A stretch of DNA of 64,000 nt from Lichenicoccus roseus. GTDB taxonomy: Bacteria; Pseudomonadota; Alphaproteobacteria; Acetobacterales; Acetobacteraceae. Shown here one piece after another: positions 1-64,000 of the stretch. The notes beneath the pieces were generated by a model. The model was not told where the DNA came from. It saw only the letters and a list, made by a program, of their open reading frames with translations, and ran no database searches. The stretch is taken from assembly GCF_005844085.1 (NCBI RefSeq), contig NZ_VCDI01000002.1, forward strand, positions 620,001 through 684,000, written 5' to 3'. Numbering within the stretch: position 1 is the stretch's first letter; each line of letters starts with the position of its first letter. A program made the translations under genes and the position numbers.

Positions 1-330
1 ATCGCAGAGAACGCGCATGTCCGCCTCGGCGCCGCGTCGCAGAGCGACGGCGCGCGCATCATGCGCCGCACCTACTCCTACAACGACGGCCTCAGCATGG
101 TCGCCGAGCGCTGGCCGCCCTGGCGCCAGGGCCTCGAATACGATGCCGGCCTGCTGTTCGTCGCCTACCAGAAGGACCCGCGCGCCGGCTTCACGCGCAT
201 GTTCGACCGGATGTCCAGGCTCGACCTGCTCAACCAGTACGCGACCCATGTCGCCAGCGGGCTGTTCGCCTGCCCCGGCGGCGTCGCGCCCGGCGAGTTC
301 ATCGGCCAGAAACTGTTCGCCAGCGTCTGA
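1..330 (+). CDS. DyP-type haem peroxidase, C-terminal part (5' end outside window)
   Basis: Open from the first base in frame 1 to a TGA at 328. The visible 109 residues match the C-terminal part of dye-decolorising peroxidases of the EfeB/deferrochelatase group: a histidine in ENAHVR placed like the proximal haem ligand, the RRTYSYNDG turn, then an AGLLFVAYQKDP strand and a final FACPGGV segment with G..IGQ.LF. These enzymes bind haem b and use peroxide; EfeB-type members are exported and take part in iron acquisition. The following genes form a ferric-iron ABC transporter, which agrees with an iron role. The N-terminus, any Tat signal and the distal Asp/Arg lie outside the window, so the subfamily stays open. 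Confidence 0.85.
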   Translation: MAENAHVRLGAASQSDGARIMRRTYSYNDGLSMVAERWPPWRQGLEYDAGLLFVAYQKDPRAGFTRMFDRMSRLDLLNQYATHVASGLFACPGGVAPGEFIGQKLFASV

Positions 331-342
331 CCTGCGATCGAG

Positions 343-364
343 GGCGCGGCCCCAGGGCCGCGCC
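343..364 (+). terminator. Strong GC hairpin between peroxidase and iron-binding protein genes
   Basis: Perfect 9-bp stem GGCGCGGCC / GGCCGCGCC (343-351 with 356-364) with a four-base loop, placed 12 bases after the peroxidase stop and 16 bases before the next start codon. There is no T-run after it, so it is either a factor-dependent terminator or attenuator, or a processing/stability hairpin. Such elements often set the expression ratio between a binding protein gene and its neighbours; that use here is inferred. Confidence 0.4.
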
Positions 365-380
365 GTAGCGGAGTTCCCGA

Positions 381-1415
381 ATGCATCACGATCTTCCGCG
401 CCGGCCCGCCGCCGGCCGCCGCACCTTCCTGCTCGGCGCGATGCTGGCGGCGCTGGCGCTGCCGGCCGCGTCCCACGCCGCCGAGACCCTGACGCTGTAC
501 AGCGGCCAGCACGAGCAGACCGTCGACCAGCTTGTCGAGGGCTTCCGCACGCAGACCGGCATCGTCGTGAAGGTGCACAGCGGCGAGGGGCCGGAATTGG
601 CCAACCAGCTGCTGACCGAAGGCAAGGCGTCGTCAGCCGACATCTACTTCACCGAGAACTCCCCGGAACTGCAGCTGCTGTCCGAGCACGGGCTGCTGGC
701 TCCGGTGGACCGGGCGACGCTGGCGCAGGTGCCGGCGCGCTACAGCTCCGACCAGGGTGCCTGGCTCGGCGTGCTCGCCCGCCAGAACGTGCTCGCCTAC
801 AACGCCTCCAAGGTCGCCGCCGACGCGCTGCCCGCCTCGGTGCTCGATCTCGCGCAGCCGGCCTGGAAGGGGCGCGTCGGCATCGCGCCGTCCGATGGCG
901 ACTTCCTGCCGCTGGTCAGCGCGGTGATCGCGATGAAGGGCGAGGATGGCGCGCTGCAATGGCTGCGCGGCCTGCAGCGCAACGCGCAGAATTTCGACGA
1001 CGACGAGGCCGTGGTGGCGGCGGTGGATCGCGGTTCGGTCGCCACCGGCATCGTCAACAACTACTACTGGGAGCGGCTGCGCGAGGAGCACGGCGCCAAG
1101 GGCATGCGCAGCGCGATCCACGAATTCGCCCCCGGCGACGTCGGCGCGCTGGTCAACGTGTCCGGCGCCGCGGTGCTCAGGACCAGCAAGCACCAGGCCG
1201 CCGCGCAGCGCTTCCTGGCCTACCTGGTGAGCGCTCCGGTGCAGGCCGGGCTGGGCCGCTCGAACGTCACCTTCGAATATCCGCTGCGCCCCGGCATCGC
1301 CGCCAACCCGGCGCTGACGCCGCTCGACAGGCTGTCGCCGCCGCGAATCGGCTGGACGAAGCTCGGCGACGACAGCCAGGCGGTGGCGCTGCTGCGCAAG
1401 GCCGGCCTGCTCTGA
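381..1415 (+). CDS. fbpA: Ferric-iron ABC transporter, periplasmic binding protein (FbpA-like)
   Basis: 344 residues. The N-terminus has a twin-arginine-like GRRTFLLG motif and hydrophobic stretch ending near SHAAE (residue 35), so it is exported, possibly by Tat. The mature part starts with LTLYSGQHEQ, typical of iron-binding proteins of the FbpA/FutA family, and carries the adjacent tyrosines (NNYYW, Tyr228-229) that ligate Fe3+ in this family. A GGAG lies seven bases ahead of the ATG. It precedes the fused permease (overlapping at its stop codon) and the ATPase, so the three make a complete importer. Fe3+ is the expected ligand; free or siderophore-bound iron cannot be told apart here. Confidence 0.9.
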   Translation: MHHDLPRRPAAGRRTFLLGAMLAALALPAASHAAETLTLYSGQHEQTVDQLVEGFRTQTGIVVKVHSGEGPELANQLLTEGKASSADIYFTENSPELQLLSEHGLLAPVDRATLAQVPARYSSDQGAWLGVLARQNVLAYNASKVAADALPASVLDLAQPAWKGRVGIAPSDGDFLPLVSAVIAMKGEDGALQWLRGLQRNAQNFDDDEAVVAAVDRGSVATGIVNNYYWERLREEHGAKGMRSAIHEFAPGDVGALVNVSGAAVLRTSKHQAAAQRFLAYLVSAPVQAGLGRSNVTFEYPLRPGIAANPALTPLDRLSPPRIGWTKLGDDSQAVALLRKAGLL

Positions 1416-2983
1416 TCCCGGCGGCGGCCCGCGCGAGGCTGCTGCCGCCGTCGCACGGGCTCCTGCTGGCCGCCGCCTGCATCGGGCCGCTGCTCGTGCT
1501 GGTGCCGATCCTGACCATCCTGGGCCAGGCGGCATGGATCGCCCCGGGGGAAGCGGCCGGGCTGCTGTTCCGGCCGCTGGTCGGCCGGCTGCTGGAAAAC
1601 ACGGTGTCGCTGGTGGCGGCGAGCACGGTGGCAGCGGCCCTGGTCGGCACCGCCGTCGCCTGGTGCGTCGAGCGGACGCGGTTGCCCGGGCGACGGATCT
1701 GGGCCGTGCTGGTGGCGGTGCCGCTGGCGATCCCGCCGTTCGTCACCTCCTATGCCTGGGTGTCCCTGAGCGACGGGCTGCAGGATTTCGCGGGTGCCCT
1801 GCTGGTGGTCACCAGCGCCTACTATCCGCTGATCTACCTGCCGGTGGCGGCCGCGCTGCGCGGCATGGACCCGGCACTGGAGGAGACCGCGCGCGCCCTC
1901 GGCTGCAGCCCGTCGGCCTGCTTTTGGCGCGTGGTGCTGCCGCAGCTTCGCCCGGCCCTGTTCGGCGGCATGCTGCTGGTGGCACTTAACGTCATGGTGG
2001 AGTTCGGCGCGTTCTCGCTGCTGCGCTACCGGACCTTCACCACCGAGATCTATGCCGAATACCGCACCGGCTTTGCCGGATCCGGCGCCGCGCTGCTCGC
2101 CGCCGTGCTGGTGCTGGGCTGCCTGCTTCTGCTGGCCGGCGAGGCCTTCCTGCGTGGCCGCAGCCGCTATGCCCGCGTCGCCCGTTTCACCCGCCGCCCG
2201 GCGACCCTGCTGGGACTGGGCTGGACCGTGCTGCCGGTGCTGGCCGGGCTCGCCCTGCTGGTGGCGCTGACCATCGGCGTGCCGGTCGGCATGGTGCTGT
2301 ACTGGCTGACCCAGCCCGGTTCGGCGGCGTCCAGCCCGGTGCTCGCGACCTTGTCCGGCCTGGTGTCGGCGACGCTCGCCTCGGTCGGCTTCGGGGCGGC
2401 GGCGGCCGGCCTTACGGTCGCACTGGCAATCCCGCTCGGCTACCTCGCGGTGCGGCATCCGGGACGCGCCGCGACGACGCTCGAGCGTGCCAGCTTCCTG
2501 GCCCAGGGCGTGCCGGGGATCGTGGTGGCGCTGGCGCTGGTCGGCATCGCCGTGCAGCTGCTGCGTCCGCTGTACCAGAGCGCCGGCCTGCTGGTGGTGG
2601 CCTACTCGATCCTGTTCCTGCCGCTGGCGCTGGTCGGCGTGCGGACCGCCTTCGCGCAGGTGCCGCGCGGTCTCGACGAGGCGGCGCGGTCGCTCGGCCT
2701 CGCCTGGCCGGAACTTTTCCGGCGCGTGCTGCTGCCGGTGGCCGGACCCGGGCTGGGTGCGGCGGCGGCGCTGGTGTTCGTCTCCACCGTGACCGAGCTC
2801 ACCACCACGCTGCTGCTGTCGCCGATCGGCACCCGCACGCTGGCGACCCAGGTCTGGGTGGACACCTCGACGCTGGCCTTCGCCGCCGCGGCGCCCTACG
2901 CGGCGCTGATGGTGACGCTGTCGCTGCTGTCGACCTGGCTGCTGGTGCGCCGGTACGGCGCCGGTGTCGCGGGGATGTCGTGA
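1412..2983 (+). CDS. fbpB: Ferric-iron ABC transporter, fused permease (FbpB-like)
   Basis: About 523 residues with two binding-protein-dependent permease halves in tandem (roughly residues 40-260 and 300-520), the usual fused FbpB arrangement with about 12 membrane segments. Each half has the EAA-type loop: EETARALGCSP..FWRVVLP in the first, DEAARSLGLAWPELFRRVLLP in the second. The start is unresolved: the first in-frame ATG/GTG/TTG after the upstream stop is a GTG at 1496, inside the first membrane segment. The coordinate given is a CTG that overlaps the fbpA stop as CTGA, mimicking the ATGA couplings elsewhere in this window. The 3' end overlaps the ATPase gene by GTGA. Confidence 0.85.
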   Translation: MIPAAARARLLPPSHGLLLAAACIGPLLVLVPILTILGQAAWIAPGEAAGLLFRPLVGRLLENTVSLVAASTVAAALVGTAVAWCVERTRLPGRRIWAVLVAVPLAIPPFVTSYAWVSLSDGLQDFAGALLVVTSAYYPLIYLPVAAALRGMDPALEETARALGCSPSACFWRVVLPQLRPALFGGMLLVALNVMVEFGAFSLLRYRTFTTEIYAEYRTGFAGSGAALLAAVLVLGCLLLLAGEAFLRGRSRYARVARFTRRPATLLGLGWTVLPVLAGLALLVALTIGVPVGMVLYWLTQPGSAASSPVLATLSGLVSATLASVGFGAAAAGLTVALAIPLGYLAVRHPGRAATTLERASFLAQGVPGIVVALALVGIAVQLLRPLYQSAGLLVVAYSILFLPLALVGVRTAFAQVPRGLDEAARSLGLAWPELFRRVLLPVAGPGLGAAAALVFVSTVTELTTTLLLSPIGTRTLATQVWVDTSTLAFAAAAPYAALMVTLSLLSTWLLVRRYGAGVAGMS

Positions 2984-4038
2984 GCCTCCGCCAGGCCGAG
3001 ACCGCCGAGCTCGTCGTCGAAGGCCTCGGCAAGTCGTTCGCGGGCCGCGCGGTGCTGTCCGGCATCGACCTGCAGGTGCCGTCCGGCAGCCTGCTCGCCG
3101 TGCTGGGCGCGTCGGGTGGCGGCAAGACCACGCTGCTGCGCCTGCTGTGCGGCTTCGAGCGCGCCGATGCCGGCAGCATCCGTGTCGGCGGCCGGCTGCT
3201 GGCGGGGGACGGCCTGCATGTGCCGGCGCATCGGCGGCGGATCGGCTACGTGGCGCAGGATGGCGCGCTGTTCCCGCATCTCACGGTCGCGGGGAACGTG
3301 CTGTTCGGCCTGCCGCGCGCCTTGCGTCGCGACCTCGGGCGGGCGGCGGCGCTGCTGGAGGCGGTCGGGCTGCCGGCCCGGTTCGCCACCCGCCAGCCGC
3401 ACGAGCTGTCCGGCGGTGAGCAGCAGCGCGTGGCGCTGGCGCGCGCGCTCGCACCGTCGCCGGCGCTGGTGCTGCTCGACGAGCCGTTCTCCGCGCTCGA
3501 TGCCGCCTTGCGCGAGGAGACCCGCAGCAGCGTGGCCGCCGCGCTCGCCGCCGTCGGCGCCACCGCGGTGCTGGTGACGCACGACCAGGCCGAGGCGCTG
3601 TCGCTCGGGCACCAGGTAGCGGTGCTGCGCAGCGGCCGGATGGTGCAGGTGGCGACGCCGGACGTGCTGTACCGGCAGCCGGCGGATGCCGCGCTGGCCG
3701 GCTTCATCGGCGAGGCGGTGCTGTTACCGGGCGAGGCAGACGGCGCCCGGGTGCATTGTGCGCTGGGATCGCTCCATCTGCTGCGGCCGGCGCATGGTCG
3801 CATCGAGGTCATGATACGCCCGGAGCAGATCCGGCTGATCGAGACCACTGCCTCGGACGACGGCCCGCGCGGCGTGGTGGAGCGCGCGGGTTTCGGCGGT
3901 CACGACTCGCTGGTCGAGATCAGGCTGCAGCATTCGGGGGAGCTGGTTTCGGCGCGGGTGCCGGGCTACGCGATGCCCGAACCCGGCCGGATCGTTGCCC
4001 TGCGGGTCGAGGGGGCGGTGCTGGGCTACCCGGCCTGA
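2980..4038 (+). CDS. fbpC: Ferric-iron ABC transporter, ATPase (FbpC-like)
   Basis: 352 residues, GTG start overlapping the permease stop. Walker A GASGGGKT at 43-50, Q-loop near VAQDG (91-95), signature LSGGEQQR at 143-150, Walker B LVLLDEP at 163-169, switch histidine in VTHDQAEAL. The last ~110 residues form a TOBE-type regulatory region starting around MIRPEQIRL. Domain order and length are typical for FbpC/AfuC/PotA-like importer ATPases. It energises the permease just upstream. This is the last gene of the iron operon; the next 400 bases have no convincing gene. Confidence 0.9.
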   Translation: MSLRQAETAELVVEGLGKSFAGRAVLSGIDLQVPSGSLLAVLGASGGGKTTLLRLLCGFERADAGSIRVGGRLLAGDGLHVPAHRRRIGYVAQDGALFPHLTVAGNVLFGLPRALRRDLGRAAALLEAVGLPARFATRQPHELSGGEQQRVALARALAPSPALVLLDEPFSALDAALREETRSSVAAALAAVGATAVLVTHDQAEALSLGHQVAVLRSGRMVQVATPDVLYRQPADAALAGFIGEAVLLPGEADGARVHCALGSLHLLRPAHGRIEVMIRPEQIRLIETTASDDGPRGVVERAGFGGHDSLVEIRLQHSGELVSARVPGYAMPEPGRIVALRVEGAVLGYPA

Positions 4039-4447
4039 GGCATGGCGTGCCGGCCCGCCCCGGCGAGGCGCCCCGCCGCCGAGGCCCGTCGGCTTCCGGG
4101 CCGGTTCCAGCCTGCCGATCCGGCCGAGACCGCGCGGCGGAATGTTCACGTAGAGGGATCCGTGGGCTCCGGCGGGTATGACGGAGGTCTCATGCCAGAT
4201 TCTGAGATCGCCACCGGTGCCGACGCGACGCCGGGAGGCTCGCCAGGCTGGTAGCTGCGCGCGGTCGGCGGCGCCGGCGAACGCCTGCAGATGCGCGGCG
4301 CTGCGCCAGTATCGCACCGGGCGCGACCGGCGCCGGCGCCAGCCTGCTGGCCGAAGTGGTGATGCGCCGGTTCGCGGGGGCCGGGTTCCGGTCATCAACA
4401 GGTGGCGAGCCGTCAACCGGACAGCGTGCCGGAGGCTTGGTCCCGCC
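4039..4447 (+). other. 409-bp stretch without a convincing gene
   Basis: Between the iron ATPase and the small lipoprotein gene. Short open frames exist on both strands but have low-complexity Arg/Pro/Ala composition and no family resemblance. No T-rich terminator and no recognised riboswitch core was seen. It must contain the end of the iron transcript and the promoter of the lipoprotein gene. Confidence 0.5.
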
Positions 4448-4672
4448 ATGAAGATGCCGCTCGCGATCCTTGCCTGCCTTGCCCTGACCATCGGGCTGTG
4501 CGCTTGCGGCCCGCTGCCGCCGGGATCCGAGCCGGCGCCGATGATCATCCACGATAGCGGACCGGCGACGCCCGACTATCTCGGCAATGGCGGGATGGGG
4601 CCGGGCGGCGCCAATGGCGGCATGGGCATGGAAGGCGGCATCCAGGCGGGTGGCGGACCGGCGCTACCTTGA
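4448..4672 (+). CDS. Small glycine/methionine-rich lipoprotein
   Basis: 74 residues starting MKMPLAILACLALTIGLC, a short basic start plus hydrophobic core, followed by a lipobox-like LCAC with Cys20 as probable lipid anchor. The mature part is Pro-rich and then repeats GGM units (GNGGMGPGG, NGGMGMEGG). No family recognised. I chose this ATG because it begins the signal peptide; longer upstream readings lose it. Probably an envelope protein of unknown role; it is a single gene, ending ten bases from the convergent SDR gene. Confidence 0.6.
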   Translation: MKMPLAILACLALTIGLCACGPLPPGSEPAPMIIHDSGPATPDYLGNGGMGPGGANGGMGMEGGIQAGGGPALP

Positions 4673-4682
4673 AGTTCGCGGC

Positions 4683-5441
4683 TCAAGCCGCCGCCGACGC
4701 CGGCCCGAACCACTCCACCGCGTCCGCCCCTGCAGGCAGCTTCATCGGACACGCCGGATCGGTGGCTGCGCGCCACACCGCCTCGGAAACGTCGGCCGCG
4801 TGGGTCACCGCACCGGTCGTCTCATGCAACCGGGCGAACACAAGCGCCGCCAGGTCGGTGTAGGCAGGCGGGATGTCCAGCCCCATGCGGGCACGGACGT
4901 TGGCACCGAAAGCGGTATCCGGTGCACGGCCCGGCAGCACCAGCCGGACCCGGACGCCGAACTGCTCGAGCTCGAGCGCCATCGACTCCGTGAATGCGTT
5001 CACCGCGGCCTTGCTGGCGGTGTAGACCGAGAGCAGCGGCAGCGAGCGCAGGGTGACGCTGGACGTCACGTTGACGACGACGCCGGCCCGGCGCTGGCGG
5101 AACTGCGGCAGCACCGCGCTGGTCATCGCGATGGTGCCGAACGTGTTGGTTTCGAAGACCTCGCGCGCCTTGGCCATCGACAGCTCCTCCACGGTGTTGA
5201 GCATCCCGACGCCGGCGTTGTTCACCAGCACGTCGATCGGGCCGGCGGTCTCCACCGCCTGCGCGATGCTGCCGGCGTCGGTCACGTCGAGCGGCAGGAT
5301 GCGTAGCCGGTCGGAAGCCGGCAGCAGGTCGTGGCGCGGCGTGCGCATGGTCGCGATCACGCTCCATTCGCGGTCGAGGAACAGCCCGGCGATGTCGAGG
5401 CCGAAGCCGGACGAGCATCCGGTGATGAGGATAGTTGCCAT
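4683..5441 (-). CDS. Short-chain dehydrogenase/reductase
   Basis: 252 residues, classical SDR. Nucleotide-binding TGCSSGFG at 7-14, NNAG at 74-77, catalytic Ser near VTSS (127-128), Tyr140 and Lys144 in YTASK. The start was set at the ATG that begins MATILITG, the Rossmann strand; an open frame extends upstream but adds nothing family-like. It is divergently transcribed from an AraC-type regulator, separated by 97 bases, so it is the likely target of that regulator. The substrate is unknown; the sequence belongs to the broad group of oxidoreductases annotated as SDR family proteins with retinol/steroid-dehydrogenase-like features. Confidence 0.85.
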   Translation of the reverse strand: MATILITGCSSGFGLDIAGLFLDREWSVIATMRTPRHDLLPASDRLRILPLDVTDAGSIAQAVETAGPIDVLVNNAGVGMLNTVEELSMAKAREVFETNTFGTIAMTSAVLPQFRQRRAGVVVNVTSSVTLRSLPLLSVYTASKAAVNAFTESMALELEQFGVRVRLVLPGRAPDTAFGANVRARMGLDIPPAYTDLAALVFARLHETTGAVTHAADVSEAVWRAATDPACPMKLPAGADAVEWFGPASAAA

Positions 5442-5538
5442 GTGGGGCTCCTGTCGAAGGGGGAAGTCGGCAGGGTAGGGCCGCAGCCACGGACGTGATA
5501 CGATCCGCAGTCCACCAGGCATTGGCCAAAGTCCAGAA

Positions 5539-6441
5539 ATGTCCGATCCGCTTACCCAGGTCGTCGGCCTGCTGCAGCCCAATGCCTCGTTCTCGAAACG
5601 CGTCAGCGCCTCCGGCGCCTGGTCGGTGCGCCGATCCGAGGAGGGGCGCCCGTTCTACTGCGTGCTGCTCGACGGCGCCTGCCGCCTGCTGTTGCCGGGC
5701 GAGGCGCCGCTTACCCTGCAAGCCGGCGACTTCGTGCTGGTGCCGGCGGCTCACGACTTCACCATGCGCAGCATCGAGGCGCCCCCGGCCGGCGTCGAGT
5801 TCGTTCCGGTCGAGACCGGCCCCGGCACTTTCCGGCTCGGCGACGCCGATGCGCCGCCGGACATACGGGTTCTGCTGGGACATTTTGCCTTCGGCTCGGA
5901 TGATGCCGATCTGCTGGTATCGCTGCTGCCGCACCTCCTGCACGTTCGTGGGCAGCAGCGCCTCACCACGCTCGTCACCGTCCTGAACGAGGAGTCGCGC
6001 GCCGACCGACCCGGGCGCGACATGGTGCTGGCGCGGCTGCTCGAGATCGTGCTCATCGAGGCGCTGCGCTGTACCGCGGGTCCTGCGGCTTCGCCCGGCC
6101 TGCTGCGCGGTCTCGCCGACCACCGGCTGGCGGTGGCGCTGCGGCAGATGCATGACCGCCCGCGCCAGGCCTGGACGGTGGGCGAGCTGGCGCGCAGGGC
6201 GGCGCTGTCGCGATCAGGCTTCTTCGAGCGCTTCCGCAGCGAGGTCGGCGTGGCGCCGATGGAGTATCTGCTGGGCTGGCGCATGACGCTGGCCAAGGAC
6301 CTGCTGCGCCGGGAGCGCACCGGCGTGGCGGTGGTCGCGGAGCAGGTCGGCTACGCCTCGGCCAGCACCTTCAGCACCGCCTTCACCCGCCATGTCGGCG
6401 TGCCGCCGGTTCTCTACGCGCGCGTGGGGCGGTCGGGGTGA
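5539..6441 (+). CDS. AraC-family transcriptional regulator
   Basis: 300 residues. The N-terminal half (about 1-190) is the cupin-like sensing domain of the AraC N-terminal group, with RPFYCVLLDGACRLLLPG and the AGDFVLVP strand. The C-terminal ~95 residues hold the two helix-turn-helix units: WTVGELARRAALSRSGFFERF and VAVVAEQVGYASASTFSTAF, ending in the family's G.PP..Y signature. Divergent from the SDR gene, which it probably controls together with itself. Its 3' end overlaps the convergent SDR gene by 28 bases, unusual for a convergent pair but both frames are well supported. Confidence 0.9.
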   Translation: MSDPLTQVVGLLQPNASFSKRVSASGAWSVRRSEEGRPFYCVLLDGACRLLLPGEAPLTLQAGDFVLVPAAHDFTMRSIEAPPAGVEFVPVETGPGTFRLGDADAPPDIRVLLGHFAFGSDDADLLVSLLPHLLHVRGQQRLTTLVTVLNEESRADRPGRDMVLARLLEIVLIEALRCTAGPAASPGLLRGLADHRLAVALRQMHDRPRQAWTVGELARRAALSRSGFFERFRSEVGVAPMEYLLGWRMTLAKDLLRRERTGVAVVAEQVGYASASTFSTAFTRHVGVPPVLYARVGRSG

Positions 6442-7163
6442 GTGGACGTGGTGGCCGGCGTCACCAGATCGGCATGCCGCGCGGATCCTGGCAGGCACAG
6501 CGCCACGACGGCATCCGCCACCGCCTCCGGACGGGGAAGCCCCGAGGCATCCTCGCCCGGCATCGCCTGCGCGCGCAGCCGGGTCGCCACCGCGCCGGGA
6601 TCGAACAGGTTGACGCGCAGCCGGCGGTGCGACGCGACCTCGTCGGCCCAGCTCAGCACCAGGTTCTCCATCGCCGCCTTGCCGGCGCCGAGCAGGCCCC
6701 AGTAGGCGACCGGGGAGCGTGCATGGGCGTCCGTGAGGAAGACGGCGCGACCGGCGGGTGAGGCCAGCAGCAGCGGCGACGTGGTGCGTATCAGCCGCCA
6801 TGACGCCGTGGCGTTGACCGCCAGGCTACGCGCGAAATCGCGGTCGGTGGCGTGCGGCACCGGGGTGAGGGCGCCGAGGGTGGCCGCGGCGTGCACCAGT
6901 ATGTCGAGCCGCCCGAACCGGCTGGCCAGGCTCGGTCCGATGCCGTCGAGGGCGGCGCCGTCCTCGAGATCGAGCGGCAGCAGGGTGCAGCCCGCCCCGC
7001 CCGCCGTCCGGACCAGATCGTCGGTCTCCTCGAGGCCGCCCGGGCTGCGCGCCGTCAGCACGCAGTGCGCGCCGAGGGCCGCCAGCGCGCAGGCGACGGC
7101 CCGGCCGATGCCGCGGCTGGCGCCGGTGACCAGCGCCACGCTGTCCTGCAGCGGTGGCGGCAC
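6414..7163 (-). CDS. SDR-fold protein with altered catalytic residues
   Basis: 249 residues with a normal SDR cofactor site (TGASRGIG at 13-20) and overall fold. The active site looks degenerate. At the place of YxxxK the sequence is LGAGK, so the Tyr is Leu158 (Lys162 kept). The catalytic Ser region reads FLTDAHA, and NNAG is replaced by HAAA. The nearest tyrosine (Tyr154) is displaced by one helical turn. It lies two bases after the purF stop, so it is probably cotranscribed with cvpA-purF. It may be a non-enzymatic NAD(P)-binding protein or use a shifted Tyr; alignment by eye only. Confidence 0.8.
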   Translation of the reverse strand: MPPPLQDSVALVTGASRGIGRAVACALAALGAHCVLTARSPGGLEETDDLVRTAGGAGCTLLPLDLEDGAALDGIGPSLASRFGRLDILVHAAATLGALTPVPHATDRDFARSLAVNATASWRLIRTTSPLLLASPAGRAVFLTDAHARSPVAYWGLLGAGKAAMENLVLSWADEVASHRRLRVNLFDPGAVATRLRAQAMPGEDASGLPRPEAVADAVVALCLPGSARHADLVTPATTSTHPDRPTRA

Positions 7164-7165
7164 GT

Positions 7166-8686
7166 TCAGCGGGAGGTGACGAGTTCCGTCTGCCGCGCCT
7201 GGCTATCCACATCCACGTCGGCGAGGCTGATCGGATACTGGCCGGTGAAGCAGGCGTCGCAATAGAACGGCTGCTCGGGATCGCGCCCCGGCCGGCCGAG
7301 CGCGCGATACAGCCCGTCGAGCGAGATGAAGGCGAGGCTGTCGGCGCCGATGAGATGCGCCATCTCCTCGACGGTGTGCTGCGCCGCCAGCAGCTTGCTG
7401 CGCTCCGGCGTGTCGATGCCGTAGAAGCAGGAATGCGTCGTCGGTGGCGACGAGATGCGCATGTGCACCTCGGTGGCGCCGGCGGCGCGTACCATCTCGA
7501 CGATCTTGCGGCTGGTGGTGCCGCGCACGATGGAATCGTCCACCAGGATGACGCGGCGTCCCTCGATGGTGGCGCGGTTGGCGGAATGCTTGAGCTTGAC
7601 GCCAAGGTTGCGGATCTGGTCGGTCGGCTCGATGAAGGTGCGGCCGACATAGTGGTTGCGTATGATGCCGAGCTCGAACGGGATGCCGCTCTCCACCGAA
7701 TAGCCCATCGCCGACGGCACGCCGGAATCCGGTACCGGAACGATGACATCGGCCTCGACGGCGCTCTCGCGTGCAAGCTCGGCGCCGATGCGCTTGCGCG
7801 CGTCGTATACCGCATGGCCATCCAGCACCGAGTCCGGCCGTGCGAAATAGATGTATTCGAACACGCAGAAGTGGCCACGCTTCGGCGCGAACGGCTTGAT
7901 CGATCGCACACCGGAATGGTCTATCACCACGATCTCGCCGGGTTCGACGTCGCGCACGAACTCGGCGCCAACGATGTCGAGCGCGCAGCTCTCGCTGGCC
8001 AGCACCCAGGCCGGACCTGCAGCCTTGTCTGCACCGGCCTCGTTGGCGATGCGGCCCAGGATCAATGGCCGCACGCCGAGTGGATCGCGCACGCCGATCA
8101 GGGCCTGCTGGGTCAGCACGGTGAGCGAGTAGGCGCCGACCACCTGCTTGAGCGCATCGATCAGCCGGTCGTTGACCGTCGAATACAGGCTGATCGCGAT
8201 CAGGTGGATGAACACCTCGCTGTCGGTGGTGGACTGGAAGATGCAGCCGCGGCGGACCAGTGCGCGACGCAGCGACAGCGCGTTGGTGAGGTTGCCGTTG
8301 TGCGCCACCGCCAGGCCGCCGAATTCGAACTCGGCGAACAGCGGCTGCACGTTGCGCAGGATGGTGGCACCCGTGGTGGCGTAGCGGTTGTGGCCGATCG
8401 CCGAGTGACCCGGCAGGCCGGCGATGATGCGCGCGTCGCTGAACACGTCGCCGACCAGCCCCATGCCCTTGTGGGTATGGAAGCCGGTGACGCCGGGCCG
8501 GGTCTCGTCGTTGTAGCTGACGATGCCGGTGGCCTCCTGGCCGCGATGCTGCAGGGCATGCAGCCCGAGTGCGGTCATCGCGCCAGCGTCGTGCGCGTTC
8601 CAGATGCCGAACACGCCGCATTCCTCGTGCGGCTTGTCGTCGTCGTGTCCGTCCAGGCTGTAGGTCAGCGGCGGGAACTCGACCAT
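7166..8686 (-). CDS. purF: Amidophosphoribosyltransferase
   Basis: 506 residues; first committed step of purine synthesis, transferring glutamine ammonia to PRPP to give 5-phosphoribosylamine, in the cytosol. The N-terminal glutamine amidotransferase begins after a 22-residue propeptide with nucleophile Cys23 (EECGVFGIW). The PRPP loop reads VILVDDSIVRGT. Cysteines in GHFCVFEY, HSCFYG and YCDACF match the 4Fe-4S type (Bacillus-like) rather than the E. coli type. The ATG is preceded by GGAGAG at eight bases and lies one base after the cvpA stop. Complete and typical. Confidence 0.97.
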   Translation of the reverse strand: MVEFPPLTYSLDGHDDDKPHEECGVFGIWNAHDAGAMTALGLHALQHRGQEATGIVSYNDETRPGVTGFHTHKGMGLVGDVFSDARIIAGLPGHSAIGHNRYATTGATILRNVQPLFAEFEFGGLAVAHNGNLTNALSLRRALVRRGCIFQSTTDSEVFIHLIAISLYSTVNDRLIDALKQVVGAYSLTVLTQQALIGVRDPLGVRPLILGRIANEAGADKAAGPAWVLASESCALDIVGAEFVRDVEPGEIVVIDHSGVRSIKPFAPKRGHFCVFEYIYFARPDSVLDGHAVYDARKRIGAELARESAVEADVIVPVPDSGVPSAMGYSVESGIPFELGIIRNHYVGRTFIEPTDQIRNLGVKLKHSANRATIEGRRVILVDDSIVRGTTSRKIVEMVRAAGATEVHMRISSPPTTHSCFYGIDTPERSKLLAAQHTVEEMAHLIGADSLAFISLDGLYRALGRPGRDPEQPFYCDACFTGQYPISLADVDVDSQARQTELVTSR

Positions 8687-8687
8687 G

Positions 8688-9257
8688 TCAGAAACTCTCC
8701 TTGGTCCGACCGGTCGCAAGCCCGGTATCGACTGTGCCGCCATCGGGCGCGTTCTGCGGACCGATCTCCGGCAGCATGCTGCGCCAGCGGACCGGCGCGC
8801 GGGCAATGGCATAATGCGCGCCCTGGTCCAGATATGGGAGCGCCGCCGCCTGGCGCACCGGCGACGGCCAATCCGGCGGCGGAAGCACGACGGCAAACAG
8901 GATGTAGGCCAGCACCAGCAGGGCGCCACCCCTCGCCAGCCCGAAGGCGGCGCCGAGCGCGCGGTCGATGCCGCCCAGCAGCGACAGCCGGACCAGCCGG
9001 CTCAGCAGCGTGGCGGCGATCGACAGGCCGATCAGGATGGCGACGAACACGACGGTGAAGGCCAGCACGTCGGCGATCAGGCCATCATCGACCAGCCGGC
9101 CGGCGAGCGGCAGCGCCACGCCGTAGTAATGGGTGGCGAGCAGCGCCGCGACGATCCAGGCCGCCAACCCGAGCATCTCGCGCGCGAGGCCGCGCAGCAG
9201 CCCGACCAGTACCGAGAGCGCAACGAACGCCAGCATCACCGCATCGACCCAGTTCAT
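8688..9257 (-). CDS. cvpA: CvpA family inner-membrane protein
   Basis: 189 residues with four hydrophobic segments in the first ~150 residues; the start MNWVDAVMLAF and the LRGLAREMLGLAAW segment are characteristic of CvpA. E. coli CvpA is needed for colicin V production, but the wider role is in envelope homeostasis. The chosen ATG gives the conserved start; upstream sequence is not conserved-looking. It sits one base before purF, the widespread cvpA-purF pairing. The C-terminal tail after ~150 is hydrophilic. Confidence 0.92.
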   Translation of the reverse strand: MNWVDAVMLAFVALSVLVGLLRGLAREMLGLAAWIVAALLATHYYGVALPLAGRLVDDGLIADVLAFTVVFVAILIGLSIAATLLSRLVRLSLLGGIDRALGAAFGLARGGALLVLAYILFAVVLPPPDWPSPVRQAAALPYLDQGAHYAIARAPVRWRSMLPEIGPQNAPDGGTVDTGLATGRTKESF

Positions 9258-9351
9258 GCCGCCCCGTCCAAGCTTGGGCCATCCCCGGCCCGGCGCGCCG
9301 GGTATATCGCCCCGCACCGTGCATTGCACCAGTCCCGCATCGGCTTGGCCG

Positions 9352-10851
9352 CTATGCCTCCTGGCCCAGCCGCTCCCGGCGCGGCACCAGCAGGGCGACC
9401 AGCAGCACGGCCGCGCTCAGCGCCACGGCAAGGTAGAAGTCGGCGTGCAGCGCGTGAGCCAGCGCACCGACCAGGCGATGCAGATGCGGCGCAGGAAGGG
9501 AGGACCGCTGCCCGGCATCGACGAGGACGCCGACGATCGTGTGGTCATCGGGAGCACGGACTGACAGGCCGTGGTTCAGCAGGCCGCCGAACGCGGTGGC
9601 GCCGAGCGCCTGGCCGATCAGGCGGCTGAAATAGAACAGCGCCATCGCCCGGCCGCGGTCGGCGCGGGCGACACCGGACTGCACCGCGATGGTGAAGACC
9701 AGGCTGTTGATGGAAAGCCCGACGCCGAGCGCGCAGCAGCACAGGTCGAGCCACAGCAGGCTGTGCCCGGCGCCGATGCCCAGCAATCCGAGGCTGCCCG
9801 CGAGCAGCGCGACCGAGCCCGCGATGGCGACGGGGCGGACCCGCAGCCGGGCCAGTCTCCGGCTCAGCAGCATGGTGGTCGAGGTCCAGCAGACGCACAG
9901 CACCCCTAGGACGATCCCGGCCGACAAGGCATTGCCGCCGGCGACACCCTGCACCCAGGTCGGCAGCGAGGCGGTGATGCCCAGCATCACGCCGCCGCAG
10001 AGAGCGGCCGAAAGGGTGGCGGCGAGGATGGTGCGCCGGCGCAGCAGATGCGCCGGCAGCAGCGGGTCGTCCAGCCGGCGCTCGCGCCAGGCGAACGCCA
10101 GCAGGGCCAGCACACCGGCGCCGAGCAGGCCCGCGATCCTGGCGGCAGCGAGCGTCTGCGCCTGCACCAGCACCAGCATGACGAGACCGATCCCGATGAT
10201 CAGCAGCCCGGCGCCGGGGATGTCGATCGGCCGGTGGCGGCCGGTGCGCGGCGGCTCATGCAGGTAGCGCACGACCATCGCCATCGCAGCGAGGCCGATC
10301 GGCAGGTTGATCCAGAACACGAACGGCCAGCCGAAGACCCCGCCCGGCGAGTTCACGAAGAAGGCGCCGAGCAGCGGGCCGACGATGGCGGAGATGCCCC
10401 AGATGCCGGAGACGTAGCCCATCATGCGCGGCCGGTCGGCCGGTTCCGAGACGTCGCCGATGATGGTGGTGGCGAGCGGGACCAGGCCGCCGCCGCCGAT
10501 CCCCTGCATGGCGCGGAACAGGATCAGCGAGGGCATGCTCCACGCGCAGCCGCACAACAGCGAGCCGGCCAGGAACAGGGCGGCGCTCGCGAGATAGACC
10601 GGCTTGCGGCCGAAGCTGTCGGCGCACCGGCCGTAGATCGGCGTCACCACCGCCTGGGTCAGCAGGTAGGCGCCGAACGCCCAGGAGAACAGGCTGAAGC
10701 CACCGAGGCGGGCCACGATGGTGGGCATGGCGGTGCTGATCACGGTGACCTCGATCGCCGCCATGAAGCTCGAGATCAGCATCGCGGCGATCACCAGCTC
10801 GCGCCGGAGCTTGCCGCCGGGGACGGCCGGGCTGGCCGCTCTGGTGCTCAT
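9352..10851 (-). CDS. MFS multidrug exporter, DHA2 (EmrB/QacA-like)
   Basis: 499 residues with about 14 membrane helices, the size and topology of the DHA2 drug:proton antiporters. Visible motifs: GRCADSFGRKP (motif A, helix 2-3 loop), AMQGIGGGGLVP after helix 4, and GISAIVGPLLGAFF (motif C of exporters). The first helix carries the acidic SSFMAAIEVTVISTAMP (D/E of motif D1). It probably exports hydrophobic toxic compounds; the substrate is unknown. No regulator is adjacent. It follows the HisE-like gene by 16 bases on the same strand. Confidence 0.9.
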   Translation of the reverse strand: MSTRAASPAVPGGKLRRELVIAAMLISSFMAAIEVTVISTAMPTIVARLGGFSLFSWAFGAYLLTQAVVTPIYGRCADSFGRKPVYLASAALFLAGSLLCGCAWSMPSLILFRAMQGIGGGGLVPLATTIIGDVSEPADRPRMMGYVSGIWGISAIVGPLLGAFFVNSPGGVFGWPFVFWINLPIGLAAMAMVVRYLHEPPRTGRHRPIDIPGAGLLIIGIGLVMLVLVQAQTLAAARIAGLLGAGVLALLAFAWRERRLDDPLLPAHLLRRRTILAATLSAALCGGVMLGITASLPTWVQGVAGGNALSAGIVLGVLCVCWTSTTMLLSRRLARLRVRPVAIAGSVALLAGSLGLLGIGAGHSLLWLDLCCCALGVGLSINSLVFTIAVQSGVARADRGRAMALFYFSRLIGQALGATAFGGLLNHGLSVRAPDDHTIVGVLVDAGQRSSLPAPHLHRLVGALAHALHADFYLAVALSAAVLLVALLVPRRERLGQEA

Positions 10852-10867
10852 CGGCCGGATCGTTCGC

Positions 10868-11266
10868 TCAGGGCAGCTTGGTGCTGTCGACCCGCCAGGG
10901 CCGGGTCAGCCGCCGTTTCGGGCGGCCCGGCTTGTAGGCCATCTCGTGCAGCAGGGTGCCGATCCGCTCGCGCTTGTGCAGCTCGGTCCAGATCTCCTCC
11001 GGCTCCACCCCGGCAGTGGCCCACAGCAGGGTCAGCATGCCGACCAGTTCCGCCGAATGCCCGATCAGCGCCGCCCGGTCATGGGTGACCGCGGCGCCGA
11101 CGCAGGCCATCGCCTCGATGCCGGCCTCCCGGGCGACGCGGGCGATCAGGATCGGCGCCGAGAGATCCTGCCGGGTCGCCTCGTGCAGCGCGGCGTTCCA
11201 GAGCATGGTGAAGGCCCGCTCGGAGGCTTCCACGCCGGCGGTGGCGGGCGCCGTGGCCGGGGTCAA
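10868..11266 (-). CDS. HisE-like (phosphoribosyl-ATP diphosphatase-type) small protein
   Basis: 132 residues, TTG start that overlaps the metH stop as TTGA, so it is translationally coupled to metH. The helical part AELVGMLTLLWATAGVEPEEIWTEL resembles the C-terminal helix pair of HisE/MazG-like pyrophosphatases (a run of the type LLxHLLVLLAxxGV followed by xxVxxEL). The first half is less recognisable, and the acidic metal-binding set of true HisE is not clear. It may be a house-cleaning pyrophosphatase or a HisE paralogue rather than the histidine enzyme; the family call is tentative. Confidence 0.6.
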   Translation of the reverse strand: MTPATAPATAGVEASERAFTMLWNAALHEATRQDLSAPILIARVAREAGIEAMACVGAAVTHDRAALIGHSAELVGMLTLLWATAGVEPEEIWTELHKRERIGTLLHEMAYKPGRPKRRLTRPWRVDSTKLP

Positions 11267-14200
11267 ACCGTGAAGTACTTCGCGTGCGGGTTCAGGATCA
11301 CCAGCGCGCTGGTCGATTGCTCGGGGTGCAGCTGGTAGCCGTCCGACAGCGTGACGCCGACCCGTTCCGCCTCCAGCAGGCCGAGCAGCGGCACCTGGTC
11401 CTCCAGCTTCGGGCAGGCCGGATAGCCGAACGAGTAGCGCGAGCCGCGGTAGCCCTGCTGCAGCAGCTTGTCCATGTCGCGGTCGTCCTCGGACGAGTAG
11501 CCCAGCTCGGCGCGCATCCGCTTGTGGGCATACTCCGCCATCGCTTCCGCCATCTCGACCGACAGGCCGTGCAGGTAGAGGTAGTCCTGGTAGCGGTTGC
11601 CCTCGAACCAGTCTCGCGCGATGTCGGACGCCTTCTGGCCGACGGTCACCACCTGCAGGCCGATCACGTCGCGCACGTTGTCGTCGATGTCACGCACGAA
11701 ATCGGCGATGCAGGCGCCGTCCTCGCGTGGCTGGCGGGGCAGCGTGAAGCGCGCCACCTCGGTGCTGCCGTCCGGCTCGAACAGGATCAGGTCGTTGCCC
11801 TGTCCGGCCGCCTTCCAGTAGCCGTACACCGCCTGCGGCCGCAGGATCTGCTCGGCATTGGCCAGTGCCAGCATACGCCGCAGCACCGGGCGAAGCTCCT
11901 GCTTGGCCCAGCCGAGGAACTCCTCCAGGGAGCGGCCCTGCTTCCGGAAGCCCCACTGGAACTGGTACAGGCTGCGCTCATTGAGGAACGGCAGCACCGC
12001 CTCGGGCGTCGCCTCGATGGTGCGCGGTCCCCAGAACGGCGGCTCCACCGGATCGAGGCCGGCATTGAGGCCGCGCCGGCGTGCCTGCACGGCGGCCACG
12101 TCGACCGGCGCGAAGCCGCGGTTCTCCTGCTGCTCCGGCTCCCGCTTGTTCGCCCGCGCCTTGTTGCCGCGCCGCGATTTCAGCGCCGCCAGGTAGTCAT
12201 CGAAGCCGCCGGTGCTGACCTTGTCCATCAGCCCGAGACCATCGAAGGCGTCGCGCGCATAGGCGACGCGCCCCGACGTGCCATACGCGGCGACGCAATC
12301 CTCCTCGACATAGTTGCGGGTCAGCGCGGCCCCGCCCAGCAGCACCGGGATATCGAGCCCCTGGCGCGCCATCTCCTCGAGGTTCTCGCGCATCACCACG
12401 GTGGATTTCACCAGCAGCCCGGACATGCCGATGGCGTGCGCGCGCTCCTTCTTCACGGCCGCCACCATGTCGGCGAGCGGCACCTTGATGCCGAGGTTGA
12501 CCACCCGGTAGCCGTTGTTGGTCAGGATGATGTCGACCAGGTTCTTGCCGATGTCGTGCACGTCGCCCTTCACCGTGGCCAGCACGATGGTGCCGCGCTC
12601 CTGGCCCTCGACGCGCTCCATGTGCGGCTCGAGATGCGCCACCGCGGCCTTCATGGTCTCGGCGGACTGCAGCACGAACGGCAGCTGCATCTTGCCCGAG
12701 CCGAACAGCTCGCCCACCGTCTTCATGCCGTCGAGCAGGATGGTGTTGATGATGTCCAAGGGCTTGTTGGTCAGCATCGCGAGGTCGAGCTCGGCCTCCA
12801 GCCCCTTGCGATCGCCATCGACGATGCGGTCGCGCAGCCGCTCCTCGACGGTCTCGGCACGGCCCTTCTTGGCGACGTCGGCCAGCTTGCGGTCGGCGAA
12901 CAGCTCGAGCAGCCGCTGCAGCGGATCGTAGTCTTCGCGCCTGCGGTCGTAGATCAGGTCCTCGGCGACCTGAACCTCCTCGGCGGCGAGCAGGTGCAGC
13001 GGGCGGATCTTGCTGACATGCACGATCGCGCCGGACATGCCGGCCCGCACCGCATGGTCGAGGAACACCGAGTTCAGCACCGCGCGCGCGGCGGCATTCA
13101 GTCCGAACGAGATGTTGGACAGGCCGAGGATGATCTGGATGTCGGGGTATTTCTTCCGGATCAGCCTGATGCCCTCGATGGTCCACTCGCCGAGCTTGCG
13201 GTCGTCCTCGGACCCGGTCGCCACCGTGAAGGTGAGGGGGTCGATCAGCAGGTCCGATTGCGGCAGGCCGTGCTTGTCGCAGGCGAACTCGACCAGGCGC
13301 GTCGCCACCGCGAGCTTGCGCTCCGGGGTCTTGGCCATGCCCTCCTCGTCGATGGTCAGCGCGATCACCGCGGCGCCGAACTTCTTGGCCAGGATCAGCC
13401 GGTCGGCGGCGGCCTGCTCGCCATCCTCGAAATTGATCGAGTTGATGATCGGCTTGCCGCCATGCAGCTTGAGCGCCGCCTCGATGACGTTGGTCTCGGT
13501 GCTGTCGATCACCAGCGGCGCATTCACGCTGCTGGTGAAACGTGTGATCACCTCGTTCATCTCGGCGACCTCGTCGCGGCCGACGAAGGCGGTGCAGATG
13601 TCGAGGCTGTTGGAGCCCTCGGCGACCTGCTCGCGCCCGACCGACACGCAGCCGTCCCAGTCGCCGGTCTCCTGCAGTTCGCGCCACTTGCGCGAGCCGT
13701 TGGCGTTGCAACGCTCGCCGATCGAGAAGTAGCTGTTCTCCTGGCGCAACGGCACCTGGCTGTACAGGCTGGCCACCGACGGCACCCAGACCGGCGATCG
13801 CTTCACGGGGACCGGCCGGGAGCCGCTGCCGGCGCGCTTGCGCAGCATGGCGTCCATCGCCTGGATATGCGGGGTCGAGGTGCCGCAGCAGCCGCCGATC
13901 AGGTTGAGCCCGTCCTCGGCGATGAAGCGCTCCACCCAGGACGCCATCTCGGCGGCTCCCAGGGGATAATGCGTCTGCCCGTTCACCAGCTCCGGCAGGC
14001 CGGCATTGGGCTGCACCGACAGCAGGCCGGGCCAGTTGGTGGCCAGCCAGCGGACGTGCTCGGCCATCTCCTGCGGCCCGGTGGCGCAGTTCAGTCCGAG
14101 CAGCGGCACGTCGAGGGCGTGGATGGTGGTGGCCGCCGCCGCGATGTCGGGGCCAACCAGCAGGGTGCCGGTGGTCTCGACGGTGACCTGCACGAAGATC

Positions 14201-14757
14201 GGGGTGTCGGTGCCGGCTTCCAGGCGGGCCAGCTTGGCGCCGTTGACGGCCGCCTTGATCTGCAGCGTGTCCTGGCAGGTCTCGATCAGCAGCGCATCGA
14301 CGCCGCCGGCGATCAGGCCGCGGCATTGCGCGGCGAGGGCCGCCTCCAGCGGATCGTAGGCGATGTTGCCCAGGCTCGGCAGCTTGGTGCCCGGGCCGAT
14401 CGAGCCGATCACCCAGCGGTGGCGGCCGTCCGAGAAGCTGTCGGCCGCCTCGCGGGCCAGCTCGCCGGCGATGCGGTTGATCTCGTGGGTGCGATCCTCG
14501 AGGTCGAACTCGGCCAGCGTGATCGGCGAGCCGCCGAAGCTGTTGGTCTCGACCATGTCGGCGCCGGCCTCGAAGTAGCCGCGATGGATCTCGCGCACCA
14601 GCTCCGGCCGCGACAGGTTCAGCACCTCGGTGCAGTTCTCGCGGTTCCAGTAGTCCGCCTCGACGTCGAGCGTCAGGCTTTGAACCCGCGAGCCCATGCC
14701 GCCGTCGCACAGCAGCACCTGGTCGCGCAGGGCATCGAGTAGGTGGGGTCTTGTCAT
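11263..14757 (-). CDS. metH: Cobalamin-dependent methionine synthase
   Basis: 1164 residues, all four modules present. Homocysteine-binding domain (1-~310) with zinc ligands Cys224 (LNCATGPQ) and Cys290-291 (GGCCGTS). Pterin-binding domain ~340-600. B12 cap and B12-binding domain with DVHDIG at 732-737 (His734 is the lower cobalt ligand). C-terminal AdoMet activation domain with RGSRYSFGYPACP near the end. It transfers the methyl group of methyltetrahydrofolate to homocysteine via cob(I)alamin. A HisE-like gene follows with TTGA coupling. The upstream leader has a short perfect hairpin but no recognised B12 or SAM/SAH riboswitch. Confidence 0.97.
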   Translation of the reverse strand: MTRPHLLDALRDQVLLCDGGMGSRVQSLTLDVEADYWNRENCTEVLNLSRPELVREIHRGYFEAGADMVETNSFGGSPITLAEFDLEDRTHEINRIAGELAREAADSFSDGRHRWVIGSIGPGTKLPSLGNIAYDPLEAALAAQCRGLIAGGVDALLIETCQDTLQIKAAVNGAKLARLEAGTDTPIFVQVTVETTGTLLVGPDIAAAATTIHALDVPLLGLNCATGPQEMAEHVRWLATNWPGLLSVQPNAGLPELVNGQTHYPLGAAEMASWVERFIAEDGLNLIGGCCGTSTPHIQAMDAMLRKRAGSGSRPVPVKRSPVWVPSVASLYSQVPLRQENSYFSIGERCNANGSRKWRELQETGDWDGCVSVGREQVAEGSNSLDICTAFVGRDEVAEMNEVITRFTSSVNAPLVIDSTETNVIEAALKLHGGKPIINSINFEDGEQAAADRLILAKKFGAAVIALTIDEEGMAKTPERKLAVATRLVEFACDKHGLPQSDLLIDPLTFTVATGSEDDRKLGEWTIEGIRLIRKKYPDIQIILGLSNISFGLNAAARAVLNSVFLDHAVRAGMSGAIVHVSKIRPLHLLAAEEVQVAEDLIYDRRREDYDPLQRLLELFADRKLADVAKKGRAETVEERLRDRIVDGDRKGLEAELDLAMLTNKPLDIINTILLDGMKTVGELFGSGKMQLPFVLQSAETMKAAVAHLEPHMERVEGQERGTIVLATVKGDVHDIGKNLVDIILTNNGYRVVNLGIKVPLADMVAAVKKERAHAIGMSGLLVKSTVVMRENLEEMARQGLDIPVLLGGAALTRNYVEEDCVAAYGTSGRVAYARDAFDGLGLMDKVSTGGFDDYLAALKSRRGNKARANKREPEQQENRGFAPVDVAAVQARRRGLNAGLDPVEPPFWGPRTIEATPEAVLPFLNERSLYQFQWGFRKQGRSLEEFLGWAKQELRPVLRRMLALANAEQILRPQAVYGYWKAAGQGNDLILFEPDGSTEVARFTLPRQPREDGACIADFVRDIDDNVRDVIGLQVVTVGQKASDIARDWFEGNRYQDYLYLHGLSVEMAEAMAEYAHKRMRAELGYSSEDDRDMDKLLQQGYRGSRYSFGYPACPKLEDQVPLLGLLEAERVGVTLSDGYQLHPEQSTSALVILNPHAKYFTV

Positions 14758-14810
14758 GACGGCACGGCCTCGGGCAGATCAAGCGTCAAGCATATGGGCA
14801 CAGGTCGGGA

Positions 14811-15266
14811 TTGCTTGCGGCGGAGCAAGTGGGGCGGACCTTGTGGTCCGCGCGCCGCCCGCTGTCCAGTATCGGGAGCACGACCCTGTTCATAGACGCC
14901 CGCATCGCCGTCGATTTCCTGCCACGCTGCCCGGACCTGCCGCGCTCCGGGCAGGCCCTGCTGCTGTCCGCCGGGCTCCCGGCGGGGGCGGTGCCCGGCT
15001 GGACGGCCATGGTGCGCCTGCCCGCGGGGCTGGCCGGACCGGCGCCCGGCCCGCATGGCCCCGCCTGCGCCTGCTGCTCTCGCCCGGAACTCGCGCGCAT
15101 CCTGACCAGCCTGTTCCAGGCGCGTGCGAAGGGCGAGATCGGCTTCTTCCGTGGCGTGACCGCCGTGCTGCTGCCTGACGAGGCGGCATCGTTGCGCATG
15201 CTGCTGGAAACCGATCCGTTCCTCTCGGGATGCTATGTCGCGACAGACGCAACGATCGATAAGTAA
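14811..15266 (+). CDS. Hypothetical protein with a CxCC motif
   Basis: Up to 151 residues from a TTG; the convincing part starts near IDARIAVDFLPRC (about 14889). No family recognised. Visible features are a Gly/Pro-rich middle with three close cysteines (ACACCSRPE), suggestive of a metal or redox site, and a C-terminal helix-strand pair ending in LSGCYVATDAT. The gene is divergent from metH and its TTG lies inside the metH leader. It ends just before the A/T-rich gap ahead of the secretion locus. Codon use is like the neighbours, but the antisense frames are also open, so confidence is moderate. Confidence 0.5.
   Translation: MLAAEQVGRTLWSARRPLSSIGSTTLFIDARIAVDFLPRCPDLPRSGQALLLSAGLPAGAVPGWTAMVRLPAGLAGPAPGPHGPACACCSRPELARILTSLFQARAKGEIGFFRGVTAVLLPDEAASLRMLLETDPFLSGCYVATDATIDK
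14834..14851 (-). promoter_or_regulatory. Perfect hairpin in the metH leader
   Basis: GCGGACC-ACAA-GGTCCGC read on the minus strand, a 7-bp perfect stem with a four-base loop, about 80 bases upstream of the metH start. No U-run follows, so it is not an intrinsic terminator. It could be part of an RNA regulatory structure or a protein site; no known riboswitch core was recognised around it. Confidence 0.3.
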
Positions 15267-15297
15267 TGTCGAAACGATCGCGCCAATATATTTTTTT
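15251..15297 (+). promoter_or_regulatory. Paired AACGATCG repeats and T-run before the secretion locus
   Basis: AACGATCG occurs at 15251-15258 and again at 15273-15280, 22 bases apart (two helical turns), followed by seven consecutive T at 15291-15297. The CGATCG cores are palindromic and can pair with each other. This may be a weak terminator for the gene ending at 15266 or a regulator site for the secretion operon. The whole 15267-15360 gap is far richer in A/T than the rest of the window, as expected of a promoter region. Confidence 0.35.
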
Positions 15298-15497
15298 AGA
15301 CAAAGCAGATCCTGTCATTGCGGCGCAGTAGCGAAATTTTATCGGAAAAAACCGGGCCTTCATGCTAAGGCTCGCCGCCGGATTGCTCGTTCCGGTTGAT
15401 CCCGGCAGCGCTGCGGACCGGTCTGGTCATGCTGGCGGCCGCGTTCATCGCGCCACGTCGTTTCAGCCGCGATGATGAGTTGTACAGAGGGAAGCCC

Positions 15498-17762
15498 GTG
15501 GCACATACCAGCGATAATTCGTCCGCGACTGGTGGCGCGACACATGGTGAGCCAGGCGGCGCGGGCGCGCAGGTAGACGGTCGTCTGGTGCGCCTGCGCG
15601 CGATCATGGCGGCGGCGCGCTACCACGGCGCCGAACTGGTGGCCGCCGACTATCGCGGCCCGATCACCGAAGTAACCCCGTCGCCGGCGAGCCTGGTGCA
15701 GTGGCTGAGCGAGCAGGGCATGGTCGCCAAGGCGATGTCGCTCAAGTTCCGCTACCTGGTCCGCATGACGAACACGCCGCCCTTCGTGCTGATTTTCAAG
15801 GATGGCGGCGCCGGCCTTTTCGTGGGCGCCGATCCCGCGCGCGGCGTGGTGTGGCTGCGCGATCCGATGGGCACCGAGGGCGATATTCCGGTCGCCGTCG
15901 ACGAGTTGCGGCTCTCGCAGGTCTGGACCGGCGACGTCGTGCTGGTGCAGCGCAGCCGAAACCAGTCGGAGAACGAGGCGCCGATCAACCTCGCCTGGCT
16001 GACGCGGATGGTGCTGCGCGAGCGCCGCTCGCTGCGCGACATCTCGATCGCCTCCGTCGTGCTTTCCCTGCTCACGATCTTTCCCGCGCTGATCGTCATG
16101 CAGGTGATCGACAAGGTGGTGAACCATCATTCGATGGCCACCCTGATCGCCATCTCGATGATCATCCTCACGCTGACCTCGTACGAGACGCTGCTCAGCT
16201 ACGGACGGCGCGAGATCGTCCTGGTGCTCTCCACACGGCTCGACAGCCGCATCGCGCTGGTGATCTTCTCGCGGCTGCTGTCGCTGCCGCTGGAATATTT
16301 CGAGCGCCAGCAGGCCGGCACCGTGATCGGCCGCGTGGCGCAGATCTACAAGGTGCGCGACTTCATCACCGGCAAGCTGATGAGCACCTTCCTCGACATG
16401 TTCACCCTGATGGTAATCCTGCCGTTCCTGTTCTTCATGTCCTCCACGCTGGCCTGGATGACGATGGCCGCCGCCGGGCTGATCGGCCTGCTGGTGGTGA
16501 TCTTCATCGGCCCGGTCGGCCGCCTGATCGGCCGCGTGATCGCCGCCGAGATGCGCCGCGCCAACATCATGTACGAAAGCGTCGCCGGCATACGCACGCT
16601 GAAGACCCTGGCGCTGGAGCCGTCGCGCCGCGTCGAGTGGGACGTCGCCACCGCCGACGTGGTGCGCGCCAAGCTCGATGCCGGGCGGATGGCGAACTGG
16701 CCGTCGACGCTGTCGATGCCACTCGAGATGTTCATCAGCCGCGGCGTGATCCTGGTCGGCGCCTACCTGCTGCTGACCGGCAGCAGCACGCTCGGCGCCG
16801 GCGGGCTGGTCGCCTTCATGATGCTGGGCGGCCGCGTCGCCTCGCCACTCGTCTCGCTGGCCAAGCTGCTTGAGGAATTCACCGAGGTGCGCTCGGCGCT
16901 CGGCGAGGCGGGTGCGGTGCTGAACCAGCCGACCGAGACCAAGGCGCTGACCAACGGCATGCGTCCGCGCATCGAGGGTGCGCTGTCGTTCGAGGACGTC
17001 AACTTCACCTACCCGGCCGGCAGCACCAAGGCGCTGGACGAGGTCAACTTCGAGATCCCCGCCGGCACCTCGCTCGGCATCGTCGGGCGGTCCGGCTCCG
17101 GCAAGTCGACCCTCACCCGCCTGCTGCAGGGCGTCAGCCGCAACTACACCGGCTTCCTCAAGCTCGACGGCGTCGACCTGCGCGAGATCAACCTGACGCA
17201 TCTGCGCAAGTCGTTCGGCGTGGTGCTGCAGGACAACTTCCTCTTCCGCGGCACCATCCGTGACAACATCACCGCCAATCGCCCGGGCCTGACGCTGGAG
17301 GATGCGGTGCGCGCCGCCCGCCTCGCCGGCGCCGAGGAGTTCATCGAGCGCATGCCCGGCGGCTACGAGACCTGGATCGAGGAGGGCTCGACCAACATCT
17401 CCGGCGGTCAGCGGCAGCGCCTCGCCATCGCGCGCGCGGTGATCACCGATCCCAAGCTGATGATCCTGGACGAGGCGACCTCGGCGCTCGATCCGGAAAG
17501 CGAGGCGCTGGTGAACGCCAACCTCAAGCGCATCAGCAAGGGCCGCACGATGATCATCGTGTCGCACCGGTTGTCGTCGCTGGTCGATTGCGACCTGATC
17601 CTGGTGATGGAGCGCGGCAAGGTCGCCGACCTCGCGCCGCACGAGGTGCTGGTCGAGCGCTGCGCCATCTACCGCCAGCTCTGGCTGCAGCAGAACCGCC
17701 ATCTCGATCCGCAGGGCAACAAGCGGGTGACACCCGCCCCGCTGCTGGCAGAGGGAGACTGA
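15498..17762 (+). CDS. Type I secretion ABC transporter (HlyB-like ATPase/permease)
   Basis: 754 residues from a GTG preceded by GAGGGA; the open frame continues upstream but without a ribosome site. Residues ~25-130 resemble a C39 peptidase fold but have no catalytic Cys, i.e. the degenerate C39-like domain of HlyB-type exporters. Six membrane segments follow (~165-430), then the nucleotide-binding domain: Walker A GRSGSGKS (530-537), ISGGQRQR (634-641), LMILDEATSALD (~654-665) and the H-loop VSHRLSS. Such transporters export RTX or adhesin proteins using a C-terminal signal without cleavage. It is followed three bases later by its HlyD partner. No TolC or substrate gene lies nearby. Confidence 0.92.
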   Translation: MAHTSDNSSATGGATHGEPGGAGAQVDGRLVRLRAIMAAARYHGAELVAADYRGPITEVTPSPASLVQWLSEQGMVAKAMSLKFRYLVRMTNTPPFVLIFKDGGAGLFVGADPARGVVWLRDPMGTEGDIPVAVDELRLSQVWTGDVVLVQRSRNQSENEAPINLAWLTRMVLRERRSLRDISIASVVLSLLTIFPALIVMQVIDKVVNHHSMATLIAISMIILTLTSYETLLSYGRREIVLVLSTRLDSRIALVIFSRLLSLPLEYFERQQAGTVIGRVAQIYKVRDFITGKLMSTFLDMFTLMVILPFLFFMSSTLAWMTMAAAGLIGLLVVIFIGPVGRLIGRVIAAEMRRANIMYESVAGIRTLKTLALEPSRRVEWDVATADVVRAKLDAGRMANWPSTLSMPLEMFISRGVILVGAYLLLTGSSTLGAGGLVAFMMLGGRVASPLVSLAKLLEEFTEVRSALGEAGAVLNQPTETKALTNGMRPRIEGALSFEDVNFTYPAGSTKALDEVNFEIPAGTSLGIVGRSGSGKSTLTRLLQGVSRNYTGFLKLDGVDLREINLTHLRKSFGVVLQDNFLFRGTIRDNITANRPGLTLEDAVRAARLAGAEEFIERMPGGYETWIEEGSTNISGGQRQRLAIARAVITDPKLMILDEATSALDPESEALVNANLKRISKGRTMIIVSHRLSSLVDCDLILVMERGKVADLAPHEVLVERCAIYRQLWLQQNRHLDPQGNKRVTPAPLLAEGD

Positions 17763-17765
17763 GCC

Positions 17766-19220
17766 ATGGCCAGCAAGGATCTCGTCACCGCCGGCGGCCC
17801 CGTTCCCGGCCGCCCCGATAGCCCGAAGCGTCCGCCGCGCCGCCGCATGCGCGAGGAGGAGCTGCCGCAGGCGCTTCTCGAATTCCACTCGCCGAGCGCC
17901 GCCCTGGTGGCGATGCCGCCGTTGCCGGTGGCGCGTTGGATCATCTGGATCGTGGGCGCGCTGGCGATCACCATGCTGACGGTGATGGGCACCTTCCCGC
18001 TGGACCGCGTGGTCACCACGCCCGGCGAGCTGGTCTCCACGGCGCGCACCATGCTGGTGCAGCCGCTGGAGACCGCGATCGTGAAGTCGATCGACGTCAA
18101 GGAAGGCGAGGTGGTGCACAAGGGCCAGGTGCTCGCGCATCTCGACCCGACCATCGCCGGCGCCGACGAGAACAACCTGCGCGCCCAGACCTATGCCTAC
18201 GAGGCGCAGGTGAACCGGCTGCAGGCGGAGGCGGCGGGGACACTGTTCCGGGCCGACCTCGCCAACCCGGCCTCCACCGCTGAAGCCGCCGCGTACATGC
18301 GCCGCCAGGCCGAGTTCCGCGCCAAGCTCAACAACTACACCCAGCAGATCAGCGCGCTGCGGTCGGATGTCACCGGCTACCAGGCGTCGGCGGCGATGTA
18401 TGCCGGCCGCGTCAAGCTGGCCAAGGACGTGCGCAACATGCGCGTCCAGCTGCAGCGCGACCAGGTCGGCAGCCGGCTGTCGTCGCTGTCGGCGCAGGAC
18501 GACCTGATGGAGATGCAGCGCTCGCAGGTGACCGCGCAGGAGAACGCCGCCGGCGCGCGCGGCAAGCTGTCGGCGATGGTCGCCGAGCAGGAAGGCTTCG
18601 TGCAGAACTGGAAGGCGCAGATCTACCAGGACCTCTCCGAGGCCCAGCACAAGTACTACGAGGCGCGCGGCGACCTGGAGAAGGCGGTGCTGCGGCAGAG
18701 CCTGGTGGTGATGCGCGCCCAGGCCGACGCCGTGGTGCTGACCATCGCCAAGGTGTCGATCGGCTCGGTGCTGAGCCCGGCGACCCAGTTCATCACGCTG
18801 GTGCCGCTCGACGCGCCGCTGGAGGTGGAGGCCAGGCTGAAGGGCTCCGACTCCGGCTACGTGAAGCTAGGCGATCAGGCGCTGATCAAGTTCGCGACCT
18901 TCCCGTACACCCAGTACGGCGGCGCCACCGCGACCGTCCGCAACGTCAGCGCCGACAGCTTCACCAAGGATCAGCAGCAGGCCAGCCAGTCGCAGGGCGG
19001 CGACAGCCAGGGCAGCGCGATGCCCGGCGGCTCGCCGGACACCTACTACCGGATCCGCCTGCGCGTCGACGGCTACACCCTGCACGGCGTGCCGAACTAC
19101 TTCCACCCGACGCCCGGCATGCCGGTGACCGCCGACATCAAGGTCGGCAAGCGCACCATCCTGCGCTACCTGCTCAGCTCCGTGCTGCCGGTGGCGACCG
19201 AAGGCATGCGCGAACCCTGA
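17766..19220 (+). CDS. HlyD-family membrane-fusion adaptor of the type I secretion system
   Basis: 484 residues. A cytoplasmic Pro/Arg-rich tail of ~55 residues is followed by one membrane helix (58-76, WIIWIVGALAITMLTVMGT), then the lipoyl half (VKSIDVKEGEVVHKGQVLAHLDPTI), a long Gln/Ala-rich coiled coil (~165-330) and the beta-barrel with the second lipoyl half. Near the C-terminus a Gln/Ser/Gly insertion (SQGGDSQGSAMPGGSP) interrupts the barrel. It ends in the family-typical GMPVTADIKVGKRTILRYLLSPV-like segment. It bridges the ABC exporter to an outer-membrane channel encoded elsewhere. Confidence 0.92.
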   Translation: MASKDLVTAGGPVPGRPDSPKRPPRRRMREEELPQALLEFHSPSAALVAMPPLPVARWIIWIVGALAITMLTVMGTFPLDRVVTTPGELVSTARTMLVQPLETAIVKSIDVKEGEVVHKGQVLAHLDPTIAGADENNLRAQTYAYEAQVNRLQAEAAGTLFRADLANPASTAEAAAYMRRQAEFRAKLNNYTQQISALRSDVTGYQASAAMYAGRVKLAKDVRNMRVQLQRDQVGSRLSSLSAQDDLMEMQRSQVTAQENAAGARGKLSAMVAEQEGFVQNWKAQIYQDLSEAQHKYYEARGDLEKAVLRQSLVVMRAQADAVVLTIAKVSIGSVLSPATQFITLVPLDAPLEVEARLKGSDSGYVKLGDQALIKFATFPYTQYGGATATVRNVSADSFTKDQQQASQSQGGDSQGSAMPGGSPDTYYRIRLRVDGYTLHGVPNYFHPTPGMPVTADIKVGKRTILRYLLSSVLPVATEGMREP

Positions 19221-19310
19221 GCATCCTAGCCGTCCGGGGGCAGCGCCGGCCGCGACCTTGTTCCATCGATCACTCGACGCATTACCAGGCCCAGCGAGGC
19301 GACGTTTCGG

Positions 19311-21122
19311 ATGGCCAGTCTATTTCGACACTACCTGGCGTCGCTGTTCTCGCCGGCCGGCAAACTCGCGTACGGCCTTGAGCTGATCGAGGCCGGCGAC
19401 ACCAGGCGCGCCTTCGCTGCACTGACCGCAGCCGCCGCCGCCGGAATCCCGGAGGCGCAGTTCCGGGTCGGCCGCGCCTATCTGGACGGCGCCGGGGTGC
19501 CGGTCAGCCGCGAGGAGGGTGCACGCTGGATGCAGCGCGCCGCCGAGGCCGGCTGGGTCGAGGCACAGTTCGTGCTGGCGACGCTGCACCTGTTCGGCCT
19601 GGGCTCGGCCGGCGGCGGCACGATGGCGCTGTTCTCGCAGGCGCCGCAGCAGGAGACCGCCCGCGCCGATTTCATCCAGGCAGCCTACTGGGCGGAGCGG
19701 GCGGCGAAGGCGGGGTCTCCCGACGGGCAGGCGCTGTACGGCTACATCCTGACCTCCGGCCCGGAAGAGCTGCGCGATCTCGAGAAGGCCGGCCACTGGT
19801 ATCGCCAGTCGGCCGCCGCCGGCTCGGCGCAGGGCGCGCTCGGCCTCGGGCTTGCGTTGCTCGCCCGTGCGGAAGACCCGGAGATCCAGCAGCAGGCCGC
19901 CATCGAGCTGACCAAGGCGGCCGCCGGCGGGCTTGCCACCGCGATCTACCTGCTCGGCGTGATGACCGAGCGCGGCGCCGGCGTGCAGCAGGACCTCGCC
20001 GCCGCCACCAACCTGTACCGGCAGGCGGCCGAGAAGGGCGTGCGCTCCGGGCAGGCGCGCTACGGGCTGGCGTTGATGCAGGGGCGCGGCGTCCAGCGCG
20101 ACGTGGTCGGCGGCGAAACCTGGCTGCGCAAGGCGGCGCTGGCCGGCGACGGCGAGGCGGCCGCGCTGATCGGCGACCTGTATGCCAAGGGCGGCGACCT
20201 GCCGCCGAACTATGCCGAGGCTGCCGGCTGGTATGGCCGCGCCGCGGAGGCCGGACACGCCGCGGCGTCCCGCGCGCTCGGCCTGCTCTACCTGACCGGG
20301 GCGGGCGTGCAGCGCGATCCGGACGAGGCGGCGCGCTGGTTCCGCCGCTCCGCCGAGGCCGGCGACCATGCGGCGCAGGTCGATCTGGCCAACCTGGTGA
20401 TGGGCCATGACGGCGTTGACGCAGAGGCCGACCGCGTCGCCACCCGCGAACGCTTCGAGAAGGCGGCGGCCGGTGGCGACCTGGTGGCGGCGTTCAACTT
20501 CGGGGTCTGCCTGGCCGAAGGCGTCGGCGTCGAGCGCGACGAGCGCAAGGCGGCGCTGTGGCTGCGCCGTGCCGCCGACGGCGTTGTCAACGCGCAGTAC
20601 TGGTATGGACGCATGCTCGCCGAGGGACGCGGCGTCGAGGTCGACCTGAAGGAGGGCCGGCACTGGATCGCACGCGCCGCCGAGTCCGGCATGGTGGATG
20701 CGCAGCTGGCCTATGCGGAGCTGCTGCTGGCCGGGCGCGGCGGCGACCGCGACCATGCGGCGGCGCTGGAGATGTTCGAGCGTGCAGCGGCGACCGGCAA
20801 CGTCAATGCGCTGTTCTCGGTCGGCGCGATGCATGGCGGCGGCCATGAGATTCCGGAGAACCGGGTGGTGGCGCAGGGCTTCTTCCGGCAGGCGGCGGAG
20901 CGCGGGCACGCCAAGGCGCAGCTGATGCTGGGCCGCTACCTCGCCCGCGGCGTCGCCGGCGAGACCGACATCCCGCAGGCACGCACCTGGCTGCAGCGCG
21001 CCAGGTCGCAGGGCAACGCGCAGGCCGAGGCGGAGCTGGCGCGGCTGGGCGAGCCGGCGGCGGCCCCGGCGGAGGGCGAGCGCCCGGCGGCCCAGGTGGT
21101 CCGCTCCGCCTCGGGACACTGA
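19311..21122 (+). CDS. Sel1-like tandem-repeat protein
   Basis: 603 residues made almost entirely of about a dozen Sel1-type (TPR-like) helical pairs. Each carries the A..G...AQ..LG..Y..G.GV..D...A..W...AA..G pattern, for example GDTRRAFAALTAAAAAGIPEAQFRVGRAYLDG at the N-terminus. No clear signal peptide; the first helix is mildly hydrophobic. Sel1 proteins are scaffolds for protein-protein contacts and occur beside secretion and surface-glycan systems. It sits 90 bases after the HlyD gene and 34 bases before the large glycosyltransferase, on the same strand, so it probably assembles with them. The specific partner is unknown. Confidence 0.88.
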   Translation: MASLFRHYLASLFSPAGKLAYGLELIEAGDTRRAFAALTAAAAAGIPEAQFRVGRAYLDGAGVPVSREEGARWMQRAAEAGWVEAQFVLATLHLFGLGSAGGGTMALFSQAPQQETARADFIQAAYWAERAAKAGSPDGQALYGYILTSGPEELRDLEKAGHWYRQSAAAGSAQGALGLGLALLARAEDPEIQQQAAIELTKAAAGGLATAIYLLGVMTERGAGVQQDLAAATNLYRQAAEKGVRSGQARYGLALMQGRGVQRDVVGGETWLRKAALAGDGEAAALIGDLYAKGGDLPPNYAEAAGWYGRAAEAGHAAASRALGLLYLTGAGVQRDPDEAARWFRRSAEAGDHAAQVDLANLVMGHDGVDAEADRVATRERFEKAAAGGDLVAAFNFGVCLAEGVGVERDERKAALWLRRAADGVVNAQYWYGRMLAEGRGVEVDLKEGRHWIARAAESGMVDAQLAYAELLLAGRGGDRDHAAALEMFERAAATGNVNALFSVGAMHGGGHEIPENRVVAQGFFRQAAERGHAKAQLMLGRYLARGVAGETDIPQARTWLQRARSQGNAQAEAELARLGEPAAAPAEGERPAAQVVRSASGH

Positions 21123-21156
21123 GGCTGGCCCGGCAGGGCGCATCGGTCGATCCCCG

Positions 21157-24100
21157 ATGCGCCTGCGGGTAGCGCGGGTCACCGCGGCGCACCGGGCGAA
21201 GTGGCGGAGCTGGACCCAGGAGCAGGCGCAGGCGGCGTTCCTGCACGGCCAGGCCGCCATCGCATCCGGCGATGACGACGGCGCCCGGCGCTGGTTCGAG
21301 CGGTCGCGGCGGATCAGTGGCGGCGCTCCGCAGGTGGAGTTCGCTCTGGCCATGTCGCGGCTGCTGACCGGCGATGCGGCCGGCGCCGCGGACCTGCTGA
21401 ACCGGCTGTTGCGCCGCTACGACTTCCGCGAGGGTGGGACGGCGCTGGCGACCGCCCTGCACCGGGTGGGCGCGCAACGGGACGCCGCCCGGGCGTTGTC
21501 CCGGGCGCTGTCCCGCCATGCCCCCGCCGGGTGGCTGCTGGCGGGGATGGACGCCATTGCACGCGACGCCGGATGGCCCGGCTGGTGCGGGCTCGACGGC
21601 AGCGGCCGGCTGCTGGCCGACGGCGCCGACGCCTTCGCGCAGGGCCCGGTGGTCGAGGTCCTGGTGGATGGCGCGCCCGTCGCGCGCCTGCCGCCGGACT
21701 GGCGCAGCGCGCGCCGCATCGAGGTGAGGCGACGGGGTGTGGCGCTGCTCGGCAGCCCGCTCGACATCGGCTCGATCCTGCGCTGCGAGGGCTTCGTCGA
21801 ATGCCTCGATGGCGGCAGGCTGCTGCAAGGCTGGCTATGGCATCCGGGCGAGGCGGAGCGCGCGCCGCTGCTGACCATCGAGGCCGCGGACGGCACGCTG
21901 ATCCGGCATCGGCTGGAGGCGGTCGCCGAAGCGATCGAGTCTGAGGCGCCGCTCACCCGTCCGCGTGCGCTCTCCATCCCGTTCTCGGCTCTGCCGGAGG
22001 GAACCGTGCGGCTGTTCGGGGATGATGGCAGGGAACTGACCGGCAGCCCGATCACCCCGGCGCTGCGCCGGTCGTGGCGCCCCGGCCTCGTGCGGCAGAC
22101 CCGGATCCCCGTGCGGCAGATCGAAGGCCCGGCGCGGCAACCGGCATCCCGGCCGCCGGCGCCCGGCCCGGACGTGGTGATCCCGGTGCATGGCGGCCTG
22201 GATTGCACACTGGCCTGCATCGCCAGCGTGCGCGCCTCGCGGCGGTCCGATGCCGGGCGCATCGTCGTGGTGGACGATGCCGGGCCGGAACCCGCTCTTG
22301 CGCGGGCGCTGGACGTGCTCGCCGCCGAGGGCGCGATCGTGCTGATCCGGCTGCCCCGCACCCTCGGATATCCCGGCGCCGCCAATGCCGGCATCGCCGC
22401 CTGCGCTCGCCGTGACGTGATGCTGCTCAACAGCGACACGCTGGTGCCGCCGGGCGCCATCGAGGCGCTGCGTACGGCGGCCTACAGCGCGCCCGACATC
22501 GGCAGCGTCACCCCGCTCTCCAACGACGCCAGCATCTTCAGCTATCCCGACCGCGGCGGTGGCAACCCGTTGCCGGACCAGGCCGGCGTCGCCGCCCTGA
22601 TGGCCCTGGCGGCTGCAGCCAATGGCGGCGAGGTCATCGATGTGCCGACCGGGCACGGCTACTGCCTCTATCTCCGGCGCGACTGCCTGCAGGACAGCGC
22701 ACGGGGCGGCGGCGTCTTTCGCACCGACCTGTTCGCGCAGGGCTACGCCGAGGAGAACGAGTTCTGCCTGCGTTCGGCGGCGCGCGGCTGGCGGCATGTC
22801 GCCGCCACCGGCATCTATGTCGGCCATGTCGGCCAGGCCTCGTTCGAAGTGGCGGTCGGCGCCGCGCGCACCGCGCTCATGCGGCGCAACCTGGCAACGC
22901 TGAACCGGCTGCATCCCGGCTACGACGCCCTCGTCGAGGCGCATATCGCCGCCGATCCGCTTGCCCGGTCGCGGCGCCGGATCGACCGGCGGCGCTTCGT
23001 TGCCGGCCGCGGCTCGCCGCCCGCCGGCGTGCTGCTCATCACCCACGACGAGACCGGCGGGGTATCGCGCATCGTGGCCGAACGGGCGGCGTCGATCGCC
23101 AGGCGGGGACTGCGGCCGGTCGTGTTGCGTCCGGTGGGTGGCGGCTGCCTGGTCGATGTGCCGCAGGCGGATGCGCCCGACCGCCACGCGACGCCGAACC
23201 TGGTGTTCCGGCTGCCGCAGGAGATCGACCTGCTGGTGGAGCTGCTGGCCGGGGAGGGGCTGGTGCATGCGGAATGGCACCATTTCCTCGGCCATCATCC
23301 GGTGCTGCGCACGCTGTGCGACCGGCTCGGCCTGCCGTTCGACATGGTGATCCACGACTATGCCTCCTTCTGCGCGCGTATCGCCCTGGTCGGGCCGACC
23401 GGGCGCTATTGCGGCGAACCCGACCTTGCCGGCTGCGATGCCTGCATCGCGCTGCAGGGCAGCCTGCTCGGCGAGGCGATTGCCCCCGCCGACCTGTATG
23501 AACGCTCGCTTGCGGAATTCGTGCGGGCGCGCCGGGTGGTGGCGCCTTCGATCGATGCGTGCGTGCGGATCGCGCGCCACTTCACGGCGGTGCGGCCGGA
23601 GCTGCTGGCCTGGGAAGCGGACCGTCCGGCGGTGTCGCTGCAGGATTTCGCGGACCGTGCCCCGCCGCGGCTCCGCCTGCATCGGGGAGCCGTGCCGCGC
23701 GCGAGGATCTGCCTCATCGGCGGCATCGGCCGGGAGAAGGGCTACGACGTGCTGCTGGCCTGCCTTGGCGACCGCAACCGCCGCGACCTGGAGCTGGACT
23801 TCATCCTGGTCGGATCGACCCGTGACGACGCCGCGCTGCTGGAAGCGGGCTGCTCCGAGGTGACCGGCGCCTACCGCGAGGCGGAAGCGGTCGCCCTGGT
23901 CCGCGAGCAGCGATGCGACCTCGCCTGGCTGCCGTCGATCTGGCCGGAGACCTGGTGCTTCACGCTGACCCTGGCCTGGCGGGCCGGCCTGAACGCCGTC
24001 TGCTTCGATATCGGCGCGCAGGCGGAGCGCGTGCGCGCCACCGGACGCGGCACCGTGCTGCCGCTGGCGCTGCCGGCACCGGCCATCAACGACGCCCTGC

Positions 24101-24159
24101 TGCGGCTCTGCGCGTCGCCGGCCATGATCGACCTGCAGGAAGCGGGGTGGCGTGGCTAG
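21157..24159 (+). CDS. Large multidomain glycosyltransferase (GT2 plus GT4-like)
   Basis: 1000 residues. Residues ~15-130 look TPR-like, with helices of the type AAFLHGQAAIASGDDDGARRWFERS. A GT2 domain starts at ~339 (PDVVIPVHGGLDCTL) with the nucleotide-sugar NSD motif in MLLNSDTLVPPG and a later YAEENEFCLR. A second, GT4-like part starts at ~624 (GVLLITHDETGGVSR) and ends with a donor-site region RICLIGGIGREKGYDVLL...WPETWCFTLTLAWRAG. Two transferase modules in one chain suggest that it builds a two-sugar unit or a polymer. Context (type I exporter, Sel1 protein, second GT4) suggests glycosylation of an exported surface protein or capsule-like glycan; that is inferred. Confidence 0.85.
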   Translation: MRLRVARVTAAHRAKWRSWTQEQAQAAFLHGQAAIASGDDDGARRWFERSRRISGGAPQVEFALAMSRLLTGDAAGAADLLNRLLRRYDFREGGTALATALHRVGAQRDAARALSRALSRHAPAGWLLAGMDAIARDAGWPGWCGLDGSGRLLADGADAFAQGPVVEVLVDGAPVARLPPDWRSARRIEVRRRGVALLGSPLDIGSILRCEGFVECLDGGRLLQGWLWHPGEAERAPLLTIEAADGTLIRHRLEAVAEAIESEAPLTRPRALSIPFSALPEGTVRLFGDDGRELTGSPITPALRRSWRPGLVRQTRIPVRQIEGPARQPASRPPAPGPDVVIPVHGGLDCTLACIASVRASRRSDAGRIVVVDDAGPEPALARALDVLAAEGAIVLIRLPRTLGYPGAANAGIAACARRDVMLLNSDTLVPPGAIEALRTAAYSAPDIGSVTPLSNDASIFSYPDRGGGNPLPDQAGVAALMALAAAANGGEVIDVPTGHGYCLYLRRDCLQDSARGGGVFRTDLFAQGYAEENEFCLRSAARGWRHVAATGIYVGHVGQASFEVAVGAARTALMRRNLATLNRLHPGYDALVEAHIAADPLARSRRRIDRRRFVAGRGSPPAGVLLITHDETGGVSRIVAERAASIARRGLRPVVLRPVGGGCLVDVPQADAPDRHATPNLVFRLPQEIDLLVELLAGEGLVHAEWHHFLGHHPVLRTLCDRLGLPFDMVIHDYASFCARIALVGPTGRYCGEPDLAGCDACIALQGSLLGEAIAPADLYERSLAEFVRARRVVAPSIDACVRIARHFTAVRPELLAWEADRPAVSLQDFADRAPPRLRLHRGAVPRARICLIGGIGREKGYDVLLACLGDRNRRDLELDFILVGSTRDDAALLEAGCSEVTGAYREAEAVALVREQRCDLAWLPSIWPETWCFTLTLAWRAGLNAVCFDIGAQAERVRATGRGTVLPLALPAPAINDALLRLCASPAMIDLQEAGWRG

Positions 24160-24301
24160 GGCCGGCCCGCCCGGGTTTCGCACCGCGCCAAGAAGACCCG
24201 GGGCATTCGGTCGCAAAAAGATGTTATGACGGCGCAATATCGCGCCGTGCCGTGATGGCGCCCGACATGGCCGCCGGCGCAATAGTCCGGGAAGCGACCA
24301 G

Positions 24302-25372
24302 ATGACCACAGCCCCAAGCCAGACGCTCGTCGCGGAACTCAAGGTCTCCGGCCACCTGATGACCCTGGAGCCGGGCCTGTACTGCGTGTTCCACGCCCCG
24401 GGCAGCGTCGCCGCCGATGCACAGACCGGGCTGCCCGGGGTGCGCATCTCGCATCCGCCGGTGCAGGAAGCCGGACTGCGGGAGCCCGGCCCGCGGGAGA
24501 CCGGACCGCGCGAGAGGGGGCAGCTCGCCCTCCGTACCTTCAGCGAGGATGGCTGGATCGGGGCCTCCGGCGGCGCCGCACTGGTGCGCGTGCAGGGTGC
24601 CCCGGCGCAGCTTCTGGTGACCATCTACCAGAGCGCCGTCGTGCAGCACGAGGCGCCGAAGCTGCAGGTCATGCGGCTCGGCGATGTCGCGGCGCCGGCC
24701 GCACCGGCGCCCGAGGCGGTGGCCGGGGACGGCGGGCCGCCGGGCGGCGGCGCCTTCGGGGCGTCCGACATCCAGCCGGCGATGCCATCCGTGCATGGGT
24801 TTGCCGAGGCCGCGGCGGCCAGTCCGACCGCCGGCGTGCCGGCGGCCGAGGAGGTCTGGGAGGTTGCCGCTCATATCCAGCGGCGCGGTGACCGGCTTGG
24901 ACGGCTCGGCGAGTGGATGGGCCAGCGCGGCAGCCAGAACTGGATCGAGGGTTTCGCGCTCGCGCCCACCCGCCAGATCGGCCTCTCCGACATCGAATAC
25001 CAGGCCGTGCTCGGCAAGGGCTGGCTGTCGCCCTGGTCGGATGGCGGCCAGTATTGCGGCAGCCGCGGCATGGCGCTGCCGATCCTGGGCCTGCGCGTGC
25101 GGCTGAAGGGCGAGGCCGCGCAGACCCACACGCTGCGGATCAGCGCCACCTTCACCGACGGCAGCGCGATCGGACCGGCGCCCGACACCCAGACCCTGGA
25201 GGCGGAGAGCCTGGCGCCGCTGGAAGCCTTCCTGGTCGAGATCGTGGCGAACGCCGCAGCGACGGCCAAGCCCATTCCGCCGGTCCCCGCCGCCGCGGTC
25301 GCCGTGGCGAAGGTCGTCCGGGCGGTGCCGGCTGCGGTCGACAAACCGGCGCCCCGCGGCAAGCGGCGCTAG
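24302..25372 (+). CDS. Unrecognised protein of the secretion/glycosylation locus
   Basis: 356 residues, no firm family. A first beta-rich segment (~1-125) contains a pair of PRE..PRE repeats (LREPGPRETGPRERG). An Ala/Pro linker follows, then a second beta domain (~180-310) with spaced Trp/Gly motifs: QNWIEGFAL, YQAVLGKGWLSPWSDGGQYCGSRGMALPILGLRVRL. The W...G.....G..G....L.G...RL pattern resembles bacterial ChW-type surface repeats, weakly. The tail is Ala/Val/Pro- and Lys/Arg-rich. No signal peptide. It lies between two glycosyltransferase genes on the same strand, so it may be a carbohydrate-sensing or acceptor protein; this is speculation. Confidence 0.7.
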   Translation: MTTAPSQTLVAELKVSGHLMTLEPGLYCVFHAPGSVAADAQTGLPGVRISHPPVQEAGLREPGPRETGPRERGQLALRTFSEDGWIGASGGAALVRVQGAPAQLLVTIYQSAVVQHEAPKLQVMRLGDVAAPAAPAPEAVAGDGGPPGGGAFGASDIQPAMPSVHGFAEAAAASPTAGVPAAEEVWEVAAHIQRRGDRLGRLGEWMGQRGSQNWIEGFALAPTRQIGLSDIEYQAVLGKGWLSPWSDGGQYCGSRGMALPILGLRVRLKGEAAQTHTLRISATFTDGSAIGPAPDTQTLEAESLAPLEAFLVEIVANAAATAKPIPPVPAAAVAVAKVVRAVPAAVDKPAPRGKRR

Positions 25373-25394
25373 ACGGAAGGCGAGGCCACGGCAC

Positions 25395-26654
25395 TTGCGC
25401 TACCTGTTCGTCCACCAGAACTTCCCGGGCCAGTTCCTGCATCTCGTGCGGCACCTGCTTCGGCAGAACGAGGGCGGCGCCGAGAACGAGATCGTCTTCA
25501 TCAGCGAGCCGAACCAGAATGCGATGCCCGGTGTACGCAGGGTGTCGTACTGCATGCCCAGGGAGGCGGCGGCGGAGACGTTCGCGGTCGCGCAGGAATT
25601 CGAGCTTGCGACCCTGCGGGCCGATCAGGTGGCGCAGACCGCGCGCGCGCTGCGCCAGCTCAACTACCAGCCGGATATCATCATCGGCCATCACGGCTGG
25701 GGCGAGCTGCTCAACCTGCACGACGTGTTTCCCGACACGCCGATGCTGGGCTATCTGGAATTCTACTACCACACCGACAGCTTCGATGTCGGTTTCGACC
25801 CGGAGTTTCCCTCCGACGCCTCGATGTTTCCCCGCGTGCGCGCCAAGAACGCGGTGAACCTGCTGGCGCTCACCAACAATCCGTTGCGCAGCCGCGGCCA
25901 GACGCCGACCTGGTTCCAGCGCTCGACCTATCCCGCCTGGGCCCACGAGCAGATCACCGTGCTGCCGGAAGGCGTGGACTTGGATATCTGCCGGCCGGAC
26001 CCGCTGGCGGCCGCCCGCGAGCTGGTGCTGCCGGTGGCCGGCGGCACCCCGGTGGTCGTGCATCCCGGCGAGAAGCTGGTGACCTATGTCGCCCGCGACC
26101 TGGAGCCGTATCGCGGTTTCCACGTCGTCATGCGGGCGCTGCCCCGTATCCTGCAGGCAAGGCCCGATGCCCGCATCGTGCTGGTCGGCGGCGACGGCGT
26201 CAGCTACGGCGCGCGGCTCTCGGAGGGCAGCTGGCGCGAGTACATGCTGCGCGAGGTCGGTGCCAGCCTCGACCCGTCGCGGGTCCATTTCGTCGGCAAG
26301 CAGTCCTATGCGTCCTACGTCGCGCTGCTGCAGCGCTCGGACGCACACATGTACCTGACCTACCCGTTCGTCGCCTCGTGGTCGCTGCGCGAGGCGATGG
26401 CTGTCGGCTGCCCGATCGTGGCGAGCGACACCGCGCCGGTGCAGGAATTCATCCGCGACCGGGAGACCGGGCTGCTGACGCCATTCCACCAGCCCCGCGT
26501 ACTCGGCGACCGCGTGCTCGAGCTTCTGGAGGACACCACGCTGTCTGCCCGCCTACGGCACGCGGTGCGCGCCGAGGCCGAGCGGACGCTGTCGATGCGC
26601 TCCTATATCGCCAACTACGAGGCGCTGATCCGGCGCACCATGCAGGCAGGCTGA
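25395..26654 (+). CDS. Glycosyltransferase family 4 (GT-B fold)
   Basis: 419 residues from a TTG with an AAGGCGAGG site upstream. N-terminal acceptor half begins RYLFVHQNFPGQFLHL, the start seen in a GT4 subgroup of proteobacterial glycan loci. The donor half contains the nucleotide-sugar region YVARDLEPYRGFHVVMRAL, a strand ARIVLVGGDG and the EX7E-like SWSLREAMAVGCPIVASDTAPVQEFI with the two glutamates. Cytosolic enzyme that transfers a sugar from a nucleotide donor. It is the last gene of the secretion/glycosylation locus and ends one base from the convergent ppa. Confidence 0.9.
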   Translation: MRYLFVHQNFPGQFLHLVRHLLRQNEGGAENEIVFISEPNQNAMPGVRRVSYCMPREAAAETFAVAQEFELATLRADQVAQTARALRQLNYQPDIIIGHHGWGELLNLHDVFPDTPMLGYLEFYYHTDSFDVGFDPEFPSDASMFPRVRAKNAVNLLALTNNPLRSRGQTPTWFQRSTYPAWAHEQITVLPEGVDLDICRPDPLAAARELVLPVAGGTPVVVHPGEKLVTYVARDLEPYRGFHVVMRALPRILQARPDARIVLVGGDGVSYGARLSEGSWREYMLREVGASLDPSRVHFVGKQSYASYVALLQRSDAHMYLTYPFVASWSLREAMAVGCPIVASDTAPVQEFIRDRETGLLTPFHQPRVLGDRVLELLEDTTLSARLRHAVRAEAERTLSMRSYIANYEALIRRTMQAG

Positions 26655-26655
26655 A

Positions 26656-27180
26656 CTACTTCGACGCCGCTGCCAGGGACGCGCGGATCACCTCGGCCGC
26701 CTCCTCCTTGGAGGCCCAGCCGGTGACCTTCACCCACTTGCCCTTCTCGAGATCCTTGTAGCGGGTGAAGAAGTGCTCGATCGTCTGTCGGGTGATCTCG
26801 GGCAGGTCGTCCACGCTGTGCACCGAGGTGTAAAGCGGGTGGATCTTGTCGTGCGGGACGCAGATGATCTTCTCGTCCTGCCCGCTCTCGTCCTCCATCT
26901 TCAACATGCCGATCGGGCGCGCGCGGATGACGGCGCCCGGCACCACCGGCGCCGGCGTCAGCACCAGGGCGTCGGCCGGATCGCCATCGTCGGCCAGGGT
27001 GCCCGGGATGAAGCCGTAGGCGGCGGGGTAGGCCATCGGCGTGAACAGGAAGCGGTCGACCACCAGGGCGCCGCTTTCCTTGTCGACCTCATACTTGACC
27101 GCCGAGCCTTCCGGGATCTCGATGACCACGTTGATGTCCCAGGGCACATCCTTGCCGGGACTGATCTTCGAGACGTCCAT
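26656..27180 (-). CDS. ppa: Inorganic pyrophosphatase
   Basis: 174 residues, family I pyrophosphatase of the hexameric bacterial type. Metal-binding aspartates appear in [12 protein letters not shown] (the D..GD..D signature), and the substrate-contact KYEVDKESG and [10 protein letters not shown] segments are intact. It removes PPi from biosynthetic reactions in the cytosol. Monocistronic by position: a convergent glycosyltransferase on one side and an 80-base gap to the next minus-strand gene on the other. Confidence 0.97.
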
Positions 27181-27260
27181 GGTAACGATCCTGTTGGCTG
27201 CTGCTGGCGCGCGACCCTATCGGGCGGCCAAGCCGTTGCCAAGCCGACCCGACGCCGTGG

Positions 27261-27590
27261 TCAGGGCTGCTGGCCGGCGGCGATGCGCTTCTTGGAGCGG
27301 TGCTTGACATAGGCGCCGACCGCGCAGCCGCCGACCGCGCCGAGGACTGCGTGGTGATGCGCGAAATGGCCGCCGACGGCGCCGGCCGCCCCGTATTTCA
27401 GGCAGCCGCCACTTGGCTTCGTCCTGGCGCCGTTGGCCATCGGCTGGTCCGCCGGGCGCGTATCCGGCGGCGCCTGCATGGATCCCGGCTGGTCGGGACC
27501 GGGCGCGGTCTGGGCAATCGCGCCACCTGCCGGCAGCAGCAGGGCGCCTGCGAGGAACAGGCTGGCGAGGGGATGGCGGCTCGAGGTCAT
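27261..27590 (-). CDS. Small exported glycine-zipper-like protein
   Basis: 109 residues with a cleavable-looking signal peptide (MTSSRHPLASLFLAGALLL, cut after AIA). A Pro/Gln/Ala linker is followed by a Gly/Ala segment GAAGAVGGHFAHHHAVLGAVGGCAVGAYV resembling glycine-zipper envelope proteins, here with a HxxHHH histidine cluster in the middle, and a basic Lys/Arg-rich end. The start was placed at the ATG of the signal peptide; the frame is open further upstream without reason. Function unknown; probably inner-face or periplasmic. Transcribed away from the tRNA gene. Confidence 0.7.
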   Translation of the reverse strand: MTSSRHPLASLFLAGALLLPAGGAIAQTAPGPDQPGSMQAPPDTRPADQPMANGARTKPSGGCLKYGAAGAVGGHFAHHHAVLGAVGGCAVGAYVKHRSKKRIAAGQQP

Positions 27591-27725
27591 GGGCGGTCGC
27601 TCCGGACGATACGATGTGACAGAACTGGCATCCGATTGCGGCGGATAGAAGGCTGCAATGCCACCCGACGATGGGTCGGGAACTTGCCATTCCACCCCTG
27701 ATGCGCGATCTGAGGCGTGACTTGT

Positions 27726-27798
27726 GCGCCTGTAGCTCAATGGTTAGAGCGGGCCGCTCATAACGGCTTGGTTGCGGGTTCGAGTCCTGCCGGGCGCA
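27726..27798 (+). tRNA. tRNA with CAU anticodon, probably tRNA-Ile2 (lysidine-modified)
   Basis: Full cloverleaf of 73 bases. Acceptor GCGCCTG pairs CGGGCGC (one U-G pair). D arm GCTC/GAGC with an eight-base AATGGTTA loop, anticodon stem GGCCG/CGGCT with loop CTCATAA, T arm GCGGG/CCTGC with TTCGAGT, discriminator A; CCA is not encoded. CAU can be Met or Ile2; the eight-base D loop and TTGGT variable region resemble E. coli tRNA-Ile2 more than elongator tRNA-Met, so I favour Ile2, whose C34 becomes lysidine to read AUA. Confidence 0.9.
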
Positions 27799-27837
27799 GG
27801 TCAACCGCTCGCCGACACCCTGGACCAGGAGCCTCCC

Positions 27838-29517
27838 ATGGCTGCGTATCAATACGTCTATGTGATGAAGGACCTGACCAAGGCCTATCCGGGTGGCCGC
27901 GAGGTATTCAAGGGCATCACGCTGTCGTTCCTGCCCGGCGTCAAGATCGGCGTGCTCGGCGTCAACGGCGCCGGCAAGTCCACCCTGCTGAAGATCATGG
28001 CCGGCATCGAGACCGAGTACGGCGGCGAGGCCTGGGCGGCCGAGGGCGTCACCATCGGCTACCTGGAGCAGGAGCCGAAGCTCGATGCGACGCTGACGGT
28101 CGGCGAGAATGTCGGCCTCGCCTTCGGTCCGCTGAAGGCGGCGGTGGAGCGCTTCAACGCCATCTCGCTGCTGTTCGGCGAGCCGATGGACGACGAGAAG
28201 ATGGACAAGCTGCTGGCCGAGCAGGCGACGCTGCAGGAGGAGATCGAGGCCGGCGAGGGCTGGGACCTGGACCGCCGCATCGAGATCGCCCTCGACGCGC
28301 TCGGCTGCCCGCCCGCCGAGGCCGGGGTCGAGAAGCTGTCCGGCGGCGAGCGCCGCCGGGTCGCGCTGTGCCGGCTGCTGCTGGAGAAGCCGGATATCCT
28401 GCTGCTCGACGAGCCGACCAACCATCTGGATGCCGAGAGCGTGGCCTGGCTCGAGCGGACGCTGCGGGACTATGCCGGCACCGTCATGGTGATCACCCAT
28501 GACCGCTACTTCCTCGACAACGTTACCAACTGGATCCTCGAGATCGAGCGCGGCCGCGGCTATCCGTTCGAGGGCAACTACTCCTCGTGGCTGGCGCAGA
28601 AGCGCAAGCGGCTGCAGCAGGAGGAGAAGGAGGAGAGTTCGCGCCAGCGTGCGCTCGCCGCCGAAGAGGAGTGGATCGGCTCCAGCCCGCGCGCGCGCCA
28701 GGCCAAGAACAAGGCCCGCATCGCCAACTACGAGAAGATGCTGGCGGCCAATGCCGAGCGCGCCGGTGGCACGGCGGACATCGTCATCACGCCGGGCCCG
28801 CGCCTGGGCGGGACGGTGATCGAGGCGCAGCAGCTCCGCAAGGGCTACAGCAACCGGCTGCTGATCGAGGATCTCGACTTCAAGCTGCCGCCCGGCGGCA
28901 TCGTCGGCGTGATCGGGGCGAACGGCGCCGGCAAGTCCACCCTGTTCAAGATGATCATCGGCCAGGACACGCCCGACAGCGGCGAGCTCAAGATTGGCGA
29001 GACGGTGCGGCTCGGCTATGTCGACCAGTCGCGCGACACGCTCGACGCCGACAAGAACGTCTGGGAGGAGATCTCCGGCGGCACCGACGTGATCTATCTC
29101 GGCAAGCGCGCGGTACCGTCGCGCGCCTATGTGGGTGCCTTCAACTTCAAGGGTGCGGACCAGCAGAAGAAGGTCGGCATCCTGTCGGGCGGCGAGCGCA
29201 ACCGGGTGCATCTCGCCAAGATGCTGCGCAAGGAGAGCAACGTCATCCTGCTCGACGAGCCGACCAACGACCTCGACGTCGACACGCTGCGCGCCCTCGA
29301 GGATGCGCTCGGCGAGTTCGCAGGCTGCGCCGTGATCATCTCGCACGACCGCTGGTTCCTCGACCGTCTGGCGACGCACATTTTGGCCTTCGAGGGCAAC
29401 AGCCACGTCGAGTGGTTCGAGGGTAATTTCCAGGCCTACGAAGAGGACAAGCGACGCCGTCTCGGCGCCGAGGCCACCGAGCCGCACCGCATCAAGTATC
29501 GTCCGATCGCCCGCTAG
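27838..29517 (+). CDS. ettA: ABC-F translation factor EttA
   Basis: 559 residues, two ABC domains without membrane segments. Walker A GVNGAGKST in the first half and GANGAGKST in the second, LSGGERRR and LSGGERNR signatures, LLLDEPTNHLDAES and LLDEPTNDLD Walker B regions. The linker between them is the EttA-type arm (WLAQKRKRLQQEEKEE..) that reaches the E-site tRNA. Length is typical (~555). It gates the first peptide bond according to ATP/ADP ratio. The start MAAYQYVYVMKDL is the conserved one; it lies 39 bases after the tRNA end, so it may share a transcript with it. Confidence 0.95.
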   Translation: MAAYQYVYVMKDLTKAYPGGREVFKGITLSFLPGVKIGVLGVNGAGKSTLLKIMAGIETEYGGEAWAAEGVTIGYLEQEPKLDATLTVGENVGLAFGPLKAAVERFNAISLLFGEPMDDEKMDKLLAEQATLQEEIEAGEGWDLDRRIEIALDALGCPPAEAGVEKLSGGERRRVALCRLLLEKPDILLLDEPTNHLDAESVAWLERTLRDYAGTVMVITHDRYFLDNVTNWILEIERGRGYPFEGNYSSWLAQKRKRLQQEEKEESSRQRALAAEEEWIGSSPRARQAKNKARIANYEKMLAANAERAGGTADIVITPGPRLGGTVIEAQQLRKGYSNRLLIEDLDFKLPPGGIVGVIGANGAGKSTLFKMIIGQDTPDSGELKIGETVRLGYVDQSRDTLDADKNVWEEISGGTDVIYLGKRAVPSRAYVGAFNFKGADQQKKVGILSGGERNRVHLAKMLRKESNVILLDEPTNDLDVDTLRALEDALGEFAGCAVIISHDRWFLDRLATHILAFEGNSHVEWFEGNFQAYEEDKRRRLGAEATEPHRIKYRPIAR

Positions 29518-29565
29518 TCCCACCATGGCGCCGCACCGCCCGGTGCGGCCGCCGGGGCCACGGCC

Positions 29566-30090
29566 ATGACCGCATCCTCCCTCGGGCGCACGGTGCGGAC
29601 GGCGCGGCTGATCCTGTCGCCGGTCGGATGGCCGGATCTCGACCGCATGGTGCGGCTGAAGGGCGATGCCGGCGCATTCGGGCTGATGCTGGGCGGCGTG
29701 CGCAGCCGCAAGCAGGCTACCGAGGAGATGGCGGACGATATCGCGTTCTGGGCGCGCCGCCGCGTCGGCATCTTCACCATCAACGAGAACGGCATCTTCC
29801 AGGGCATGACCGGCCTGCACGAGCGGCCGGACGGGCTGGGGCTGGGATTGCGGTTCGCGATCTGGCCGCATGCGCGCGGACGCGGCATCGCGCGAGAAGC
29901 TGCGGCGGCGGCGCTGCGGTTCGCGCACGACCAGGGCGAGAAGCGGGTGGTCGGGGTGGCGCGCGAGGAGAACTTCGCCTCCCGCACGATCCTGGGCGGC
30001 ATCGGCATGCAGGTACGCGGCAGCTTCCTGCGTGCGGGACATACGATGCTGGTCTACGAGAGCGACCGCACCGGGATGGACCAGGGCTGA
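29566..30090 (+). CDS. GNAT-family N-acetyltransferase
   Basis: 174 residues, RimJ/RimL-like GNAT. Begins with the TARLILSPV strand typical of the group, acetyl-CoA loop in LRFAIWPHARGRGIAREA (R-x-x-G-x-G/A), and the C-terminal EENFASRTILGGIGMQVRGSF, the N..S....E..G motif in altered form. Substrate unknown: could act on an antibiotic, polyamine or ribosomal protein terminus. It starts 48 bases after ettA on the same strand, so an operon is possible. Ends 81 bases from the convergent glyS. Confidence 0.85.
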   Translation: MTASSLGRTVRTARLILSPVGWPDLDRMVRLKGDAGAFGLMLGGVRSRKQATEEMADDIAFWARRRVGIFTINENGIFQGMTGLHERPDGLGLGLRFAIWPHARGRGIAREAAAAALRFAHDQGEKRVVGVAREENFASRTILGGIGMQVRGSFLRAGHTMLVYESDRTGMDQG

Positions 30091-30171
30091 CGCGGGACGG
30101 AGTGGCGAACTTGCCGGGCTTCGGGAGCAACCGGGCCGTGCCCGATCCCGGGCGGGTCTGGCCGCCGCCGC

Positions 30172-32235
30172 TCAACCCTCGATCGCGCCAAAATCCGCCA
30201 CCCGCGCCATGCCGCCGCGCAGGGCGGCCAGCAGGCGGAGCCGGTTGCGCCGGGTCGGCAGGTCGTCGGCGTTCACCGTGACCTTGTCGAAGAAATCGTC
30301 GAGCGGGCGGCGCAGGGTGGCGAGCGTGGTCATCGCCTGCTCGTAGCGCTCCGCGGCGATCGCGTCGGCCACCTGAGGCAGGCTGGCATCGAGCGCGGTC
30401 GCCAGCATGCGCTCCTCGTCCTGGGCATACAGGGCGGGATCGGGGGCGCCGTCGTGCGGGCCGTCGCGCTTCTCCTCGATGCGCAGGATGTTGGCGGAGC
30501 GTTTCGCCGCCGCCAGCAGGTTGCGCCCGTCATCGGTGGCGATCAGCGTGCTGACTGCCTGCGCGCGGGCCAGCGTGCGCACCAGGTCGCCATCCAGGCC
30601 GGCCGCATTCACCGCTGCCAGCACATCGTGGCGGGCGCCCTCGGTGCGGAGCTGCACGCGCAGGCGCTCGGCGATGAAGCCGGGAAGCAGGTCGAGGTCG
30701 GGCGCCGTGCGCAACGGCTCCGGCAGCGCCTCGGCCGCCGCGCGGCACAGCGCGAACAGGTCGAGACGCAGCGCGTTGTCGCGCACGATCCGAATCACGC
30801 CCAGGGCGGCGCGTCGCAGGGCGTAGGGATCACCGGAACCGCCCGGCCGCTCTCCGGCTGCAAACAGCGCGGAAAGAGAGTCGATGCGGTCGGCCAGAGC
30901 CACCGCGACCGATACCGGCGCGCGCGGCGTACCGTCGCCCGCGCCGCGCGGCAGGTAGTGCTCGCGGATCGCGGCCGCCACCTCCGGCGCCTCGCCGTCA
31001 TGGCGGGCATAGTAGCTGCCCATCACGCCCTGCAGCTCGGGGAACTCGCCAACCATGCCGGTCGTCAGGTCGGCCTTGGCGAGACGGGCCGCCCGTGCAG
31101 CCAGCGTCGGATCGGCATCGACCATCGGCGCGATCAGGCCGGCGAGCCGCTCGATGCGGGCGGTGCGCGCACCCTGGCTACCGAGGGCGGCATGGAAGGT
31201 GACCGCATCGAGTGCAGCGACCCGGCTTGCGAGCGGGGTCGCGCGGTCAAGGTCCCAGAAATACCGGGCGTCGGAGAAGCGAGCGCGCAGCACGCGTTCG
31301 TTGCCGGCGATGGTCAGCGCACCACCATCCCGCGCGATGCTGTTGGCGACGAAAGCAAAGGCCGGCGCGGCCGAGCCATCCGGACGGCGCAGCGCGAAGT
31401 AGCGCTGGTTCACCCGCATGCTGACCTGCATCACCTCGGGCGGCAGGTCCATGAAGTCGTCGTCGATACGGCCGAGCAGCGGCACCGGCCACTCGACCAG
31501 GCCGGAGACTTCTTCGACCAAGCCGTCATCCGTCACCACGACATGGCCGGCGGCATCCGCAAGCCTTGCCACGCCATCGCGGATCAGCGCCGCGCGCTCG
31601 CTGGCGTCGACCAGCACATGGTGCGCGCGCAGCCCGTCTTGCCAGTCCTGCACTCCGGTCACTTCGAATGCGATGGGAGACAGGAAGCGATGGCCCTCGG
31701 TGACATTCGCAGCCGACAGGCCGTGACCATCATCTTTAACGTCGGCGCCTACATCGAACGGAACGATCACGCCATCGAGCAGGCAGAGCATCCGGCGCAG
31801 CGGACGGATCCAGGTGAACCCGCTGCCGTCGCCCCAGCGCATCGATTTCGGCCAGGGAAAGCGGCGCAGCAGGCTGGGCAGCGCATTCAGGATCAGCGAC
31901 TGCGCCTCCACCGCATCGTGCCGGCGCTCCAGCACCCAGAAGCCGTTCTCCTTGCGCAGATCCTCGCGCGTCGCGCCATGCTTGCGCAGGAACCCGGCCA
32001 GCGCCTGCTCCGGCGCATTCTCGCGCGGGCCGCGCTCGGAACTTGTGCTGCCCGGCACCGAGGCGTCCATCGTCGCGGACAATGCGATCCGGCGGGGTCC
32101 CCAGTATGGGCGCGCATCGCGAAGTTTGAGCGACGCCAGCGCTTCCGACACCAGACGGACAAGGGTCTCGGCGCCGTCGCGCTGCGCACGCGCCGGTATC
32201 TCCTCGGAAAAAAGCTCGACCAGCAATTCCGGCAT
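30172..32235 (-). CDS. glyS: Glycine-tRNA ligase beta subunit
   Basis: 687 residues, full length for bacterial GlyS. Starts with the conserved MPELLVELFSEEIPAR; tRNA-contacting and HD-like domains are followed by the C-terminal anticodon-binding DALR-like part ending near FFDKVTVNADD. Works as an alpha2beta2 enzyme with GlyQ to charge tRNA-Gly. The start lies one base after the glyQ stop. Note that this gene is the long minus-strand partner; open frames on the plus strand are shadows. No anomalies. Confidence 0.97.
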   Translation of the reverse strand: MPELLVELFSEEIPARAQRDGAETLVRLVSEALASLKLRDARPYWGPRRIALSATMDASVPGSTSSERGPRENAPEQALAGFLRKHGATREDLRKENGFWVLERRHDAVEAQSLILNALPSLLRRFPWPKSMRWGDGSGFTWIRPLRRMLCLLDGVIVPFDVGADVKDDGHGLSAANVTEGHRFLSPIAFEVTGVQDWQDGLRAHHVLVDASERAALIRDGVARLADAAGHVVVTDDGLVEEVSGLVEWPVPLLGRIDDDFMDLPPEVMQVSMRVNQRYFALRRPDGSAAPAFAFVANSIARDGGALTIAGNERVLRARFSDARYFWDLDRATPLASRVAALDAVTFHAALGSQGARTARIERLAGLIAPMVDADPTLAARAARLAKADLTTGMVGEFPELQGVMGSYYARHDGEAPEVAAAIREHYLPRGAGDGTPRAPVSVAVALADRIDSLSALFAAGERPGGSGDPYALRRAALGVIRIVRDNALRLDLFALCRAAAEALPEPLRTAPDLDLLPGFIAERLRVQLRTEGARHDVLAAVNAAGLDGDLVRTLARAQAVSTLIATDDGRNLLAAAKRSANILRIEEKRDGPHDGAPDPALYAQDEERMLATALDASLPQVADAIAAERYEQAMTTLATLRRPLDDFFDKVTVNADDLPTRRNRLRLLAALRGGMARVADFGAIEG

Positions 32236-32236
32236 A

Positions 32237-33109
32237 TCAGCTCTCTCCCGCCAGCCAGGCCTCGCAGGCGCGACGGGCCAGCGTGCGCACGCGACCGATA
32301 TAGGCGGCGCGCTCGGTGACGCTGATCACGCCGCGCGCATCGAGCAGGTTGAACAGGTGGCTCGCCTTCAGGCACTGGTCGTATGCCGGCTGCGCGACGC
32401 CCGCTTCCACCAGCGCCAGGCTCTCGTGCTCGGCATCGTCGAAATGGCGGAGCAGCATGGCGGTGTCGGCAAGCTCGAAATTGTGCCGCGAATAATCGCG
32501 CTCGGCGCGCAGGAAGACGTCGCCGTAGGTCAGGCCGTGGCCGTCGTAGTCGAGGTCGTAGACGCGCTCGACGCCTTGAACATACATCGCCAGCCGCTCC
32601 AGCCCATACGTGAGCTCGGTGGAGGGCAGCGCCACCGGGATGCCGCCGACCTGCTGGAAATAGGTGAATTGCGTCACCTCCATGCCGTCGCACCAGACCT
32701 CCCAGCCAAGTCCCCAGGCGCCGATGGTCGGGTTCTCCCAGTCGTCCTCGACGAAGCGTATGTCGTGCAGCGCGGGATCGATGCCGATGGCGCGGTAGCT
32801 GTCGAGCAGCAGCGCCTGGCTGTCCGCGGGCGTCGGCTTCAGGAGCACCTGGTACTGGTAGTAGTGCTGCAGCCGGTTCGGGTTCTCGCCGTAGCGGCCG
32901 TCCGACGGACGACGGCAGGGCTGCACGTAGGCTGTCTTCCACGGCCTCGAACCGAGCGCACGCAGACTGGTATGCGGCGACAGCGTGCCGGCGCCGACCT
33001 CTATGTCGTACGGCTGCAGGATGGCGCAGCCACGGCTCGACCAGAACTCGTGCAGCCTGAGGATCAGCGACTGGAAGCTCAGGGTGTTCGGGGCAGCCGC
33101 CAGGGGCAC
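32237..33109 (-). CDS. glyQ: Glycine-tRNA ligase alpha subunit
   Basis: 290 residues, class II catalytic subunit. GTG start with GGAG seven bases upstream. Visible landmarks: [24 protein letters not shown], the motif [37 protein letters not shown] and [22 protein letters not shown]. It forms glycyl adenylate; the beta subunit binds tRNA. Followed by glyS with one base between. Divergent from the CoA-binding protein gene. Confidence 0.97.
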
Positions 33110-33198
33110 GCGCGATCTCCGGGGATGTGGGTGGGGGTGGTCGGGGCGGGGGCGGCACCATAAGTTCAGGGGTCAGCGCCAGCAAGCAAGGGGCCATC

Positions 33199-33597
33199 GT
33201 GGCAGCGGACCAGCATGCGTCGATCGAGCAGATCCGGTCCGACACCAGGCGCATCGCCCTTGTCGGAGCGTCCGCCAACCCGGCGCGTCCGTCGCACGGC
33301 GTCATGCGGTTCCTGCTCGACCGCGGCTATGAGGTGGTGCCGGTCAATCCGGGCCTCGCCGGGCAGAGCCTCCTGGGCCAGACGGTGGTGGCGACCCTCG
33401 CCGAAGCTGGACCGGTCGACATGGTGGATGTGTTCCGTGCCTCCGGGCATGTCGCCGGCATCGCCGACGAGGCGATCCGGCTCGGGGCGCGCACGCTGTG
33501 GCTGCAGCTCGGGGTGGTCGACGAGGTGGCGGCCGCACGGGCGCGTGCGGCGGGATTGCGGGTGGTGATGGATCGCTGCCCGAAGATCGAGTGGTAG
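33199..33597 (+). CDS. CoA-binding domain protein (YccU-type)
   Basis: 132 residues from a GTG with AAGGGG eight bases upstream; a longer upstream reading is a Gly-rich artefact of the promoter region. Rossmann-type CoA-binding fold: RRIALVGASANPARPSHGVMRFLLDRGYEVVPVNP, then VDMVDVFRASGHVAGIADEAI and a DRCPKIEW end. This is the small stand-alone relative of the succinyl-CoA synthetase alpha N-domain. Role unknown, found in most bacteria. Single gene, divergent from glyQ and convergent with the MFS gene. Confidence 0.88.
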   Translation: MAADQHASIEQIRSDTRRIALVGASANPARPSHGVMRFLLDRGYEVVPVNPGLAGQSLLGQTVVATLAEAGPVDMVDVFRASGHVAGIADEAIRLGARTLWLQLGVVDEVAAARARAAGLRVVMDRCPKIEW

Positions 33598-33607
33598 GCC
33601 CGGTCCT

Positions 33608-34774
33608 CTAGCCTGGTGCCAGCCCCGGCGTGGCGGTGGGTCGCCGCGAACGATCCAGCGCGACGATCCCGACGATCAGCAGCAGCGCCAGCCCCACGAA
33701 CGAGAACAGGTGCTGCGGACCGGCGCGCATGACCTGGCCGGCGATCATCGGGCCGGCGATGGTGCCGAGGCCGAACAGCAGCAGCACCTCGGTGGCGATC
33801 TGCGGCGACGGCCGGTCCGGCTGGTCGGCATTGGCGATGCCGACGCACAGGCCGTACAGCGGATACTGCACGAAACCGAAGGCGCCGAGCACGACGATGA
33901 TCTGCGGCGTCCCGAGCCGCGGCGCGCCGAGCACTATGGCGAGGCAGAGCACGATCCCGACGCCGGCCACCAGGGCCAGCAGCAGCCTGCGGTCCAGCCG
34001 GGACGCCAGCAGCGTCACCGGCAGGTAAGCCAGCGCGCCGCCGATCGAGTTTGCGGCCAGCATCAGCGTGTCGCCCTGCATGTCGAGACCGGACATCATG
34101 CCGAACACCGGGCCGAGGCCGCCGATGCCGCCGGTGATCAGGCCGGTGAGGACGCAGCCGGTGGCGCCCACCGGCGAGGCGCGGAACAGGGTGCCGAGCA
34201 TCGGCCGGAACGCCGGCTCGCGCGGCGGCTGCGGCAGCCGGCCCAGGACGATCGGCAGCGAGGAGGCGGCGACCGTCACCGCCCCGAGCGCAAGCGCGGT
34301 CCAGCGCGTCGGGTCGATGACGTCGAGGCTGAGGGTGCCCCCCAGCGAGGCGAGCAGGTTGGCGATCATGTAGCTGGCGAAGGCGAAGCCGCTGCCGGCC
34401 TGCTGGATCAGCCAGCCCTCGACGATGGCGGCGAGACCCCCGTAGCAGAAGCCGATCACCAGCCGGAGCAGGATCCAGGCGACATCGTCCGGCGCCAGCG
34501 CCAGCAGCAGGCCGCAACTCGCGGAGATCATCGCCAACAGGGTGAAGGCGCGGACATGGCCGTAGAGGTTGAGCAGCCAGCCGACCGACACGCAGGCGAC
34601 GACGAAACCCGTCGACCAGGCGGCGGAGAACAGGCCGATCGCGATCATGCTGGAGCCGCGCTCGTGGCCGAGGATCGGAACCAGCACACCCTGCAGATTG
34701 GTGCCGAACACGAGAAAGGTGACGCCCGCGAGCAGCGGGACGATGGCAGCCCGACCTTTCGCATTCGTCTGCAT
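33608..34774 (-). CDS. MFS transporter (YcaD-like)
   Basis: 388 residues with about 12 membrane helices. Starts MQTNAKGRAAIVPLLAGVTFLVFGTNLQGVLVPILG; the internal GFCYGGLAAIVEGWL and GLGPVFGMMSGLDMQGD segments are like those of the YcaD/UMF-type MFS proteins. Substrate unknown. The ATG chosen is the one that begins the first helix; upstream is the divergent promoter region shared with the DUF2076 gene. Convergent with the CoA-binding gene, ten bases apart. Confidence 0.85.
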   Translation of the reverse strand: MQTNAKGRAAIVPLLAGVTFLVFGTNLQGVLVPILGHERGSSMIAIGLFSAAWSTGFVVACVSVGWLLNLYGHVRAFTLLAMISASCGLLLALAPDDVAWILLRLVIGFCYGGLAAIVEGWLIQQAGSGFAFASYMIANLLASLGGTLSLDVIDPTRWTALALGAVTVAASSLPIVLGRLPQPPREPAFRPMLGTLFRASPVGATGCVLTGLITGGIGGLGPVFGMMSGLDMQGDTLMLAANSIGGALAYLPVTLLASRLDRRLLLALVAGVGIVLCLAIVLGAPRLGTPQIIVVLGAFGFVQYPLYGLCVGIANADQPDRPSPQIATEVLLLFGLGTIAGPMIAGQVMRAGPQHLFSFVGLALLLIVGIVALDRSRRPTATPGLAPG

Positions 34775-34946
34775 TGGCGGGAACGCTAGGCCCGGCCTCG
34801 GGGACCGGCAAGTGCTTCCGACCCGCGCCGGGGATCCTCCGGACGCTCTGTCGGGATCCCCTTCTGTTGTCACATGAGGGGCCGCTTGACGCTGGATCGA
34901 CGCGCGGCCACATCCATCTCCTGCAATCTGGATGGATCATGCTGCC

Positions 34947-35795
34947 ATGACCAACGAGGAACGCGACCTCATCTCCCGGTTCATCGCCCGGGTCTCCGGC
35001 CAGCCCCAGGGAGGCGCCGGTGGCGGCGGCTTCACCTCGAGCGTTCCCGCGACGCAGCCAAGCCTGCCGCCGGTCGATCCCGAGGCGGACCGCTTCATCG
35101 CGGACAATTTCAACCAGTATCCCGAGGCGCGCTACCGGATCACCCAGACGGCGGTGGTTCAGGAAGCCGCCCTCGCCGAGGCGCAGAACCGCATCAAGCG
35201 GCTCGAGTGGGAACTGCAGCAGACCCAGGCGCAGGCGCAGCAGGCCATCCAGGCAGCGCAGCAGCAGGGGGGCGGCCAGCGTTCGGGCGGGCTGTTCGGC
35301 GGCCTGTTCGGCGGCGGTGGCCAGCAGCGCCAGGCGCCTAACCAGGGCTTCGGCCAGGGCCAGGGCTATGGACAGGGCGCGCCGGGCGGTGCACCGAACT
35401 ATGCCGGGATGCCGCCGCCGCCGCAGCCGACCTACCCACCGGGCTACCAGCCGGGCATGTTCCAGCAGCGGGGCGGCTCGGGCTTCCTCGGCTCGGCGCT
35501 GACGACGGCGGCCGGTGTTGCCGGCGGCATGGTTGTCGGCAACGCCCTGATGGACATGTTCAGTGGCCATGAAGGCGGCATGGGCGGTGGCGGCTTCGGC
35601 GGCATGGGCGGCGGCGAGACCATCGTGAACAACAACTACGGCGATGCGGCCACCGGCGCCGGCGGCGATCCGTTCGGCGGCCAGGGCACCGATGTCGATC
35701 CGAACTTCGGCAACGACGGCTTCGACGGCGGCGGCTTCGACAGCGGCGGCGGCGGCGGCGGCGGTGGCTGGGACGACGACAGCAGCAGCTTCTGA
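34947..35795 (+). CDS. DUF2076 family protein, low-complexity C-terminus
   Basis: 282 residues. Starts MTNEERDLISRFIARV, the conserved N-terminal helix of the DUF2076 family, and contains a second family-like helix near YRITQTAVVQEAALAEAQNRIKRLE (a Gln-rich coiled coil). A Gly/Gln/Pro linker leads to a hydrophobic FLGSALTTAAGVAGGMVVGNAL segment, then a long Gly/Asp tail with GGGG runs and DDD. An in-frame ATG 15 bases earlier exists, but the MTNEER start fits the family. Function unknown; E. coli relatives are thought to be envelope-associated. Ends 18 bases from the convergent gene. Confidence 0.85.
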   Translation: MTNEERDLISRFIARVSGQPQGGAGGGGFTSSVPATQPSLPPVDPEADRFIADNFNQYPEARYRITQTAVVQEAALAEAQNRIKRLEWELQQTQAQAQQAIQAAQQQGGGQRSGGLFGGLFGGGGQQRQAPNQGFGQGQGYGQGAPGGAPNYAGMPPPPQPTYPPGYQPGMFQQRGGSGFLGSALTTAAGVAGGMVVGNALMDMFSGHEGGMGGGGFGGMGGGETIVNNNYGDAATGAGGDPFGGQGTDVDPNFGNDGFDGGGFDSGGGGGGGGWDDDSSSF

Positions 35796-35813
35796 GCGAA
35801 CCGGCGTCGGGCC

Positions 35814-36704
35814 CTAGCGGTCCGGCGCCAGCCTGACACTTACGGCACAGTGGTCGGAGAGGCGTTCCTTCATGTCCGGGTTGGTCTCCCGATAGACCAT
35901 CACCCGCAACGTCTCCGGCGCCAGCCACGCCTGGGCGGCACCGCCTGCGAAGATGTGGTCGATGAAGTCCTCGCCGCCCCAGCACGGGCTGATATGGCCG
36001 GCGGTCGCGAGTACCATCGGCGCGGATGCCTCGAGCGCATCGAGGAACACGTCGTGCACCGGCATGTTCCGGTTGAAGTCACCCATCAGCACGAACGGGA
36101 TGTGCTCGGCCTGGCGTGCCTCCAGCCAACTCTTCAGCACGTCGAGTTGAAGGTGCAGAAGGCGGCACTGGAAGGGCGCGCTGCTGCCGAAGCCCATCCG
36201 CCAGCAGCCGGTCTTCAGATGCACGACGAGGATCCGGAGCCGCATCCCGTCGCGGGCGATCGAGACGTCGAGGCCGCTGCGCAGGTGATGTGCGGCACCG
36301 GGCGAGGTGACGTCGAGCCCCTGCAGGTCCGGGTAGCGAGTGACGACGAAACCGCGCCGCACCGCAAGGCCTACGCGCTGCACGACATGATCGTCGGTCA
36401 TGAAAATCTGGTAGCGGTCCGGTGGAAAGATACGCGCCGCGATCTCCGGCCCGTCCACCTCCTGGATGCCGACAGCATCCGCGTCGAGATGCGCCGCATA
36501 GCCGGCAAGCGTCGCGATGTCCTCCGGTCGCTTGGTGGTGGCGTCGTCCGGCAACGAGGCGTCGCCGGTCGGACGCGTGGTGAGCCACTCCAGGTTCCAG
36601 GTCGCCAGCTTGATCCCGGGCGGCGGTTCGGCGTGCCCCGCCGCCGTCGCCAGCAGCAGCCCCGCCGCCGCAAGCAGCGCACGAAGCGGCGAGAAATGTT
36701 TCAC
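35814..36704 (-). CDS. Exported endonuclease/exonuclease/phosphatase-family hydrolase
   Basis: 296 residues with a signal peptide (MKHFSPLRALLAAAGLLLAT, cut near GHA). EEP fold motifs in order: ATWNLEWL, VGIQEV (metal Glu), VHLKTGC, LMGDFNRN and SDHCAVSV (the catalytic His). Could be a nuclease, a lipid or sugar phosphatase; the sequence alone does not decide. Its ATG overlaps the carbonic anhydrase stop by ATGA, so the two are coupled. Codon use is normal. Confidence 0.88.
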   Translation of the reverse strand: MKHFSPLRALLAAAGLLLATAAGHAEPPPGIKLATWNLEWLTTRPTGDASLPDDATTKRPEDIATLAGYAAHLDADAVGIQEVDGPEIAARIFPPDRYQIFMTDDHVVQRVGLAVRRGFVVTRYPDLQGLDVTSPGAAHHLRSGLDVSIARDGMRLRILVVHLKTGCWRMGFGSSAPFQCRLLHLQLDVLKSWLEARQAEHIPFVLMGDFNRNMPVHDVFLDALEASAPMVLATAGHISPCWGGEDFIDHIFAGGAAQAWLAPETLRVMVYRETNPDMKERLSDHCAVSVRLAPDR

Positions 36705-37387
36705 CCCGTTGGCCGCAGCCTCGCCCGGGCCTCCTCGAGGCTGATCGCCGTCCGGGTCTGCTCGTCCAGGATGCGGACCGTCCCGGTGGCGATGTCGTAG
36801 AGCCAGCCCTGGATCTGCAGCCTGCCCTCGGCGAGCCGGACCGCGACGGCCGGATGCGTGCGCAGGTGTGACAGCTGCAGCAGCACGTTCTGCTCGGCCA
36901 TGGTGGTGACGGCATGGGCACCGTCATGCCCGGCTGCATCCTCATGGGACAGCAGCGCCTCGGTTACCGCCCGCGCCGCCTCGGCGTTGCGCAGCCAGGA
37001 CGAGACCGTCGGCATGCGCTCCAGCCCATGGCGGTGCGGCTCGATCATCGCCTTCATGGCGCCGCAGTCCGAGTGCCCGCAGACGATGATGTGGGCAACG
37101 CCGAGCGCCACCACGGCATACTCGATGGCAGCCGAGACGCCGCCCAGCATCTCGCCGTAGGCCGGAACGATATTGCCGATGTTTCGTAGATTAAACAGGT
37201 TACCCGGAGCGCTCTGGGTTATCATGCCAGGGCTGACACGGCTGTCTGCGCAGGTGATGAACAGGGTATGCGGCGCCTGGCCCTGGGCGAGTTCGGAGAA
37301 CAGGTCACGGTTCGAGGGAAACACCTCGGCGGCGAACCGCGCCACTCCGTCCAGCAGCGTAGACAGCGAAGGATCGGTGTCCGGCAC
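36701..37387 (-). CDS. Beta-class carbonic anhydrase
   Basis: 228 residues from a GTG; AAGGAG lies directly before an in-frame ATG (37393) with no spacing but six bases before this GTG, so the GTG is the better start. Zinc ligands Cys46 (FITCADSR), His104 and Cys107 (HSDCGAMK), catalytic Asp48 and Arg50. Interconverts CO2 and bicarbonate. The gene is followed by ATGA coupling to an exported EEP hydrolase. Upstream 127 bases are shared with the divergent bacteriophytochrome operon. Confidence 0.93.
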   Translation of the reverse strand: MPDTDPSLSTLLDGVARFAAEVFPSNRDLFSELAQGQAPHTLFITCADSRVSPGMITQSAPGNLFNLRNIGNIVPAYGEMLGGVSAAIEYAVVALGVAHIIVCGHSDCGAMKAMIEPHRHGLERMPTVSSWLRNAEAARAVTEALLSHEDAAGHDGAHAVTTMAEQNVLLQLSHLRTHPAVAVRLAEGRLQIQGWLYDIATGTVRILDEQTRTAISLEEARARLRPTG

Positions 37388-37514
37388 GGCCATCTCCTTA
37401 GTGGTTGTGGATCGGGAAGGGGGCATCGGGAGCGCGTGCAGGCGGCACTGGCTCTCGCGATATGAACGCCTGTGGCTTAGAGTGTAGCCGCCGAGGTTGC
37501 GAGAAAGGAATGCC

Positions 37515-40079
37515 TTGCCGGATCTGCCGATCACCGCCTGCGACGTCGAGCCGATCCACATCCCGGGCTTGATCCAGCCGCACGGCGTCCTGCTGGCGCT
37601 GCGCAGAGCTGGGGGCGAGATCGCCGTCGTCGCGGCGAGCGCCAATGCCGGATGCGATAATGCGACCGACCCGGCAGCCTATCTCGACGCCGGCTCGCGG
37701 GCCCGGCTGGAGCGGGCGCTGACCACCGCGACGGGTGCAGCCGACCTGCCGCTCGGCACGCTGCACGACCGCGCCGGCCAGCCGTGGGACGCGACGCTCC
37801 GCCTGCAGGCGACCGGTTCGCCGGGGACCCTCTGTCCGGACGATCGCGATCTCGCGTTGCTGGAGCTCGAGCCGGCGGGGCCGACCGCCGCCGCGCCGCG
37901 CCTGCTGCTCGAGCGCCTCAACCAGGGCCTCGTCGAGATCCAGCTTCAGACCGACATCGTCGCTGCCTGCCGGGCGGCGGTGGCGTCGCTCGCCGCGGTC
38001 AGCGGCTTCGACCGGGTGATGGCATACCGTTTCCAGCAGGACCTCAGCGGCGATGTCGTTGCCGAGTCGCGGCGGGTCGATGGGCCGCCGCCAGATCCGG
38101 CGCAGCCGAATTCCTACCTTGGCCTGCGCTTTCCGGCGAGCGACATCCCGGCGCAGGCGCGGGCGCTCTACCACAGCGCCGCGGTCAGGCTGATCCCCGA
38201 TGCCCGCGTCGAGCCGGCACCGCTGCTGCGGCTGGACGGCAGCGACCGGGCGATCGACCTGTCGCGTGCGGTGCTGCGCGGCGTTGCCCCGGTACATCTC
38301 ACCTATCTCGCCAACATGGGCGTGCGCGCCTCGATGTCGATCGCGATACGCGGCAACGCCGGCCTGTGGGGCCTGTTCGCCTGCCACCACCTGCGCGGCA
38401 CGCTCCAGGTCGGGCCGGAGGCGCGGCTGGCCGCCGAGATCCTGGCGCGCGCGCTGTCCTGGCGCATCGCCGAGCTCCAGGCGGCGATGGTCGCCGGACG
38501 CCTGCACAGCCTCGCGATCGCGAGCGTGCCGATGCTCGAGGACTTCTCGCTGGCACGCCGGGAGCGTCCTCCGATGGACCGCTGGCCGATCCCGGAACCG
38601 GACCTTGCTCCGCGCAGGCTGCCTGCCTCGGAAGGGCTGCACGAGCTGCTGTCGGCGTGCGACGCCGATGGCCTGGTCGTGTGGCCCCGCGTCGCCGGGG
38701 TGGAGCCACTGCAGGCCGGTACGGCGCCGGGGGCGGGGTGCATCGAGCGTCTCTGCTCGTGGCTTGATGACGAGGCGAAGGCTGCCTCCGAGACACGGCC
38801 GGGGGCGCCCGAATGGCTGCTCTCGACGCATGCGTTGCCGGAGCTGCTGCCACCCGATCTCGCCGGGATGCTGTATGCCGGCAAGCGATCGGAGGATCCC
38901 CGGCACGACGCCTCGTTTGGCCTGCTGGCGGTCCGGCTGCCGGGCGATGGCTGGCTGCTGCTGCTGCGCCGCGAACTGCGGCGCTCGGTGCAATGGGCTG
39001 GCAATCCGGAGAAACAGGCTGCACGACTGGATGTCGCTGCGTCAGGCGACAACGCGACGAACTGCGTCGACGGACGCGCCGCTTCGGGTGGCCTGCTGCA
39101 GCTGTCGCCGCGAGCCTCGTTCGAGGCCTGGACACAGGAGGTCGCCGGCCAGTCGGCGCACTGGTCGGATGCCGATCGCAGGGTGGCGCTGGCGTTGCGC
39201 GATGCGATCGGCGCCGTGCTGCTGGCCCGCAGCACCGAGATCGCGCGTGGCAACGAGGAGCTGCGCCGCCGAAGCGACGAGACCCGCTTCTTCGCGGACG
39301 CGGCCGCACACGACCTGCGCGAGCCGCTCTGGCAGATCCAGGTGCTGAGCGAACTGGTCGGCGAGGGCCTGGAGGACATGGCGTTGGACCAGCCGCCGGC
39401 CACGGCGATCATGGCGGAGCTGCGCCAGATGACGCAGTCGGTGGTGGCCTCGGCGAAACGCATGCATGGCATGATCGAGGAGCTGTCGAGGCTGGCTATC
39501 GCCGGCCACCAGGCCGACCGCACGGAAATGGTTTCGCTGCGCGAGGTTGCGATGGAGGCACTGGAGGACATCCGCCAGGGCCAGGCGCTGCCCCAGCCAT
39601 TGCCGCTTCCTCAAGTCCAATCGTCCGACAGGGAGAACACGCCTTCGATGCCCGCCGATAGCAGCATCAGCCTGGCGGGCCTGGGCGGGGTCAGCCTGTG
39701 CGCCGATCGCGGGCAGGTGCGGCGGGTGTTCCAGAACCTGTTCTCCAACGCAGTAAAGTATCGCGATCCGGAGCGCCCGCTGTGCGTCGTCGCCGAAGCG
39801 CTGCCGGCCGTCCACGGGATGGTCCGGGTGCAGGTGACGGACAACGGCTTGGGCTTCGATCCGGCACACGCGACGCACCTGTTCGAGCCGTTCCGTCGTT
39901 TTCCCAACCGGGCCGCGGCGGCCACCCCGGGGCTCGGCCTCGGGCTTGCGATCTGCCAGCGGATCGTGGTCGCGCACGGCGGCAGCATCGAGGCCAGGTC
40001 GCCGGAGGGTGGCGGGGCCAGCTTCTGCTTCACCCTGGCCGAGCCGGATCCCGCGACGCCGGCGGGGACAGCGTCTTGA
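37515..40079 (+). CDS. Bacteriophytochrome sensor histidine kinase
   Basis: 854 residues. The start is a TTG with GAGAAAGGA six bases upstream; an earlier TTG (37497) has no such site. Photosensory module PAS-GAF-PHY: biliverdin-binding Cys9 in TACDVEPIHIPG with IQPHG, then FPASDIPAQAR (207-212) and the PHY region to ~500. Histidine kinase: phospho-acceptor His599 in AAAHDLREPLW, N box FQNLFSNAVKYR, G boxes near DNGLGFD and GLGLGLAICQ. Senses red/far-red light and phosphorylates a partner, presumably the overlapping downstream receiver protein (TTGA). Complete. Confidence 0.94.
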   Translation: MPDLPITACDVEPIHIPGLIQPHGVLLALRRAGGEIAVVAASANAGCDNATDPAAYLDAGSRARLERALTTATGAADLPLGTLHDRAGQPWDATLRLQATGSPGTLCPDDRDLALLELEPAGPTAAAPRLLLERLNQGLVEIQLQTDIVAACRAAVASLAAVSGFDRVMAYRFQQDLSGDVVAESRRVDGPPPDPAQPNSYLGLRFPASDIPAQARALYHSAAVRLIPDARVEPAPLLRLDGSDRAIDLSRAVLRGVAPVHLTYLANMGVRASMSIAIRGNAGLWGLFACHHLRGTLQVGPEARLAAEILARALSWRIAELQAAMVAGRLHSLAIASVPMLEDFSLARRERPPMDRWPIPEPDLAPRRLPASEGLHELLSACDADGLVVWPRVAGVEPLQAGTAPGAGCIERLCSWLDDEAKAASETRPGAPEWLLSTHALPELLPPDLAGMLYAGKRSEDPRHDASFGLLAVRLPGDGWLLLLRRELRRSVQWAGNPEKQAARLDVAASGDNATNCVDGRAASGGLLQLSPRASFEAWTQEVAGQSAHWSDADRRVALALRDAIGAVLLARSTEIARGNEELRRRSDETRFFADAAAHDLREPLWQIQVLSELVGEGLEDMALDQPPATAIMAELRQMTQSVVASAKRMHGMIEELSRLAIAGHQADRTEMVSLREVAMEALEDIRQGQALPQPLPLPQVQSSDRENTPSMPADSSISLAGLGGVSLCADRGQVRRVFQNLFSNAVKYRDPERPLCVVAEALPAVHGMVRVQVTDNGLGFDPAHATHLFEPFRRFPNRAAAATPGLGLGLAICQRIVVAHGGSIEARSPEGGGASFCFTLAEPDPATPAGTAS

Positions 40080-41431
40080 ACGCGATCCCTGGCGCCGAAT
40101 CGCCGCGCTCCCCGGCCTTGCGGCTGCTGCTGATCGACGACAGCGCCGACGTGTTCGTGACCCTGCGCGCCATGCTGTCGCCGTCGCGCCGGCCGGGCCG
40201 CCTGCGCGACTACAAGGTCGAGCATGTCACCCGGGTGGCCGAGGGGCTGGCGGTGATGCGCGAGGGGCGGCACGACTGCTATCTGGTCGACCATCATGTC
40301 GGCGCCGAAAGCGGGCTGGAGCTGGTGCGTTCGGTGCGCGAGGAAGGCATCATGGCGCCGATCGTCATGCTGACCGGCTCGCACATGATCGACACCCGCG
40401 CCGCCGAGGCGGGCGCCAACGACTTCCTGATCAAGGGTGGCTTCGACGTCGCCACCTTCGAGCGCACCGTCCGCTACGCGATCGGCAATGCCGACAGCGT
40501 GCGCCGGCTGGCCGACATGAACGCCACCCTGGAGGCGCAGGTCGAAGAGCGCACCAGGCAATACGTCGAGACCAACCGGCGCCTGCTGGAGCAGATCGCG
40601 GCGCGCGAGCAGGCGGAAAGCGCTTTGTTGCGCAACGAGCGGCTCGGCGCGCTCGGCCGCATGACCGGCAGCGTGGCGCACGATTTCAACAACATCCTGA
40701 CCGCCCTGTTCGGCAGCCTGGAGATGCTGCGGACGCGGCTGCATGCGCAGTGGGGCGACAACCCGGAGCCGCGCCTGTCGCGGCCGTTGGAGAACGCCAT
40801 CGAGGCATCGCGGCTTGGCGAGCGCATGGTCGAGGGACTGCTGGCCTTCGCGCGACAGCAGCCGGTGGCGCCGACGGTGCTGGATGTCGACACGGTGATC
40901 CGCGACACCGAGCAGCTGCTGCGGCTGACGCTCGGCTCCTGCGTCAGCCTCAGGCTGGCGCTGGCGGGCGATCCCGCGCCGATCAGGGTTGATCGCGACC
41001 AGCTCGAACGCGCCCTGCTGAACCTTGGCTCGAATGCGCGCGATGCGATGGAGGGGCGTCCCGGCGCGGAGGTCACCGTCACCACTGCCGCGGCGCGACG
41101 GCCGGCGGGCGGCAGCCGCACGCATTCCGGCTGGGTGCGCATCACGGTCGCCGACAACGGCCCGGGCATGAGCCGGGAGGCGCTCGACCATGCCTTCGAG
41201 CCGTTCTTCTCCACCAAGGCGCCCGGCCATGGCACCGGGCTTGGCCTGGCGCAGGTCTACGGCTTCGCGCAGCAGAGCGGCGGTGTGGCCAGCATCGACA
41301 GCGTCAGCGGCGAGGGCGCCACCGGGGTGAGCGTCGTATTGACCCTCCCGCTGGCCTCTGGACCGGATCCGGCGTCCGATCCCAGTGCAAGCCCGGGGGC
41401 AGGATCGCCGCCCGGCGAGCCGACCGCCTGA
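40076..41431 (+). CDS. Response receiver-histidine kinase hybrid
   Basis: 451 residues, TTG start overlapping the phytochrome stop. N-terminal receiver: [10 protein letters not shown] acidic pair, phospho-acceptor Asp72 (CYLVDHHV), Thr in MLTGSHM, Lys in FLIKGG. Coiled-coil linker (~140-190) with the [20 protein letters not shown] signalling helix, then HisKA with His202 ([11 protein letters not shown]), and HATPase ([29 protein letters not shown]). The order receiver-kinase suggests it takes a phosphate from the bacteriophytochrome and passes it on. No DNA-binding domain, so a further receiver must exist elsewhere. Confidence 0.92.
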
Positions 41432-41433
41432 AG

Positions 41434-42381
41434 ATGGCGCCGGATCAGGCCGGCGATCCGCAGGCTTCGCTGCATGCCGAACTCATCGCCGTGCTGGTGG
41501 CGGTGCATGACGGCGCCCCCATGGTGCTGACGCTCGGCGAGGGTGCCGCGCTGCCGTCCGGGCCCCTGGAGCCGGCGCATCGTTCGCTGCAGTCCGGCCT
41601 GCGCGCCTGGGTGGAGCACCAGACCCATCATCCGCTCGGCTATGTCGAACAGCTCTACACCTTCGGCGACCGCGACCGGGCGGAAGGGCCGATGCGTGCG
41701 ATCTCGATCAGCTACCTGGCGCTGACGCGGATCGAGATCGGCTATCCGGGCTGGGGCGATGCCGGCTGGCGCGGCTGGTACGGCTACTTCCCCTGGGAGG
41801 ACCAGCGCAGCGAGGCCGGCGCCCAGGCTGCCCGGCTGCTGGGCACGCGCGTGCTGGACTGGGCGGAAGCCTCGGGCCCCGACCTGCGCGAGACGCGCCG
41901 GCAGCGTGCGGCGATCGGGTTCGGGCTGCAGGGCCGCGCCTGGGACGAGGAACTGGTGCTGCAGCGCTACGAGCTGCTGTACGAGGCCGGACTGGTCGAG
42001 GAGGCGACGGCGTCGCGCAACGGGCCGCCGCCGCCGCCGCAGCAGACGGGACGCCCGATGCTGCGCGACCACCGGCGCATCCTGGCCACCGCGATCGCCA
42101 GGCTGCGCGCGCGCATCAAGTATCGCCCGGTGGTGTTCGAGCTGATGCCGCCGACCTTCACCTTGCTGCAACTGCAGCTCGCGTTCGAGGCGCTGGCCGG
42201 ACGGCGCCTGCACAAGCAGAACTTCCGGCGGCTGATCGAGCAGCAGAACCTGGTCGAGGAGACCGGAGCGCTGTGCGACCGCTCGGTCGGGCGTCCCGCG
42301 AAGCTGTTCCGCTTCCGCCGCGAGGTGCTGCAGGCGCGCCACGTGGCGGGCAGCAAGCTGCCGGTGACGCGCCCGAGCTGA
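41434..42381 (+). CDS. nadQ: NAD-biosynthesis regulator NadQ (Nudix-like domain plus winged helix)
   Basis: 315 residues. N-terminal half is a catalytically altered Nudix-like domain (HAELIAVLVAVHDG, LPSGPLEPAHRSLQSGLRAWVEHQT, HPLGYVEQLYTFGDR). The C-terminal half is winged helix (FTLLQLQLAFEALAGRRLHKQNFRRLIEQQ and CDRSVGRPAKLFRF). This is the alphaproteobacterial NadQ, a repressor of NAD synthesis genes such as nadABC. It starts two bases after the receiver-kinase stop, so it is part of the phytochrome operon, an unusual linkage. Convergent with the aldolase-like gene, three bases apart. Confidence 0.85.
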   Translation: MAPDQAGDPQASLHAELIAVLVAVHDGAPMVLTLGEGAALPSGPLEPAHRSLQSGLRAWVEHQTHHPLGYVEQLYTFGDRDRAEGPMRAISISYLALTRIEIGYPGWGDAGWRGWYGYFPWEDQRSEAGAQAARLLGTRVLDWAEASGPDLRETRRQRAAIGFGLQGRAWDEELVLQRYELLYEAGLVEEATASRNGPPPPPQQTGRPMLRDHRRILATAIARLRARIKYRPVVFELMPPTFTLLQLQLAFEALAGRRLHKQNFRRLIEQQNLVEETGALCDRSVGRPAKLFRFRREVLQARHVAGSKLPVTRPS

Positions 42382-42384
42382 TGC

Positions 42385-43416
42385 CTATGTCTTGGCGTGC
42401 TGCAGCGGCGGCTCGGTCACGGCAAGATCGTCCTGCAGCGATCGTGTCGGGGTGATCCCGGCTTCCTGTAGCGCGCCATGGTAGGCGCGTACTGCCTCGG
42501 CGGGTGCCACCTCCTGGTCGACCACGCGGCGCATCAGGGCGATCAGCGCCAACGGGTCGTCGGCGAGGTTGATCTTGCGGCCGAACAGCGCCAGGCGTGC
42601 GCCGAAGCGTTCCGCCTGGTGCACCAGCTCGAAGGTATCTCGCGTGGTGCCGCCACCACCGCCCAGCACGCCGACAACGATCGAAGGATCGAAGGTCGCG
42701 AGCTCCTCCAGCGCCGCCGCACCGTTGAACGGCATCTTCAGGAACAGCGGGCGGTCGGCCTTCATCACGCCGGCCAGGCAACGCACGATGTGGTCGTTGA
42801 GCAGGCAGCCGATGGCGTCGCGATCGAGCCCGGTATCGGTGTTCGGGTTGAACACCTCGAGGAAGTGGCGGAAACCGATCTGGCTCGCCTCGGCACGGAA
42901 CGCCTTGTAGGCCTCCAGCGAGGCGAGGTCGGCGGCAAGATCGTTGTTGATCGTCATCGAATACAGGCCGAGGTCGGTGCCTGTGACCGGGGCCTCGGGG
43001 GTCGCGATCGCCGTGCCGTGCATGATGCGCGGCAGCACTGCGGAACTGTGCGGGATCGACTTGTGGGTGACATAGTTGCCGTGGCGCAGGCCACCCCAGA
43101 CGTCGGTGGTCTCGTTCGCGCGTATCGCGGTCTGCACGTCGCTGCTCGCGAAGGTGCCTTCCTCCATCAGCAGCTCGAGGTTCGACGCCGACACCAGCAT
43201 GATGTCGACGATGTCCTGCGCGACGACGGCCTTGATGCTGTCGAGAAATTCGCGCCGGGTACGCCAGCCGTCGTGGCTGCCATCCGACCGGCGGCGCGGG
43301 CCGCCCATGCGTATGCCGGTGCCCATGTCGGCATCCTTGGCATCGGCGATCATGAAGTCGGCACGGGTGTACTGTCCCGCCCGGATACGGCGCAGCTTCT
43401 GGTCCATGCGTGTCAT
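42385..43416 (-). CDS. Class I aldolase-like TIM-barrel protein
   Basis: 343 residues. A barrel-like sequence with a lysine in LFLKMPFNGAAAL placed like a Schiff-base lysine of DeoC/LacD-type aldolases, and a phosphate-loop-like VGVLGGGGGTTRDTFELV near the C-terminus. No exact family recognised. Last gene of the polyol operon on the minus strand, 29 bases after the SDR dehydrogenase gene, so it probably splits the phosphorylated keto sugar made by the dehydrogenase and kinase. The start is the ATG of MTRMDQKL, which follows AGGAAG. Confidence 0.75.
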   Translation of the reverse strand: MTRMDQKLRRIRAGQYTRADFMIADAKDADMGTGIRMGGPRRRSDGSHDGWRTRREFLDSIKAVVAQDIVDIMLVSASNLELLMEEGTFASSDVQTAIRANETTDVWGGLRHGNYVTHKSIPHSSAVLPRIMHGTAIATPEAPVTGTDLGLYSMTINNDLAADLASLEAYKAFRAEASQIGFRHFLEVFNPNTDTGLDRDAIGCLLNDHIVRCLAGVMKADRPLFLKMPFNGAAALEELATFDPSIVVGVLGGGGGTTRDTFELVHQAERFGARLALFGRKINLADDPLALIALMRRVVDQEVAPAEAVRAYHGALQEAGITPTRSLQDDLAVTEPPLQHAKT

Positions 43417-43445
43417 TGCGGTCTTCCTGTTGCTGTGGAGGGGTG

Positions 43446-44219
43446 TCACCAGACGCAGTAGCCGGCGTCGGCCACGATGACGGAGCCGGTCAGCAGGCTG
43501 GATGCGTCCGAGGCGAGGAACAAAGCCACCGAGGCGATCTCCTCGGCGGTGCCGGCGCGGCGCATCGGGGTCGCCTCGAGCCAGACCGGGCCGAGGCCCT
43601 CGGTGCGCAGGCCGCCGCCGGACATCGTGGTGTCGATGTAGCCGGGAGCGATGGAGTTGACGCGCACGCCGCGCGCGGCCCATTCGCCGGCGAGCGACCT
43701 GCTGAGATGATGCACGCCGGCCTTGGCGGCGTTGTAGTGCGCCTGCCGCTGCGGACGGTTCGAGATCAGGCCCGACATCGAGCCGGTGGTGATGATGCTG
43801 CCGCGTCCGCGCGCCAGCATGTACGCGCCGAACGAGCGGCAGCACCAGAACACGCCGTTCAGGTTCACATCGATCATGCGGCGCCAGACCTCGTCGGTCA
43901 TGTCCTCGCCGCCGGTGTCCGGCCAGGCGATGCCGGCATTGGCGAACAGGATGTCGATGCCGCCGAACCCGGTGTCGGCCTCGTCGGCGGCGCGCTTCAC
44001 GTCGTCCGCGCGGGTGACGTCGAGCACCACGGCGTGCGCGTCGCGGCCGGCCGCGCGCAGGGTGGCAAGCCCCTCGGCAAGCAGCGTCTCGGAATGGTCG
44101 GAAATCACCACGCGCGCGCCGGCCTCGCTGAAGGCATGCGCGGCGGCGAGCCCGATGCCGCGGCCGGCGCCGGTGATGAAGGCGGTGCGGCCGTGCAGAC
44201 GGTATTTATCGAGATACAT
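43446..44219 (-). CDS. SDR polyol/sugar dehydrogenase
   Basis: 257 residues, classical SDR: TGAGRGIG at 16-23, NAG in LFANAGIA, catalytic Ser147/149 region (TTGSMSG), Tyr162 and Lys166 (YNAAK), and a C-terminal GSVIVADAGYCVW. The cluster (polyol-type ABC importer, kinase, aldolase-like) suggests oxidation of a polyol to a keto sugar with NAD+. It resembles D-sorbitol, D-arabinitol or mannitol dehydrogenases of the family but specificity is not readable. It lies 18 bases after the second permease gene. Confidence 0.85.
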   Translation of the reverse strand: MYLDKYRLHGRTAFITGAGRGIGLAAAHAFSEAGARVVISDHSETLLAEGLATLRAAGRDAHAVVLDVTRADDVKRAADEADTGFGGIDILFANAGIAWPDTGGEDMTDEVWRRMIDVNLNGVFWCCRSFGAYMLARGRGSIITTGSMSGLISNRPQRQAHYNAAKAGVHHLSRSLAGEWAARGVRVNSIAPGYIDTTMSGGGLRTEGLGPVWLEATPMRRAGTAEEIASVALFLASDASSLLTGSVIVADAGYCVW

Positions 44220-44237
44220 GCATGTCTCCTGCTGCGA

Positions 44238-45062
44238 TCATTTGACGGCGCCGAAGGTGAGGCCACGCACCAGCTGCCGCTGCGTCATCCAGCCGAGCGC
44301 CAGGATCGGTGCGATCGCCAGCAGCGAGGCTGCCGACAGCCTGGCCCAGAACAGGCCCTCCGGACTGGAGAACGAGGCGATGAAGGCGGTGAGCGGTGCG
44401 GCGTCCGACGAGGTGAGGTTGATCGACCAGAAGGTCTCGTTCCAGCTCAGGATGATGGTGAGCAGGGCGGTCGCGGCGATACCGGGGGCGGCGAGCGGCA
44501 GCAGCAGCCAGAGCATCTGCTGCAGGAAACCGGCGCCATCCATGCGCGCCGCCTCCAGGATCTCGTGCGGAACGTCGCGGAAGAACGAGTACAGCATCCA
44601 CACCGCGATCGGCAGGTTCGCGAGCGTGTAGATCCCGACCAGGCCGATGCGGGTGTCCAGCAGCCCGGCATCGCGGAAGATCAGGTACACCGGGACCAGC
44701 ACGCCGACCGAGGGCATCATCTTGGTCGACAGCATCCAGAGCAGCAGGTCCTTGGTGCGGTGCGTCGGGTAGTAGGCCATCGCGTACGCCGCCGGGATGC
44801 CGAGCAGCAACGCGGCCGCGGTCGAGCCGAAGCTCACGATCACGCTGTTGGTGGCGAAGTGCAGGTAGTCGCCGCCATCGATCATGTTCGCGAGGTTCTC
44901 GAAGGTCGGCCGGAAGAACAGCAGCGGCGTCGAGGAGATCGCCTGCGCCTCGGTCTTCACCGAGGTGATCGCCATCCAGAAGATCGGAAAGAAGGTGATG
45001 CCGCCGACGATCCAGCCGAGGACCGACAGCGAGAGGCGGGTGGCGGCGGGGGCGCGTCTCAT
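44238..45062 (-). CDS. Carbohydrate ABC transporter permease 2 (MalG/SmoG-like)
   Basis: 274 residues with six membrane helices; start MRRAPAATRLSLSVLGWIV. EAA loop with EILEAARMDGAGFLQQMLWLLLP near residue 185, and C-terminal LSAASLLAIAPILALGWMTQRQLVRGLTFGAVK, the common end of CUT1 MalG-type permeases. ATG overlaps the partner permease stop by ATGA. Together with the other permease and the binding protein it makes a polyol-type importer lacking an ATPase in this operon. Confidence 0.92.
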   Translation of the reverse strand: MRRAPAATRLSLSVLGWIVGGITFFPIFWMAITSVKTEAQAISSTPLLFFRPTFENLANMIDGGDYLHFATNSVIVSFGSTAAALLLGIPAAYAMAYYPTHRTKDLLLWMLSTKMMPSVGVLVPVYLIFRDAGLLDTRIGLVGIYTLANLPIAVWMLYSFFRDVPHEILEAARMDGAGFLQQMLWLLLPLAAPGIAATALLTIILSWNETFWSINLTSSDAAPLTAFIASFSSPEGLFWARLSAASLLAIAPILALGWMTQRQLVRGLTFGAVK

Positions 45063-45994
45063 TTCAGGCCCCGGGGGCCCATGCTGGTCGCGACGCTTCG
45101 CACCAGGAAGAAGGCGACGATGTTGGCGAGCACCACGGCCACGATGCCGCCGGCCGAGGCGCCGCCGACGTCGTATCGCAGCAGCGCGGTCTTGTAGACC
45201 AGGTATGGCAGGTTGGTGGTGGCGCTGCCGGGACCGCCGCTGGTGGTGACCAGGATCTCGGCGAACACCGACAGCAGGAAGATGGTCTCGATCATCACCA
45301 CGATGCTGATCGGACGCGCGAGGTGCGGCAGCGTGATGTAGCGGAAGCGGGCGACCGGGCCGGCGCCGTCCATGTGCGCCGCTTCCATCTGGTCCTGGTC
45401 GAGCGACTGCAGGGCGGTGAGCAGGATCAGGGTGGCGAACGGGATCCACTGCCAGGCCACGATGATGCCGATGGCGAGCAGCGGCACGTTCGAGAACCAG
45501 TCGACCGGGGTGAGATGGACCAGGTGCGCGAGCCAGGCGAACAGGCCGGTCACCGGGTTCAGCAGCAGGTTCTTCCAGATCAGCGCGCTGACCGTCGGCA
45601 TGACGAAGAACGGCGCGATGCAGAGCAGGCGCAATATGCCGCGGCCGAACAGCGGCTGGTCGAGCAGCACGGCGGTCAGCGTGCCGAGCGCGATGCTGGC
45701 CGCCAGCACGCCGCCGACCAGCAGGACGGTGTTCCAGATCGACCGCCACAGGTCGTGGCCGCCCAGCAGGTAGCTGTAGTTGTCGAAGCCGGCGAAGCCG
45801 CCCGCCGGACGCAGCAGGTTGTAGCGCTGGAACGAGAACCACAGGGTGAGCGCCAGCGGCACGACCATCCAGACCAGCAGCACCGACACCGCCGGCGTGA
45901 GCAGCAGCCGCGCCTGCCGCGCCGTGCGTGCCTGCGCCTGCCGGCGCGTGCCCCGGCCGGCGCCCGGAGCGTGCGCCATCGTCACGGCGTTCAT
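45059..45994 (-). CDS. Carbohydrate ABC transporter permease 1 (MalF/SmoF-like)
   Basis: 311 residues, six membrane helices after a basic 30-residue tail. EAA loop QDQMEAAHMDGAGPVARFRYITLPHLARP, FAEILVTTSGGPGSATTNLPYLVYK segment typical of CUT1 sorbitol/mannitol permeases. It starts seven bases after the binding protein stop. ATGA coupling to the second permease. Substrate is presumably the polyol recognised by the upstream binding protein. Confidence 0.93.
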   Translation of the reverse strand: MNAVTMAHAPGAGRGTRRQAQARTARQARLLLTPAVSVLLVWMVVPLALTLWFSFQRYNLLRPAGGFAGFDNYSYLLGGHDLWRSIWNTVLLVGGVLAASIALGTLTAVLLDQPLFGRGILRLLCIAPFFVMPTVSALIWKNLLLNPVTGLFAWLAHLVHLTPVDWFSNVPLLAIGIIVAWQWIPFATLILLTALQSLDQDQMEAAHMDGAGPVARFRYITLPHLARPISIVVMIETIFLLSVFAEILVTTSGGPGSATTNLPYLVYKTALLRYDVGGASAGGIVAVVLANIVAFFLVRSVATSMGPRGLK

Positions 45995-46001
45995 CGGGGT
46001 G

Positions 46002-47315
46002 TCACCGCAGGTAGCCGCCCTGTGTCATCGCCCGGGTGGTGTCGTCCTGCGCCTGCTTGAGCGCGTCGTCGACGCTCATCTGCCCGGAGACGGCGGCTGC
46101 GACCTGCTGTCCGATATCGGTGCCGATATCCTGCCATTCCGGGATGCCGACATAGCTGATGCCGGTGTAGGGCACCGGCTGCGTGACCGGATGGTTGGGG
46201 TCGGCGGACTGCATCGCGGCGAGCACGGCCGGTGCGTACGGCGCGGCCTTCAGGTAGTCCGGGTTGCGGTACGTGGAGCTGCGCGTTCCGGGTGGCACCG
46301 CACCCCAGCCATTGGTCCTGGCAACCAGCTCGATATACGCGGGCGACGTTGCCCACAACGCAAACCGCTTGGCGGCCTCCGCCTTGCGCGAGGTCTTGGG
46401 CACTGCCAGCGTCCAGGCCCACAGGTAGTGCGAGCCGACCTTGCTGGTCGCATACGGGGCCGCGGCATAGCCGACCTTGCCGGCGACCTTGCTGGTTGCG
46501 GGATTATTGAGGAAGCTCGCCGACACCGTGGCATCGACCCACATGCCGCACTTGCCGCTCGCGAACAGCGCCAGCGTCTCGTTGTAGCCGTTCGACACCA
46601 CGCCGGGCGGTCCGGAATCCTTCAGCAGCTTGACGTAGAAACCGACCGCCTGCTTCCACGGCGCCGAAGTCAGGAGCGGGTGCCAGTCCATGTCGAAATA
46701 GCGGCCGCCGAAGCTGTTGGCGATGTCGGCGATGGTGCCCATGTTCTCGCCCCAGCCCGGCTTGCCGCGCAGGCAGATGCCGTAGACGCCGTGCGCAGGG
46801 TCGCTGATCTTGCCGGCAAGGTCCGCGATCTGGCTCCAGGTCGGGTTCTCCGGCATGGTCAGGTGCTTCGCCTGCAGCAGGTCGGTGCGGTAGATCGTGA
46901 ACGAGCTCTCGCCATAGAACGGCACCGCATCGAGCTTGCCGTCGACGGTCAGCGCGTTGCGGATCGACGGCAGCAGGTCATCGACCTTGTAGCTCGCCGG
47001 AATGGCGGTGAACGGCGACAGCCAGCCGAGCTTGCCCCAGATCGGAACCTCGTAGATGCCGACGGTGATGAGGTCGAGCTGACCGGAGTGGGTCGCGATA
47101 TCCGTGGTGACGCGCTGGCGCAGCACGTTCTCCTCGAGCGTCACCCAGTGCAGCCTGATGTCCGGGTTCTGCGCCTCGAACTGCGACGACAGCTTCTCCA
47201 TCACGATCATGTCGGAATTGTTCACCGTCGCGATGGTGATCGTCGTTGCGGCGTGACCCGCGGTGCCGGTGACGGCGAGGCCGAGCAGGCCGGCGAATAT
47301 CGATTTTGCTTTCAT
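46002..47315 (-). CDS. Carbohydrate ABC transporter, periplasmic binding protein (SmoE-like)
   Basis: 437 residues; signal peptide MKAKSIFAGLLGLAVTGTAG, cut near GHA. Mature part starts TTITIATVNNSDMIVM and has the FEAQNPDIRLHWVTLEENVLRQR region of sorbitol/mannitol-binding proteins. The C-terminal DIGTDIGQQVAAAVSGQMSVDDALKQAQ is the family's final helix. The start was chosen at the signal peptide ATG; no strong ribosome site is visible. Follows the kinase gene after a 50-base gap with a dyad symmetry element. The ligand is likely a hexitol or pentitol; not decidable by eye. Confidence 0.92.
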   Translation of the reverse strand: MKAKSIFAGLLGLAVTGTAGHAATTITIATVNNSDMIVMEKLSSQFEAQNPDIRLHWVTLEENVLRQRVTTDIATHSGQLDLITVGIYEVPIWGKLGWLSPFTAIPASYKVDDLLPSIRNALTVDGKLDAVPFYGESSFTIYRTDLLQAKHLTMPENPTWSQIADLAGKISDPAHGVYGICLRGKPGWGENMGTIADIANSFGGRYFDMDWHPLLTSAPWKQAVGFYVKLLKDSGPPGVVSNGYNETLALFASGKCGMWVDATVSASFLNNPATSKVAGKVGYAAAPYATSKVGSHYLWAWTLAVPKTSRKAEAAKRFALWATSPAYIELVARTNGWGAVPPGTRSSTYRNPDYLKAAPYAPAVLAAMQSADPNHPVTQPVPYTGISYVGIPEWQDIGTDIGQQVAAAVSGQMSVDDALKQAQDDTTRAMTQGGYLR

Positions 47316-47358
47316 CTGGACGGTCCCGTTGGTTTGCGTGTTGTTTTTCGTTCTGGCT

Positions 47359-47374
47359 GCTGTCTTCAGACAGC
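47359..47374 (-). promoter_or_regulatory. 16-bp dyad at the kinase stop codon
   Basis: GCTGTCTTCAGACAGC, with 7-base perfect arms and a two-base centre, covering the kinase stop codon and ~45 bases ahead of the binding protein start. Too tight a centre for a stable hairpin, so if real it is more likely a protein-binding site than a terminator. Confidence 0.25.
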
Positions 47375-48568
47375 TTGCCCGAGCACCAGCAGGCACCCGG
47401 CCATGAAGGTGTCGCCGAGGCCCAGCGTGGTGGCCGGGCTTGGCAGGAACGGCGCCGACACCGCGATGAAATGCCAGGGTGCCGGCAGCGCCCGCGCTGC
47501 GGGAGGCGCCTCGAAGATCGCTTCCGCATGCGCGCCCTGCGGCGTCGCGACGGTTCCGGTTGCTGCCCGGTTGCCGGCCAGCAGGCAGCCGGTCAGCAGG
47601 GCGCGACGCTCGCGCTCCGGATCGCCGGTGGTGACCGCGGCGGCCCAGTTGTCGGCATGCACGCAGACGCGCTGCAGACGCAGGCGCAGCGCCAGCGCCG
47701 CCATGCCTTCGGCGAGCGGCGCCGGTGCGGGCATCAGGGCTTCGTATTCGGACAGGCTCAGTCCGAGCGAGGTGATCTGTCCGGCAAGGCCATCCAGCAC
47801 CGCGTCGCGATAGGCGTCGCGGTCGTAGCCGGCCAGCTCGAGATGGATCAGCAGCGGCTCGGGGCGTTGCCAGCCGGCGATCAGGTTTCGCGTCAGCGTC
47901 AATGCCGCCTGCATGTCGCCGCCGCCCACGCCGTTGTAGCCGGACAGCACGGCGGCACCCGCCTCGCCGGCGAGCCGTCCGCTGGTGCCTGCGAACTCGG
48001 CGTCATCCTCCAGGCCGGGATCGTTGAAGCGCACGATGATGCGCGACGAGCGGCCGAGCACCTGCCCGCCGAGCGGCCGGCCGGCGGTGAATTCGAAGAT
48101 GTAGATCTTGGGGACATCCGGACTGGTCGGGACAAGCCTGGCGACCTCGACCGGGGTGCCGTCGACCGCGAGGCGGATGCGCGGATCGAGCACCGCCAGC
48201 TGTTCCGGACTTCGTGTCGCCAGGGCCAGCAGGGCGGGAGCACCCAGGTGCGTCAGCACGCGCGCGGCATGCGGGCCGGTGCCGCCCAGGGCGTGGCGGA
48301 AACGCAGACGCTGGTCGAGCCAGTCCGGACCTCCGGGCCAGTCGACGCGCATCTCGCCGCCACGCCCGGCGACGGCGCGGTCGCGCAGCAGGTCGCCGAA
48401 CAGGTGTGCCTGCGGATTGCCGCCGCCATGCAGCACCGGCATCGCGTCGTGCAGCGAGATGGTCGCATCGACACAGGCGGACAGGCCGCAGAAGGTCAGC
48501 CGGGCGCGGGCCGCCAGGGCGTCGAGATCGAGTGCTGCCTGCCGATACTCATGGCGCCAGTCGAGCAT
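47366..48568 (-). CDS. ADP-dependent sugar kinase homologue (ADPGK/PfkC-like)
   Basis: 400 residues of the ribokinase-fold ADP-dependent glucokinase/phosphofructokinase family. Shared landmarks: IFEFTAGRPLGG (158-168), the HLELAG motif at 242-247 followed by ITSLGLSLSEYEAL, which matches the pattern of animal and archaeal ADP-dependent kinases, and the catalytic GLGD at 383-386. ATG has GGGGAGG upstream. First gene of the minus-strand polyol operon, so it likely phosphorylates the imported or oxidised sugar. ADP-using members are uncommon in proteobacteria; nucleotide use here is not shown. Confidence 0.8.
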   Translation of the reverse strand: MLDWRHEYRQAALDLDALAARARLTFCGLSACVDATISLHDAMPVLHGGGNPQAHLFGDLLRDRAVAGRGGEMRVDWPGGPDWLDQRLRFRHALGGTGPHAARVLTHLGAPALLALATRSPEQLAVLDPRIRLAVDGTPVEVARLVPTSPDVPKIYIFEFTAGRPLGGQVLGRSSRIIVRFNDPGLEDDAEFAGTSGRLAGEAGAAVLSGYNGVGGGDMQAALTLTRNLIAGWQRPEPLLIHLELAGYDRDAYRDAVLDGLAGQITSLGLSLSEYEALMPAPAPLAEGMAALALRLRLQRVCVHADNWAAAVTTGDPERERRALLTGCLLAGNRAATGTVATPQGAHAEAIFEAPPAARALPAPWHFIAVSAPFLPSPATTLGLGDTFMAGCLLVLGQAV

Positions 48569-48619
48569 GCATCCTCCCCGGGATCCGCGTGACGTTCTGC
48601 GTCATCTTGCTGGATTTTA

Positions 48620-48659
48620 TGCGTATGAATGCGTGTATCTGCGCAATCCTGCATGCTGT
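48620..48659 (+). promoter_or_regulatory. Four 10-bp phased direct repeats in the divergent promoter region
   Basis: Units TGCGTATGAA, TGCGTGTATC, TGCGCAATCC and TGCATGCTGT begin at 48620, 48630, 48640 and 48650, exactly one helical turn apart, with further TGC steps at 48598 and 48608. They lie between the kinase (start 48568) and the deoR-type gene (start 48709), where the repressor of both sides should bind. Best candidate operator for the adjacent DeoR-family regulator; a TGACG-CGTCA dyad (48590-48604) is nearby. Confidence 0.45.
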
Positions 48660-48708
48660 CAAGCTGGCGAACCGGACGGGATGATGCTATCCGGACACCG
48701 GCCGGACG

Positions 48709-49542
48709 GTGCGGGAGACAGATCGGGTGGACGACGTGCTGCTCATCGAGGCGGCCCAGGATGAGAGCGGCGCGAACCTGCCGGCGGCCCGACAATCCAA
48801 GCTTGTCGAGCTGGTCACCAGAAGGGGCCAGGTCTCGGCCGGGGAGTTGGTCAGCCTGTTCGGGGTTTCGCGCGACACCATCCGGCGCGACCTGACGCTG
48901 CTTGAGGAGCGTGGCCTGCTGGTGCGCACGCACGGTGGCGCGGTGCCGCGCGAGCGGCTGGTGACCTCGTCGATCACCACCCTCGACAGCCGCATGAACA
49001 AGCATCAGGCCGCAAAGCAGCGCATCGCGCGAGCGGCGACCCGCCTGCTGCGCCCGCGCGAGACGCTGATGCTCAATGGTGGCTCGACCATCGCCTGCTT
49101 CGCCGCCGCCCTCGGCGACCTGCGCGACCTCACCATCGTGACCAACAGCGTGCATGTCCCGACCCTGCTGCCGGAGACCGCGGTGCGTGCGGTCTACGTG
49201 CTCGGCGGCACCTACATCGCCTCCTCGCAGGTGATGGTGGGGTTCGCCGGCTTCGCCGCGATGCCGCAGATCTCGGTGGATACCGCGGTGATCGGCGTAT
49301 CCGGCCTGTCCGCCCGGGGCTGCTCGATCAGCAAGCTGGAGGAGGCGACCGCCACCAAGGAGATGATGGCCGCCTGCGAGCGCACCATCCTGCTGGCGGA
49401 CAGCAGCAAGTTCGACCTCCAGGCGTTCGCGCTGGTGGCGGATTTCGAGCGTGTCGAATATCTGGTGACCGATGCGGGGCCGGAGGGCGAGCTGGCGGCC
49501 GCGCTCGAGGAGGCCGGCGTCAAGATCGTAGTGGCCCAGTGA
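48709..49542 (+). CDS. DeoR-family transcriptional repressor
   Basis: 277 residues (GTG start; another GTG at 48727 is possible). N-terminal winged helix: RQSKLVELVTRRGQVSAGELVSLFGVSRDTIRRDLTLLEERGLLVRTHGGAV, the DeoR signature. C-terminal sugar-phosphate sensing DeoRC domain with GGSTIACFAAAL and TNSVHVPTLL, later LLADSSKFD. Divergent from the polyol operon and overlapping the following aldolase gene. It probably represses both sides and is released by a phosphorylated sugar intermediate. Confidence 0.92.
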   Translation: MRETDRVDDVLLIEAAQDESGANLPAARQSKLVELVTRRGQVSAGELVSLFGVSRDTIRRDLTLLEERGLLVRTHGGAVPRERLVTSSITTLDSRMNKHQAAKQRIARAATRLLRPRETLMLNGGSTIACFAAALGDLRDLTIVTNSVHVPTLLPETAVRAVYVLGGTYIASSQVMVGFAGFAAMPQISVDTAVIGVSGLSARGCSISKLEEATATKEMMAACERTILLADSSKFDLQAFALVADFERVEYLVTDAGPEGELAAALEEAGVKIVVAQ

Positions 49543-50480
49543 TGGAGCAGCGCGTCATGCAGCATCCGATCGCGCCGGACGGCGACCGTATCGCCGGCCA
49601 CTGGACGGCGGCGGCGACTCCCCTGCAGGCGAGCGGCGCGGTCGACCAGCATCGCCTCGCGGCCCACGCAGCCGGGTTGCTGGAGGTGGGATGCGATGGC
49701 GTGCTGCTGTTCGGCACCACCGGGGAGGGCACCTCGTTTTCAGCTGCCGAACGGCTGTCCGCCGTCGAGGCGTTGCTGCACGCCGGGATTCCGGCATCGT
49801 CGATAGCCCTCGGCATCGGCATGCCGGCGCTGCCGGACGCGGTCGGGCTGGCCCGTTCGGCCCTGCGGCTCGGCCTCGCCCACATGCTGGCGCTGCCACC
49901 CTACTTCTACCGGGACGTGACCGATGCGGGCCTCACCGAGGCGTTCGCGCTGTTGATCGACGGGATCGACGATGCGCGCCTGCGCCTTGCGCTCTACAAC
50001 ATCCCGCAGGTCAGCGGCGTCGCGTTGCCCCCGGCGACGGCGGCCGCGCTGCGGGCGCGCTACGGCGTGCTGGTTGCCGGCGTGAAGGACAGCAGTGGCC
50101 GGTTCGACAGCGTGCTGGCCTACCGGGAGGCTGCTCCGGCGCTGGCGATCCTGGTCGGGCACGAGCCGGACATCGCGCGCGCCTTGCGGGCCGGCGCCGC
50201 CGGCACGATCTGCGGCCTGTCCAACATCGCGCCCGGTGCGGTGCGCGCGATGTTCGCATCGGGCGGCAATGCAGCGCACCATGCGGAAGCCGACATGACC
50301 GCGATCGCCGGCCTGATACGCGGACCGTTCGTACCGGCGCTGAAGGCGATCATGGCGGCGCAGCGTGGCGATGCGGCATGGCGTCGGGTGCGGGCGCCGC
50401 TTGTCGCCGCTTCGGAGGCGTACGGCGCCGAAGCATTGCAAAGCCTGCGCCGCCTGGCGCCGGACCAGAGGATCACATGA
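49542..50480 (+). CDS. DapA-family (dihydrodipicolinate synthase-like) aldolase
   Basis: 312 residues. GTTGEG at 58-63, Tyr152 (YNIP) and Schiff-base Lys182 (GVKDSSG) in the places expected of class I DHDPS/N-acetylneuraminate lyase enzymes. ATG 49542 overlaps the DeoR stop (a GTG one codon earlier is also possible); the end overlaps the FAD oxidase start. In this catabolic cluster it is more likely a 2-keto-3-deoxy sugar-acid aldolase or dehydratase than the lysine enzyme. The true substrate is unknown. Confidence 0.85.
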   Translation: MEQRVMQHPIAPDGDRIAGHWTAAATPLQASGAVDQHRLAAHAAGLLEVGCDGVLLFGTTGEGTSFSAAERLSAVEALLHAGIPASSIALGIGMPALPDAVGLARSALRLGLAHMLALPPYFYRDVTDAGLTEAFALLIDGIDDARLRLALYNIPQVSGVALPPATAAALRARYGVLVAGVKDSSGRFDSVLAYREAAPALAILVGHEPDIARALRAGAAGTICGLSNIAPGAVRAMFASGGNAAHHAEADMTAIAGLIRGPFVPALKAIMAAQRGDAAWRRVRAPLVAASEAYGAEALQSLRRLAPDQRIT

Positions 50481-51892
50481 TGCCGGACCATTTCGACCAC
50501 ACCGTTGCCGGAGCCGGGCGAGACGTACTTGCGGCCCTGCAGGCGGCGCTCGGCGACGCGGTGCTCGCGGGCGAGGCGATCCCGACCCGCAACCTGCGTG
50601 ACTGGAGCTCGATGGATGCGGTCCGGCCACTGGCGGTGGTGCGGCCGGACAGCACCGAGGGCGTGGCGACCGCCATGCGGGTGTGCGCGCGGCATGGCGT
50701 GGCGGTGGTGCCGCAGGGCGGCCTGACCGGACTGTGCGGCGGGGCGCTGCCGATCGCGGGCGCCGTCGCGCTTTCGCTGGAACGGCTGACCGGCATCGAG
50801 GAGATCGATCCGGCGGCGTCGACCATCACCGTGCGCGCCGGCACCCCGCTGGAGGCGGTGCAGCAGGCGGCGTCCGACGCCGGCTTCCTGATGCCGCTCG
50901 ACCTCGGTGCGCGTGGCTCGTGCGCGATCGGCGGCAACATCTCGACCAATGCCGGCGGCAACCGGGTGCTGCGCTACGGCATGGCCCGCGAGATGGTGCT
51001 CGGCCTGGAGGTGGTGCTGCCGGACGGCACCATCATGACCAGCCTCAACAAGATGCTGAAGAACAATGCCGGCTACGACCTGCGCCAGCTGTTCATCGGC
51101 AGCGAGGGCACGCTGGGCATCGTAACCCGCGCGGTGCTGCGGCTGTTTCCGCAACCCGCCAGCGTCTCGGCTGCGCTTTGCGGTGTGGCGAGCTACGCTG
51201 GGGTGCTGGCCCTGCTGGATGCCGCGCGGCGCGAACTCGGCGCCCAGCTTTCCGCCTTCGAGGTGATGTGGCCGGACTACTGGCGCGTGGTCACCGGCAT
51301 GAACGGCGTGCGCAATCCGCTTGCCGGCGAGCATGCGTTCACTGTTCTGGTGGAGACCCATGGCAGCGATGCCGCGATCGATCCCGGCCGGTTCCAGGAC
51401 TGGCTGGAGCGCCAGGCCGAGGCCGGTACGGTGGTGGACGCGGCGGTGGCGCAGTCGATCGCCGACGTGCAGGCGTTCTGGCGCACGCGCGACGCCGCCG
51501 GCGAGTTCGTGCAGGTCCTCGGCGTGCACGAGAGCTTCGATATCGGGCTGCCGGTCGGCGCCATCGACGACTTCACCGCCGCCTGCCGCGACGCTCTGCA
51601 GGCGCGGCTGCCCGGTGTGATCGCCTTGTTCTACGGCCATGTCGCCGACGGCAACCTGCACATCGTGAGCAACCTGCCGGGTGCCGCGACGCAGCCGAAG
51701 CAGGCGATCCAGGAGACGGTCTACGGGACGGTGCAGCAGTTCGGCGGCACGGTTTCGGCCGAGCACGGCATCGGTCTGAGCAAGAAGCGCTGGCTGCCGT
51801 ATACCCGCAACCCCGTCGAACTCGACCTGATGCGCACCATCAAGCGAGCGCTGGATCCGGCCGGCCTGTTGAATCCCGGCAAGGTTTTCTGA
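50477..51892 (+). CDS. GlcD-type FAD-linked dehydrogenase (2-hydroxy acid oxidase)
   Basis: 471 residues. VAO-type FAD domain: PDSTEGVATAMRVCARHGVAVVPQGGLTGLCGG and GGNISTNAGGNRVLRYG. The C-terminal FAD-oxidase half has YGHVADGNLHIVSN and SAEHGIG, as in D-lactate, glycolate and D-2-hydroxyglutarate dehydrogenases. ATGA overlap with the aldolase gene, so the two are coupled: an aldolase product such as glycolaldehyde-derived glycolate or lactate could be its substrate, as inference. No GlcE/GlcF partner genes follow. Confidence 0.9.
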   Translation: MMPDHFDHTVAGAGRDVLAALQAALGDAVLAGEAIPTRNLRDWSSMDAVRPLAVVRPDSTEGVATAMRVCARHGVAVVPQGGLTGLCGGALPIAGAVALSLERLTGIEEIDPAASTITVRAGTPLEAVQQAASDAGFLMPLDLGARGSCAIGGNISTNAGGNRVLRYGMAREMVLGLEVVLPDGTIMTSLNKMLKNNAGYDLRQLFIGSEGTLGIVTRAVLRLFPQPASVSAALCGVASYAGVLALLDAARRELGAQLSAFEVMWPDYWRVVTGMNGVRNPLAGEHAFTVLVETHGSDAAIDPGRFQDWLERQAEAGTVVDAAVAQSIADVQAFWRTRDAAGEFVQVLGVHESFDIGLPVGAIDDFTAACRDALQARLPGVIALFYGHVADGNLHIVSNLPGAATQPKQAIQETVYGTVQQFGGTVSAEHGIGLSKKRWLPYTRNPVELDLMRTIKRALDPAGLLNPGKVF

Positions 51893-51952
51893 GGAGGCCA
51901 CGAAGACTCGAAGACGCACTGGGCAAGTCCGCGCAAGCCATACTAAGCTGAA

Positions 51953-51966
51953 AGGGAGCGCTACCA
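51953..51966 (+). promoter_or_regulatory. LacI-type operator upstream of the sugar importer
   Basis: A GGGAGCGCTACC core, an imperfect palindrome around AGCGCT of the form GGnAGCGCTnCC, matching the usual LacI/GalR-family operator. It is 56 bases before the binding-protein start. No LacI-type gene is in the window, so a trans-acting regulator is implied. Confidence 0.5.
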
Positions 51967-52021
51967 AGAGCGCCAGGTTCGACCTGAACTTATGAAGAAC
52001 AAACGTGCTCCCGGAGGAAAC

Positions 52022-52975
52022 ATGCATAGACTGATCCAGGCCACCCTAGTCGGAGCGGTCAGCCTCGCCTTATTTGGCGCGCCGGCGGTTGCCCAGCAGA
52101 AGAAGTCGCTGGCCCTGGTCACCAACGTTTCCGCCGACTTCTGGACCGTCGCCCGCGCCGGCGTCATGAAAGCCCAGGGCGAGCATCCCGATTTCGCCAT
52201 GCAGGTGATCGTCACCGGCCAGGCCACCGCCGCCGAGCAGCGTCGCGAGCTCGACGACCTGCTTGCCTCCGGCGTCGCCGGCATCTCGATCTCGGCCATC
52301 GACCCGAAGAACTCGACGGAGGAGTTCAACAAGGTCGCGAGCCACGCGGCCCTGTTCACCACCGACAGCGACGCGCCGAATTCAAATCGCCTGGTCTATA
52401 TCGGTACCGACAACAAGGCGGCCGGGTTGCAGGCCGCCGGCGAGATCCGCAAGGCGCTGCCGAACGGCGGCAAGCTGATGGCCTTCGTCGGCACCATGGA
52501 CGCCGACAACGCCCGCGAGCGTGTCGAGGGCATCCGGGAGGGGCTGAAGGGCAGCAACGTCACGATCGTCGACATCCGCACCGATGGCGGCGACTTCGCC
52601 AAGGCCAAGGCGAACGTGCAGGATGCGCTGGCCAAGGGCGGTCTTGACCTGCTCGTCGGCCTCTACAACTACAACACGCCGCAGATCTATTCCGCCGTAA
52701 AGGACGCCGGCATGTCCGGCAAGATCAAGGTGGTGGGTTTCGACGAGGATGCCCAGACGCTGCGCGGCGTGGCCGACGGCACCATCCAGTCGACCATCGT
52801 GCAGCAGCCGTTCCAGTTCGGCTACCAGTCGATGACCGACCTGGTGAAATACATCAACGGCGACAAGTCGTTCATTCCGGCCAACCACCTGATCATCATT
52901 CCGACGCGCGTCATCCAGAAGGACAACGTGCACGAGTTCCAGCAGAGCATGCGTCGCATGCTGGCCGCCAAATAG
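52022..52975 (+). CDS. Ribose-type ABC transporter, periplasmic sugar-binding protein
   Basis: 317 residues; very strong ribosome site (GGAGGAAAC directly before the ATG). Signal peptide MHRLIQATLVGAVSLALFG, cut near AVAQ. The rest is a periplasmic-binding fold of the RbsB type: KSLALVTNVSADFWTVARAGVMKA, AISAIDPKN, YIGTDNKAAGLQAAGEI, GFDEDAQTLRGVADGTIQSTIVQQP. It binds a sugar (pentose or hexose, unknown) for the CUT2 importer encoded by the next two genes. Confidence 0.93.
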   Translation: MHRLIQATLVGAVSLALFGAPAVAQQKKSLALVTNVSADFWTVARAGVMKAQGEHPDFAMQVIVTGQATAAEQRRELDDLLASGVAGISISAIDPKNSTEEFNKVASHAALFTTDSDAPNSNRLVYIGTDNKAAGLQAAGEIRKALPNGGKLMAFVGTMDADNARERVEGIREGLKGSNVTIVDIRTDGGDFAKAKANVQDALAKGGLDLLVGLYNYNTPQIYSAVKDAGMSGKIKVVGFDEDAQTLRGVADGTIQSTIVQQPFQFGYQSMTDLVKYINGDKSFIPANHLIIIPTRVIQKDNVHEFQQSMRRMLAAK

Positions 52976-52997
52976 ACCAGGCGGGGATCCCCGGCCG

Positions 52998-54524
52998 GTG
53001 GCCGCCGACACGCTGCTGTCCCTGGCCGGGATCAGCAAGTCCTACGCCGGCGTGCGAGCGCTGGTCGATGTCAGCCTCGGCGTCGAGGCCGGCACCGTGC
53101 TCGGCCTGATCGGCGAGAACGGCGCCGGCAAGTCGACGCTGATGAAGATCCTCGGCGGCGTGGTGCAGCCGGATGCCGGCAGCATCGTGATCGACGGTGT
53201 CCCGCACGGTGCCATGACGGTGGCGAGCGCCGCGCGCGCCGGGATCGCGTTCGTGCACCAGGAACTCACCGTGCTCGACAACCTCGATGTCGCGGCCAAC
53301 ATCTTCCTCGGTCGCGAGGCGGTGGCGGGCGGGCCGCTGCGTCTGGTCCGCAACCGCGCCATGCATGACCTCGCGCGCCCGCTGCTGCAGCGGCTGGGCG
53401 CCGATTTCGGCCCCGAGACCAGTGTCTCGAAGCTGCTCATCGCCCAGCGCCAGCTCGTCGAGATCGCCCGTGCGCTTTCGGTGGACGCGCGCGTCATCAT
53501 CATGGACGAGCCCACCTCCAGCCTCACCCTGCAGGAGACCGAACGCCTGCTGCAGGTGATCGCCGACCTGCGCGCGTCGGGCGTCGCGGTGATCTACATC
53601 AGCCACCGGCTGCACGAGGTGAAGGCCTGCGCCGACCGCGTCGTCTGCCTGCGCGACGGCCGCGTCGCGGGGGGCCTGAAACGCGACGAGATCGAGCACA
53701 ACGCCATGATCCGGCTGATGATCGGCCGCGACCTGCGTTCGCTCTACACGCCGCCGCTTGCATCGCCCGGCGGCGAGATCTGCGTCGTCGACCGGGTTGT
53801 GACCAGTGCCTTTCCCGACCGCCACCTCTCGTTCACGCTGCGACGCGGCGAGATCCTGGGGATGGCGGGCCTCGTCGGGTCCGGCCGCACCTCCCTGGCC
53901 CGCGCCCTGTTCGGGGTGGATCCGATCCTGTCGGGCGAGGTGCGGCTGGCCGGGCAGGCCGTCACCATGCGCTCGCCGAGGCAGGCGATCGAGCAGGGCA
54001 TCTACCTGGTGCCGGAGGACCGCAAGGGCGAGGGCCTCGTCCTCGACATGAAGCTGTCGGAGAACATCTCGCTTGCCAGCATGCAGCGGCATGCGCGTCT
54101 CAACCTGATCGATCGCGCCTCGGAGACCGCCACCGCGCGCGAGCAGCAGGCGTCGCTCAGGATCAAGACCCCGGGCGTCGCGGTCCATGCCGCCACCCTG
54201 TCCGGCGGCAACCAGCAGAAGGTGGTGCTCGCCAAGTGGCTGTCGATGGCGCCGCGCCTGATCATCTTCGACGAGCCGACGCGCGGCATCGATGTCGGCG
54301 CCAAGGGCGAGATCTACACGCTGATGCGCGCGCTTGCCGATGACGGGGTCGGGGTCATCATGATCTCGAGCGACATGGAGGAGGTCATCGGGGTCTCGGA
54401 CCGTGTCGCGGTGATGCACGAGGGGCGGATCAGCGGCGTGCTGGACCGGCCCGATTTCTCCGAACTCAACGTGCTGCGCCTGGCCATCGGCCAACCCGCC
54501 GAGCATCTGGAGACCGTCTCATGA
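52998..54524 (+). CDS. Ribose-type ABC transporter ATPase (RbsA/XylG-like)
   Basis: 508 residues, tandem ABC domains typical of CUT2 importers. First: GENGAGKSTLMKILGG, Walker B VIIMDEPTSSLTLQE; second half has MAGLVGSGRTSLARALFG (degenerate Walker A GxxxSGRT), LSGGNQQKVVLAKWL and IFDEPTRGIDVGAKGEIY. GTG start 22 bases after the binding-protein stop. It pairs with the single-type permease that follows. Complete. It could in principle also serve the ATPase-less polyol operon, though CUT2 and CUT1 ATPases do not normally mix. Confidence 0.94.
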   Translation: MAADTLLSLAGISKSYAGVRALVDVSLGVEAGTVLGLIGENGAGKSTLMKILGGVVQPDAGSIVIDGVPHGAMTVASAARAGIAFVHQELTVLDNLDVAANIFLGREAVAGGPLRLVRNRAMHDLARPLLQRLGADFGPETSVSKLLIAQRQLVEIARALSVDARVIIMDEPTSSLTLQETERLLQVIADLRASGVAVIYISHRLHEVKACADRVVCLRDGRVAGGLKRDEIEHNAMIRLMIGRDLRSLYTPPLASPGGEICVVDRVVTSAFPDRHLSFTLRRGEILGMAGLVGSGRTSLARALFGVDPILSGEVRLAGQAVTMRSPRQAIEQGIYLVPEDRKGEGLVLDMKLSENISLASMQRHARLNLIDRASETATAREQQASLRIKTPGVAVHAATLSGGNQQKVVLAKWLSMAPRLIIFDEPTRGIDVGAKGEIYTLMRALADDGVGVIMISSDMEEVIGVSDRVAVMHEGRISGVLDRPDFSELNVLRLAIGQPAEHLETVS

Positions 54525-54544
54525 GCAGCAAGGACCGGGGCTGA
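54521..54544 (+). other. Seven-codon reading frame bridging two ABC genes
   Basis: ATG at 54521 overlaps the ATPase stop (ATGA). The frame reads MSSKDRG and its TGA (54542-54544) overlaps the permease ATG at 54544. The micro-peptide resembles the permease start (MARKDWG), as if the first codons of the permease had been duplicated out of frame. It may simply keep ribosomes moving from one gene to the next. Confidence 0.3.
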
Positions 54545-55560
54545 TGGCGCGTAAGGACTGGGGGCTGCTGCTGCTGCTGCTCGTCGTCGGCGGCGTCACC
54601 GCCATACTCAATCCGCGTTTCCTGTCGGCGGTCAACCTGCTCGACATGGCCAACCTGATCGGCCTGTTCGGGATCTTCTCGATCGGCGTCGGCATGGTGA
54701 TCATCACCGGCGGCATCGACCTGTCGGTGGGTTCGATCTTCGCGTTGCTCGGGGTGGTGTTCATCGACCTGCTGGTCAATCGCGGCGTGCCGTGGCCGCT
54801 GGCGATCCTGGCCGTCGTCGCCGGCGGCGTCGTGCTCGGCGGGCTGCAGGGCCTGCTGGTGACCAAGGCGAAGCTGCAGCCGTTCGTCGTCACCTTGTGC
54901 GGCCTGCTGATCTACCGGGGTGCGGCGCGCTACTACACCACCGACGCGACCATGGGCTTCGGCTATTCCGACGATTTCGACTGGCTCGGATGGCTCGCCT
55001 CGGGCCGCAGCTGGGGCATCCCGCACCCGTTCATCCTGCTCATCATCGTCGCCGTCGTCATGGGCGTGCTGCTGCACCGCTCGGTGTTCGGGCGCTACCT
55101 GTTCGCCATCGGGCGCAACGAGGAGGCTGCGCGCTTCTCCGGCATACGCACCGACGCGGTGGTCATCGGCGCCTACGTCATCAGCGGGGGGCTGGCGGGT
55201 GTCGCCACGATCTGCCTGGTCTTCTACACCAATTCCGTGTCGCCCTCCTCGTTCGGCAACTTCTACGAGCTGTATGCCATCGCCGCCGCCGTACTGGGCG
55301 GCTGCAGCCTGCGTGGCGGCGAGGGCTCGGTCATCGGCATCGTGCTCGGCACCGCCCTGCTGCAGGTCCTGCAGAACCTGGTGAACATCCTCGGCATCCC
55401 GAGCTCGCTGAACTTCGCCGTGATGGGCACCGTCATCCTGCTCGGCGTGCTGGCCGACCAGCCCATCGTGCGACGCGCGATCCCATCGTTCCGCACCCTG
55501 CGGCCGGGCCGCGGCACCGCGAAGCCGGTTCCGGGGTCGGTGGCGCCAGACCGATCCTGA
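54544..55560 (+). CDS. Ribose-type ABC transporter permease
   Basis: 338 residues with about 9-10 membrane helices, a single CUT2 permease (RbsC/AraH-like). Signature region GMVIITGGIDLSVGSIFALLG with the conserved GGIDLSVG, and GGCSLRGGEGSVIGIVLGTALLQVL near the C-terminus. Works as a homodimer with the ATPase upstream. Its ATG is preceded by the micro-frame described at 54521. Final gene of the importer operon; zwf follows after 94 bases. Confidence 0.93.
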   Translation: MARKDWGLLLLLLVVGGVTAILNPRFLSAVNLLDMANLIGLFGIFSIGVGMVIITGGIDLSVGSIFALLGVVFIDLLVNRGVPWPLAILAVVAGGVVLGGLQGLLVTKAKLQPFVVTLCGLLIYRGAARYYTTDATMGFGYSDDFDWLGWLASGRSWGIPHPFILLIIVAVVMGVLLHRSVFGRYLFAIGRNEEAARFSGIRTDAVVIGAYVISGGLAGVATICLVFYTNSVSPSSFGNFYELYAIAAAVLGGCSLRGGEGSVIGIVLGTALLQVLQNLVNILGIPSSLNFAVMGTVILLGVLADQPIVRRAIPSFRTLRPGRGTAKPVPGSVAPDRS

Positions 55561-55654
55561 GGGTCCAGCCAGGAAACCGTCCGCCGTCACCGCGTTCACC
55601 ACTCGGTGAGCCGGTTTGCCAGACCCGGCCAGGTACGGAACAGGAGCAGCACGC

Positions 55655-57208
55655 ATGGAAAAGATCGCCGAGGTCTCGTCACCCGCGCAGGCGGACCACA
55701 AGATCCCGCCTGCCGCCGCCAAGCCGGCGCCGCCCTGCACCCTGATCATCTTCGGGGCCCATGGCGACCTGACCAAGCGGCTGCTGATGCCGGCGCTCTA
55801 CAACCTGACCTCCGCGCACCTGCTGGACGACCAATTCACCGTCATCGGCGTGGACCGCGTCGACAGCAACGACGACGAGTGGCGCAAGTCGCTGGCCGAT
55901 ACCATGCAGGAGTTCACCAAGGATCCGGATGCCGAATTCTACACGCCCGAGATCAACCAGGACTGGTGGGGCTGGCTGAACCAGAGGCTGCACTACCACA
56001 AGGCCGACTTCACCGACGTAAGCCAGCTGCAGGGTCTCGCCGAGCACGTCAACAAGACCGGCAATGCGGTGTTCTATCTCGCGGTGGCGTCGCGCTTCTT
56101 TGCGACCGTCGTCGAGAATATCGGCAAGGCCGGCCTGACCAAGCAGGAGAACGACCATTTCCGCCGGGTGGTGATCGAGAAGCCGTTCGGCTCCGATCTC
56201 GACAGCAGCAAGGCGCTGAACGCCTCGATCCTCAAGGTGCTGGACGAGAGCCAGATCTACCGGATCGACCATTTCCTCGGCAAGGAGACGGTGCAGAACA
56301 TTCTTGCCATGCGCTTCGGCAACAGCGTGTTCGAACCGCTCTGGCGCCGTGAGCATATCGACCACGTGCAGATCACCGCTGCCGAGACGGTCGGCGTGGA
56401 GGGTCGCGGGGCGTTCTACGAACCGACCGGTGCGCTGCGCGACATGATCCCGAACCACCTGTTCCAGCTGTTCGCGATGATCGCGATGGAGCCGCCGAAC
56501 TCGTTCAGCGCCGAGACGGTGCGAACCGCAAAGGAGCAGCTGTTCGAGGCGGTGCGTCCGGTCACGCCCGAGGATTCGGTGCGTGGCCAGTACGGCGGCG
56601 GCACGGTGCAGGGCAAGCAGGTCACCGCCTACCGCGAGAGCGCCGGTGTCGCGCACGACAGCAACACCGAGACCTATGTCGCGCTGAAGCTGCATGTCGA
56701 CAACTGGCGCTGGGCGGACGTGCCGTTCTACATGCGCACCGGCAAGTGCCTGACCGGTCGTCGCACCGAGATCGTGGTGCATTTCAGGCATGCGCCGTTC
56801 GGCATGTTCCACGATACCCCGATGGACAAGCTGCCGCAGAACACGCTCACCCTGAACATCCAGCCGGCGCAGGGCGTGACCTGGAACATCGCCGCCAAGA
56901 TCCCGGGGCCGAAGATGGAGCTGTCCGGCGTCGAGATGAAGTTCCGCTACGAGGACGCCTTCAAGCTGACGCCGAATGTCGGCTACGAGACGCTTCTGTA
57001 TGATTGCCTGACTGGCGACGCGACCCTGTTCCAGCGCGCCGACAACATCGACGCCGCCTGGAAGGTGGTGGATCCGGCGCTGAAGGCCTGGGCCGCCGAC
57101 AAGAGCGGCCCGGAGATCTATCAGGCGGGCAGCGCCGGACCGAAGGGCGCCGAGGCGCTGCTTGGCCGGGATGGCCGGCAGTGGGCGCCACTGAACCAGC
57201 CGGAGTAG
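55655..57208 (+). CDS. zwf: Glucose-6-phosphate 1-dehydrogenase
   Basis: 517 residues, start at the ATG behind AGGAGCAGCACGC. An N-terminal ~25-residue extension precedes the NADP+ fold (LIIFGAHGDLTKRLL). Substrate/catalytic region VIEKPFG and RIDHFLGKETVQN with the catalytic His, as in the G6PD family. First step of the oxidative pentose phosphate and Entner-Doudoroff routes, making NADPH. It follows the sugar importer closely on the same strand, so it may be read with it, although a promoter in the 94-base gap is possible. Confidence 0.96.
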   Translation: MEKIAEVSSPAQADHKIPPAAAKPAPPCTLIIFGAHGDLTKRLLMPALYNLTSAHLLDDQFTVIGVDRVDSNDDEWRKSLADTMQEFTKDPDAEFYTPEINQDWWGWLNQRLHYHKADFTDVSQLQGLAEHVNKTGNAVFYLAVASRFFATVVENIGKAGLTKQENDHFRRVVIEKPFGSDLDSSKALNASILKVLDESQIYRIDHFLGKETVQNILAMRFGNSVFEPLWRREHIDHVQITAAETVGVEGRGAFYEPTGALRDMIPNHLFQLFAMIAMEPPNSFSAETVRTAKEQLFEAVRPVTPEDSVRGQYGGGTVQGKQVTAYRESAGVAHDSNTETYVALKLHVDNWRWADVPFYMRTGKCLTGRRTEIVVHFRHAPFGMFHDTPMDKLPQNTLTLNIQPAQGVTWNIAAKIPGPKMELSGVEMKFRYEDAFKLTPNVGYETLLYDCLTGDATLFQRADNIDAAWKVVDPALKAWAADKSGPEIYQAGSAGPKGAEALLGRDGRQWAPLNQPE

Positions 57209-57408
57209 GCTTAAACTACACTTCAGGATCGGGTTTCTCCTGGGTCGTCCGGTCATTTGTACGGCTGGGCGTCGTGCTGTCCTTGACATCCAGCCGGGAG
57301 TGATGATCTCTGGCGGGCAATCGACGCGGCATGCCGTCGTCGGCAAGCCTTGCCACGCACCAGATGCGTGGAACATCACTGCCAGACGAATGCCACGGGA
57401 ACCTCGGC
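57209..57408 (+). other. 200-bp intergenic region before the SsuC-like permease
   Basis: Holds the end of zwf and the likely promoter of the next operon; a TTGACA (57284-57289) is the best -35-like match but no good -10 follows at 16-18 bases. The frame of the permease is open upstream to 57331 but that part is not family-like. No terminator hairpin with T-run seen. Confidence 0.3.
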
Positions 57409-58260
57409 ATGCTCGACACCACCCTCCAGCCGGTTGCCGACCAGAGCGCGTCCCAGCGGCGTCCGGTGCGGCCAGCACGCTCGACCACCGGGCAGGCGGC
57501 TCGCCGTCCGGGGCCGTGGCGCCGCCTGGCGTCGCCGGTCGTGGTGCTGGCGCTCTGGCAGGCTGCATGCTCGGCCGGGCTGATCTCGCCGCAGACCCTG
57601 GCCTCGCCCTGGCAGATCCTGCAGACCGCGATCAGCCTCACCCGCGACGGCACCCTGCCGCACAACCTGCTGGTCTCGCTCGGCCGTGCGCTCAGCGGCC
57701 TGGCCATCGGCACCGTCGCGGGTGTCGCGCTGGCACTGGTCGCCGGCCTGTCCCGGCTCGGCGAGGATGCGGTCGACGCGCTGATGCAGATGGGCCGCAC
57801 CCTGCCGGTGCTGGCGATGGTGCCGCTGTTCATCCTGTGGTTCGGCATCGGCGAGACACCGAAGATCGCGCTGGTCTCGCTCGGGGTGCTGTTCCCGATC
57901 TACCTCAACCTGTTCAAGGGCGTGCGCAACGTCGACCCCAAGCTGCTCGAGATGGCGCGCACGCTTGGCCTGTCGCGGGCGCAGACCATCCTGCAGGTGA
58001 TCCTGCCGGGCGCGTTGCCCGACCTGCTGCTCGGCCTGCGTTTCGCGGTCGGCATCTCCTGGCTGATGCTGGTGGTCGCCGAGCAGATCAACGCCAACAG
58101 CGGCATCGGCCACATGATGATGGATGCGGAGGACTTCCTGCGCACCGACATCATCCTGGTCGGGCTGTTCGTCTACGCCGCCCTTGGGCTTATTTCCGAC
58201 CAGATCGTGCGCAGCATCGAGGCCCGCGTGCTGGCCTGGCGTCCTTCCAATGTGCGCTGA
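57409..58260 (+). CDS. ABC transporter permease of the SsuC/TauC type
   Basis: 283 residues, start ATG (MLDTTLQPVADQS) with GGGAACC upstream. Six membrane helices after a Pro/Arg-rich tail; EAA loop DPKLLEMARTLGLSRAQTILQVILPGALPDLL and GISWLMLVVAEQINANSGIGHMMMDA, characteristic of the sulfonate/taurine/nitrate-type permeases. Partner ATPase is 27 bases downstream; no binding protein lies in this operon. Substrate undetermined (aliphatic sulfonates most often for this type). Confidence 0.88.
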   Translation: MLDTTLQPVADQSASQRRPVRPARSTTGQAARRPGPWRRLASPVVVLALWQAACSAGLISPQTLASPWQILQTAISLTRDGTLPHNLLVSLGRALSGLAIGTVAGVALALVAGLSRLGEDAVDALMQMGRTLPVLAMVPLFILWFGIGETPKIALVSLGVLFPIYLNLFKGVRNVDPKLLEMARTLGLSRAQTILQVILPGALPDLLLGLRFAVGISWLMLVVAEQINANSGIGHMMMDAEDFLRTDIILVGLFVYAALGLISDQIVRSIEARVLAWRPSNVR

Positions 58261-58287
58261 GCCCACCCTGTCGCGAGGAAACACGCC

Positions 58288-59028
58288 ATGAACATGATGC
58301 ATCGCCCGGAGCCGGTGATCCGACCCGAGCCGGTCATACGCATCGAGGGACTGACGCGTCGCTTCGGCGGTCCCGCTGTGCTCGATGCGCTGGATCTCAG
58401 CGTCGGGCGTGGCGAGTTCGTGGCCCTGCTCGGACGCAGCGGCTCGGGCAAGACCACGCTGCTGCGCACCCTGGCCGGCCTTGACGACGTGACCGAGGGC
58501 CGCGTGCAGGTTCCGGGCGATGTCGCCGTGGTGTTCCAGGAGAGCCGGCTGCTGCCCTGGAAGCGGGTCTGGCAGAATGTCGGGCTCGGTCTCGGCGCGC
58601 GTGACGCCAAGGACCGCGCGATCGCGGCCCTCGGCGAGGTCGGGCTCGATCATCGTGTCGATGCCTGGCCGCTGACGCTCTCCGGCGGCGAGGCGCAGCG
58701 GGCCGGCATCGCGCGCGCCCTGGTGCGCGAGCCGCAGTTCCTGATGCTGGACGAGCCGTTCGCCTCGCTCGATGCGCTGACCCGCCTGAAGATGCAGGCC
58801 ATGGTCGGCGAGCTCTGGCAGCGTCATCGCTGCGCGGTGCTCCTGGTCACCCACGATGTGGACGAGGCGCTGCTGCTGGCCGACCGGGCCGTGGTACTCG
58901 AGCACGGACGCATCCGCACCGAGGTCGATATCGACCTGCCGCGCCCGCGACGGCACGCCGACGCCGAGTTCAACCGCCTGCGCGGCGTGCTGCTCGATGC
59001 CCTGGGGGTCGAGCAGGCGTCGCACTGA
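58288..59028 (+). CDS. ABC transporter ATPase of the SsuB/TauB type
   Basis: 246 residues. Walker A GRSGSGKT, Q loop VVFQESRLLPWKRV (typical of SsuB), signature LSGGEAQRAGIARAL, Walker B FLMLDEPFASLD, H loop VTHDVDEAL. Near the N-terminus the hexapeptide RPEPVI occurs twice in a row, a small in-frame duplication. Pairs with the upstream permease. The missing SsuA-type binding protein must come from elsewhere. Confidence 0.9.
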   Translation: MNMMHRPEPVIRPEPVIRIEGLTRRFGGPAVLDALDLSVGRGEFVALLGRSGSGKTTLLRTLAGLDDVTEGRVQVPGDVAVVFQESRLLPWKRVWQNVGLGLGARDAKDRAIAALGEVGLDHRVDAWPLTLSGGEAQRAGIARALVREPQFLMLDEPFASLDALTRLKMQAMVGELWQRHRCAVLLVTHDVDEALLLADRAVVLEHGRIRTEVDIDLPRPRRHADAEFNRLRGVLLDALGVEQASH

Positions 59029-59085
59029 CGGGGCCATCCGCACGGCCCCTTCGCGCAACGCCGCGGCGCGTCCTATAAGGCGCGC

Positions 59086-59913
59086 ATGATCGCGTTCACC
59101 AAGATGCAGGGCGCCGGGAACGACTTCGTCGTCATCGATGAGCGGGGTGTGCCGAGCGGGTTGCAACCGGCGCAGCTGGCGTGGATCGCCAACCGGCGGC
59201 TCGGCGTCGGCTGCGACCAGGTCATCCTGCTGCAGCACGACGGCGAGACCGATGCCTTCGTGCGCTTCCTCAACGGCGACGGCACGGAATCCGGCGCTTG
59301 CGGCAACGGTTCGCGCTGCATCGCTTCGCTGCTGGCGGACGAGACCGGTCGCGATGCGGTCTCGATGCGCACACAGGCGGGAATACTGGCGGCGCAGCGG
59401 CTCGGGCCGGGTAGGGCACGGGTCGATCTCGGCGCACCCCGGCTGGATTGGCAATCGGTGCCGCTGGCTGAAGCGCAGGACACCTTGCATGTCGCGCTGG
59501 ACGGCATGGACGCGGCGTGCTGCTCGATGGGCAATCCGCATGCGACCCTGTTCATCGACGATGCCGACGCCATCGATATCGCCACGGTGGGTCCGCTTCT
59601 GGAGTGGCACGGGATGTTCCCGCACGGTGCCAACATCGGGTTCGCGCAGGTCCTGTCCGCGTCGGCGCTGCGGCTGCGAGTCTGGGAGCGTGGCGCCGGG
59701 CTGACGCTCGCCTGCGGGTCAGGCGCCTGCGCCGCGCTGGTGAACGCCCACCGGCGCGGGCTGGTGGGCCGCCGGGCGACGATCGAGATGCCGGGCGGCG
59801 TGCTCGAGGTCGAGTGGGACGCGGCAGGGTCCGTCCAGCTTTGCGGTCCGACCGCCACCGTGTTCACCGGGACCATCCCCCGCGCGGCTCTCCCCCACGC
59901 ATCTCTCTCATGA
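59086..59913 (+). CDS. dapF: Diaminopimelate epimerase
   Basis: 275 residues, two-fold pseudo-symmetric fold with catalytic Cys72 (ACGNGSRC) and Cys210 (LACGSGAC). Start MIAFTKMQGAGNDFVVID is the conserved N-terminus. Converts LL- to meso-diaminopimelate for lysine and peptidoglycan. ATGA overlap with mtaB downstream. First gene of a dapF-mtaB-ftsY operon, a frequent order in alphaproteobacteria. Confidence 0.97.
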   Translation: MIAFTKMQGAGNDFVVIDERGVPSGLQPAQLAWIANRRLGVGCDQVILLQHDGETDAFVRFLNGDGTESGACGNGSRCIASLLADETGRDAVSMRTQAGILAAQRLGPGRARVDLGAPRLDWQSVPLAEAQDTLHVALDGMDAACCSMGNPHATLFIDDADAIDIATVGPLLEWHGMFPHGANIGFAQVLSASALRLRVWERGAGLTLACGSGACAALVNAHRRGLVGRRATIEMPGGVLEVEWDAAGSVQLCGPTATVFTGTIPRAALPHASLS

Positions 59914-61172
59914 GCGAGCCCGAGATCCTCACCTTCGGCTGCCGGCTGAACCGCTACGAGAGCGAGGTGATGCGCGGCCATGTCGCGGCCTCGGACGACC
60001 GCCGCGGGCTGGTGATCGTCAACACCTGCGCGGTAACCGGCGAGGCGGAGCGGCAGGCGCGCCAGGCGATCCGGCGCGCGCATCGCGAGAAGCCCGACGC
60101 GCGCATCGTGGTCACCGGATGCGCCGCGCAGATCGATCCCGGCCGCTGGGCGGCGCTCCCGGGCGTCTCGCGGGTTGTCGGCAACGACGACAAGCTGCGC
60201 GCCGAGACCTGGTCGATGGCGTCGGCATCGTCCGGCCATGCGGTCTCCGACATCATGCAGGCCCGCGAGACGGCGCCGCACCTGGTCACCGATTTCGCCG
60301 ACCGGGCGCGTGCTTTCCTGGAAGTGCAGCAGGGCTGCGATCACCGCTGCACCTTCTGCATCATCCCGTTCGGCCGCGGGCCGAGCCGCTCGGTGCCGAT
60401 GGGCGCCGTTGCCCGCCAGGCGCGGGCGCTGGTGCGGAGTGGCTACGCCGAGATCGTGCTCACCGGCGTCGACATCACCTCGTACGGGGCCGACCTGCCC
60501 GGCCGGCCGGGGCTCGGCCAGCTCGCCCGCCGGCTGCTTGCCCTGGTGCCGGAACTGCCACGGCTGCGGCTGTCCTCGCTCGACCCGACCGAAATCGACG
60601 ACGACCTCTGGCGGCTGATCGAGAGCGAGCCGCGGCTGATGCCGCACCTGCATCTCTCGCTGCAGGCCGGGTCGGACATCGTGCTGAAGCGCATGAAGCG
60701 ACGGCATTCGGTGGCCGACGCCGCCGCGGTGATCCGGCGCGCCCGCACGCTGCGGCCCGGCATCGGCATCGGCGCCGACCTGATCGCCGGTTTCCCGACC
60801 GAGGACGAGGCGCTGTTCGGGCAGACGCTGGCCTTCGTGCGCGAGCATGCGGTGCCGTACCTGCATGTCTTCCCGTACAGCGAGCGTCCCGGCACCCCGG
60901 CGGCGCGCATGCCCGCGGTGCCGGTACCGGTGCGGCGCGAGCGGGCGCGCCGGCTGCGCGAGGCCGGGCAGGAGGTCGCGCAGGCGTTCCATGCCGACCT
61001 GCTCGGTCGGACGGTCTCGGTCCTGATGGAAACCCCCACGCGCGGGCATTCCGGGCAGTTCGCGCCGGTGCGCCTGGACGCTCCGTGCGACGATGCCCCG
61101 GGCACGGTGATCGCGGCGCGCGCCGTCGCCCTGGACGATGCCGGGCTGCTGGCGGAGAGGATCGAGGCTTAG
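59910..61172 (+). CDS. mtaB: tRNA t6A37 methylthiotransferase MtaB (radical SAM)
   Basis: 420 residues. N-terminal UPF0004 domain with Cys11, Cys40 and Cys71 for the auxiliary cluster, then radical SAM motif CDHRCTFC (Cys143, 147, 150). C-terminal TRAM-like tail. Adds a methylthio group to t6A at position 37 of ANN-reading tRNAs. MiaB and RimO are the alternatives; the short FGCRLNRYES start and the overall length fit MtaB. Overlaps dapF by ATGA and touches ftsY. Confidence 0.9.
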   Translation: MSEPEILTFGCRLNRYESEVMRGHVAASDDRRGLVIVNTCAVTGEAERQARQAIRRAHREKPDARIVVTGCAAQIDPGRWAALPGVSRVVGNDDKLRAETWSMASASSGHAVSDIMQARETAPHLVTDFADRARAFLEVQQGCDHRCTFCIIPFGRGPSRSVPMGAVARQARALVRSGYAEIVLTGVDITSYGADLPGRPGLGQLARRLLALVPELPRLRLSSLDPTEIDDDLWRLIESEPRLMPHLHLSLQAGSDIVLKRMKRRHSVADAAAVIRRARTLRPGIGIGADLIAGFPTEDEALFGQTLAFVREHAVPYLHVFPYSERPGTPAARMPAVPVPVRRERARRLREAGQEVAQAFHADLLGRTVSVLMETPTRGHSGQFAPVRLDAPCDDAPGTVIAARAVALDDAGLLAERIEA

Positions 61173-62135
61173 ATGGCGCTGGGTTTCTTCAGCCGGCTCA
61201 AGGAAGGCCTGTCGCGCAGCACGCAGAAGCTGGGCGGCAACATCGCGGCGGTGTTCACCAGGCGCCGGCTCGACGATGCGGCGCTCGAGGAACTCGAGGA
61301 GCTGCTGATCGCGGCCGACCTGGGCCCCGCGGTGGCGGGACGGGTGATCGACGAGTTCCGCCGCACCCGCTTCGGCAACGAGGTCACCGACGAGGAGGTG
61401 CGGGTGGCGCTCTCCGCCGAGGTGGCGCGCGTGCTCGAGCCGGTGGCGATCCCGTTCGTGCCGGACCCGGCGCTGAAGCCGCACGTTGTGCTGGTGGTCG
61501 GCGTCAACGGCACCGGCAAGACCACCACCATCGGCAAGATGGCGCTGCAGTACGGGCGCGCGGGGGTGAGGACCATCCTGGTCGCCGGCGACACCTTCCG
61601 CGCCGCCGCCGTCGAGCAGCTGCAGATCTGGGGCGAGCGGGTCGGCGCGCCGGTGATCGCGGGCGCCCCCAACGCGGATGCCGCCGGGCTTGCCTACCAG
61701 GCCTTCGAGCGCGCCCGTGCGGAGGGCGCCGACCTGCTGCTGATCGACACCGCCGGGCGCCTGCACAACAAGGGCGCGCTGATGGAGGAGCTGGCCAAGA
61801 TCATCCGCGTGCTGCGCAAGTTCGACGAGACCGCGCCGCATTCGGTGCTGCTGGTGCTCGATGCGACCACCGGGCAGAACGCCATCGAGCAGGTGCGGGT
61901 GTTCAAGGAGATGGTGAACATCAGCGGCCTGATCGTGACCAAGCTCGATGGCAGCGCGCGCGGCGGCATCGTGGTGGCGCTGGCCGAGGCGTTCGGCTTG
62001 CCGGTGCATGCGGTCGGCGTCGGCGAGAAGGCGGAGGATCTGCGCCCCTTCCGGGCGGCGGATTTCGCCCGCGGCCTGGTCGGCGATAGCGTGCGCCTGA
62101 CAGCTTCCCAGCCATCCGCAGACCCGGAGACCTGA
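61173..62135 (+). CDS. ftsY: Signal recognition particle receptor FtsY
   Basis: 320 residues: N domain (~1-95) without the long acidic A region of E. coli FtsY, then the G domain with GVNGTGKT (110-117), DTFRAAA, DTAGR, TKLDGSARGG. Receives ribosome-nascent chain complexes for membrane insertion. Starts directly after the mtaB stop. The short A-less form is common in alphaproteobacteria. Confidence 0.96.
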   Translation: MALGFFSRLKEGLSRSTQKLGGNIAAVFTRRRLDDAALEELEELLIAADLGPAVAGRVIDEFRRTRFGNEVTDEEVRVALSAEVARVLEPVAIPFVPDPALKPHVVLVVGVNGTGKTTTIGKMALQYGRAGVRTILVAGDTFRAAAVEQLQIWGERVGAPVIAGAPNADAAGLAYQAFERARAEGADLLLIDTAGRLHNKGALMEELAKIIRVLRKFDETAPHSVLLVLDATTGQNAIEQVRVFKEMVNISGLIVTKLDGSARGGIVVALAEAFGLPVHAVGVGEKAEDLRPFRAADFARGLVGDSVRLTASQPSADPET

Positions 62136-62138
62136 ACC

Positions 62139-63155
62139 ATGCGTGCCATCGGCTACCAGCAGCCCGGACCGATCTCGGACCCGGCCTCGCTGTGCGACAT
62201 CGACCTGCCACGCCCGAGCCCGACCGGCCGCGACCTGCTGGTGCGGGTGCGCGCGGTCTCGGTGAACCCGGTCGACACCAAGATCAGGTCGTCGGCGGCG
62301 CCCGAAGCCGGCGGATGGAAGGTGCTGGGCTGGGACGCCGCCGGCACGGTGGTGGAGGCCGGCCTGCAGACCACCCGGTTCAAGACCGGCGACGAGGTCT
62401 ACTATGCGGGTGCGATCGGCCGGCCCGGCACCAATGCCGAATACCATCTGGTCGACGAGCGGATCGTCGGGCGCAAGCCGGCCTCGCTCGATTTCAGCGA
62501 GGCGGCGGCGCTGCCGCTGACCGCGATCACCGCCTGGGAGGCGCTGTTCGACCGTCTCGAGGTGCGCCGACCGGTGGCGGGTGCGGCGCCGGTGCTGCTG
62601 GTCATCGGCGGCGCCGGTGGCGTGGGCTCGATGGCGATCCAGCTGGCCCGGGTGCTCACCGGCCTCACCGTGATCGCCACCGCGTCGCGGCCGGAGACCG
62701 TGCAGTGGGTGGAGGCGCTCGGAGCCCACCATGTCATCAACCATCGCGAGCCGCTGGCCCCGCAGGTCGAGGCGCTCGGCCTCGGCGCTCCGTCCGTCGT
62801 GTTCTCCACCACCAACACCAACGACCATGTCGGCGACATCGCGGAGCTGATCGCACCGCAGGGCCGCTTCGCTCTGATCGACGATCCGAAATCGCTCGAC
62901 ATCGTGCCGTTCAAGCGCAAGAGCGTGTCGATCCACTGGGAGCTGATGTTCACCCGGTCGATCTACGACACGCAGGATATCGAGCAGCAGGGCATCCTGC
63001 TCGGCGAGGTGGCGCGGCTGGTCGACCAGGCACGGCTGCGTTCCACCATGACGCAGCAGTTCGGGACCATCAACGCCGCCAACCTGAAGCGCGCCCATGC
63101 CCTGCTGGAGTCCGGCCGCTCGATCGGCAAGATCGTGCTGAGCGGCTTCGAGTAG
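62139..63155 (+). CDS. Zinc-binding-type quinone/alkene reductase (MDR family)
   Basis: 338 residues, medium-chain dehydrogenase fold: GWDAAGTVVEAG in the GroES-like part, cofactor loop LVIGGAGGVGSMAIQLA. It lacks the four structural-zinc cysteines, so it belongs with NADPH:quinone oxidoreductase or zinc-independent alkenal reductases. Starts three bases after ftsY. Possible stress or aldehyde detoxification role; substrate unknown. Confidence 0.85.
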   Translation: MRAIGYQQPGPISDPASLCDIDLPRPSPTGRDLLVRVRAVSVNPVDTKIRSSAAPEAGGWKVLGWDAAGTVVEAGLQTTRFKTGDEVYYAGAIGRPGTNAEYHLVDERIVGRKPASLDFSEAAALPLTAITAWEALFDRLEVRRPVAGAAPVLLVIGGAGGVGSMAIQLARVLTGLTVIATASRPETVQWVEALGAHHVINHREPLAPQVEALGLGAPSVVFSTTNTNDHVGDIAELIAPQGRFALIDDPKSLDIVPFKRKSVSIHWELMFTRSIYDTQDIEQQGILLGEVARLVDQARLRSTMTQQFGTINAANLKRAHALLESGRSIGKIVLSGFE

Positions 63156-63185
63156 AGCGGCAATCACCCACGGCAAGGACCTCCC

Positions 63186-64000
63186 ATGTTCAAGGGCTGG
63201 CTGATCGAGAAGACCGCAAGCGGCACCGTGTCGGCGCTGAAGGACCTCGACGAGGCCGACCTGCCGGAAGGTGACGTCACGGTCGAGGTCGCGTTCTCCT
63301 CGATGAACTACAAGGATGCGCTGGCGCTTGCCGGCGCCGGGCCGGTGGTGCGGAAGTTCCCGATGGTGCCGGGGGTCGACCTCGCCGGCACGGTTCTGGA
63401 GAGCAGCCGCGACGGGATCGTCGCGGGAGACCGGGTGATCCTCAACGGGGCCGGCCTGGGCGAGACGCGCTGGGGCGGGCTGGCGCAGAAGGCGCGCGTG
63501 CAAGGCGAGTGGCTGGTGCCGCTGCCGGAGGCGTTCACGCCGGAGCAGGCGATGGCGATCGGCACCGCCGGGTTCACCGCCATGCTGTGCGTGCTTGCGC
63601 TCGAGCGGCACGGCGTGCTGCCGGGGGATGGCGAGGTGCTTGTCACCGGGGCCGCCGGCGGCGTCGGCAGCGTGGCGCTCGCGGTGCTCGGCAGGCTCGG
63701 CTACCGGACCGTGGCCTCCACCGGGCGTGCCGGGGAGGCGCCGTACCTGCATCGCCTCGGCGCCGGCTCGGTGATCGATCGCGCCACGCTGTCCGCCCCG
63801 GGCAAGCCGCTGCAGTCGGAACGCTGGGCGGCGGCGATCGACACCGTCGGCAGCCATACGCTTGCCAATGTCTGTGCCGGACTGCGGCGCGGCGGAATCG
63901 TCGCCGCCTGCGGCATGGCGCAGGGGCTGGATTTCCCCGCCTCGGTGGCGCCGTTCATCCTGCGCAGCGTCACGCTGGCCGGCATCGACAGCGTGCAGCG
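63186..64000 (+). CDS. AcuI/YhdH-type acrylyl-CoA reductase (3' end outside window)
   Basis: Begins with ATG 63186 and is open to the window end (271 codons visible). Start [18 protein letters not shown] and [48 protein letters not shown] are the landmarks of the YhdH/AcuI MDR family, NADPH-dependent acrylyl-CoA reductases. Second reductase of this type in a row; 30 bases after the previous one. The end of the family (~325 residues) is missing. Confidence 0.9.

Follow-up and report, generated by a model that had tools for sequence, protein, structure and literature searches.

A candidate glycosylating type I secretion unit for RTX-type proteins in the Acetobacteraceae

Type I secretion systems pass unfolded proteins through a narrow channel, and their TolC-type outer membrane channel is usually unlinked. 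The rhizobial PrsDE exporter, a type I system of Alphaproteobacteria, serves several RTX-type cargoes encoded elsewhere in the genome, the Rap adhesins and Ply glycanases, which act on surface glycans. In the HMW1ABC two-partner secretion system a Gram-negative surface protein is glycosylated in the cytosol by HMW1C before export. The accessory Sec system of Gram-positive bacteria consists of SecA2, SecY2 and the Asps. The tandem-repeat proteins of Ehrlichia are intracellular effectors. The repeat-rich SRR surface glycoproteins are glycosylated inside the cell and then exported by a transporter of their own, assisted by accessory proteins (PMC5578698). Work cited in PMC10225607 reports glycosylation of the Ehrlichia tandem-repeat proteins, which may be a precedent for type I substrates that carry glycans. 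In the literature that we searched we found no dedicated glycosylation partner for type I secretion. Here we describe a six-gene unit of Lichenicoccus roseus and propose, at a probability of about 0.6, that it may be a dedicated glycosylate-and-export unit for RTX-type repeat proteins.

The unit occupies positions 15396-26654 of the window, the whole 64,000-nucleotide stretch of DNA that was analysed. The first-pass annotation had placed six open reading frames in order on one strand, and all six were confirmed in position on the + strand. The gaps calculated from the coordinates are 3 bp between exporter and adaptor, 90 bp between adaptor and Sel1 gene, 34 bp before the large glycosyltransferase gene, 142 bp between this gene and that for P0005, and 22 bp before the last gene. 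The neighbours, provisionally named by reading their sequence, are metH upstream (11263-14757, - strand) and ppa, for inorganic pyrophosphatase, downstream (26656-27180, - strand).

The first gene (15396..17762, +) encodes a HlyB-like type I secretion ABC exporter, P0001; its start may be the TTG at 15396, the ATG at 15429 or the GTG at 15498, the last having been used in the earlier annotation, and the choice between them is uncertain. The ABC_membrane and ABC_tran domains score above the Pfam cut-off, the best NCBIfam match is to TIGR01846 (513 bits, under its cut-off of 725 bits) and a search of PDB sequences aligns residues 162-764 with HlyB at 363 bits. Pfam reports no C39 domain in the exporter up to an E-value of 0.1; we infer a C39-like N-terminus because residues 70-752 align to TIGR03375 and residues 71-767 match the PCAT bacteriocin transporter in the PDB sequence search. 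P0001 has cysteines at positions 732 and 756 only, so that a catalytic cysteine in the C39-like domain is impossible; in seven of 15 relatives, counted by residue number, a cysteine is present somewhere in residues 1-230 of the exporter. Judged by its sequence, P0001 would be the ABC exporter with a non-cleaving C39-like domain that is expected of HlyBD-type secretion. The HlyD-type periplasmic adaptor (17766..19220, +) also has the character expected of such a system, scoring 330 bits against TIGR01843 (cut-off 209), and in 12 of the 15 genomes tested, including L. roseus, the adaptor of the unit is the only HlyD above this curated cut-off. The L. roseus genome also has a second, NHLM-like exporter of the peptide type, which we count against a glycosylate-and-export function.

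The third gene (19311..21122, +) encodes a protein of 11 Sel1 repeats (PF08238, 228 bits), which sits between the adaptor and the large glycosyltransferase in all 78 complete loci and is possibly a scaffold. The glycosyltransferase that follows, P0004 (21157..24159, +), had been described as a double enzyme of 1000 residues, and this description holds: its GT2 part is above the Pfam cut-off and its GT4-like part just under it (Glyco_trans_1_4, 26.1 bits, cut-off 27), with a faint TPR signal at the N-terminus. The N, S and D of its GT2 NSDT motif are invariant across 18 aligned sequences, and P0004 has no relative among PDB sequences at E≤0.001. The last gene (25395..26654, +, TTG start) had been assigned to a GT4 enzyme, as borne out by a PF12000 N-terminal domain at 183 bits; the SWSLREA motif of this enzyme is invariant across 26 aligned sequences, and its best NCBIfam match, a weak one, is to the exopolysaccharide enzyme EpsE (62.5 bits, cut-off 400).

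Between the two glycosyltransferases lies P0005 (24302..25372, +), a protein of 356 amino acids with an N-terminal beta domain, an Ala/Pro-rich linker, a ChW-like C-terminal domain and a basic tail. Its ChW match (PF07538) reaches 21.5 bits against a Pfam cut-off of 22; some relatives score above the cut-off (22.6, 30.9, 31.2 and 29.0 bits) and others have no listed ChW match. The linker and tail are variable, and the C-terminus is mostly basic, unconserved and almost missing in some members. The predicted model of the whole protein has a pLDDT of 78.7 and led to no named fold, its best matches (Foldseek E 0.074, Z 5.8) covering the N-terminal domain only. The ChW-like domain modelled alone (residues 186-320; 24857..25261, +) is predicted with a pLDDT of 95.2 and a pTM of 0.90, and has no clear fold match in the PDB (best Foldseek E 0.33, best Z 3.6). 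P0005 has no PDB sequence relative up to E 1, and a profile of the ChW-like domain finds two PDB sequences only, at E 0.77 and 1. ChW domains occur in cell-surface proteins of Gram-positive bacteria. Elsewhere the ChW-like domain is fused to GT2+GT4, GT61, GT90 or methyltransferase-like parts, and because of these repeated fusions to glycosyltransferases it probably works in the cytosol.

The six genes are conserved as a set. Once duplicate contigs are removed, 98 distinct loci remain, of which 73 contain the complete set in a single order and on a single strand; before removal, 78 of 104 loci were complete, and all 78 shared order and strand (the 104 exclude L065-L071, which are paralogue regions and a contig recurring as L125). 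Most incomplete loci stop at a contig end, and six of the 26 deviate without this explanation, which we count against a dedicated unit. The flanks vary: among complete loci whose contig reaches far enough, metH lies upstream in 11 of 37 and ppa downstream in 15 of 71, and since the six genes stay together throughout we count this for a dedicated unit and against mere common descent. Across 120 Acetobacteraceae genomes, exporter and P0005 orthologues occur together in 81, the exporter alone in four, P0005 alone in none and neither in 35; here seven genomes with exporters of 38-40% identity were scored as lacking the orthologue, and one genome with a paralogue domain only (G395) was dropped, which reduced the P0005-positive genomes from 82 to 81. 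Even genomes as small as about 2 Mb retain the unit. The proposed link between exporter and glycosyltransferases is strongly supported by the 81/81 P0005-positive genomes that have the exporter and by the complete loci; neither of the patterns named beforehand as contrary to it, glycosyltransferase and Sel1 genes always without the exporter or an exporter always with an unrelated partner, was seen. A few contigs carrying other record names look mislabelled.

No candidate substrate is encoded in the window, as the first-pass annotation had noted: the L. roseus genome has 11 PF00353 matches, all of them outside it, and our substrate profiles A2 and A3 find nothing within it. A search of the window and 111 other loci, including up to about 10 kb of flank, found no A2/A3 substrate beside the six-gene locus itself, which we count against the glycosylate-and-export reading; the only match lay in a paralogue cluster of genome G018. 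The candidates instead form a dispersed family of RTX-type proteins, Gly/Ser/Thr-rich, Lys/Arg-poor and mostly of 400-530 amino acids, and they are likely the cargo of the unit. L. roseus itself has three strong A2/A3 proteins, as expected for an HlyBD-type system with RTX-type substrates. Of the 81 genomes with the locus, 59 have a match to profile A3 at E≤1e-10, as do 5 of the 39 genomes that lack the locus; like the exporter and P0005 counts, these treat genomes as independent, regardless of phylogeny. The expectation of an RTX or adhesin gene that always co-occurs is therefore borne out as to co-occurrence and not as to "always", and we count the 22/81 locus-positive genomes without such a match against the glycosylate-and-export reading; here, as in the exporter and P0005 counts, absences are soft because only part of the first-look candidates (8 to 41 per genome) was scored. 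The suggestion of an adhesin or large surface protein likewise survives in so far as an RTX-type partner exists, which is encoded elsewhere in the genome and is usually not giant. A missing PF00353 match in three genomes (G013, G029, G032) was considered as evidence against RTX cargo and rejected, since an A3-type protein is present in G013 and G032; in G029 the locus is complete and matches to A3 and to PF00353 are both missing, which does count against the reading.

The candidate cargo genes also lie near glycosyltransferase genes. In some cases a large glycosyltransferase gene lies immediately downstream of the candidate, and in the L. roseus genome each of the three best substrates has a large glycosyltransferase gene after it on its own strand. 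The G018 cluster encodes in a row a 1043-residue RTX-like protein and paralogues of P0004 and P0005, and a genome of another family (G312) encodes in a row an RTX protein (PF00353, 111 bits), a TPR-GT2-GT4-ChW fusion, a methyltransferase and a PF12000 GT4. With HMMs built from main-locus proteins only, 18 of 64 flank sides of substrate genes and 6 of 76 control sides have a glycosyltransferase within 3 kb (one-sided p 0.0015); six-frame segments were used because some glycosyltransferases escaped codon-bias gene calling. An earlier version of this test was discarded as circular, its HMMs being partly seeded from substrate neighbours; it gave the same counts (6/71 control sides once duplicate contigs were removed), and with the six seed loci left out the difference was not significant (9/52 versus 6/76, two-sided p 0.16). 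An RTX-type gene is singly paired with a glycosyltransferase gene at 10 of 38 substrate loci, and the HMMs find none within 3 kb at 24 of them, which we count against the reading together with the loss of significance without the seed loci; two loci had been dropped from this count, one without an A2 match (L264) and one that is not a substrate region (L270).

We count the gene set and order, the co-occurrence of exporter and P0005, the single HlyD, the co-occurrence and glycosyltransferase adjacency of the cargo, and the ChW fusions in favour of a glycosylate-and-export unit. In the mechanism that we propose, RTX-type repeat proteins with an uncleaved C-terminal secretion signal would be made in the cytosol, where the GT2-GT4 enzyme and the PF12000 GT4 would build a glycan on them, the ChW-like protein holding either the glycan as it grows or the acceptor once glycosylated, with the Sel1 protein acting as a scaffold. 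Some substrates may receive the attention of an extra, private glycosyltransferase encoded beside them. The C39-like domain of the exporter would bind the cargo without cutting it, and exporter, HlyD and an unlinked TolC would pass the glycoprotein out of the cell, where calcium may fold it into a surface or matrix glycoprotein. Both the cytosolic site of glycosylation and the role in adhesion are inferences.

The glycosyltransferases might instead make a surface or matrix polysaccharide, with the type I system exporting RTX proteins that bind or trim it and no protein being glycosylated. Polysaccharide synthesis commonly involves enzymes of the GT2 and GT4 families, the best, though weak, NCBIfam match of the last gene is to EpsE, and ChW domains are familiar from the Gram-positive cell surface; yet no polymerase, flippase, initiating phosphotransferase or polysaccharide exporter is recognised among the six proteins, and the single pairing of RTX-type with glycosyltransferase genes, together with the ChW-like fusion adjoining the RTX gene in G312, makes this rather unlikely. 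That P0005 is itself the cargo, a glycosylated and exported lectin-like protein with an Ala/Pro-rich linker, we consider quite improbable. It is encoded within the unit, its variable linker and tail are as secreted proteins have them, and ChW domains occur in surface proteins, but it has no RTX match, its domain recurs in fusions with glycosyltransferases and methyltransferase-like proteins that are presumably cytosolic, and its C-terminus, where a type I signal is expected, has the basic and poorly conserved character described above.

Independence of exporter and glycosyltransferases, held together through common descent only, would fit the finding of the six-gene unit in one bacterial family among the genomes searched. 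This is very hard to reconcile with flanking genes that change around a constant set of six, with exporter and P0005 being both present or both absent in 116 of 120 genomes, and with the linkage of glycosyltransferase, P0005-type and RTX genes in another arrangement outside the Acetobacteraceae.

Whether the glycosylate-and-export unit amounts to a widespread, undescribed glycosylating type I system of the Acetobacteraceae, with a shared exporter and core machine, dispersed RTX-type cargo, some of it with a glycosyltransferase of its own, and a ChW-like cytosolic module that holds the acceptor for protein-glycosylating enzymes in general, we judge to be evenly balanced. If it does, much of this family, whose members include vinegar, plant and bee-associated bacteria (81/120 genomes), would be coated with type I secreted glycoproteins, which raises the question of how a glycosylated chain gets through a type I channel. 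It would also hint at what the Sel1 and ChW-like proteins do, and at an accessory module common to several glycosyltransferase families.

Among the described systems, the Ehrlichia tandem-repeat proteins differ in that we met no report of a dedicated glycosyltransferase locus for them, and we know of no conserved glycosyltransferase, Sel1 and ChW set in a PrsDE operon. HMW1ABC has another exporter, of type V, another glycosyltransferase family and a signal-peptide route; no TpsB pore or HMW1C is among the Pfam and NCBIfam matches listed for the six proteins (for P0001, the best 25 of 191 NCBIfam matches). Wzx/Wzy or ABC polysaccharide export parts are likewise not recognised among the six. In its logic, the proposed unit is best read as comparable to the SRR adhesins and accessory Sec; the exporter here is of HlyB/HlyD type I, the candidate substrates belong to the RTX type and have their genes outside the unit, and Pfam and NCBIfam recognise no SecA2/SecY2-like protein among its six products. 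It resembles HlyBD-type secretion of RTX proteins in its HlyB-like exporter, the Cys-free C39-like N-terminus, the TIGR01843 adaptor and the RTX-type candidates, and departs from it in having substrates outside the operon and, as fixed partners, two glycosyltransferases, a Sel1 protein and a ChW-like protein.

The six-gene set recognized in the first-pass annotation is real: in the 4.79 Mb genome of Lichenicoccus roseus, part of which forms the window, six plus-strand open reading frames (15396-26654), separated by 3 to 142 bp, lie between genes on the other strand that we take, from their sequences, to be metH and inorganic pyrophosphatase. They encode, in order, an ABC exporter, an HlyD adaptor, a Sel1-repeat protein, a GT2-GT4 protein, a 356-residue protein with a ChW-like C-terminal domain (24302-25372) and a PF12000 GT4 enzyme; these names are backed by Pfam and NCBIfam, partly with scores under the curated cut-offs. 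We compared 104 loci encoding the 356-residue protein (24 neighbourhoods and the best 80 of 294 from a collection of species genomes). All six genes are present in 78, with identical order and strand in every one; without six contigs that occur twice, complete loci number 73 of 98. The incomplete loci comprise 20 truncated by a contig end, which lies 0 to 812 bases before the first visible core gene, and six in which the unit is split or has no GT2-GT4 gene (L050, L058, L060, L061, L062 and L159). Four of the six genomes concerned, G012, G019, G026 and G034, have the exporter orthologue on a separate contig; L061 (G031:C272, 4606-4795) has no GT2-GT4 gene between the Sel1 gene and that of the 356-residue protein, the others being in order. 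Where complete loci carry enough sequence, metH precedes the unit in 11 of 37 and the pyrophosphatase gene follows it in 15 of 71; the unit therefore stays intact while its surroundings change.

The closest relatives of the 356-residue protein in the collection of species genomes mostly bear Acetobacteraceae titles; of 120 genomes of this family, 82 have a match (one to a paralogous domain only) and 92 have the exporter at E<=1e-150, seven of these at just 38-40% identity. Counted as orthologues, both proteins are present in 81 genomes, the 356-residue protein alone in none, the exporter alone in four, all of them fragmented into 720 to 1110 contigs, and neither in 35. Occurrence outside the family is rare: among 289 genomes sampled from the class, with up to seven candidates scored per genome, two were from outside it. 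Exporter and glycosyltransferase unit thus occur together across genomes, and we saw neither of the patterns named beforehand as speaking against their link, namely glycosyltransferase and Sel1 genes always without the exporter, or an exporter always tied to an unrelated partner. The locus was also seen at 47-49% identity on contigs titled Solirubrobacterales, Nitrosovibrio or Terriglobia (L147, L141 and L143); L147, from the same contig as G027:C213, matches a family-genome contig in length and is identical to it at the gene of the 356-residue protein, and these record names may therefore be wrong or the contigs mis-binned.

The only cysteines of the exporter are residues 732 and 756, which rules out cysteine protease activity for its C39-like N-terminus; seven of 15 relatives have a cysteine somewhere within the first 230 residues, counted irrespective of the active-site position. 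Among the PDB matches listed, the best-scoring bacterial exporter is HlyB (363 bits), the top matches overall being two-domain P-glycoproteins. The locus HlyD is the sole TIGR01843 protein above cut-off in 12 of 15 genomes searched, with two such proteins in G033 and three in G017. A weaker second HlyD/ABC pair in the L. roseus genome (G000:C1:618000-630000, 4027-5367 and 5364-7493 of L313) has an ABC part nearest to NHLM peptide (bacteriocin) exporters, all scores falling below curated cut-offs. Wherever the locus exporter is the sole canonical one, we infer that it is the natural exporter of RTX-type proteins.

Candidate cargo of this type was reached from PF00353 matches in the L. roseus and related genomes. 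The open frames encode 400 to 526 residues in 29 of the 38 loci examined and 286 to 1643 in the rest; a short conserved motif stands at the start and a conserved region, captured by profile A3, at the end. Five members contain 16-24% Gly, 20-25% Ser+Thr, at most 2% Lys, at most 0.7% Arg and no Cys. In a 60-genome set, A3 exceeds 52 bits in 20 of 26 locus-positive against 2 of 34 locus-negative genomes. The adhesin-like partner anticipated to co-occur always with the locus thus has a counterpart in this RTX-type family, but "always" fails: at E<=1e-10 in the 120-genome family sample, A3 is found in 59 of 81 genomes with the locus and in 5 of 39 lacking it, counts uncorrected for phylogeny. An RTX match at about 213494 of G000:C22 (L010) lies within an 8358-residue open frame, a possible giant repeat protein. 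An RTX-type gene adjoins an NAD synthase gene in G009 (by Pfam) and G032 (judged by eye; L244 and L232), perhaps a conserved position.

Each of the three best cargo genes of L. roseus has a large glycosyltransferase gene after it on the same strand, one of which encodes a GT2-GT4 protein related to that of the locus. A glycosyltransferase-positive segment lies within 3 kb at 14 of 38 cargo loci, in ten of these immediately after the cargo gene in the same orientation, no more than 134 bases away (stop-to-stop coordinates). With HMMs built from main-locus glycosyltransferases only, 18 of 64 cargo flank sides are positive versus 6 of 76 in the controls (one-sided p 0.0015); once duplicate contigs are taken out, the controls, for which the first HMMs were used, stand at 6 of 71 (p 0.0026), and with the six seed loci excluded the excess (9 of 52, first HMMs) is not significant. 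This HMM test finds no glycosyltransferase within 3 kb of the other 24 loci, among which L248 has a Pfam glycosyltransferase above cut-off and L242 an RgpF-like neighbour under it. In G018, which also has the main locus, a 1043-residue RTX-like protein, missed by A3 at E<=1e-10 and detected by profile A2, is encoded in a row on one strand with paralogues of the GT2-GT4 and 356-residue proteins. In G312, from another family, an RTX protein (PF00353 111 bits, A2 195 bits), a 1324-residue TPR-GT2-GT4-ChW fusion, a methyltransferase and a PF12000 GT4 follow in a row, with a Sel1-like match nearby on the opposite strand and the one TIGR01843 HlyD above cut-off on another contig; a short contig of G281 carries the same fusion type, a methyltransferase-like gene (by eye) and the GT4. 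At L234 (G004:C476, 5430-9233) an RTX-type gene stands with a divergent gene for a 1267-residue WbsX-GT4-GT2 protein; searches of this 480-contig genome found neither the 356-residue protein nor an exporter orthologue.

In the 356-residue protein, an Ala/Pro linker joins an N-terminal beta domain to a 135-residue C-terminal domain, which is followed by a variable, mostly basic tail. The C-terminal domain has 25 invariant columns among 27 sequences, and its ChW match is slightly below cut-off in the window protein and above it in some relatives. The structural model of this domain has high confidence (pLDDT 95.2), but no PDB fold stands out in searches with it. A domain recognized by profile A4 shares an open frame with GT2 and GT4 in G312 and G281, with GT61 in L067, L302, L304 and L305, with GT90 in L303 and L307, and with a methyltransferase-like part in L069, L306, L308 and L311 (Pfam cut-off passed in L306 only); the frames in L309 and L310 have no Pfam match. 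Because of these fusions we argue that the 356-residue protein is probably a cytosolic helper of sugar-transferring enzymes rather than a secreted lectin. At L067 (G027:C195, 5763-7802 and 8407-11787) the neighbour of the GT61-ChW fusion is a 1126-residue protein containing AIDA-type repeats together with a Hint domain; it may represent another class of repeat protein that is glycosylated.

The most economical account of these genes is that the core machine of the locus would glycosylate RTX-type proteins in the cytosol, an additional private glycosyltransferase taking part for some cargoes, and that the products would leave via the adjacent type I system. This sharpens the earlier suggestion of an adhesin or large surface protein glycosylated in the cytosol and exported by that system, for which the exporter-glycosyltransferase link and the RTX-type partner now speak, while the glycosylation chemistry stays a proposal. 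The main rival has the glycosyltransferases make a polysaccharide to which the exported RTX proteins bind; it requires no protein glycosylation, but explains poorly both the pairing of RTX and glycosyltransferase genes and the ChW fusions.

The set is undescribed among the full-text matches listed, a body of literature that mostly leaves subscription papers outside its scope and so does not establish absence from print. The portions seen of a type I secretion review (PMC8277102) mention no glycosylated cargo, and in the passages seen of PMC10225607 glycosylated Ehrlichia proteins appear in the reference list only. SRR glycoproteins are described as glycosylated inside the cell and then exported by accessory Sec (PMC5578698). 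Our locus falls outside that family, since its exporter is of another type, but intracellular glycosylation before dedicated export is the nearest known logic to the route proposed here.

Follow-up and report, generated by a model that had tools for sequence, protein, structure and literature searches.

A divergent ADP-dependent-type sugar kinase in a putative polyol operon of Lichenicoccus roseus and its linkage to aldolase genes

Which sugar, and at the expense of which nucleotide, would a kinase of the ADP-dependent family phosphorylate in a catabolic operon of an alphaproteobacterium? Such ADP-dependent enzymes are familiar from archaeal glycolysis and from the animal ADPGK, and what purpose they serve there is debated. 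The question is raised by a locus of Lichenicoccus roseus, a soil-type alphaproteobacterium, that lies within a stretch of 64,000 nucleotides (contig NZ_VCDI01000002.1, positions 620,001 to 684,000), termed here the window. A sequence-only reading of this DNA assigned an open reading frame to the ADP-dependent kinases, placed it in a polyol operon, regarded its presence in such a host as unexpected and proposed that it would save ATP. The plus-strand frame of the interval 47366-48568 is a shadow ORF; the real gene is located on the minus strand, is intact and encodes 400 amino acids followed by a stop codon. The kinase gene and its neighbours are as follows:

42385..43410, minus strand: ALD, predicted class I aldolase, 341 aa (TIM-barrel model; no Pfam family)
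43446..44219, minus strand: SDR dehydrogenase, predicted to perform the polyol to ketose step (PDB matches)
44238..45062, minus strand: ABC permease, MalG type (NCBIfam matches; 68% identical in locus L008)
45059..45994, minus strand: ABC permease, MalF/UgpA type (NCBIfam matches)
46002..47396, minus strand: ABC periplasmic binding protein, polyol type (PDB 4rya; Pfam SBP_bac_1)
47366-48568, minus strand: divergent sugar kinase of the ADP_PFK_GK family
48709..49542, plus strand: DeoR-family regulator, divergent from the kinase (Pfam DeoRC, E 3.9e-39)

It was confirmed by profile searches and by the modelled ribokinase-like fold that the kinase is a divergent member of the ADP_PFK_GK family. 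Pfam PF04587 (ADP_PFK_GK) matches it far above chance (E 1.6e-14, 53.9 bits against a cut-off of 27) and is the sole family found up to E 10, a range from which PfkB is absent; the same profile matches 9/9 members of the close subfamily (best E 2.2e-23). The NCBIfam equivalogs for ADP-glucokinase and ADP-phosphofructokinase match the kinase weakly and far under their cut-offs, which is why it has to be termed divergent. A profile (A1) of nine sequences, composed of subfamily members only, with canonical ADP-kinase sequences left out, retrieved 14 ADP-dependent kinase sequences from the PDB (best E 8.1e-20) and nothing besides them below E 0.1; membership was judged by A1, since profile A2, which includes canonical members, is biased. 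The AlphaFold2 model, built with 51 sequences in the alignment, has a mean pLDDT of 95.6, and in a Foldseek search with this model ranks 1-22 were all occupied by chains of ADP-dependent kinases (E 3e-24 to 5e-17, TM by query 0.67-0.83), while the first ATP-type ribokinase appeared only after rank 22 (E 3e-8, TM 0.41). Misassignment of a PfkB kinase is thus ruled out by Pfam, by the subfamily profile and by Foldseek, and the Leu in the GXGD motif likewise differs from ATP-dependent ribokinases. The family proposed by the sequence-only reading was therefore right, and a better match to PfkB was not found. In structural alignments the kinase is 16-18% identical to characterised ADP-dependent members.

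Does so divergent a protein retain the catalytic apparatus of its family? Residue roles were taken from PMC7948494 and mapped via the profile-PDB alignment, and conservation was counted over 51 aligned rows. The motifs quoted earlier from sequence, HLELAG, SLGLSLSEYEAL, IFEFTAGRPLGG and GLGD, are present, HLELAG at residues 242-247 and GLGD at 383-386. HXE corresponds to H242-L-E244 (Glu in 51/51 rows, His in 49/51). The catalytic Asp of GXGD is D386, the Glu of NXXE is E274, and the equivalents of the β-phosphate Arg206 and of the ribose His360 are R176 and H304, each of the four being conserved in 51/51 rows; the equivalent of the sugar Asp36 is D34. The segment SLGLSLSEYEAL is an NXXE variant with Asn replaced by Ser. 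This replacement is found in the window kinase and in 33/51 rows (Asn in 18/51), both states occur inside one subfamily, and Asp at the same position is known in an active family member (PMC7948494). An inactive or regulatory paralogue, for which the Asn to Ser change might speak, is hardly credible, as the catalytic Asp, the Glu of HXE and of NXXE and the Arg and His equivalents are invariant, so that no catalytic residue has been lost, and as the aldolase linkage described below is conserved across phyla.

The second residue of GXGD bears on the phosphoryl donor: ATP-dependent enzymes of the ribokinase family have a small residue there (Ala, Cys, Val, Ser or Thr), ADP-dependent members have Ile or Leu, and those that depend on PPi have Arg (PMC5931981). 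The window kinase carries L384 here, which is the ADP-type state by this rule, itself derived from a limited enzyme set. Because a genome scan of GTDB used the GLGD pattern, conservation of GLGD among its loci is partly by construction; Leu is also found in A1 members obtained by tblastn or profile, plasmid ones included, where this bias does not apply. Judged from these residues, ADP is probably the donor. It is unlikely, albeit not far-fetched, that the enzyme has the same pathway role and uses ATP, alone or along with ADP, its ADP-type ancestry being no longer decisive: such a shift would fit the strong divergence from characterised members, the lost Asn of NXXE and the ATP-type GAGD PfkB kinases that hold the same place in sister operons, and is opposed by the published ADP-type Leu, by the invariant equivalents of the ADP β-phosphate Arg and ribose His and by the lack of any PfkB sequence match. 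Would the use of ADP save ATP, as was proposed? It yields AMP, whose recharging by adenylate kinase consumes ATP; the balance of phosphoryl bonds thus stays the same, nothing is saved, and the proposal does not follow.

Downstream of the kinase, on the same strand and separated by short gaps or overlaps, lie the genes of the binding protein, two permeases, SDR and ALD. The listed GTG start of the binding protein overlaps the kinase gene, and the true start is probably the later MKAKSIF. Among PDB entries the binding protein is closest to 4rya, which is titled 'ABC transporter substrate binding protein (Sorbitol)' (E 1.2e-158), and the best PDB matches of SDR are the putative polyol dehydrogenase 3awd (E 2e-76) and galactitol dehydrogenase 2wdz (E 9.5e-59), in agreement with the polyol operon that the sequence-only reading described. 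Allitol was considered as a substrate and rejected: the allitol-bound protein 4WT7 differs from 4rya, the entry matched here, and it is not among the matches listed for the Rbs-type binding protein of the ALD locus L015. Homologous operons exist in rhizobia; the MalF/UgpA-type permease is 68% identical to that of Sinorhizobium americanum, and SDR is 60-61% identical to its counterparts in rhizobial kinase operons. An ABC ATPase gene is absent from the window operon (transporter genes 44238-47396); a UgpC-type ATPase is present in many homologous operons, and the window transporter presumably borrows a shared one. The divergent order of DeoR and kinase genes is found also in the relatives L028 and L054, and the DeoR protein may control the operon. 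A search for a sigma-70-like promoter found none. On the plus strand, 48709-57208 encodes, beginning with this regulator, a DHDPS-family protein, a GlcD-like FAD oxidase, an Rbs-type binding protein, an ATPase, a permease and glucose-6-phosphate dehydrogenase, a divergent gene run that is possibly a linked second sugar pathway.

ALD is without a Pfam family: none of 23 members of its group (0/23) has a match above chance. Its model, of medium confidence (pLDDT 81.4, lowest near residues 28-32 and 102-109), matches TIM barrels of the class I aldolase type, i.e., LsrF, archaeal FBP aldolase, ADH synthase and tagatose-1,6-bisphosphate aldolase. By sequence the similarity to LsrF is weak (E 0.014), and homology to LacD was rejected, the profile comparison (hhalign) being not significant. 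The lysine of the FLK motif (K225) is invariant and aligns with the 'LK' lysine in the LacD-type partner described below; since that alignment is non-significant, K225 may be regarded as a candidate Schiff-base lysine. The protein is predicted to be a class I aldolase from its model and gene linkage, yet it is called here 'aldolase-like', as it matches class I enzymes (DeoC/LacD) by fold and not by sequence profile. The family, of ~340 aa, is conserved and widespread on rhizobial plasmids as 'hypothetical protein', with a sugar kinase nearby in the loci examined.

How widespread is the kinase and what accompanies it? It is single-copy in the host genome, and among 147 genomes searched a homologue was found in one other, G058, of the same taxonomic family, whose kinase (locus L003) cannot be told apart on the tree from the one in L064 (Acetobacteraceae). 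The GTDB pattern scan gave 61 related loci, mostly in Alphaproteobacteria, and plasmid homologues named 'ADP-dependent glucokinase/phosphofructokinase' in RefSeq are 40-48% identical to the window kinase, so the occurrence of such a kinase in a bacterium is precedented. No members beyond the query genomes were found in sampled Actinomycetota or in a sample of the class to which the Lachnospiraceae match belongs. In 69 kinase loci, a number that includes the near-duplicates L008/L035, L009/L042, L010/L061 and L003/L064, ALD is present in 51, LacD in 13, both in 0 and neither in 5; three of these five (L079 and L080 of Actinomycetota, L082 of Lachnospiraceae) have a class II FBP-type aldolase near the kinase. 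The aldolase gene lies <700 bases from the kinase in 50/64 cases. On a quick tree of the kinases, with 36 ALD and 12 LacD rows, the aldolase partner was switched at least four times, and the subfamily is split from more canonical members with support of 100, long branches weakening the deepest part. ALD loci without this kinase contain instead a PfkB kinase, or an FGGY kinase with a GlpD-like oxidase. The conserved linkage, the swaps of partner and the association of ALD with other kinases together indicate that the product of the kinase is the substrate of the aldolase. It is very improbable that the protein serves central glycolysis as an ordinary ADP-glucokinase/phosphofructokinase, the role that the RefSeq product name and the weak NCBIfam ADP-glucokinase match would give it: the match reaches 30 bits where the equivalog cut-off is 387, the gene shares its operon with transporter, dehydrogenase and aldolase genes and is missing in nearly all relatives, and on the tree it stands apart from the more canonical members.

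The acceptor was approached through the sugar-binding residues. The ligands of the F6P phosphate in AncMsPFK, N32/N34/K179/N181/R212, correspond to S30/C32/K154/I155/N182 in the window kinase, so that only the Lys is kept, a residue that most subfamily members lack; His, found at this site in glucokinase, takes the place of N181 in 23/51 rows. The equivalent of the glucose-binding Glu90 is E72, found in 51/51 rows, and Glu90 is conserved only in ADP-GKs and bifunctional enzymes (PMC7948494). Replacement of N32, N34, N181 and R212, combined with the invariant Glu90, favours an unphosphorylated sugar as acceptor, and the kinase is unlikely to be a glucokinase or an F6P kinase. Since 1,6-bisphosphates too are substrates of LacD and of class II aldolases, phosphorylation of a free ketose at C1 is not the sole reading of the linkage. 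A second-step kinase that, like LacC or ADP-PFK, converts ketose-6-phosphate to a 1,6-bisphosphate for the aldolase would accord with the best known pathways of the LacD and class II partners and with the ADP-PFKs of the same family, which phosphorylate F6P; with the phosphate ligands replaced, Glu90 invariant and no other kinase in the window operon, it appears rather improbable.

The preferred reading, to which we give a probability of about one half, is that of an active ADP-family kinase that phosphorylates a free ketose, most likely at C1 and probably with Mg-ADP, before the product is split by ALD. According to this model, a polyol would be imported via the ABC transporter and oxidised by SDR to a ketose, the kinase would produce ketose-1-phosphate, and ALD would cleave it to DHAP and an aldehyde. 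Whether the bacterial subfamily as a whole consists of ketose 1-kinases with interchangeable aldolases (LacD, class II and a class I-like family hitherto undescribed), serving an ADP-driven polyol route in non-archaeal hosts, most of them Alphaproteobacteria, is a more tentative proposal, to which we lean slightly less than to its opposite.

The window kinase shares family profile and fold with archaeal ADP-GK/PFK (PF04587; 1ua4, 6c8z, 6xio, 5od2, 4b8s), as well as HXE, the NXXE Glu, the β-phosphate Arg, the ribose His, the glucokinase-type Glu and a GXGD with large hydrophobic X; it differs in its low identity, in the lost F6P-phosphate ligands, in SXXE for NXXE and in being encoded in a catabolic operon with an aldolase, whereas the archaeal enzymes act in glycolysis. 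The RefSeq-named plasmid homologues (Rhizobium, Sinorhizobium, Agrobacterium, Aureimonas) belong to the same subfamily and operon type; their name is automatic, derived from the family domain, and is probably wrong about the acceptor. Searches of mainly open-access literature found no study of the bacterial subfamily. Since the homologues were already named, the novelty lies in the acceptor that is predicted, in the pairing with aldolases and in the aldolase-like family, which had no name. If the reading is true, automatic annotation in rhizobial genomes would be corrected, the unannotated ALD family would gain a function, and a bacterial branch acting in peripheral catabolism on a different acceptor would widen the chemistry of the family.

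Similar pairs of a ribokinase-fold kinase and a class I aldolase are known from sulfo-EMP (sulfofructose kinase/YihT) and LacC-LacD, but their kinases are of the PfkB family and their substrates differ. The structures nearest to the LacD-type partner of the subfamily are 8tnf, YihT and LacD; a sulfosugar pathway, suggested by 8tnf, is unsupported, as the candidate in the corresponding paper is of the PfkB family and the organism degrades sulfofucose by a route of Entner-Doudoroff type (PMC12421959). The Sinorhizobium smo locus (SmoEFGK, SmoS, MtlK) likewise combines a polyol ABC transporter with ketose-making dehydrogenases, yet there the ketose passes to fructokinase (F6P) or XylB and no aldolase is involved (PMC10433430).

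The PfkB kinases beside ALD (L015, L016, L103) stand where the window kinase does, adjacent to a member of the same aldolase family, and differ in belonging to another family, in their ATP-type GAGD motif and in their linkage to Rbs-type transporters. One of them is in the host genome, where a second ALD (L103:8850-9842, minus strand; G000:C12), 53% identical to that of the window, has as neighbours an Rbs-type transporter and a PfkB kinase with GAGD; the GLGD/GAGD swap beside ALD within one genome offers a paired system for the choice of phosphoryl donor. Loci L018, L019, L020, L021 and L109, with ALD, FGGY kinase and GlpD-like oxidase, look like a route via polyol phosphate, with the kinase step before the oxidation. 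In Pseudactinotalea suaedae (L079:6721-11987) neighbouring ADP_PFK_GK kinases, a family with three matches in that genome, adjoin two class II FBP-type aldolases and an SDR. In the window, 37497-41431 on the plus strand was read by eye as two genes, the first for a phytochrome-like sensor kinase and the second for a response regulator/histidine kinase. Finally, the ADP-kinase genes of loci L004, L005, L006 and L007, from small genomes of the same class (1.5-2.3 Mb), are full-length and closer to the canonical type (Pfam E 1e-69 to 1e-78); their residues are of the glucokinase type, yet with GMGD as GXGD.
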